Source: a virus. From it: a stretch of 21,424 bases of DNA. How positions within the stretch are numbered: the first letter of the stretch is position 1; every line of letters begins with the position of its first letter. The translations under genes and the position numbers were made by a program. Positions 1 through 21,424 of the stretch are shown piece after piece. The stretch spans positions 1 through 21,424 of the IMG/VR virus record IMGVR_UViG_3300022422_000001; one strand, 5' to 3'. Below the pieces are notes generated by a model. It saw only the letters and a program-made list of their open reading frames with translations, was not told the DNA's origin and ran no database searches.

Positions 1-495
1 ATGGACGAGGACGCTTCCTCGAAGTGGGCCGCCGTCGCCGCGGATTATGCCGCAGGCAAGCTGACGGTGGCGCAAATCTGTACGCAATACGGAATCACCC
101 GAAAGGCGTTATATGCACATGCGCGGGAGCAGGGCTGGCCCCTGCGCAGCGGTCGCGCACGGAGGTCTGCCGGTGGAGCCGGACGCCGACGTGAGCCCCA
201 CACGGCGCGCAAGGCGCTGATCGCCCGGCTTTACAAGGCGCTGGAGCGGAAAATGAGTCAATTCGAGTCGCGCCTGCCCAATGGCGCACAAACAGCGGCG
301 GATCATGAACGTGACACGCGAACCCTCAATACGATGGTGCGGCTGTTCGAGCGGCTCAGCGCGCTCGACGAGAAGGCTGAAACCGGCGGGGCTTCCGGCC
401 ACGACAACAGCGTGGGCGTGAACGCCGATGCGCGAGCCCTGCGCGAAGACCTTGCGCGACGCCTTGAGCGCCTGCGCGCCGAACACGCTGAGTGA
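1..495 (+). CDS. Small-terminase-like HTH protein (GTA gp1 position)
   Basis: The 164-residue protein has a helix-turn-helix near residues 18-46 (LTVAQICTQYGITRKALYAHA), followed by a basic stretch (about 48-66) and an alpha-helical C-terminal half ending in a charged helix. Small terminase subunits bind packaging DNA through such an N-terminal HTH and oligomerise through helices. The gene lies directly upstream of, and overlaps, the large terminase, which is the terS position in RcGTA-like clusters and siphophages. The first codon is base 1 of the window, so a longer N-terminus cannot be excluded. Role is inferred from position and HTH; a regulatory protein is the alternative. Confidence 0.6.
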   Translation: MDEDASSKWAAVAADYAAGKLTVAQICTQYGITRKALYAHAREQGWPLRSGRARRSAGGAGRRREPHTARKALIARLYKALERKMSQFESRLPNGAQTAADHERDTRTLNTMVRLFERLSALDEKAETGGASGHDNSVGVNADARALREDLARRLERLRAEHAE

Positions 496-1777
496 TGCGT
501 TCATCGGCTCGCTGAGCGCGCGTGAAATTCACTTCCTCCTGCATGACTGGCAGATCTGGGCGCGGACCGATCAGCTCCCGCCAGCGGCCGCACAAGGCGG
601 TGGGCCGTGGACGACCTGGCTTTTGCTCGGCGGGCGCGGCAGCGGCAAGACGCGGGCCGGGGCCGAATGGGTGCGCGGCGTGGCGCTGGGGCGCGCGCCG
701 TTTTCTGAGCGGCCGGCCGGGCGTATTGCGCTGGTGGCCGACACGCTGGACGATGGCCGCGCGGTGATGGTCGAAGGCGTCTCGGGCCTGATGAGCATTC
801 ACCCGCAGGATGAGCGTCCGCAGTTTCACAAGACCAGGCATGAAGTTGAGTGGGCCAACGGCGCGCGCGCCCGGCTGTTTTCGGCGAGCGATCCGGACAG
901 CCTGCGCGGCCCACAGTTCGATGCGGCCTGGTGCGACGAGCTTGCGAAGTGGCCGCGCGCGGACCGCGCCTGGGACATGCTGCAATTCGGCCTGCGGCTG
1001 GGCGAGCGCCCGCGCCAAATCGTGACCACGACGCCGCGCCCGATCCCGCTCATCAAGCGGCTTATTGCCGATCCGCGGACGGCGGTGACGCGTGCGGCGA
1101 CATCGGCAAATACCGCAAATCTCGCGCCGGCTTTCCTGGACGCGATCGTTGGACGCTATCAAGGCACGCGGCTTGGCCGCCAGGAACTTGATGGCGAGAT
1201 TATCGAGGATCGCGCGGACAGCCTTTGGCGGCGAGACGCGATTGAGGGGGCGCGAGTGAAATCGCCGCCCCCTCTTTCGCGCATCGTGGTGGCGGTCGAT
1301 CCGCCTGTGACGAGCGGGCAGGGCGCCGACGCCTGCGGGATCATCGCGGCGGGCCGAGGCGAAGACGGCCGGGCCTACGTGCTTGCTGATGGGACGGTGC
1401 AGGGCGCACGGCCCACGGTCTGGGCGGGTGCTGCGACGCGGCTTTACGACAGCCTTGAGGCCGACTGCATCGTCGCGGAGGTCAATCAGGGCGGTGAACT
1501 CGTCACCGATGTCCTGGCGCAGGTCGCGCCGCAGGCCGCGATCCGCATGGTGCGCGCCGGACGGGGCAAATACGCCCGCGCCGAGCCGGTCGCGGCGCTT
1601 TATGAGCGCGGGCTTGTGTCCCATGCCGGCCTCTTCCCGGCGCTGGAGGACGAGATGTGCGCCTTCGGTCCCGACGGGCTGGAGGCCGGTAGCCCGGACC
1701 GCGTCGATGCGCTGGTCTGGGCCTTGAGCGATCTCATGCTCGGCACGGCGAAGCCGCCGCGCCTGCGCAGTTTTTGA
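428..1777 (+). CDS. terL: Phage/GTA terminase large subunit (packaging ATPase-nuclease)
   Basis: This is the motor that pumps DNA into the prohead and cuts it. The 449-residue product has a Walker A GGRGSGKT at 68-75, a Walker B-type AAWCDE at 166-171 and a coupling-type TTTPRP at 200-205. The C-terminal RNase H-like nuclease has acidic residues D291 (VAVDPP), E351 (IVAEVNQGG) and D427 (DRVDALVWAL). Length and motif order fit the RcGTA gp2 / Terminase_6 family. The ATG at 428 gives a 68-nt overlap with the preceding gene and lacks a good Shine-Dalgarno; in-frame TTG codons at 452 and 464 are alternative starts. All catalytic motifs look intact. Confidence 0.95.
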   Translation: MREPCAKTLRDALSACAPNTLSDAFIGSLSAREIHFLLHDWQIWARTDQLPPAAAQGGGPWTTWLLLGGRGSGKTRAGAEWVRGVALGRAPFSERPAGRIALVADTLDDGRAVMVEGVSGLMSIHPQDERPQFHKTRHEVEWANGARARLFSASDPDSLRGPQFDAAWCDELAKWPRADRAWDMLQFGLRLGERPRQIVTTTPRPIPLIKRLIADPRTAVTRAATSANTANLAPAFLDAIVGRYQGTRLGRQELDGEIIEDRADSLWRRDAIEGARVKSPPPLSRIVVAVDPPVTSGQGADACGIIAAGRGEDGRAYVLADGTVQGARPTVWAGAATRLYDSLEADCIVAEVNQGGELVTDVLAQVAPQAAIRMVRAGRGKYARAEPVAALYERGLVSHAGLFPALEDEMCAFGPDGLEAGSPDRVDALVWALSDLMLGTAKPPRLRSF

Positions 1778-1804
1778 TCTCATACCCCAACTTCTGGAGG
1801 TTTC

Positions 1805-3001
1805 ATGAGCCGCATCACCGACGCGCTGACGCGTTGGCTCGGCGCGCCGCCGCTTGAGCGCCGGGGCAACTTGGCCGGGCCGTTCCTCGCGTTTAAGGGT
1901 CACGCCCAGCCGGTATGGTCGCCGCGCAATGCCGGGGCGATGGCCCGCGAGGGTTTCATGAAGAACCCGGTCGTGTATCGCTCGGTGCGGATGATCGCCG
2001 AGGCTGCCGCTTCGGTCCCGCTGCGCCTGTTCGACGGGGCGGACGAGCTCGAAGCCCACCCGCTTATGGACTTGCTGGCGCGGCCCAATGCCGGCGAATG
2101 CGCGCCCGACCTCTTTGAAGCCTGGTACGGTTCGCTGCTGATTTCGGGCAACGCCTTCATGGAGGCGGTGGCACTTGAGGGGCAACCGCGCGAGTTGCAT
2201 GTGCTGCGTTCCGATCGGATGCGCATTGTGCCCGGCGCGGATGGCTGGCCCTGCGCGTATGAATATCAGGCGGATGGTCAGACTCTGCGCTTCGACCAGG
2301 AGGTCGCCGGGGTGCGCCCGATCCTGCACATGCGCCAGTATCACCCGGTCAACGATCATTACGGCATGAGCCCGCTGGAGGCCGCCGCGATGGCGATCGA
2401 CATCCACAACGCCGCCTCGGGCTGGAACAAGGCGCTTCTCGACAACGCCGCGCAGCCTTCGGGCGCGCTGGTCTATTCCGCCGGTGACGGACACCTGACC
2501 GAGGAGCAATACGAGCGGCTCAAGACCGAGCTTGAGGCGACCTACGCGGGCGCGCGTAACGCCGGACGGCCGATGCTGCTGGAAGGCGGGCTGGACTGGA
2601 AGATGATGTCGATGAGCCCGCGCGACATGGACTTCATCAGCGCGAAGAACCTGGCCGCGCGCGAAATCGCCCTGGCTTTAGGCGTGCCGCCAATGCTGCT
2701 GGGCATTCCCGGCGACAACACCTTCTCGAACTATCAGGAGGCCAACCGGAGCTTCTGGCGTCAGACGGTATTACCGCTGGTGAACCGCACGCTGCAGGCG
2801 CTGGGCGGCTGGCTCGGCCCGGCTTATGGCGAGGGGCTGGCGCTGAAACCCGCACTCGACCGGATCGATGCGCTGTCCACCGAGCGCGCGGCGCTCTGGG
2901 AGCGGGTGGAGGATGCCTCCTTCCTGACGATCAACGAAAAGCGCGCCGCGATCGGCTACGGCCCGGTCGAGGGCGGCGACGAGTTGGCAAGCGCGACCTG
3001 A
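1805..3001 (+). CDS. Portal protein, HK97 family
   Basis: The 398-residue protein forms the dodecameric ring through which DNA enters and leaves the head. Portal-family features include FMKNPVVYRSVRMIAEAAASVPLRL (51-75, described by its key residues N54, R59 and P72), the HPVNDHYGMSPLEAA segment (180-194), the LLDNAAQPSGAL turn (211-222) and the conserved PPMLLGIPGDNTFSNYQEAN stretch (295-314). GGAGG at 1796-1800 sits 4 nt before the ATG, so the start is well supported. It lies between terminase and protease, as in RcGTA and HK97-type phages. Confidence 0.95.
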   Translation: MSRITDALTRWLGAPPLERRGNLAGPFLAFKGHAQPVWSPRNAGAMAREGFMKNPVVYRSVRMIAEAAASVPLRLFDGADELEAHPLMDLLARPNAGECAPDLFEAWYGSLLISGNAFMEAVALEGQPRELHVLRSDRMRIVPGADGWPCAYEYQADGQTLRFDQEVAGVRPILHMRQYHPVNDHYGMSPLEAAAMAIDIHNAASGWNKALLDNAAQPSGALVYSAGDGHLTEEQYERLKTELEATYAGARNAGRPMLLEGGLDWKMMSMSPRDMDFISAKNLAAREIALALGVPPMLLGIPGDNTFSNYQEANRSFWRQTVLPLVNRTLQALGGWLGPAYGEGLALKPALDRIDALSTERAALWERVEDASFLTINEKRAAIGYGPVEGGDELASAT

Positions 3002-3006
3002 ACCTA

Positions 3007-3606
3007 ATGAAAAACCTGGCCTTAAAGCGCGCGGAGCCGCCGCGCGTGCGCGAGCGTGCGCCTCTGCGCGTGAGCGAGAGCGACGGGCGTGTGGAAGGTT
3101 ACGCCAGCCTTTTCGGCGTGCCCGATCATGGCGGCGACGTCGTCATGCCCGGCGCGTTCGCCGCGAGCCTGAAACGGCGTGCCCCGCGCGAAATTCGCTT
3201 CCTGTTCCAGCACGACCCGGCTCAGCCGATCGGCGTCTGGGACGAGATCCGCGAGGACAAGCACGGGCTTTATGTGCGCGGACGGCTGATCGGCGGGGTG
3301 GCGCGGGCACGCGAGATCGCGGCTCTGCTGCGCGCCGGCGGCCTCGACGGGCTGTCGATCGGCTTTCGCACGGTCCGGGCAGACCGCGATCCGCGCCTGC
3401 GCACGCGCCGGCTCCATGAGATCGATCTTTGGGAAATCTCCATCGTGACCTTCCCGATGCTGCCCGGCGCGAAGGTCAGCCGGATCAAACGCGCGAAGCC
3501 GCCCGACGACATCACCGCCCGGCTCGCCGCTGCCTCGCGGGCCCTGCGCAAGCGGCCCCGGCGCAAACCCGATGCCTTCACCTTCACCGAAACGAGGAGA
3601 CCATGA
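3007..3606 (+). CDS. HK97-family prohead protease (peptidase S78)
   Basis: This protease removes the N-terminal scaffold domain of the capsid protein during head maturation. The 199-residue protein has the family pattern: GYASLFGVPDHGGDVVMPGAF (starting at residue 31), catalytic His69 in FLFQHDPAQPIG, catalytic Ser117 in GLDGLSIGF and the conserved LWEISIVTFPM segment at 141-151. The basic tail is usual. It starts 5 nt after the portal stop and its TGA overlaps the capsid ATG (ATGA), implying coupled translation. Confidence 0.94.
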   Translation: MKNLALKRAEPPRVRERAPLRVSESDGRVEGYASLFGVPDHGGDVVMPGAFAASLKRRAPREIRFLFQHDPAQPIGVWDEIREDKHGLYVRGRLIGGVARAREIAALLRAGGLDGLSIGFRTVRADRDPRLRTRRLHEIDLWEISIVTFPMLPGAKVSRIKRAKPPDDITARLAAASRALRKRPRRKPDAFTFTETRRP

Positions 3607-4868
3607 GCGAGACATACACTTCCGACTACGAAACCAAGGCGGAGCCGCAGGTGTCCGCCGTCGAGATGGCGCAGGCCTTCGACGAATTCATGCGCGCCTT
3701 CGAGGCGTTCAAGCAGAGCAACGACGAGCGGCTTGAGCAGATCGAGCAGCGCATGTCCGCCGATGTCGTCACGACCGACAAGCTGGAGCGCATCGACCGC
3801 GCGCTCGACGAGCACAAGCGCACTGTCGATCAGCTCGCGCTGAAGGCCGCGCGTCCGCCGCGCGAAACCGCCGCTGGGCTGGCGCATGGCGCCGTGAGCG
3901 AGCACAAGGCCGCGTTCGACAGTTATGCGCGCACCGGAGACATGGCGAGCTTGCGCGCGCTGGAGCAGAAGGCGCTTTCCGCCGGGACAGGCTCTGATGG
4001 CGGCTTCACCGTGCCGACCGAGGTGGAAAGCACCATCATGCGCGCGCTCACCGAAATTTCGCCGATCCGCGCCATCGCGGGCAACCGGCAGGTGTCGAGC
4101 ATGAGCTTCAAGAAGCCGTTCGCGCGCACGGGCGCGGCCGCCGGCTGGGTCGCTGAGACCGGCACGCGCAGCGAGACCGGAACGCCCGTTCTCGAAGAAC
4201 TCGACTTCCCGACCATGGAACTCTACGCGATGCCCGCGGCGACCCAGACGCTTCTGGATGACTCCGCCGTGGACATCGAGCAATGGATTGCGGACGAGGT
4301 GCGCATCGCCTTCGCCGCGCAGGAAAACACCGCTTTCGTCAGCGGCAACGGCAGCGACAAGCCGAAGGGTTTTCTCGACTACACGCAGGTCGCGGACGGT
4401 TCCTGGAGCTGGGAGAACATCGGCTACATCGCCACCGGCGTGGACGGCGATTTCGCCGGTACCGACCCGGAACACGCGCTGTTCGACCTGATCTACACGC
4501 TGAACGCCGGCTATCGCGGCAATGCCTCCTGGGTCATGAACCGCTCGACGCAGGCCGAAGTGCGCAAGATCAAGGACGGCGACGGCAACTACATCTGGCA
4601 GCCGGCGACAGAGGCCGGGGCGCGGCCCATGTTGCTTGGCTTCCCGATCGTGGAAACCGAGGACATGCCGAGCATCGGCTCGGACGCCACGGCGATCGCG
4701 TTCGGTGATTTTCAGCGCGGCTATCTCGTGGTGGACCGCATCGGCATCCGCGTGCTGCGCGATCCGTTTTCCTCCAAGCCCTACGTGCTGTTCTACACAA
4801 CCAAGCGCGTCGGCGGCGGGGTGCAGGACTTCGGCGCGATCAAGCTGCTGAAGTTCGGCACGTCGTAA
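3603..4868 (+). CDS. Major capsid protein, HK97 fold
   Basis: The 421-residue product builds the head shell. Residues 15-80 are charged and heptad-like, fitting a coiled-coil scaffold (delta) domain that the upstream protease would remove. The HK97-fold core starts around LSAGTGSDGGFTVPTEVEST (125-144). Core family motifs follow, including AGWVAETGTRSETG and the ALFDLIYTLNAGYRGNASWVMNR region (P-domain). The open frame extends upstream to 3429, but the ATG at 3603 is preferred: it is preceded by GAGGAGA and overlaps the protease stop by 4 nt. The exact cleavage site is not visible. The gene is followed by a hairpin-rich 212-nt gap. Confidence 0.95.
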   Translation: MSETYTSDYETKAEPQVSAVEMAQAFDEFMRAFEAFKQSNDERLEQIEQRMSADVVTTDKLERIDRALDEHKRTVDQLALKAARPPRETAAGLAHGAVSEHKAAFDSYARTGDMASLRALEQKALSAGTGSDGGFTVPTEVESTIMRALTEISPIRAIAGNRQVSSMSFKKPFARTGAAAGWVAETGTRSETGTPVLEELDFPTMELYAMPAATQTLLDDSAVDIEQWIADEVRIAFAAQENTAFVSGNGSDKPKGFLDYTQVADGSWSWENIGYIATGVDGDFAGTDPEHALFDLIYTLNAGYRGNASWVMNRSTQAEVRKIKDGDGNYIWQPATEAGARPMLLGFPIVETEDMPSIGSDATAIAFGDFQRGYLVVDRIGIRVLRDPFSSKPYVLFYTTKRVGGGVQDFGAIKLLKFGTS

Positions 4869-4907
4869 CATTGGCCCATGCCCTGGCCGGTCGCGGGCCG
4901 CGGCGGC

Positions 4908-5066
4908 TTTTTCGCTTTCCGGCGGACATCCGCCCGCCGGTTACGCCCCAACGGACCGGCGGCCAGGGGGCCCCTTCAGAGTATTACTTTGATGGGACCC
5001 CGCCAGTCGGCCGCCCAGCGCGCCCTAGAGCGCGCTGGGGTCGCATCCAGCTTAGATTTTCCAAAA
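4908..5066 (+). repeat. Hairpin-chain intergenic element, copy A (degenerate)
   Basis: This is the gap between the capsid and connector genes. A TTTTTCG end (4908-4914) precedes hairpin I, stem CCGGCGG/CCGCCGG at 4919-4925 and 4934-4940, with ACATCCG in the loop, then TTACG. Further right, a GCC-AGTC-GGC remnant (5002-5011) precedes a perfect 10-bp hairpin, CCCAGCGCGC/GCGCGCTGGG, at 5014-5039. A CCAAAAAACGGGG leader just before the next gene resembles the right end of the other copies. The middle part is not symmetric, so this copy looks decayed. Small open frames across it (4871-5090) consist of repeat sequence and are not called. Confidence 0.75.
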
Positions 5067-5080
5067 AACGGGGATGAGCC

Positions 5081-5656
5081 ATGCCGCTAGTGCTGACGGC
5101 CGCGCCCGCTGCTGAGCCGGTGAGTGTTTCCGAGGCGAAGCAATATCTGCGCATTGACAGCGCCGTCGAAGACCCGGTGGTTGCCAGCCTGATCCTCGCG
5201 GCCCGGCTGCATATCGAGGGCGCGCTGGATATCGCGATGGTGACACAGAGTTGGACGCTGGTCCTCGATCAGTGGCCGGCTGACGGTCGCGTATCGGTCC
5301 CGCTCGGGCCGCTGCAGGGCGTCGACTCCGTCAAGGTCCATGACGCAGACGAGGTTGCTCAGACCGTCTCGCCGCAGACGTATGTGGTTGATCTCTCCTC
5401 GCTGCGCCCGCGACTGGTGCGCAATTCCGGCGCTGTCTGGCCAACGCCCGGCCGGCCGGCGAATGGCATCGAGATCGCCGTAACGGCGGGCTACGGGGAT
5501 ACGCCCGAGACGGTGCCACAGCCGATCCGCCAGGCGGTGCTGCTGCTCGCCGCGCACTGGTATGAGCAGCGCGAGCCGGTTGTCTTTGACCAGCCGGATG
5601 AGCTGCCGCACGGCGTCGCGGACTTGCTGAAGCCTTATCGGCAGGTGCGGCTTTGA
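5081..5656 (+). CDS. Head-tail connector/adaptor (GTA gp6-like, phiE125 gp8 family)
   Basis: The 191-residue protein resembles head-tail adaptors that bind under the portal. Its N-terminal helical region starts EPVSVSEAKQYLRID (11-25) and continues with a helix typical of gp6 connectors (VASLILAARLHIEGAL). A central beta-rich region carries the PLGPLQGVDSVKVHD motif, and the C-terminal helical LPQPIRQAVLLLAAHWYEQRE-like segment is a hallmark of the phiE125 gp8 / RcGTA gp6 family. The chosen ATG follows GGGGATGAGCC; an ATG 8 nt earlier is out of frame. The stop overlaps the next gene's start. Confidence 0.85.
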   Translation: MPLVLTAAPAAEPVSVSEAKQYLRIDSAVEDPVVASLILAARLHIEGALDIAMVTQSWTLVLDQWPADGRVSVPLGPLQGVDSVKVHDADEVAQTVSPQTYVVDLSSLRPRLVRNSGAVWPTPGRPANGIEIAVTAGYGDTPETVPQPIRQAVLLLAAHWYEQREPVVFDQPDELPHGVADLLKPYRQVRL

Positions 5657-5979
5657 GCGCGGGCATCGCAACATTGCGCCAGCGGGTCGTGTTGGAGCGC
5701 CCGGTGCGCGCGGCGGATGACGGCGGCGGCGCGGTCGAGACATGGGAGCAAGTCGCCGAGATCTGGGCGATGATAAAGGCCCAATCAGGCAAGGAGGCCG
5801 TCGAGGCCGACCGGCTGTCCGGCACCCGCAAGGCCGATGTGACGATCCGCTATCGCGCGGACGTTGCGCCGAACATGCGCTTTCGCTTCGGTGATCGCGT
5901 GCTCGACATCCACGCGGTGCTCGATGAGGACGGCCGCCGCAGCTTCCTGAAGTGCAGTTGTGAGGAGCGCGACCTGTGA
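5653..5979 (+). CDS. Head closure/stopper protein (GTA gp7-like, SPP1 gp16 family)
   Basis: The 108-residue protein is a head-completion (stopper) protein of the small beta-barrel type. The IATLRQRVVLERP opening, the GGAVETWEQVAEIWAMIKAQSGKE segment (from about residue 24) and the MRFRFGDRVLDIHAVLDEDGRRSFLKCSCEE ending fit phage head-tail joining proteins. The start is a TTG overlapping the upstream stop (TTGA), and the stop overlaps the next start (GTGA), so the three connector genes are probably translationally coupled. Confidence 0.82.
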   Translation: MSAGIATLRQRVVLERPVRAADDGGGAVETWEQVAEIWAMIKAQSGKEAVEADRLSGTRKADVTIRYRADVAPNMRFRFGDRVLDIHAVLDEDGRRSFLKCSCEERDL

Positions 5980-6341
5980 GGTTTTCCGTGAGGACGCGGG
6001 GAACGGGGCTGGGCGGCCTCTCGCGTGCGCTGGAGCGCACGGATGCGCTTGAACGCGCGGTGAGGACGGGCGCTGAAGACGTGGCGCAGCAGGCGCGGGA
6101 CGGTCTTGAGCGCGACGGCGGCGCGGGCGCTCAGGTGCTCGCGGACACGCTTGAGGTGACGCGTGCGCGGCAGCCACTCAGTTACCGCGTTGCGACGCGG
6201 GCGCCGCTGGCCTGGTTCCGCGAATTCGGCGCGCTGATGCGGGCGCAGCGGCCCTGGCTCCGTCCGGCGCTCACTCGGGCGCGCGGGCGCATTGTCCGCC
6301 GCATTGCCCAGACCCTGCGCGGCATGGTCTCGCGCCGCTAA
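5976..6341 (+). CDS. HK97 gp10-like tail-completion protein (tentative)
   Basis: The 121-residue, strongly basic protein begins with a GTG start in a GTGA overlap. Its helical N-terminal half (LSRALERTDALERAVRTGAEDVAQQARDGLER) and its C-terminal FGALMRAQRPWLRPALTRARGRIVRRI segment recall HK97 gp10 family proteins, whose 'aRPFLrPA' motif near the C-terminus is typical. Location between stopper and DUF3168 terminator fits that family in siphophages. I do not place it at this position in the RcGTA cluster. Family assignment is by motif and position only. Confidence 0.55.
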   Translation: MRFSVRTRGTGLGGLSRALERTDALERAVRTGAEDVAQQARDGLERDGGAGAQVLADTLEVTRARQPLSYRVATRAPLAWFREFGALMRAQRPWLRPALTRARGRIVRRIAQTLRGMVSRR

Positions 6342-6359
6342 TCATATCCGGAGACAGCC

Positions 6360-6761
6360 ATGAGCAGTTGGGCCTTGCAGCGCGAGGTGTATGCGACGCT
6401 CGCCAACGACACCGCCGTCGCCGCGCTTCTGGGCGGCGCGCGCATTTATGACGATGTCCCGCAGGACACGCCGTTCCCGTTCATCACGCTCGGCACCGCT
6501 TCCGTCAGCGACTGGAGCACGGGCACGGAACCGGGGCTGGAGCACCGCCTCGATGTGCATGTCTGGTCGCGCTACGCGGGCAAGCGCCAGGCCTACGAGG
6601 TGATCGACGCGGTACGCGCCGTTCTCCACGACGCATCGCTCAGCTTGAGCGGAGCGGCTCTGGTCAATCTGCGCTGCCAGTCCTTCGAGGTGCGCCGCGA
6701 CGAGGACGGCGAAACCTATCACGGCGTGGCGCGGTTCCGCGCCGTGACCGAACCCGTTTGA
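6360..6761 (+). CDS. DUF3168 tail terminator (GTA gp8-like)
   Basis: The 133-residue protein has the DUF3168 pattern: a helix ending in LANDTAVAALLGG, then ARIYDDVPQDTPFPFITLG (27-45), HRLDVHVWSRYAGKRQAYEVIDAVRAVLHD and a C-terminal beta strand (YHGVARFRAVTEP). In RcGTA the equivalent protein caps the tail tube against the head. CCGGAGACAGCC precedes the ATG with good spacing. It follows the HK97-gp10-like gene by 18 nt and precedes the tail tube gene by 22 nt. Confidence 0.88.
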   Translation: MSSWALQREVYATLANDTAVAALLGGARIYDDVPQDTPFPFITLGTASVSDWSTGTEPGLEHRLDVHVWSRYAGKRQAYEVIDAVRAVLHDASLSLSGAALVNLRCQSFEVRRDEDGETYHGVARFRAVTEPV

Positions 6762-6783
6762 TCCAGGAAACGAGGAGAGACCC

Positions 6784-7197
6784 ATGAGCGCCCAGAAGGG
6801 CAAGGATCTGCTTTTGAAGGTCGACAGCGACGGCGCGGGCAATTTCCAGACGGTTGCAGGATTGCGCGCGCGCACGCTCGCCTTCAACGCGGCCACCGTT
6901 GACATCACCAATACCGAATCCGCCGGCGCGTGGCGCGAATTGCTCGCCGGAGCGGGCATCAAGACCGCGCGCATCTCCGGAAACGGTGTGTTCAAGGATG
7001 CGCAATCGGACGAGATCGTGCGCGGCTATTTCTTCGACGGCGTCCAGCGCGACTGGCAGGTGATCGTGCCGGATTTCGGTACCGTTGAGGGGCCGTTTCA
7101 GGTCACGACGCTCGAATACGCCGGCCAGCATGACGGCGAGATGACCTTCGAGCTGTCGCTGGAATCGGCCGGCCAACTCAGCTTCACGGGGGTGTAA
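6784..7197 (+). CDS. Major tail (tube) protein, TP901-1/GTA gp9-like
   Basis: The 137-residue beta-rich protein has classic tail tube features: the KGKDLLLKVDSDGAGNFQTVAGLR opening, TVDITNTESAGAWRELLAG (38-56), an ISGNGVFKD turn (64-72) and a repeating-strand C-terminus ending GEMTFELSLESAGQLSFTGV. It stacks in hexamers to form the tail tube. GAGGAGA at 6771-6777 is a strong ribosome binding site, as expected for an abundant structural protein. Confidence 0.93.
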   Translation: MSAQKGKDLLLKVDSDGAGNFQTVAGLRARTLAFNAATVDITNTESAGAWRELLAGAGIKTARISGNGVFKDAQSDEIVRGYFFDGVQRDWQVIVPDFGTVEGPFQVTTLEYAGQHDGEMTFELSLESAGQLSFTGV

Positions 7198-7200
7198 GTC

Positions 7201-7542
7201 ATGGTCAATCCGCATCGCGGCGAGATTGAAGCGGTTCTTGGCGGGCTGCCCTATACGCTGTGCCTGACGCTGGGCGCGCTCGCCGAACTGGAGCACGCCT
7301 TTGGCGAGACGGACATGATGGCGCTTGCCGAACGCTTTCAGAGCGGGCGGATCAGCGCGGGCGATGCGCTCAAGATCATCGGCGCGGGCCTGCGCGGGGC
7401 CGGGCATCAGCTCAGCGATGACGATGTGGCGAAACTGCCCGCGCCCGGTGGCGCGCCGGGGTTCGTCGACATCGTCGCGCGGCTGCTGAACGCAACCTTC
7501 GGAGCCCTCACCGATCAGCGGAGCGAGCCCGATGCCGGGTGA
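7201..7542 (+). CDS. GTA gp10-like tail assembly chaperone
   Basis: The 113-residue protein matches the 'gene transfer agent family protein' group found right after the tail tube gene. Its features are HRGEIEAVLGGLPYTLCLTLGALAELEHAFG at the N-terminus, then a helical region with RISAGDALKIIGAGLRGAG and a Pro/Gly-rich linker. In many siphophages two small overlapping genes here encode chaperones for the tape measure, which fits the 11-nt overlap with the next gene. No slippery frameshift site is apparent. Confidence 0.85.
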   Translation: MVNPHRGEIEAVLGGLPYTLCLTLGALAELEHAFGETDMMALAERFQSGRISAGDALKIIGAGLRGAGHQLSDDDVAKLPAPGGAPGFVDIVARLLNATFGALTDQRSEPDAG

Positions 7543-7753
7543 GCCGTCGCGTCGGCCCTTTCCCTGGGACGAGGCCATGGCAATCGGGCTGGGCGTGTTG
7601 CGGCTTGCACCGCGCGACTTCTGGGCAATGACGCCCGTGGAACTGGCGCGCGCCATCTCGGGATTGAACGGCGGGCTGCCTGCAGCGCCGATGACGCGCG
7701 ATAGCCTCGATGGCTTGATCGCGCGCTTCCCGGACAGAGGATCACATGGCTGA
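7532..7753 (+). CDS. Small tail assembly chaperone (rcc01693/TIGR02216 family)
   Basis: The 73-residue protein has the family signature: FPWDEAMAIGLGVLRLAPRDFWAMTPVELARAISG (described by W12, the LRLAPRDFW core and the TPVEL helix). Members occur in RcGTA-type clusters between gp10 and the tape measure and were originally described as phage-specific. The gene overlaps gp10 by 11 nt and the tape measure start by 8 nt, and so is almost certainly translationally coupled to both. Confidence 0.85.
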   Translation: MPGEPSRRPFPWDEAMAIGLGVLRLAPRDFWAMTPVELARAISGLNGGLPAAPMTRDSLDGLIARFPDRGSHG

Positions 7754-8330
7754 AACAGTTGCCGATCTGGCAATCGAGGTGTCGGCGCGCACCGATCAGG
7801 CGCGCGCGCAGCTCAAGGAACTGGAAACGCTCGGCGAGCGGTTCGCCGGACGGCTGGGCCGCTCGTTCGAGAAAGTCGCACTCGATGGAGCCGGCCTGCG
7901 CGACGTGTTGCAGGACCTTGCGCTTGACCTTTCACGGATGGCGCTCCGCTCGGCTTTTGCTCCGGTGGAAAGCGCGATCGCTTCGGCGTTCGGCGGGCTG
8001 GCCGGTGGCATCGCCCCATTCGCGGCTGGCGGGGTGATCCAGCAGGCCATGCCGGTGCCCTTCGCCGATGGCGGCGTGATCAGCGCGCCGGTGTCATTTC
8101 CGTTACGCGGCGGCCGGGTCGGCGTTGCCGGAGAGGCCGGGCCGGAGGCGATCCTTCCGCTTTCACGCGGGCGCGACGGGCGGCTTGGCGTGCGAGCAGA
8201 AGCCGCGGCCGGCGCGACGAACGTCACCGTCAATATCTCCACACCGGATATCGAGGGCTTCCGCCAGAACCAGGGTCAGATCACGGCGCAGATCGCGCGG
8301 GCGGTCGGCAGGGGTCAAAGGAATCTTTAG
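7746..8330 (+). CDS. Short tape measure protein (GTA gp11-like)
   Basis: The 194-residue protein sets tail length and may pass DNA at infection. Residues 1-65 are helical and coiled-coil-like (TDQARAQLKELETLGERFAGR). Residues 75-115 are hydrophobic and Gly/Ala-rich (FAPVESAIASAFGGLAGGIAPFAAGGV). Then comes the typical tape-measure C-terminal block VGVAGEAGPEAILPLSRG (starting at about residue 122), ending NQGQITAQIARAVGRGQRNL. It is tiny compared with most phage tape measures but close to the RcGTA form, so a very short tail is expected. Confidence 0.85.
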   Translation: MAETVADLAIEVSARTDQARAQLKELETLGERFAGRLGRSFEKVALDGAGLRDVLQDLALDLSRMALRSAFAPVESAIASAFGGLAGGIAPFAAGGVIQQAMPVPFADGGVISAPVSFPLRGGRVGVAGEAGPEAILPLSRGRDGRLGVRAEAAAGATNVTVNISTPDIEGFRQNQGQITAQIARAVGRGQRNL

Positions 8331-8963
8331 ATGGCGTTTCACGACATTCGCTTTCCCACCGCGATCTCGCGCGGTGCGAGCGGTGGGCCGGAGCGGCGCA
8401 CCGAGATCGTCACGCTGGGGTCCGGCCATGAAGAGCGCAACCAGCGCTGGGCCGACAGCCGCCGGCGGTATGATGCCGGCTACGGCGTCCGCGGCATCGA
8501 CGATCTCCATGCGGTGATCGCGTTCTTCGAGGAGCGGCGCGGGCGGATGCACGCGTTCCGATGGAGGGACTGGAGTGATTATCGCTCTGGCCCGCCCGGC
8601 AAGGCGCCGGCGATTGATGATCAGGTGATCGCCGTCGGTAACGGCTCGGATGACACCTTCCAGCTTATCAAGGTCTATGGTGCCAGCTTCGCGCCCTGGA
8701 CACGCAGGATCGAAAAACCCGTCCCGGCTTCGGTCAAGGTGGCTGTTGATGGGATTGCGCAGGTGGAGGGTACCGACTTCACGGTCAATGATGCGACCGG
8801 CGTGGTCACTTTCACCACTGCGCCGGCGGGTGGCGCGCAGATCACCGCGGGGTTCGACTTTGACGTGCCCGCCCGCTTCGATACGGACAGGCTGGCCGTG
8901 AGCCTTGAGCACTTCTCGCACGGCGACATTCCGAACATTCCGATCGTGGAGGTGCGGCTGTGA
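8331..8963 (+). CDS. DUF2460 distal tail protein (GTA gp12-like)
   Basis: The 210-residue protein has the strongly conserved DUF2460/TIGR02217 N-terminus: FHDIRFPTAISRGASGGPERRTEI (key residues F7, P8, I11, G14 and G18), the RNQRWADSRRRYDAG block and IAFFEERRGRMHAFRWRDWSDY. Residues after 85 form a beta domain (FQLIKVYG..., VNDATGVVTFTTAPAGG). The product is the distal tail ring linking tube to baseplate. It begins immediately after the tape measure stop. Its TGA is followed directly by repeat element B. Confidence 0.92.
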   Translation: MAFHDIRFPTAISRGASGGPERRTEIVTLGSGHEERNQRWADSRRRYDAGYGVRGIDDLHAVIAFFEERRGRMHAFRWRDWSDYRSGPPGKAPAIDDQVIAVGNGSDDTFQLIKVYGASFAPWTRRIEKPVPASVKVAVDGIAQVEGTDFTVNDATGVVTFTTAPAGGAQITAGFDFDVPARFDTDRLAVSLEHFSHGDIPNIPIVEVRL

Positions 8964-8964
8964 G

Positions 8965-9206
8965 TTTTTGCTGTCCGGCGGACATCCGTGCGCCGGTTTA
9001 CGCGCCTAAGGCGCGACGCCCGGTCGGGCTTACAGCCGCGCCGGCGGCGCGCCTGGGGCGCAAAACGCGGGAGTGGGAACAATCCCAGCCGCGGATCTGC
9101 GCGGCTGAGCCGCCGACTGGCGGCCGGCCCGTTGGGCCGTATCCGGGCCATGAAGCCAAAGGCGGGCGCGAATGCGACCAATATGGTCCGGTCTGCAAAA
9201 AAGGCC
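8965..9206 (+). repeat. Hairpin-chain intergenic element, copy B (inverted pair plus cloverleaf-like end)
   Basis: The left arm starts with TTTTTGC (8965-8971). Hairpins follow: I 8975-8996 (CCGGCG stem, loop with ACATCCG), II 9001-9015 (CGCGCC/GGCGCG, loop TAA), III 9018-9029 (GCCCG-GT-CGGGC) and IV 9037-9051. The right arm is the same series reversed: IV' 9086-9107 (CAGCCGCG/CGCGGCTG), III' 9109-9124 (GCCGCC-GACT-GGCGGC) and II' 9125-9139 (CGGCCC-GTT-GGGCCG). Where hairpin I' is expected there is instead a 9-bp stem, 9143-9151 with 9183-9191 (one G-T pair), enclosing a 31-nt loop shared with copy D. A TGCAAAAAAGG leader then provides the ribosome binding site of the peptidase gene. Confidence 0.85.
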
Positions 9207-9210
9207 GCTC

Positions 9211-9669
9211 ATGAGCGACCGAGAAGTTTTCGACGACATGAGCCATCGCGTTGTCGAAGCCGCGCGCGGCTGGCTCGGCACGCCTTATCATCATCAGGCT
9301 GCGGTGAAGGGCGCGGGCTGCGACTGCCTCGGGCTGATCCGCGGCGTCTATGCCGAAGTGATGGGGCGCGAGCCGGAGACGCCGCCGGCCTATTCGCGCG
9401 ACTGGGCGGAAATGCGCGGCGAGGAAACCCTCCTCGAAGCGGCGCGGCGGCACCTTTCGCTGCGCGCCACGAGCGAGCGGCCACAGCCCGGCGATGTCCT
9501 GATCTTCCGGATGAAGAAAGGCGCGCTCGCCAAGCATTCCGGCATCGTGAGCGCGGTGGCTGATGGCGCGCCGACACGCATGATCCATGCGCAGGAAGGC
9601 GCCGGTGTTGTCGAGATCAACCTTTCGCGGTGGTGGCGCCGGCGGATTGTTGGGGTTTTTAGTTTTTAG
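9211..9669 (+). CDS. NlpC/P60-type tail peptidase (GTA gp14-like)
   Basis: The 152-residue protein is a cysteine peptidase likely to cut peptidoglycan stem peptides during DNA delivery. WLGTPYHHQAAVKGAGCDCLG (starting at residue 21) contains the catalytic Cys39, with His109 in AKHSGIV and His126 in MIHAQEGAGV completing the family's catalytic residues. The ATG at 9211 is preferred because AAAAAAGG lies 6 nt upstream; an in-frame ATG at 9238 is an alternative. In RcGTA this gene follows the DUF2163 hub gene. Here it sits before the hub gene and is flanked on both sides by hairpin elements. Confidence 0.92.
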   Translation: MSDREVFDDMSHRVVEAARGWLGTPYHHQAAVKGAGCDCLGLIRGVYAEVMGREPETPPAYSRDWAEMRGEETLLEAARRHLSLRATSERPQPGDVLIFRMKKGALAKHSGIVSAVADGAPTRMIHAQEGAGVVEINLSRWWRRRIVGVFSF

Positions 9670-9670
9670 G

Positions 9671-9933
9671 GTCCGCGAGCCTTCCGGCTCGCGGCTACCG
9701 GCCAAGCCGGGGGGCAGTGGATTCTTCACGGTCCGAGCCACATCCGTGGCTCGATTACGGGCCTGAGGCCCGGCCGCCGGTCGGCGGCTCAGCGCGCAAG
9801 AGCGCGCTGTAGAGGCAGTGCCCACGTTAGCGTTTAGCGCCCCAGCGCGCCCGAAGGGCGTGCTAAGCCGCCGACCGGCGGCCGGCGCTTAGCGCCGAAA
9901 CGGCGGGACGGATGTCCCGTCGACTGCAAAAAA
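9671..9933 (+). repeat. Hairpin-chain intergenic element, copy C (partial arm plus inverted pair)
   Basis: A partial arm comes first: a 9-bp hairpin CCGCGAGCC-TTCC-GGCTCGCGG at 9673-9694, then CCGGC-CAA-GCCGG at 9698-9710. The full left arm follows: I 9734-9753 (CGAGCCA/TGGCTCG around CATCCG), ATTACG, II 9759-9771 (GGGCC-TGA-GGCCC), III 9773-9788 (GCCGCC-GGTC-GGCGGC) and IV 9790-9809 (CAGCGCGC-AAGA-GCGCGCTG). The inverted right arm is IV' 9844-9864, III' 9867-9882 (loop GACC), II' 9883-9897 (CGGCGC-TTA-GCGCCG) and I' 9904-9919 (CGGGAC-GGAT-GTCCCG), then TGCAAAAAAGGAGA. The first 9-bp hairpin lies a few bases after the peptidase stop and could also act as a 3'-end stabiliser. Confidence 0.88.
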
Positions 9934-9946
9934 GGAGACCTAGCAC

Positions 9947-10351
9947 ATGCCTGATATCGCAGACGGAATTCTCGATCAACTGGTGGACTGGATCATCGGC
10001 AAGTCCGATCCGGTCCCCGCTTCTGGCACGCGCTATGTCGCGCTGTTCGACGGCGATCCGCAGGGCGCCGGCTCGGAAGTCACGACCACCATTCGCCCCT
10101 CCGGGCGGCTGGCGATCACATCGAGCATGGAAGCTGCCGGGACCACCAACACCGGCGAGAGTTCATCGACAGCGGACATTGACTTCGGCAACGCCGATAG
10201 CGGCGCGACGGTCTCGCATATCGCCATTTATGACAGCGCCTCGGGCGGGACGCTGCTGGCCTCGGATGCGCTCACGGGCGGATCGCAGACCGTGACGGCG
10301 GGCAACCCGGTGAAAATCCCCTCGGGCGATCTGACGGTGAGCATTAGCTAA
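9947..10351 (+). CDS. Tail-fibre-like small structural protein
   Basis: The 134-residue protein resembles small phage proteins often annotated as tail fibre proteins. It has an N-terminal helix (IADGILDQLVDWIIG), a strand reading TRYVALFDGDPQGAGSEVT, a central Thr/Ser-rich region, SHIAIYDSASGGTLLASDALT and a C-terminal strand pair ending IPSGDLTVSIS. GGAGA lies within the element C leader with good spacing to the ATG. It lies between elements C and D as a single-gene cassette and has no equivalent that I know of in the RcGTA cluster. The family is recognised by pattern only; the function is inferred. Confidence 0.5.
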   Translation: MPDIADGILDQLVDWIIGKSDPVPASGTRYVALFDGDPQGAGSEVTTTIRPSGRLAITSSMEAAGTTNTGESSSTADIDFGNADSGATVSHIAIYDSASGGTLLASDALTGGSQTVTAGNPVKIPSGDLTVSIS

Positions 10352-10437
10352 GGCCGGCCACATCCGTAGGCCGGTTGCCGGCGGACGAAGCCGTAAGGCG
10401 GGCGCGAAGCGACCAATGTCCGCCGGACAGTCAACAA
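10352..10437 (+). repeat. Hairpin-chain intergenic element, copy D (short form with cloverleaf-like end)
   Basis: Hairpin I is at 10354-10374 (CCGGCC/GGCCGG, loop ACATCCGTA) and starts within 2 nt of the upstream stop codon. It is followed directly by the second fold: a perfect 9-bp stem, CCGGCGGAC at 10378-10386 with GTCCGCCGG at 10418-10426. The stem encloses a 31-nt loop that itself contains GCC-GTAA-GGC and CGC-GAA-GCG mini-hairpins and ends in ACCAAT. The same loop, with a different but complementary outer stem, occurs in copy B. ACAGTCAACAAAGAGATCCT then leads to the next ATG. Confidence 0.82.
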
Positions 10438-10446
10438 AGAGATCCT

Positions 10447-10791
10447 ATGACCACGCTGAACCTGGAAGCGGCGACCAACGCCGACTGGCGCCAGCCGTTC
10501 AAGGCGGCTGACGCGGCCGGCGGGGACCTGAGCCTGACCGGCGCGACGATCCGCATGGATGTCCGCGACCGGGGCGGGACCAGCGCGCTGTCGCTGGCGC
10601 TCGGGTCCGGCCTGACCGTGACCGATGCGGCGGCGGGCGAATTCGAGCTCGAGGTCGACCGCGACGACATGGCCGGCATCGCGCCGGGGCTGTATGGCTT
10701 CGACCTGCTGATAGAGATCGACGGGCTGGCGCTGACGGCCGCGCGCGGCACGGTGCACATCCGCGACGGGGTGACTGAATGGCCCGCGTGA
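10447..10791 (+). CDS. Hypothetical small beta-rich tail-module protein
   Basis: The 114-residue protein alternates predicted strands: LSLTGATIRMDVRDRGGTSALSLALGSGLTV (from about residue 28), then FELEVDRDDMAGIAPGLYGFDLLIEIDGLALTAARGTVHIRDGVT. The layout recalls small immunoglobulin-like or baseplate/fibre-associated domains that precede fibre genes in phages, but I cannot assign a family. AAAGAGA upstream supports the ATG at 10447 over an in-frame GTG at 10375 that lies inside repeat element D. The 3' end overlaps the next gene by 13 nt, so the two products are probably partners. Confidence 0.7.
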   Translation: MTTLNLEAATNADWRQPFKAADAAGGDLSLTGATIRMDVRDRGGTSALSLALGSGLTVTDAAAGEFELEVDRDDMAGIAPGLYGFDLLIEIDGLALTAARGTVHIRDGVTEWPA

Positions 10792-12125
10792 CCATCACAT
10801 ACGGCGAGCCGCGCCGGACGGTCGTTTACCCCGCCGCGCCGGAGAACCTGTCGAAGCTGCTCGGCGCGATGGTGAACAGCGCGATCAGCGTTGCGCCAGG
10901 CGTCCGGCAGGATCATCTCCTCGACGCGGCGCTGGCCGCCTCGGGGGCTTTTGCCGGCGGGCCGCTGGTCACGGAGATTTTCAACCTGGAGGCGCTGCTC
11001 GATGTCAACGGCACGTTGTCTGCGGGGCTCAGCCAGGCGCAAGGCCTGTCGGCGCAACTCGACGCAACCGGCGATCTGGCCGCGAACACGCAGCAGGACC
11101 ACCTCGGCGCGCTGGATATCTTCGCCCTGTCCGTCCTCACGGCCAGCATCCAGACCGACATCCTGCTCGGCGCGCAGATGGACACCACGGGCGATCTGGC
11201 CGGCGACGTGACCTCGCAATCGGCCTCGAACGACATGCAGGCCGCGGCGGTGACGTATTCCGGCTCCGGGGCCGCGCAGTCGATTACCGGCGTCGGGTTC
11301 CAGCCCGATATGGTTATCATCCTGAGCCGCGCAGACACCTCGGGGATCAGCGTTTACATCGGCGACCGCATCTCGCTTGGCCCCGGCGTGATCTGGGACG
11401 CGCAGCATAGCGACGGTTTCTTCTTCGAGGATAACGTCACCTTCTCCAGCACCATCACCTCTTACGATACCGACGGCTTCTCGGTTGAGGACAATGACCG
11501 GGTGAACGATAGCAGCAAGTTCTATCTGGCCTTGTGCTTCAAGGGGGGCGATCAGTTCGAGGTGATCGACAAGCAGAACGACGGCACCAGCGGGCAGGTG
11601 GTCGCGCACAGCCTGTCCACCGCGCCGGTCTGGGCGTTCATCAAGCAACCGAGCGAGACGGCTGGCGAATGGCTCAACGAATGGACGGTTGGCTCGCAGC
11701 ACGCCGAGGCCTTTGGTGAGTTCTTCGTGGGCGGCGGCAGCGACACGTTGCAGGCCGTATCCGCCAGCGATGTCACGCTGGGCACCGATGGACGTTGGAA
11801 CCCGAACGACACCAACACCGCGGCGCTTTATCTGTTCGGCAGCGCGGCCATCTCCGGCAAGTACGAAACCGGCACCTACACCGGAACCGGCGGATCAAAC
11901 AACGCGATCACCGGGCTGGGCTTCAAGCCGGAATTCGTGCTGGTGCGCTCGGCTGACGATCAGCACGTCTTCTTGCTGAGCGAAGAGCTGATCCCGGACA
12001 CTGCGGCCAACCTGACCAATGGCGACCGGGACGCCGCCTTCACGCTCGACACTGACGGCTTCACCGTGGACAGCGGCAACATGAACGCGTCGGGCGATCA
12101 GTATCGGTATTTCGCATGGGGCTGA
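10779..12125 (+). CDS. Modular tail fibre / receptor-binding-like protein
   Basis: The 448-residue protein has two parts. Residues 45-145 contain degenerate repeats of the form LDxxGxLA (LDVNGTLS 74-81, LDATGDLA 94-101, MDTTGDLA 134-141). Residues 155-448 hold three related beta modules: VTYSGSGAAQSITGVGFQPDMVII (from 158), QVVAHSLSTAPVWAFIKQ (from 273) and YTGTGGSNNAITGLGFKPEFVLV (from 367). The first and last modules finish with DTDGFSVEDND- and DTDGFTVDSGN-type strands. This 'GFxPxxV...DGF' pattern is common in phage tail fibre C-termini. It ends 1 nt before the DUF2163 gene. Receptor binding is inferred, not shown. Confidence 0.55.
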   Translation: MARVTITYGEPRRTVVYPAAPENLSKLLGAMVNSAISVAPGVRQDHLLDAALAASGAFAGGPLVTEIFNLEALLDVNGTLSAGLSQAQGLSAQLDATGDLAANTQQDHLGALDIFALSVLTASIQTDILLGAQMDTTGDLAGDVTSQSASNDMQAAAVTYSGSGAAQSITGVGFQPDMVIILSRADTSGISVYIGDRISLGPGVIWDAQHSDGFFFEDNVTFSSTITSYDTDGFSVEDNDRVNDSSKFYLALCFKGGDQFEVIDKQNDGTSGQVVAHSLSTAPVWAFIKQPSETAGEWLNEWTVGSQHAEAFGEFFVGGGSDTLQAVSASDVTLGTDGRWNPNDTNTAALYLFGSAAISGKYETGTYTGTGGSNNAITGLGFKPEFVLVRSADDQHVFLLSEELIPDTAANLTNGDRDAAFTLDTDGFTVDSGNMNASGDQYRYFAWG

Positions 12126-12126
12126 G

Positions 12127-13017
12127 ATGATGGAGCTTCCCGCAGAATTGCAGGCGCATCTCGACACCGGCGCGACCACCCTTTGTTGGTGCTGGCGTCT
12201 CACGCGGACGGACGGCACCGAGCTGGGCTTCACCGACCATGACCGCGATCTCGCCTTCGACGGCACCACATTTCAGGCAGACAGCGGGTTCACGGCAAGC
12301 GAAATCGCCTCCTCGGTAGGCTTGAGCGTGGACAACCTCGAGGCCGAGGGCGCGCTGCAATCCGGGCACATGAGCGAGACTGATCTTGCCAAGGGGCTTT
12401 ATGACAACGCGGTTGTCGAGGTCTGGCGCGTCAACTGGGCCGATGTCGCGGAGCGGGTGTTGGTGCGCAAGGGCAATCTGGGCGAGGTGACGATCCAGGA
12501 CGGGGCCTTTGTGGCGGAAATCCGGGGGGTGGCGCACGCGCTCAACCAGACGCAGGGCCGGGTCTTTCAGGCACAGTGTGACGCGGATCTGGGCGATGCG
12601 CGCTGCACGGTTGATCTCGACAGCGCGGCGTTCAAGACCTCCGGCACGGTGGACAGCACATCCTCGGACACGCGCTTTGTCGTGACCGGCCTCGACAGCT
12701 TCGATGCCGGGTGGTTCACGCGCGGCTTCCTGACATGGGATACCGGCGGCAATGCCGGCCAGAAGATGGAGGTGAAGCGCCACACCAAGGCGGACGGGAC
12801 CGTGACCATCGGGGTGTGGCAGACGCCTGCGGTGGCGGTGGCAGCGGGAGACACCTTCACCATCCGCGCGGGCTGCGATAAGCAGTTCACAACCTGCCGG
12901 GACAAGTTCTCCAATGTGGCGAACTTCCGGGGCTTCCCGCACATTCCGGGCAATGATTTCGTGGTGCAGGTTGCGGAACGGAACGACCCGGACAATGACG
13001 GCGGGAGTATGAATTAA
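12127..13017 (+). CDS. DUF2163 baseplate hub protein (GTA gp13-like)
   Basis: The 296-residue protein has the DUF2163/TIGR02218 pattern: TTLCWCWRLTRTDGTELGFTDHDRDL (from 18), FTASEIASSVGLSVDNLEAEGAL (55-77), VEVWRVNWAD, and the C-terminal block GCDKQFTTCRDKFSNVANFRGFPHIPG (249-275). Four cysteines, C151, C160, C250 and C257, occur in a CX8C...CX6C arrangement fitting a metal or Fe-S site, as reported for the related lambda gpL hub. The start is an ATG two bases after the preceding stop; an ATG at the second codon is equally possible. The stop overlaps the next start (TAATG). Confidence 0.92.
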   Translation: MMELPAELQAHLDTGATTLCWCWRLTRTDGTELGFTDHDRDLAFDGTTFQADSGFTASEIASSVGLSVDNLEAEGALQSGHMSETDLAKGLYDNAVVEVWRVNWADVAERVLVRKGNLGEVTIQDGAFVAEIRGVAHALNQTQGRVFQAQCDADLGDARCTVDLDSAAFKTSGTVDSTSSDTRFVVTGLDSFDAGWFTRGFLTWDTGGNAGQKMEVKRHTKADGTVTIGVWQTPAVAVAAGDTFTIRAGCDKQFTTCRDKFSNVANFRGFPHIPGNDFVVQVAERNDPDNDGGSMN

Positions 13018-16000
13018 TGGCCACATTAGTCCTGGGCGCAGCCGGCGCGGCGGCGGGGTCTGCCCTGCTGCCTGCCGGCGTTTCCGTGTTGGGGGCAACG
13101 CTCGGCGGCGCGGCTATCGGGCGCGCGGTCGGCACCCTTGCGGGGACCTTCATTGACCAGGCGCTTTTCGGCGCAACCGGCCAGGCGCAGCCCGGCGAGG
13201 GGCCGCGCATCTCTGACACGCAGGTCACGGCCTCCACCGAGGGCACGCCGATCCCGCGCGTGTATGGCCGCGCGCGCCTCGGCACGCAACTGATCTGGGC
13301 CACCAATCTGGAGGAGGTTGTCGAGAACAACGGGGGCGGCAACGATGGCTTCTTCAAGGGTATCGGCGGCTCCTCCTCCTCGAGCGGCAAGACCTACAAG
13401 TATTTCGCCAACTTCGCGGTCGCGCTTTGCGAGGGGCCGATCAGCCATATCGGGCGGGTCTGGGCCGATGGCGACGAGGTGGACCTGACGCTGTTCACGT
13501 ACCGCGTCTACAAGGGCACCGAGACCCAGACCGCTGACAGCCTGATCGAGAGCAAGGAGGGCGCGGACAATGCCCCGGCCTATCGCGGGCTTGCCTATAT
13601 CGTCTTCGAGCGCATGCCGCTCAATCAGTTCGGGGACCGCATCCCGCAACTGAATGTCGAGGTGTTCAAGCCCGTTGATGATCTGGAAAAGGATATCCAG
13701 GCGGTCACGGTGATCCCGGCGGCCAGCGAGTTCGCTTACGACCCGGAAGAAACGGTCATCCGTGATATAGGCGCGGGGTTCTGGGAACCCACGAACAACT
13801 GGACGAAACGCGAGGGCACCGACTGGGCGGTCTCGCTCGACAACCTCCAGGACGTGATCTCCAACGTGGACGCGGTGAGCCTGTTCGTGACGTGGTTCGG
13901 CGATGATCTGCGCTGCGGCCAGTGCGACATCAAGCCGAAGGTGGACACGAACGACAAGGACACCAAGCCTTACACCTGGAAGGTGCAGGGGATCGGGCGT
14001 GGCGGCGCGGAGGTGGTCAGCGACAAGCCCGGCGGCGGCGTGGCCTTCGGTGGCACCCCGGCGGACCGGGCGGTGCGCGATGCCATCGCGGATATCCAGG
14101 ACCGGGGCCTGAAAGCCGTTCTCACGCCGTTCCTGCTCATGGACATTCCCGAGAACAACGGGCTGCCCGATCCCTATTCGAGCGCGACAGACCAGCCGGT
14201 TTATCCCTGGCGCGGGCGGATCACCTGCGACCCGGCCCCCGGCGCGACCAGCACGGTGGATCAGACCGCCACGGCGCGCACGCAGATCGAGAGCTTCGAG
14301 GGGACTTGCGCGGTCTCCGACTTCACCATTACGACCGATAACGAGGTGATCTATAGCGGGCCGAACGAATGGAGCTATCGCCGCTTCATCCTGCACTACG
14401 CCCATCTCTGCAAGGCCGCGGAGAACATCTCCGGCACGCCGGTGGAAGCCTTCGTGATCGGCACCGAGCAGCCTTATCTCACATGGGTCCGGGACCAGAA
14501 CGATGCCTTCCCGTTCGTGGACGCACTGGTCACGCTGGCCGCGGACGTGAAGTCGGTTCTACCCAACACGAAAGTCACCTACGCGGCGGACTGGACGGAG
14601 GTTGCGCCCTTCCAGACCTCGCAATTCGGCGGGCCATCGGGCGAGATATTCTTTCACCTGGACCCGTTGTGGTCCTCGCCCAACATCGACGCCATCGGCA
14701 TCGACAACTATTGGCCGTTGTCGGACTGGCGCGATGGCGAGAGCCATCTGGACTTCCAGGCTGGCAACCCGTCGATCTATGACGCGGCCTACCTGCGCGG
14801 CAATATCGAGGGCGGCGAGGGTTATGACTGGTTTTACGCCTCGAAAGCGGACCGGGACGCCCAGACCCGCACCGACATCACCGACGGGGCCGGCAAGCCG
14901 TGGGTGTTCCGCTTCAAGGACATCAAGTCGTGGTGGGAAAACCAGCACTTCGACAGGCCGGGCGGGACCGAGAACACCAGCGCGACGACCTGGACCCCGG
15001 AGAGCAAACCGTTCTGGATGATGGAACTCGGCTGTCCGGCGGTGGACAAGGGGGCCAACCAGCCGAACGTGTTTTTCGATCCCAAATCGAGCGAAAGCCA
15101 GCTTCCCTATTATTCCAACGGCTCGCGCGATGATCTGATGCAGCGCCGGTACATCACGGCGTTCCTCGGATACTGGGACGAGAACGACCCGGACTTCGTG
15201 GCCGGCAATAACCCATTGTCGAGCGTCTATGCGGGGCGCATGGTCGATCTCAGCCGGGTGTTCATCTACACCTGGGACGCGCGCCCCTATCCCGCGTTCC
15301 CGAACCTGGACTTCATCTGGTCGGATGCCGAGAACTGGAAATTCGGGCACTGGATCACGGGGCGGGCCTCGGACGCGCCTGTCTCGCAGGCCATCCGCAA
15401 AATCCTCGCGGACTACGGCTTCGAGAATGTCTCGATCCCCACGGTTGCCGGCGATCTCTCCGGCTATGTGATCGAGCGCAACATGTCGCCGCGCGATGCC
15501 TTGCAGCCGCTCGAGACCACGTTCTTTCTCGATGCCGTCGAAAGTGCCGGACAAATCGCCCTGCGCGCGCGTGGTCAGGCGGAAAGCCTTGGAACGGTGG
15601 ATCACGACGGTGTTGTCGAAAACGCCCGTACAGCGGCGCGTGTGAGCGTTACACGGGGTCAGGAGACCGAACTGCCGGGCCGCGCGCGGATCAGCTACTT
15701 CGACGCGGAAAACGAATACAAGAGCGCCAGCGTCGAGACCCTGAAACTGACCGGGGCCTCGGATCGCGTCTCGACGGTCTCGCTGGCGGCCACGGCGCGC
15801 CAGTCGGTGATGTACGCGGCGGCTGAAAAGCTGTTGCGTGAGCAGTGGGCCGCGCGCGAGCGGTTGTCGTTTTCCCTGCCGCCGTCGCTGATGAAGGCCG
15901 AGCCGGGCGATCTCATCACGGTGAACACCGGCGCGCGCAACCTTCCGGCACGGATCACGCGGATCACGCAGGGCGCGGCACTGGAGATCGAGGCGCTGAG

Positions 16001-17009
16001 CCACGAGCGCGGGGTTTATGAGGAACTGGACGCGCCGGACACCTCGGGCACGCCGAACACCAGCACGGTCTACGGGCCGCCGGAGGTGGCGTTCATGGAC
16101 CTGCCGCTCATCACCGGGAACGAGGTGGCTCATGCCGGTTATGTGGCGGCGTTCTCCAACCCGTTCGGCGGGGTGGATTTCTACCGCTCGCCGCAGACCA
16201 CGAACTTCAACCTGAATAGCCAGGTCGCCGCCCCGTCCACGCTTGGCGAGACCGAAACCGATCTTTACTCGGGGCCGACCTCGCGGTTTGACCGGGGCAA
16301 CGTGCTGCGCATCAAACTGTTCCCGCAAGGGGTCACGCTGGAAAGCGTCAACGATCTGAGCCTGTTCGACGGGGCCAACACCTTGGCCGTGGAGGGCGCG
16401 GACGGAGCTTGGGAGGTGTTGCAGTTCCGGGATGCGCAGCTTGTCGCGCCGGGGGTGTACGACCTGACCAATCTGCTTCGGGGGCAATACGGCACCGAGG
16501 ACGCGATGGCGGACCCGGTGGCAAGCGGGGCGCGGGTGGTGCTGCTCGACGGCAGCGCGGTCCAGGTGGCGATGGAACAAAGCGAGATCGGGCTGCCGTA
16601 TAACTGGCGATATGGGCCAAGCCCGGAACCGCTGGATAACTTCGCTTACACGACCGTGCAGCACGCCTTCACCGGGCGGGGTCTCAAGCCGTTTTCGCCT
16701 GTGCATGTGGCGGGCAGCCGCGACGGCGCGGGCGACCTCACCATCTCGTGGATACGGCGGGCGCGCGTGAATGGCGATGCGTGGGAACCCTCGAGCGTGC
16801 CGCTGAATGAGCCATCGGAAGGCTACGAGGTGGACATTCTCGACGGGGCCACGGTGGTGCGCACGCTGACCGCCAGCAGCCCGAGCGTGGTTTACACGGC
16901 GGCACAGCAGACAACCGACTTCGGGGGCGCGCAATCGAGCGTGGACGTGGTGGTGTATCAGATGAGCGATGTGGTCGGGCGCGGCACGGGCCGGGCGGGG
17001 GTTGTATAG
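13017..17009 (+). CDS. GTA gp15-like TIM-barrel tail tip protein
   Basis: The 1330-residue protein is the large central baseplate/tail-tip component. It has a hydrophobic Gly/Ala-rich N-terminal segment (about 1-52) and a first beta region with PIPRVYGRARLGTQLIW. A glycoside-hydrolase-like TIM barrel follows (about 440-790), with FWMMELGCPAVDKGANQPN near 668-684 and QRRYITAFLGYW. Next is the Phage-tail_3 region (about 875-970: RGQETELPGRARISYFDAENEYKS), then C-terminal beta domains. Length matches RcGTA gp15. The barrel has been suggested to degrade cell-surface glycans; activity cannot be judged here. The last gene of the tight operon, it is followed by element E. Confidence 0.93.
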   Translation: MATLVLGAAGAAAGSALLPAGVSVLGATLGGAAIGRAVGTLAGTFIDQALFGATGQAQPGEGPRISDTQVTASTEGTPIPRVYGRARLGTQLIWATNLEEVVENNGGGNDGFFKGIGGSSSSSGKTYKYFANFAVALCEGPISHIGRVWADGDEVDLTLFTYRVYKGTETQTADSLIESKEGADNAPAYRGLAYIVFERMPLNQFGDRIPQLNVEVFKPVDDLEKDIQAVTVIPAASEFAYDPEETVIRDIGAGFWEPTNNWTKREGTDWAVSLDNLQDVISNVDAVSLFVTWFGDDLRCGQCDIKPKVDTNDKDTKPYTWKVQGIGRGGAEVVSDKPGGGVAFGGTPADRAVRDAIADIQDRGLKAVLTPFLLMDIPENNGLPDPYSSATDQPVYPWRGRITCDPAPGATSTVDQTATARTQIESFEGTCAVSDFTITTDNEVIYSGPNEWSYRRFILHYAHLCKAAENISGTPVEAFVIGTEQPYLTWVRDQNDAFPFVDALVTLAADVKSVLPNTKVTYAADWTEVAPFQTSQFGGPSGEIFFHLDPLWSSPNIDAIGIDNYWPLSDWRDGESHLDFQAGNPSIYDAAYLRGNIEGGEGYDWFYASKADRDAQTRTDITDGAGKPWVFRFKDIKSWWENQHFDRPGGTENTSATTWTPESKPFWMMELGCPAVDKGANQPNVFFDPKSSESQLPYYSNGSRDDLMQRRYITAFLGYWDENDPDFVAGNNPLSSVYAGRMVDLSRVFIYTWDARPYPAFPNLDFIWSDAENWKFGHWITGRASDAPVSQAIRKILADYGFENVSIPTVAGDLSGYVIERNMSPRDALQPLETTFFLDAVESAGQIALRARGQAESLGTVDHDGVVENARTAARVSVTRGQETELPGRARISYFDAENEYKSASVETLKLTGASDRVSTVSLAATARQSVMYAAAEKLLREQWAARERLSFSLPPSLMKAEPGDLITVNTGARNLPARITRITQGAALEIEALSHERGVYEELDAPDTSGTPNTSTVYGPPEVAFMDLPLITGNEVAHAGYVAAFSNPFGGVDFYRSPQTTNFNLNSQVAAPSTLGETETDLYSGPTSRFDRGNVLRIKLFPQGVTLESVNDLSLFDGANTLAVEGADGAWEVLQFRDAQLVAPGVYDLTNLLRGQYGTEDAMADPVASGARVVLLDGSAVQVAMEQSEIGLPYNWRYGPSPEPLDNFAYTTVQHAFTGRGLKPFSPVHVAGSRDGAGDLTISWIRRARVNGDAWEPSSVPLNEPSEGYEVDILDGATVVRTLTASSPSVVYTAAQQTTDFGGAQSSVDVVVYQMSDVVGRGTGRAGVV

Positions 17010-17250
17010 TTTGTTTTTGTCGTCGGCGGGCGGCGAGTCTTTAGCTGTCCGGGGGGGGCATCCGTCCCCCGGTTACGCGGCTAAGCCGCGGCGGCCGGTC
17101 GGCCGCTCAGCACGCTCTTCGGGCGCGCTGGGGGGAGGTTCCCTCGTAAGCGAAGGCGCGCCCCAGCCGCGCATCTGCGCGGCTGAAAGGCCGACCGGCC
17201 GCCGCGCGTTGCGCGAAACCGAAGCGCGGATGCGCTTCGGAAAGCAAAAA
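17010..17250 (+). repeat. Hairpin-chain intergenic element, copy E (complete inverted pair)
   Basis: The left arm follows a TTTGTTTTTG run: I 17049-17072 (CCGGGGG/CCCCCGG, loop with CATCCGT), GGTTACG, II 17076-17090 (CGCGGC-TAA-GCCGCG), III 17091-17106 (GCGGCC-GGTC-GGCCGC) and IV 17108-17130 (imperfect, loop CTTCGG). A spacer is followed by the inverted right arm: IV' 17164-17185 (CAGCCGCG-CATCTG-CGCGGCTG), III' 17189-17200 (GGCC-GACC-GGCC), II' 17205-17215 (CGCG-TTG-CGCG) and I' 17219-17240 (CCGAAGCGC-GGAT-GCGCTTCGG), then AAAGCAAAAAGAGAGA, which serves as the ribosome binding site of the next gene. This is the clearest full-length copy. The open frame running through it from 16969 is not considered coding. 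Confidence 0.88.
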
Positions 17251-17262
17251 GAGAGACATAAC

Positions 17263-18063
17263 ATGCCAAGTTCACCAAATCTCGTTGTGCCGTTTATCGA
17301 GGCGGCGCAGGCGCAGAAGCATGTCACGCACAACGAGGCGCTGCGCGTGCTCGATGCCGCCGTTCAGCTATCCGTTCTCGATCGCGATCTGACCGATCCC
17401 CCCGGCGCACCGGGCGACGGCGATCGTTATATCCCGGCCTCGGGCGCGACGGGCGCATGGTCTGGCAAGGACCTCAACATCGCGGCGTGGCAGGACGGCG
17501 CCTGGGCGTTCCTGGTGCCGCGCGAGGGCTGGCTGTGCTGGGTCGCGGACGAGGACGTGCTGCTGGTCTGGGATGGCGCACAATGGGCTGATGCAAGCGC
17601 GGTCGCCAGCCTGAACCCGGCGACCGGCGGTCTGGTCGGCGTCAACGCCACGGCGGATGCCACGAACCGCCTCTCGGTCACGGCCCCGGCGGCGCTGTTC
17701 AATGCCGAGAGCGATCATTTCAACGCCAAGATCAACAAGTCCACGGCCGGCGACACAGCCAGCTTCATGTTTCAGCAGGGCTTCACGACCTATGCTGAGT
17801 TCGGCCTGATCGGCGATAACGACCTCACCTTCAAGGTCTCGGACGGGACCGGCTTCTTCACCTCATTCAAGATCGGCAACGCCGATGGCGAAATGGCGAT
17901 GGAGCAGCCACTCGGCCTCAAAGCCTACTCCAAGTCCAGCCTGCCGCCGGTCTCGCCCGCCGGGCGTCTGATCTGGGTTTTCGATGACAGCAACGGCGCG
18001 ACCGTCGCCTTTTCCGACGGCGGCGGCTGGAAGCGCCTGCACGACCGGACGGCGATTGCCTGA
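17263..18063 (+). CDS. DUF2793 protein (GTA head-spike-like)
   Basis: The 266-residue protein begins with the DUF2793 signature: SPNLVVPFIEAAQAQKHVTHNEALRVLDAAVQLSVLDRDL (key AQAQKHVTHNEAL at 15-27), then DPPGAPGDGDRYIPASGATGAWSGKDLNIAAWQDGAWAFLVPREGWLCWVADED. The C-terminal part is beta-rich and ends in a GTVAFSDG-type strand (ATVAFSDGGGWKRL). DUF2793 occurs in RcGTA head spikes, which help particles bind capsular polysaccharide, and in phage tail proteins. The ATG at 17263 follows AAAAAGAGAGA; the frame is open upstream to 16969, but that part is repeat element E. Confidence 0.85.
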   Translation: MPSSPNLVVPFIEAAQAQKHVTHNEALRVLDAAVQLSVLDRDLTDPPGAPGDGDRYIPASGATGAWSGKDLNIAAWQDGAWAFLVPREGWLCWVADEDVLLVWDGAQWADASAVASLNPATGGLVGVNATADATNRLSVTAPAALFNAESDHFNAKINKSTAGDTASFMFQQGFTTYAEFGLIGDNDLTFKVSDGTGFFTSFKIGNADGEMAMEQPLGLKAYSKSSLPPVSPAGRLIWVFDDSNGATVAFSDGGGWKRLHDRTAIA

Positions 18064-18102
18064 ATGTCACCCCCAATCTGGACCCAAAGCCAACGGAGAG
18101 GC

Positions 18103-18324
18103 ATGTCCGACAAAGTCGATCTTACGCAGCAGGCGCAGGACACCCTGCTTGCCGGCGGCCTGATTTCCGCGCCCGCATGGGCCCCATGGCTGACGCGGGT
18201 AAACGAGTTGCTGACGACGCTATCGCTGGTGCTCGGTCTGGCGCTGGCCTCCGCCCGTCTCTGGGCCTTCCTGCGCGAGCGCCGGGCAGACCGGGAGCAA
18301 CACCGCGAGGATAGCGAGCGGTAA
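18103..18324 (+). CDS. Small membrane protein, holin-like
   Basis: The 73-residue protein has an amphipathic N-terminus, one clear membrane segment (LLTTLSLVLGLALASARLWAFL, about residues 36-57) and a highly charged tail rich in R, E, D and H. This layout and its position before the muramidase gene fit a small phage holin or spanin-like lysis helper. GGAGAG at 18095-18100 supports this ATG over an upstream in-frame ATG at 18064 that lacks a site and abuts the previous stop. The function is inferred from topology and location. Confidence 0.55.
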   Translation: MSDKVDLTQQAQDTLLAGGLISAPAWAPWLTRVNELLTTLSLVLGLALASARLWAFLRERRADREQHREDSER

Positions 18325-18332
18325 GCGCGGCG

Positions 18333-18581
18333 CTATTCGGGACCGGAATTCCTGTTCGGTGCTGTAATATCGAATGTCGAAGCGCCAGGTTGCGGCATGA
18401 ACATCTCGATGCAGTTGCCACGGCCGTCCGTGGAAATCCAAGGATGCGTCATGTCGGTGTTGATCGTGTAGGTTTCGCCGGGATCGGGATTGGCGTGCTG
18501 AACGGGCCGTCCATTCAAGTCGATCCACATGACGCCGCGATACGCACCCGACCTGTTCCGGAACGTCACGGTTATCGGCAT
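18333..18581 (-). CDS. VHL beta-domain-like protein
   Basis: The 82-residue product reads as one beta domain: PITVTFRNRSGAYRGVMWIDLNGRPVQHA (from 2), NPDPGETYTINTDMTHPWISTD (31-52), then GNCIEMFMP. The 'FxNRS...WIDxxGxP...PGExYxxxTxxxHPWxxTD' pattern is that of bacterial proteins carrying a von Hippel-Lindau-type beta domain. It runs against the operon and ends 8 nt from the holin-like stop, so it is an inserted or foreign cargo gene. There is no good ribosome binding site before this ATG; the frame stays open to an ATG at 18710, and that longer 125-residue form shows no signal peptide. Function unknown. Confidence 0.6.
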   Translation of the reverse strand: MPITVTFRNRSGAYRGVMWIDLNGRPVQHANPDPGETYTINTDMTHPWISTDGRGNCIEMFMPQPGASTFDITAPNRNSGPE

Positions 18582-18758
18582 GTCCGACGCCAAGCGCGAG
18601 AATAGCAGGTTGTTGGGCGCGGTGCGCCGATGAAGGGCGTCGGCCTGCGGATTGATCACGTTTGCCGGGTGTTCTCGCAGCGCGCAGTCCGATCGCGCCT
18701 TGCAACCCATCGACCATGCAGCGCAATCGGCAGGCTTCTCATTTCATGAGGACAGAGT

Positions 18759-19583
18759 TTGGAACAGAATTTCGATATCGCCTTGCGCCATGTCCTGGCG
18801 TTCGAGGGCGGGTATGTCGATCACCCCGACGACCCCGGCGGCGCAACCAATCTTGGCATCACGCGCGAAACCTTGGCGCGCTATCGCGGCCGCCCTGTCT
18901 CCAAAACCGAAGTGCGTGCGCTCGATGTGACGACCGCGCGCGATATTTATCGCCGGTTCTACTGGGACACCTTGCGGTGCAATGATATGCCCGCCGGCGT
19001 TGATCTGGCCTTGTTCGACGGCGGCGTGAACCAGGGCACGGGCCGCGCCGCGCGGCTGCTGCAGAAAGCACTGAACGTCGGCGTGGACGGCATCATCGGG
19101 CCGGTAACGCTTGGGGGCGTACGTGATGCGGATCCCCGGAAGCTGCTCGACGAGTTCATGGCGCTTCGGATGCAGGCCTATGGCCGGCTCAGCCGGTTGT
19201 TCCGCACCTTCGGGCTGGGCTGGTCGCGGCGGCTGATGTCGGCGCACGGCGCGGCGCTGGCCCTGGCCGCCGGGGCGGGGGAGGGGATGCAGGAGAGTCT
19301 TCCGCGAGAGCCGGAAGACAAATGGACCCAAGACATGGAGACGCAATTGATGAAGTTCCTGATAGACCGGCTGCGCGAGCCGTCCACGTATGCCGGGGTC
19401 GCGGCTTTCCTGGCGGGTGTTGGGCTTTTCGGCCTGAGCGAAAACGAGTGGAACCAGATTTTCGGGGCCGTGGCCTCAATTGCGGGTGTCATCGCTATGC
19501 TGATGCAGGACGGGGCAGCGCCCTCCAGTGATGAGCCAGGCGGCGCAGCGACGGCGGCCCGGGACTCGGATAAGGCGCGGTGA
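18759..19583 (+). CDS. GH108 muramidase fused to a holin-like C-terminus
   Basis: The 274-residue protein has an N-terminal glycoside hydrolase 108 domain (about 1-95) with the FEGGYVDHPDDPGGATNLGIT motif (15-35; catalytic Glu16). A PG_binding_3-like region follows (about 96-165: LQKALNVGVDGIIGPVTL). After a linker, residues 199-250 form a separate unit, FLIDRLREPSTYAGVAAFLAG, followed by two hydrophobic stretches around 211-225 and 234-250, like small holin-type proteins encoded after such lysozymes. The start is a TTG with GAGGA 6 nt upstream. In-frame ATGs at 19335 and 19350, the second with GGAG upstream, could give the C-terminal part alone. Confidence 0.85.
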   Translation: MEQNFDIALRHVLAFEGGYVDHPDDPGGATNLGITRETLARYRGRPVSKTEVRALDVTTARDIYRRFYWDTLRCNDMPAGVDLALFDGGVNQGTGRAARLLQKALNVGVDGIIGPVTLGGVRDADPRKLLDEFMALRMQAYGRLSRLFRTFGLGWSRRLMSAHGAALALAAGAGEGMQESLPREPEDKWTQDMETQLMKFLIDRLREPSTYAGVAAFLAGVGLFGLSENEWNQIFGAVASIAGVIAMLMQDGAAPSSDEPGGAATAARDSDKAR

Positions 19584-19620
19584 GCGGCGCGAAGTAAACC
19601 ATATCGTTCGGGGTAGCCTC

Positions 19621-19654
19621 GGGACCGGCGGTCCATGACGGACCGCTGGTACCC
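19621..19654 (+). terminator. Strong hairpin after the lysis gene (possible terminator)
   Basis: An 11-bp stem, ACCGGCGGTCC with GGACCGCTGGT (one G-T pair) and a 5-nt loop, is extended by GGG/CCC across a bulged A. It begins 37 nt after the muramidase stop, the right place for the end of the cluster's transcript. No T-run follows, so it is not a canonical intrinsic terminator; it may instead protect the 3' end or be the remains of an integration site. Confidence 0.4.
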
Positions 19655-19765
19655 GTGCCCGGCGTCGTCGGATCGTCAGCTTTACAGGCTGGCGGTCACA
19701 AAGCCACACGCCGTTGACGAGCTCATCGCAAAAGAGCCGATCGGTCTAAGCCTGAACCGCTTTAT

Positions 19766-19779
19766 TTGATAAATATCAA
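19766..19779. promoter_or_regulatory. Perfect FNR/FnrL-type box
   Basis: The sequence TTGATAAATATCAA matches the FNR consensus TTGAT-N4-ATCAA at every defined base and is flanked by a further T/A pair (TTTGATAAATATCAAA). FnrL activates photosynthesis genes at low oxygen in purple bacteria. The nearest recognisable downstream gene starts about 270 nt away, so its direct target is unclear. Confidence 0.55.
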
Positions 19780-19984
19780 AAAAAATCCGTCGAAGTAAGA
19801 TGCGATGCCTGGCAGTATCCTTCCGTTCAAACGGGCTGTGCGCCGCCTTCTGCAGCGCCAGTGATGCAATGAAAATAGTTTCCAGAGCTGCTCCGGATGC
19901 ATATCGGGGGCCGCCAGACGCCCCATGTCACCTCAGATACGGGTGCGCGTATATAAATTTTGAACGAAATGTGACAATCGCCCA

Positions 19985-20013
19985 TTGTGGGGACGTTTGA
20001 ACAATTTTATAAC
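19985..20013 (+). promoter_or_regulatory. Candidate sigma-70-type promoter with PpsR/CrtJ-type motif
   Basis: A -35-like TTGTGG (19985-19990) and a -10-like TATAAC (20008-20013) are separated by 17 nt, about 35 nt before the SleB-like gene. A TGT-N12-ACA motif, the consensus of the PpsR/CrtJ repressor of photosynthesis genes, spans 19986-20003, covering the -35 and spacer. The motif has few fixed bases and could occur by chance. Confidence 0.35.
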
Positions 20014-20048
20014 AAGACGTCATCCAAAAGAACTCAAAAGGTCATGAA

Positions 20049-20543
20049 ATGGCCACAGGCACAACATCGGGGGCATTCATGCTTGCAAGTCCAGCGTCAG
20101 CGGTCCGCGAGTTATTTGCGGATGTGGTTCTCAGATGCCGTCAGACAGGCGGACAATCCGAGCTTATCGCGCTTGCTTGGGCACTCCGCAATCGCGCAGG
20201 CGGTGCGAATGTGACGACGGAGTCCGAGGCCGGCGATGTTGGACGGGCGCTTCTGGCGGATATCGGTATTGAGCCGCAACCAGAGGGGCATCCGGCAAAT
20301 GGCAATGGACACGCTGCGTCGTGGCATGACCAGACCGACTTTCAGCAAGCCCTCGCTTGTGTCTCACTCGTTTTCGATGGGCTGCTGCCCGATCCCACCC
20401 ATGGCGCAAGCCGCGTGCATCCGCATGATCAAGCGCCGGCCTGGGCCAACGACTTCGAGCCCACCGCGCTCATTGGACCGCTGATGTTTCTGCGCGAGCA
20501 GTCCGATAGCGATGATCACCCGGATCACTCCGCGACGTCGTAG
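20049..20543 (+). CDS. Divergent SleB-like (Hydrolase_2) protein
   Basis: The 164-residue protein resembles cell wall hydrolases of the SleB family in two places: SELIALAWALRNRAGG (37-52), like the family's 'MEAVAAVxxNRA' helix, and ALACVSLVFDGLLPDPTHGASRVHPHDQAPAW...IGPLMFLRE (101-150), like 'G..DPTxGATHYH...PxWA...IGxHxFY'. The usual acidic WGEARGE motif before the first helix is not recognisable, so activity is doubtful. AAAAGG 7 nt upstream supports the ATG. No signal peptide is evident. It lies just outside the phage-like operon and converges on pufC; a phage lysis remnant or a host gene are both possible. Confidence 0.5.
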   Translation: MATGTTSGAFMLASPASAVRELFADVVLRCRQTGGQSELIALAWALRNRAGGANVTTESEAGDVGRALLADIGIEPQPEGHPANGNGHAASWHDQTDFQQALACVSLVFDGLLPDPTHGASRVHPHDQAPAWANDFEPTALIGPLMFLREQSDSDDHPDHSATS

Positions 20544-20594
20544 GTCATCTCAGAAAAATATTTCGGATATCTGGGCGTCGCGGCGTTCAACGCG

Positions 20595-20627
20595 AAAAAG
20601 GCGGCGCCCGGTTTAACGGACACCGCC
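20595..20627 (-). terminator. Intrinsic terminator of the puf transcript
   Basis: Read on the minus strand, a 10-bp stem (GGCGGTGTCC with GGGCGCCGCC, two G-T pairs) with an 8-nt loop is followed directly by TTTTT. It lies about 50 nt after the pufC stop and is the expected end of the puf operon. Confidence 0.8.
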
Positions 20628-20645
20628 GAAGTGCGTTTGGATACC

Positions 20646-20680
20646 GGCCGCAAGCCCCTCGGGCTGCGGCCGTTTCGTTA
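20646..20680 (+). terminator. Terminator of the SleB-like gene
   Basis: The stem GGCCGCAAGCCC / GGGCTGCGGCC (11 pairs with one bulged A, loop CTC) is followed on the plus strand by GTTTCGTTATT. It would stop plus-strand transcripts running toward pufC. The tail overlaps the pufC stop codon. Confidence 0.6.
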
Positions 20681-21424
20681 TTGGCTCACGGTCAACAGCG
20701 AGGGATAGTCCTTCGCCATCTGCGCGCCGTAGAGCGGTTTATTCACGCCATAGTGGCAAGTAGCGCAGTTCGCCTTCGGTGCGTCGCCGAGAGCGCCGAG
20801 CCGCTTTTCGGGGTAGGTGTCACGGAGCGGGATTAGGTAATCCACGTTCAGGTTGCGCACCATCTCCAGCCCGTGCCACGCATTGACGCGCATCGGGGTG
20901 CTCTGGCTCCATTCCGCAACCGCTCGGGAGTTGTGGCAGTAGGTGCAGTTCACGCCGAGCGATTCGGACATGTGGATCATCAGCCCATAGGTCCGTTCGG
21001 TGTGCTGGATCGAAGTGCCGCCGGCGGCCGTCGGCAGAGGCCGGTCGCCGACAACGCGGATTTCCGCGTCAGGCGAAGCGATCTGGCCCGGGAAGTCATG
21101 CGGCAGGGAAGACATCCCGACGGTCTCGTCCGGCCGGTTCTGCCCCTGGCGCGCCTGAACGAAGCTTGCCATCCCTTCCTTGCTCGGATCCTTGAACCAG
21201 ATGTTCTGAGGAACCGGCTGGCCACGGTGGCAGGTCCAGCACGTCACGCCGGTATCACCGACATGCTGCGTCCAGTTCGCATTGATATGCTGGGTCATCT
21301 GCAGCATCCGCCGCGAGACCACCTTGGTGTAGAGCGAGTCGGATGACAGCGGCTCGCCTTGCGCGTGGCAGTAGTTGCAGCCCTCGTCTGCGGGGGCGAC
21401 CCATTCCGTGATCGCCGCCATCAG
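20678..21424 (-). CDS. pufC: Photosynthetic reaction centre cytochrome c subunit, N-terminus cut by the window edge
   Basis: PufC carries electrons from soluble cytochrome c2 or HiPIP to the special pair of the reaction centre on the periplasmic side. At least 247 C-terminal residues are visible, with all four heme-binding motifs, numbering from the first visible Met: CNYCH 15-19, CWTCH 61-65, CTYCH 159-163 and CATCH 219-223. Around them are the family helices (RRMLQMTQHIN, GLMIHMSESLGVNC, MRVNAWHGLEMVRNLN) and the GVNKPLYG ending. The lipoprotein or membrane anchor and first part of the protein lie beyond 21424. The gene is normally last in pufBALMC, so the rest of the operon should follow to the right. 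A terminator lies downstream. Confidence 0.96.
   Translation of the reverse strand: MMAAITEWVAPADEGCNYCHAQGEPLSSDSLYTKVVSRRMLQMTQHINANWTQHVGDTGVTCWTCHRGQPVPQNIWFKDPSKEGMASFVQARQGQNRPDETVGMSSLPHDFPGQIASPDAEIRVVGDRPLPTAAGGTSIQHTERTYGLMIHMSESLGVNCTYCHNSRAVAEWSQSTPMRVNAWHGLEMVRNLNVDYLIPLRDTYPEKRLGALGDAPKANCATCHYGVNKPLYGAQMAKDYPSLLTVSQ

Follow-up and report, generated by a model that had tools for sequence, protein, structure and literature searches.

Hairpin-chain repeats at gene boundaries of an RcGTA-like cluster, a probable nonautonomous mobile element of alphaproteobacteria

Several gaps between the morphogenesis genes of an RcGTA-like cluster are filled with chains of small hairpins. What are these sequences, and why do they lie between the genes of a GTA? 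The cluster is part of a 21.4-kb fragment in IMG/VR (record IMGVR_UViG_3300022422_000001; the whole stretch of 21,424 nucleotides is called the window here), which has a G+C content of 66%. It encodes a terminase, an HK97-type capsid, head completion, tail, and baseplate proteins, and GTA_TIM.

Repeat copies in the window

The initial annotation described five copies (A to E) that share one plan of loops, linkers, and ends, three of them (B, C, and E) consisting of a hairpin chain followed by the same chain reversed, with TTTTTGC and GCAAAAA at the ends. We found three full inverted head-to-head pairs, B (8964-9202), C (9722-9933), and E (17038-17251), with lengths of 212 to 239 bp, as described (Table 1). 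The loops, linkers, and ends of the shared plan were also correct; copy D lacks the full plan. Copy A does contain the chain of hairpins I to IV, but a palindrome of 35 nt (GGGGCCCC...GGGACCCC) interrupts its hairpin III. The palindrome has GCCAG on both flanks (4962-4966 and 5002-5006), is absent in the related locus L052, and seems to be a different micro-palindrome that was inserted recently. A long-loop form of hairpin I, with ATTGGTCGC..CGCGCCCGCCTT..GGCTTC in place of ATCC, is common to the hairpin I copies at about 9135-9190 and 10378-10422 and could be a nested repeat or a loop module of another kind.

The longest open reading frames of the NlpC/P60 and DUF2793 genes extend into element sequence (in the stretches 9172-9210 and 16969-17263), and the right end of copy B falls within the former frame. 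The true starts of these genes are probably at 9211 and 17264, respectively.

Table 1. Repeat copies and empty sites in the window
Feature	Position	Strand	Remarks
Copy A, single half-unit (hairpins I-IV)	4908..5043	+	Between major capsid gene and g6; R1 61 bits, R3 E 1.9e-9
Imperfect 35-nt palindrome in hairpin III loop of copy A	4967..5001	.	Compare intact L052 GGCGGCCAGTCGGCCGC
Copy B, left half-unit	8964..9061	+	R3 E 3e-14
Copy B, center between halves	9062..9079	.	
Copy B, right half-unit, hairpin I long-looped, end GCAAAAAA	9080..9202	-	R3 E 1.1e-10
Copy C, left half-unit, T-rich end degenerate	9722..9815	+	R3 E 1.8e-14; DNA fold z -5.9
Copy C, center	9816..9836	.	Minus strand resembles L053 copy centers
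Copy C, right half-unit, end GCAAAAAA	9837..9933	-	R3 E 1.7e-12
Copy D, reduced: hairpin I plus mirrored long-loop hairpin I	10352..10446	.	Sequence and fold
Copy E, left half-unit	17038..17136	+	R3 E 6.6e-12
Copy E, center	17137..17157	.	
Copy E, right half-unit, end GCAAAAA	17158..17251	-	R3 E 2e-16
Empty site, g12 start immediately after g11 stop codon	8328..8333	+	Filled in L143, L083, L161, L053
Empty site, g13/g15 overlap	13012..13020	+	L053: 209-nt gap with full element

Architecture of the unit

The repeat is built from a unit of about 95 nt, in which a T-rich end (TTTTTGCTGTC) is followed by four hairpins. Hairpin I carries CATCCG and closes on ATCC; after the linker TTACG come hairpins II and III, whose loops are TAA-type and GGTC, respectively, and then TCAGC, hairpin IV, and GCTGGGG, hairpin IV being enclosed by CAGC..GCTGGGG. 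Two such units placed head to head around an asymmetric center make up the full element of about 205 to 240 bp, which ends in TTTTTGC and GCAAAAA. The centers are alike between the copies of the window and those of L053 (e.g., CTGGGGTGGCAAACGCTGGCGTGGACACCGCCCCAG). Single units and pairs of hairpin I look like reduced forms of the full element, and in L083 a further hairpin is inserted within hairpin I. Tandem amplification of variant units also occurs: locus L262 (1257-1595; genome G310) has three of them in tandem, about 115 to 130 bp apart on one chromosome.

Model R1 was built on an alignment of 18 half-units taken from the window and other IMG/VR contigs. The four-hairpin structure paired 90% of the cells in this alignment, compared with 34 to 42% when the partners were slid. 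In an alignment of 47 copies, 94% of the cells were paired (32 to 49% with slid partners) and 24 of 28 pairs had changed on both sides, counts biased in favor of the model, to which the alignment had been fitted. No shuffle of the 47 copies reached the observed pairing values. Within the stems, G-C and C-G occur about equally at many positions, even between the copies of a single locus, and the pairs that close the loops are nearly invariant, with loops and linkers constant. Strong covariation was also seen among the chromosomal variants described below.

An independent model (R3), with a structure predicted by RNAalifold, was trained on other prophages only (nine copies from L026, L049, and L061). 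It recovered all seven half-units of the window (E values from 2e-16 to 2e-9). The strict pattern occurred twice in the window and on average 0.00 times in 100 shuffles. As single strands, the half-units fold 2.3 to 5.9 standard deviations better than shuffled sequences.

Filled and empty sites among related clusters

We compared the gene boundaries of the window with those of near cluster relatives, whose capsid proteins are 90% or more identical. At g5/g6, the element is present in the window and in L052, where the orthologue of copy A is intact, and the site is empty in L085 (61-nt gap). At g12/g14 and g14/f1, the window has the element and L052 and L161 are essentially gap-free; the site of copy D is likewise nearly gap-free in these two loci and holds a full element in L053. 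The reverse is seen at g11/g12, gap-free in the window and in L052 and filled in L143, L083, L161, and L053, and at g13/g15, where the genes overlap in the window and only L053 has an element, in a gap of 209 nt.

Empty sites, which the initial annotation had advised looking for together with target duplications, thus exist at several gene boundaries. No consistent target duplication was found: ATGGC is duplicated on both flanks of the element at g11/g12 in L143 only, and none was clear at the other filled and empty sites compared. The further statement, which restricts the elements to places without gene overlap, is circular, since the insertion itself separates the genes.

In four other loci (L084 and L086 to L088), the GTA gaps are occupied by unrelated palindromic repeats, some of which resemble CGTC-tagged REPs (PMC3733652). 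Because several repeat families occupy the same GTA gaps, gene boundaries seem to act as tolerated landing sites. The gaps g2/g3, g3/g4, and g5/g6 of L084, L086, L087, and L088 contain other palindromes (GTCATTGCGAGCGAAGC.., GTCATCCCGGG.., and GTCATTGCCGGACTTGATCC..). The gap g8b/g9 of L087 (7093-7216) holds the repeat GCATTCCGAAAAGTGGGAACCGGTTTTCGGAATAAAATGCGC, which we take to be one that also occurs in rhizobial genomes.

Distribution beyond the GTA cluster

Strong copies were found in other records as well: 11 in G389 (25.7 kb), 9 in G393 (20.5 kb), 3 in G396 (9.4 kb), and 8 in the GTA fragment G395. According to Pfam, G393 is P2-like (sheath, tape measure, and GPD) and G396 is Mu-like (GemA); G389 is another prophage. 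Copies lie on either strand relative to the genes.

Bacterial chromosomes carry variants of the repeat. Model R1 matched only two of 385 alphaproteobacterial genomes (G232 and G280), with G232 then giving 12 matches. Most searches for variants were done with model R2, trained partly on chromosomal variants, which matched 13 of the 385 genomes at an E value of ≤1e-3. In two orders, with the limit set at ≤1e-4, it matched 24 of 221 genomes (order of G149) and 10 of 40 (order of G327). The variants keep the hairpin order and the loops; in most lineages TCAAACGCCGGGCG replaces the T-rich end, which the variants of some lineages retain. By blastn, the variant type was found in Niveispirillum, Azospirillum, and Tistrella plasmids. 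R2 confirmed Niveispirillum cyanobacteriorum as a carrier; it matched neither the Azospirillum nor the Tistrella records.

Copies of the window type itself have so far all come from viral contigs. Genomes sampled from the class, from the order of G004, and from two further orders contained none, and when the window-type unit was compared with phages and plasmids by blastn, the only matches were weak and partial and are taken as chance. In the distant GTA relatives L005 to L025, regular-expression matches were rejected as chance, and R1 found nothing there. Judging by hairpin order, loops, and model scores, the window type appears to be kin to the chromosomal variants. The model search for copies outside the cluster that had been proposed at the outset therefore points to a bacterial repeat family rather than a GTA-specific one, because same-type copies sit in unrelated prophages and variants sit on chromosomes.

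Comparison with known repeats

Curated Rfam models had no match in the window at an E value of ≤1, and in related loci they gave only a tRNA and subthreshold chance matches. The open-access literature yielded no published plan like the four-hairpin chain, only papers on REP, REPIN, and CGTC-REP sequences, and a search for the sequence motifs returned a single unrelated paper. As the initial annotation supposed, no named family turned up; the four-hairpin family is real and is undescribed in Rfam and the literature searched.

RIME and other mosaic palindromic elements of rhizobia are alphaproteobacterial and intergenic and consist of several palindromes. Their multipalindrome intergenic makeup is like that of our element. 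They seem to differ in distribution: the strict window-type pattern, which is blind to variants, occurred in 0 of 398 genomes from the order to which both the Beijerinckiaceae MAG G004 and the rhizobia belong. ERIC, RU-1/2, and Correia elements are MITE-like imperfect inverted repeats of 100 to 250 bp that are gained and lost between genes. Each is one long hairpin, whereas the present element strings together short hairpins whose loops are conserved and has no clear target duplication. RU elements are described in PMC2759123.

REP, BIME, and REPIN sequences are associated with RAYT (TnpA_REP) transposases. They are short, mostly intergenic palindromes, single or in inverted pairs, and are presumed to be nonautonomous mobile elements (PMC3116915, PMC2817692, and PMC3733652). 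The element of the window likewise consists of intergenic palindromes that occur singly or as inverted pairs. A REP is defined as a single hairpin of 20 to 40 bp that carries a terminal GTAG or CGTC tag (PMC3733652). Our unit has about 95 nt and four hairpins instead of one, with free stems and fixed loops, and the alignments A1, A4, and A6 of the element contained neither tag. The same difference in size and hairpin number separates it from the CGTC-tagged REPs, which are alphaproteobacterial and have no known dedicated transposase (PMC3733652). As in a MITE (about 100 to 600 bp), the full element is noncoding, measures 205 to 239 bp, and has terminal inverted repeats (TTTTTGC..GCAAAAA). It thus behaves like a REP/REPIN or a MITE while lacking the tag and the size of a REP, in line with the earlier suggestion of a miniature mobile or REP-like element made of modular hairpins. 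The family appears to be newly found kin of palindromic repeats already known from bacteria, and not a phage invention.

Origin and spread of the element

We consider it likely that the gaps are occupied by a dispersed nonautonomous mobile palindromic repeat, which spreads among the genomes of alphaproteobacteria and comes to lie at the edges of genes. The observations behind this reading are the common architecture, the covariation, presence and absence between relatives, the occurrence on several replicon types, and both orientations. An enzyme acting in trans would copy the element, which would settle at gene edges, those of prophage and GTA genes included. The copies in the GTA operon are then probably tolerated passengers between genes.

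If the element is mobile, the likeliest mobilizer would be an enzyme of the HUH/Y1 type acting on single-stranded DNA, a favored guess that we put forward tentatively. Such an enzyme may read the folded single strand, as for REPs and IS200/IS605, and the conserved loops and linkers, set against freely varying stems, are our reason for favoring it. Second to it, and rather unlikely, comes cut-and-paste movement of a MITE by a DDE transposase through the TTTTTGC/GCAAAAA terminal repeats, with the remaining probability left to other mechanisms. These repeats, the length of about 210 bp, the inverted organization, and the ATGGC on both sides in L143 are what such a MITE should have; the sites without a clear duplication, the many single halves, and the TCAAACGCCGGGCG of other lineages in place of the T-rich end speak against it.

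The hairpins could instead be structured RNA modules that act in cis on the stability, processing, or attenuation of the polycistronic GTA mRNA. Structured RNA typically shows such strong covariation and conserved loops, the GTA copies all lie between codirectional genes, and there is some G-U excess in other lineages. We nevertheless regard this explanation as improbable. In window-clade stems, G-U pairs do not exceed A-C pairs (15 versus 19), and for the GTA copies read in the mRNA sense the numbers are 7 and 5; with a mixed picture in other lineages, these counts do not decide the matter. Intrinsic terminators (a GC-rich hairpin directly followed by a T run) are not indicated either: there were 14 such sites compared with 9.1 ± 3.5 in shuffles, and element copies end in GCAAAAA on either strand. 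Five single copies in L026, a part of G389, appear to be antisense to genes, judging by open reading frame direction and CAT start codons. Because close relatives lack copies at the same sites and orientation is mixed, a cis-acting RNA role is disfavored as the reason why the element exists; it could remain as a side effect of the passenger.

The viral origin of all window-type copies known so far would suit an element specific to phages or GTAs, for example, one controlling packaging or gene order. This is very unlikely, as the carriers are three unrelated phage types plus the GTA, not one type, and chromosomal variants adjoin ordinary genes: one lies next to urtE-fmdA in Tistrella (a blastn match only) and another beside a gene read as rpmH. 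Chance hairpins, common though small hairpins are in DNA of this G+C content, are refuted by the shuffle counts, the covariation, the R3 matches, and the fold z-scores.

Returning to the mobile repeat, the window type and the chromosomal variants may together form a class-wide alphaproteobacterial superfamily, with lineage-specific sequences, a constant order of hairpins and loops, a machinery that reads the hairpins and copies the elements, and an age great enough to span several orders; we rate the prospects of this broader proposal as slightly below even. If it is true, many alphaproteobacterial genomes carry a repeat class for which we found no curated RNA-library description and no paper. 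Because the loops of this class are fixed and the stems free, the idea of an enzyme reading folded DNA could be tested on it. The results also call for caution, in that intergenic hairpins in GTA operons may be passengers and are not necessarily regulators.

Other features of the cluster

A pufC-type reaction-centre cytochrome gene (Pfam CytoC_RC; 20678-21424, minus strand) adjoins the GTA cluster, and the host is therefore probably phototrophic. A suspected further gap at 7543-7745 was dropped, as this stretch is coding by sequence (g10.1). The gene order at 9211-17009 is unusual for a GTA: the NlpC/P60 gene precedes the hub gene, with a fiber-like Gp80 gene and a DUF7483 gene between the two, and a DUF2793 gene is located after GTA_TIM. 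The DUF7483 protein (10779-12125) is 39 to 45% identical among relatives, compared with about 75 to 87% for the neighboring genes, and is a candidate fast-evolving receptor-binding protein.

Follow-up and report, generated by a model that had tools for sequence, protein, structure and literature searches.

Palindromic repeats with conserved loops and covarying stems in the gene gaps of a GTA-type cluster: a possible mobile element kept as a DNA fold

The structural genes of the IMG/VR virus record IMGVR_UViG_3300022422_000001, a stretch of 21,424 bp analysed at its full length and hereafter called the window, are in part separated by palindromic repeats that make up 1087 of the 1422 intergenic bases of their cluster. 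The hairpins of these repeats keep the same loops from copy to copy while their stems change together with their complements. Covariation of this kind usually counts as proof that an RNA is functional. The question here is what is being kept, an RNA of the operon, a fold of the DNA itself, or the trace of a copying process. The preliminary description of this DNA had named selection on a fold, either RNA or extruded cruciform, or a mechanism renewing both stem halves at once. We favour, with moderate confidence, a non-autonomous mobile palindromic element that is maintained as folded DNA, rather than a conserved operon RNA.

The genes of the record form a GTA-type structural cluster (Table 1), with Pfam matches that include DUF2460, NLPC_P60, Phage_phiJL001_Gp84_N, GTA_TIM and Phage-tail_3. 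DUF2460 was assigned to g12, NlpC/P60 to g14, the GTA_TIM domain to g15 and the fibre-like pair to Gp80 and DUF7483; a DUF2793 gene and an endolysin gene follow downstream of g15, and the 3' end of the window falls inside pufC, the gene of a photosynthetic reaction-centre cytochrome. The same cluster order is found on the chromosome of genome G540, a member of the Hyphomicrobiales (the order that holds the named MAG G002, locus L099), where pufC adjoins the cluster at 85% protein identity. Because cluster and pufC are syntenic on this chromosome, the window is host chromosomal DNA carrying a GTA and not an independent virus, cluster and adjoining pufC spanning 428-21424, and the host lineage is a phototrophic member of the Hyphomicrobiales, a photosynthetic relative of Hyphomicrobium. 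The features that characterize a GTA cluster, namely genes of the RcGTA set, kept in order and carried on a host chromosome, are found here. At 9214-13017 the order differs from that of RcGTA, as it reads g12-g14-(Gp80, ORF, DUF7483)-g13-g15, g13 standing after g14 and the fibre-like genes, which lie between the two. Beside the cluster, on the minus strand at 18333-18710, lies a gene whose small protein product contains a VHL beta domain (PF01847, E 4e-7), unusual in bacteria.

One repeat family occupies five gene gaps of the window (E1-E5). Each arm is a chain of four hairpins that reads 5'-(TTTTTGCTGT)-I-TTnC-II-III-TnCAGC-IV-GCTGGGG, with the loops CATCCG in hairpin I, TAA, AAC or TGA in hairpin II, GGTC or AGTC in hairpin III and a variable loop in hairpin IV. 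A full copy consists of an arm, a centre of about 25 nt and an inverted arm, and thus reaches about 210-240 bp and up to eight hairpins; 14 such full elements, with terminal inverted arms around a short non-coding centre and without genes inside, were collected. In the window E2, E3 and E5 are full copies, E1 is a lone left arm and E4 a deletion derivative. The hairpin I stems cited in the preliminary description are all present (Table 1), as are its hairpin II stems CGCGCC-TAA, GGGCC-TGA, GGCGC-TAA (in reverse complement) and CGCGGC-TAA. It was thus right about hairpins I and II; it missed hairpins III and IV as well as E1, which lies outside the region it covered, and it overlooked that the arms have an orientation and mirror one another about a conserved centre.

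Table 1. The structural gene cluster of the window, the copies of the repeat and the hairpin I stems seen in them.
Feature	Position	Strand	Basis
GTA-type structural cluster (TerL, portal, protease, capsid, connector, tail, g12, g14, fibre-like, g13, g15)	428..18063	+	Pfam domains and synteny in G540
E1, lone left arm between capsid and gp6 genes	4909..5040	+	R1 covariance model, 72.7 bits
E1, nested palindromic insert in loop of hairpin III	about 4965-5008		absent from L010 ortholog
E2, left arm (hairpins I-IV) after g12	8965..9057	+	R1, 82.5 bits
E2, hairpin I stem	8975-8996		CCGGCG..CGCCGG
E2, right (inverted) arm before g14	9084..9201	-	R1, 63.3 bits
E3, left arm after g14	9723..9812	+	R1, 86.9 bits
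E3, hairpin I stem	9734-9753		CGAGCCA(C)..(G)TGGCTCG
E3, right (inverted) arm	9840..9932	-	R1, 86.1 bits
E3, inverted hairpin I	9904-9919		CGGGAC GGAT GTCCCG
E4, deletion derivative, hairpin I twice (10354-10374, 10378-10426)	10352..10446	.	stems and insert seen
E4, first hairpin I stem	10354-10374		CCGGCC..GGCCGG
E5, left arm after g15	17039..17133	+	R1, 86.5 bits
E5, hairpin I stem	17049-17072		CCGGGGG..CCCCCGG
E5, right (inverted) arm before DUF2793 gene	17161..17250	-	R1, 89.9 bits
E5, inverted hairpin I	17219-17240		CCGAAGCGC GGAT GCGCTTCGG

That the fold is conserved in this repeat family is beyond doubt. In a first alignment of 15 arms, made with plain MAFFT without use of structure, 93.6% of the cells pair and the covariation score is 0.545 against 0.162 for shuffled data (0/500), whereas partners slid by one to three columns pair in just 31-43%. 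A covariance model then collected 59 arms, 54 of them distinct, from the window, L010, L011, L201, L206, L210, three phage records and G540. In this set of 54 arms pairing holds in 95.5% of stem cells and covariation scores 0.581, compared with 0.153 for shuffled data (0/500); two-sided changes occur in 22 of 26 pairs, with covariation in hairpins I, II, III and IV. This larger alignment was fitted to the covariance model, and the structure-free alignment of 15 arms agrees with it. The shuffle controls model phylogeny incompletely; two measures that are robust to relatedness, based on pair counts and on pair types, were attained by 1 and 2 of the 500 shuffled sets of the 54 arms. The earlier proposal that the fold persists while the stems change, which was to be given up should a larger alignment lack covariation, therefore stands with 15 as with 54 arms. 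Folding points the same way, with z = -10.6 for E3 as RNA (9724-9932) and z = -6.9 for E5 as DNA (17039-17250). In the folds of E3 and E5 hairpin III also pairs across the arms with its counterpart III'. This cross-arm pairing was rejected as a general fold, given that arms from one element resemble each other no more than arms from different elements do: variable pairs match in 78 of 160 comparisons (49%) within an element and in 54% between unrelated arms.

The fold is not constrained evenly. Throughout the 54 arms the loop-closing and basal pairs of hairpin II and the closing pair of hairpin III are fixed, the middles of the stems are free, and hairpin I alone shows 32 different stems. The loops stay constant and nearly every copy has paired stems of its own, suggesting that recognition by the cell goes by the folded shape and not by sequence. 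The hairpins moreover vary separately. The combination of stems I, II and III is unique in 52 of 54 arms, and mutual information between variable pairs amounts to 0.21 (I), 0.13 (II) and 0.14 (III) within a hairpin, as compared to 0.03-0.06 between hairpins. Similarly, orthologous left arms of L011 and G540 have hairpin I in common and differ in II, III and IV. Such a pattern would be expected if each hairpin were a small module drawn from an old dictionary of stems, and if copies evolved mainly by recombination or gene conversion, whole hairpins being swapped at the conserved spacers. However, this would leave unexplained the origin of the 32 hairpin I stems as well as new insertions at empty junctions, and spacers of 3-4 nt are short for homologous recombination, so that we regard swapping as an improbable main explanation.

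The types of pairs exchanged are equally informative. In the 18 core pairs of the 54 arms, 918 of 944 cells are Watson-Crick, and the two-sided changes (n = 229) comprise 189 flips between G-C and C-G, 34 transitions and 6 changes of other kinds. G-T is seen in 3 cells when the arm strand is read and in 9 in the mRNA sense, A-C in 12 and 4, respectively; in the mRNA sense G-U is thus slightly above A-C (9 vs 4), a difference that is not significant at such counts. Two-sided changes with many flips and no G-U intermediates are the outcome that a one-step correction would leave, if template switching between stem halves during replication copied mutations across and produced perfect, changing stems without selection. 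Template switching is documented for RNA hairpins, which it maintains with two-sided compensatory changes lacking intermediates (PMC8794818), and orthologous arms do differ by compensated pairs here (L011 and L201 at tmp/g12, L011 and G540 at g13/g15). On the contrary, the orientation of the hairpin I loop is constant (37:0), and the absence of inverted loops, the expected by-product, makes simple template switching less likely. Seed mutations should also be mostly transitions, but flips prevail; fixed loop-closing and basal pairs around a variable middle need selection; and old copies decay instead of being corrected. The present hairpins thus depart from the documented RNA cases in lacking loop inversions, in the dominance of C-G flips and in what we read as mobility of the copies, and we give template switching a small probability.

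Position provides a further line of evidence. Orthologous GTA clusters, roughly 74-88% identical at the nucleotide level, were compared junction by junction. At g13/g15 the window has 2 bp, where G540 has a full element of about 230 bp between identical flanks; L011 has a full element there as well. The g14/gp80 junction is filled in the window (E3), L011, L201 and G540 and empty in L010 and L206 (16-19 bp), and gp80/orf114 is filled only in the window (E4) and L011, the empty sites of L010, L206, L201 and G540 measuring 8-15 bp. Only L011 is filled at duf/g13 and only the window at g12/g14 (E2). At tmp/g12 the window and L010 are empty, L011 and L201 carry a right arm, L206 a left arm and G540 a decayed remnant. 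The overlapping upstream junctions g6-g7-g8 are free of elements in both the window and G540. Part of these differences could reflect loss instead of gain. Short duplications are seen at two sites (TA doubled at g13/g15, TGA at g12/g14), and both overlap stop or start codons and could be selected. In L011 (3683-4168) an element lengthens the g14 frame by the C-terminal residues PAHIRGPVTG, where the window has a stop.

Resident copies also decay and receive inserts. Besides the G540 remnant, E1 is partly decayed, with two broken pairs in hairpin II, and its orthologous copy in L010 is intact and free of the nested insert. All seven arms with inserts of at least 20 nt carry them in the loop of hairpin I or III. 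A 33-nt insert (about 9151-9183) thus replaces the hairpin I loop in the right arm of E2, and the second hairpin I of E4 bears a loop insert of about 30 nt (10387-10417) from the same insert family. This family, GGTCGC(A)TTCGCGCCCG..CTT (about 30 nt), occupies loop I of E2 and E4 as well as loop III of L246. E1 and L201 share a second, palindromic kind of insert, located in loop III.

These observations bear on the reading that covariation would first call to mind, in which the elements are cis-acting mRNA structures of polycistronic phage and GTA operons, compensatory changes keep the RNA fold, and the hairpins, placed past a stop codon and ahead of a ribosome-binding site, determine how stable the mRNA is, insulate its translation or take part in antitermination. 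All copies of the window indeed lie between co-oriented genes, right arms end at the ribosome-binding region (that of E3 reaches into the one of the 9947-10351 gene), the predicted RNA is very stable, and the intergenic space of the cluster is largely made of elements. In G540 at least 9 arms were found, a lower bound from 150 candidates scored, and 4 of them lie in the GTA cluster, about 0.5% of the genome (binomial 9e-8). However, the position at orthologous junctions is unconserved, lone left and right arms interchange at one junction, copies decay without compensation, and G-U is almost absent despite the number of two-sided changes, although selection for G-C-rich stems in RNA could be a partial cause of this rarity. 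The element is also found in contigs of unrelated phages that encode tail and sheath proteins, a primase and an endolysin, and other G540 copies stand beside unrelated chromosomal genes, adjoining genes for a nitroreductase, a phosphodiesterase and UbiA or lying not far from rsmH (mraW). No Rfam family matched the window at the gathering score, a relaxed E giving weak chance matches only. As copies come and go at orthologous junctions, in both orientations and in phage as well as chromosomal contexts, with almost no G-U, a common role as operon mRNA structure appears rather unlikely. An RNA role of individual copies is possible, since right arms end at ribosome-binding regions. Thus the fold announced by the preliminary description is real, and of the two levels it allowed, DNA fits better than operon mRNA; its other option, a mechanism renewing both stem halves, may contribute.

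The scarcity of G-U, presence and absence at junctions, unrelated gene contexts, decay and insertions into loops together argue for the DNA fold of a mobile element. Such an element, belonging to this phototrophic lineage and its phages, would land in gene junctions, past a stop codon and ahead of the following ribosome-binding site, where harm is least, and the object kept would be folded DNA, either a single strand or an extruded cruciform. A putative nuclease or recombinase of host or phage may read loops and shape during movement or recombination; oriented loops and loop-closing pairs would then be conserved, and any self-complementary sequence could serve as the middle of a stem. Stems would diversify provided that pairing holds, whole hairpins might be exchanged between copies, and resident copies would later degrade, as single bases mutate, an arm is deleted or other DNA inserts into a loop. 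Further results count against the mobile-element reading. A transposing family normally has some near-identical recent copies, and none was found except in near-duplicate records; likewise, a search for Y1 enzymes identified no transposase or recombinase for the element. In a bolder and, in our view, unlikely form of the proposal, this is a bacterial and phage mobile DNA element recognised purely as a chain of loop-tagged hairpins, a hairpin-copying step gives each copy fresh complementary stems, and small palindromes insert into the extruded loops. The overwhelming covariation accompanies presence and absence, decay, loop-targeted insertions and near-absent G-U, all of which point to mobile folded DNA. 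If this is true, covariation screens of bacterial intergenic regions would flag such elements as new RNAs, and the family would allow DNA recognition by structure alone to be tested on the many stem variants that nature already supplies.

A search of open-licence papers returned no description of this repeat family, and known systems resemble it in part only. Repeats of the REP/BIME type are likewise intergenic, palindromic and present in many copies, often as inverted dimers with structured spacers, and those with a CGTC tag are common in Alphaproteobacteria without a dedicated transposase (PMC3733652). Unlike them, the present element has four-hairpin arms and conserves its loops, not its stems. 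The GTAG/CGTC tag is missing from the hairpin base, as hairpin I has a variable 5' flank (GCTGTCC, GCTTTCC, GTCGACG, AAGTGACC and others) that contains TGTC in a minority of arms, and a PF01797 search for a Y1/HUH transposase (RAYT) gave none in G540 (possibly incomplete) or in the virus records. With MITEs the element shares short non-coding inverted arms, precise presence or absence at orthologous sites and nested insertions. It differs from them in that the arms do not repeat each other's sequence at variable pairs, and neither a parent transposon (among Y1 enzymes) nor a clean target duplication was found. The attC sites of integrons are recognised as a folded single strand, and their stem sequences may differ between sites with the fold kept. 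Here the loops are conserved in sequence, no integrase or gene cassettes are seen, and the intervening genes are those of the GTA core. Mitochondrial double-hairpin elements and the RHE of sponge mitochondria are GC-rich, of one to three hairpins, located between genes and presumed mobile; in the RHE, however, stems are conserved and loops vary (PMC2800124), the reverse of what is found here.

The core family is narrowly distributed. A pattern search of G540 allowing up to 3 mismatches gave few copies among the matches listed, and the other seven genomes of its family have none. The pattern CCGN5CATCCGN5CGGTTNCG had a single match, not self-complementary, in 385 alphaproteobacterial genomes (the class of G001). 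The families of G047, G115 and G001 gave no self-complementary match. In 398 genomes of the order of G002 hairpin-forming matches were confined to G540, single matches elsewhere being not self-complementary, and the whole element had no DNA match among phage and plasmid records. On the other hand, a related module, in which TTGCC comes after hairpins II and III and the outer hairpins are others, is found in L187, L182, L183 and L100, from Bacterium MnTg02 and deep-sea alphaproteobacterial MAGs; its stems are likewise variable and self-complementary, and hairpin I is different. A search for this module over 3.0 Mb gave 92 real matches against 0 in shuffled sequence, most of them from the core family. 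Given these relatives, the superfamily is wider than the core family. In G540 (L245), the g15/DUF2793 junction holds an apparent tRNA gene (GCGGACATAGCTCAGT..GTCCGCTCCA) and an extra ORF in place of E5.
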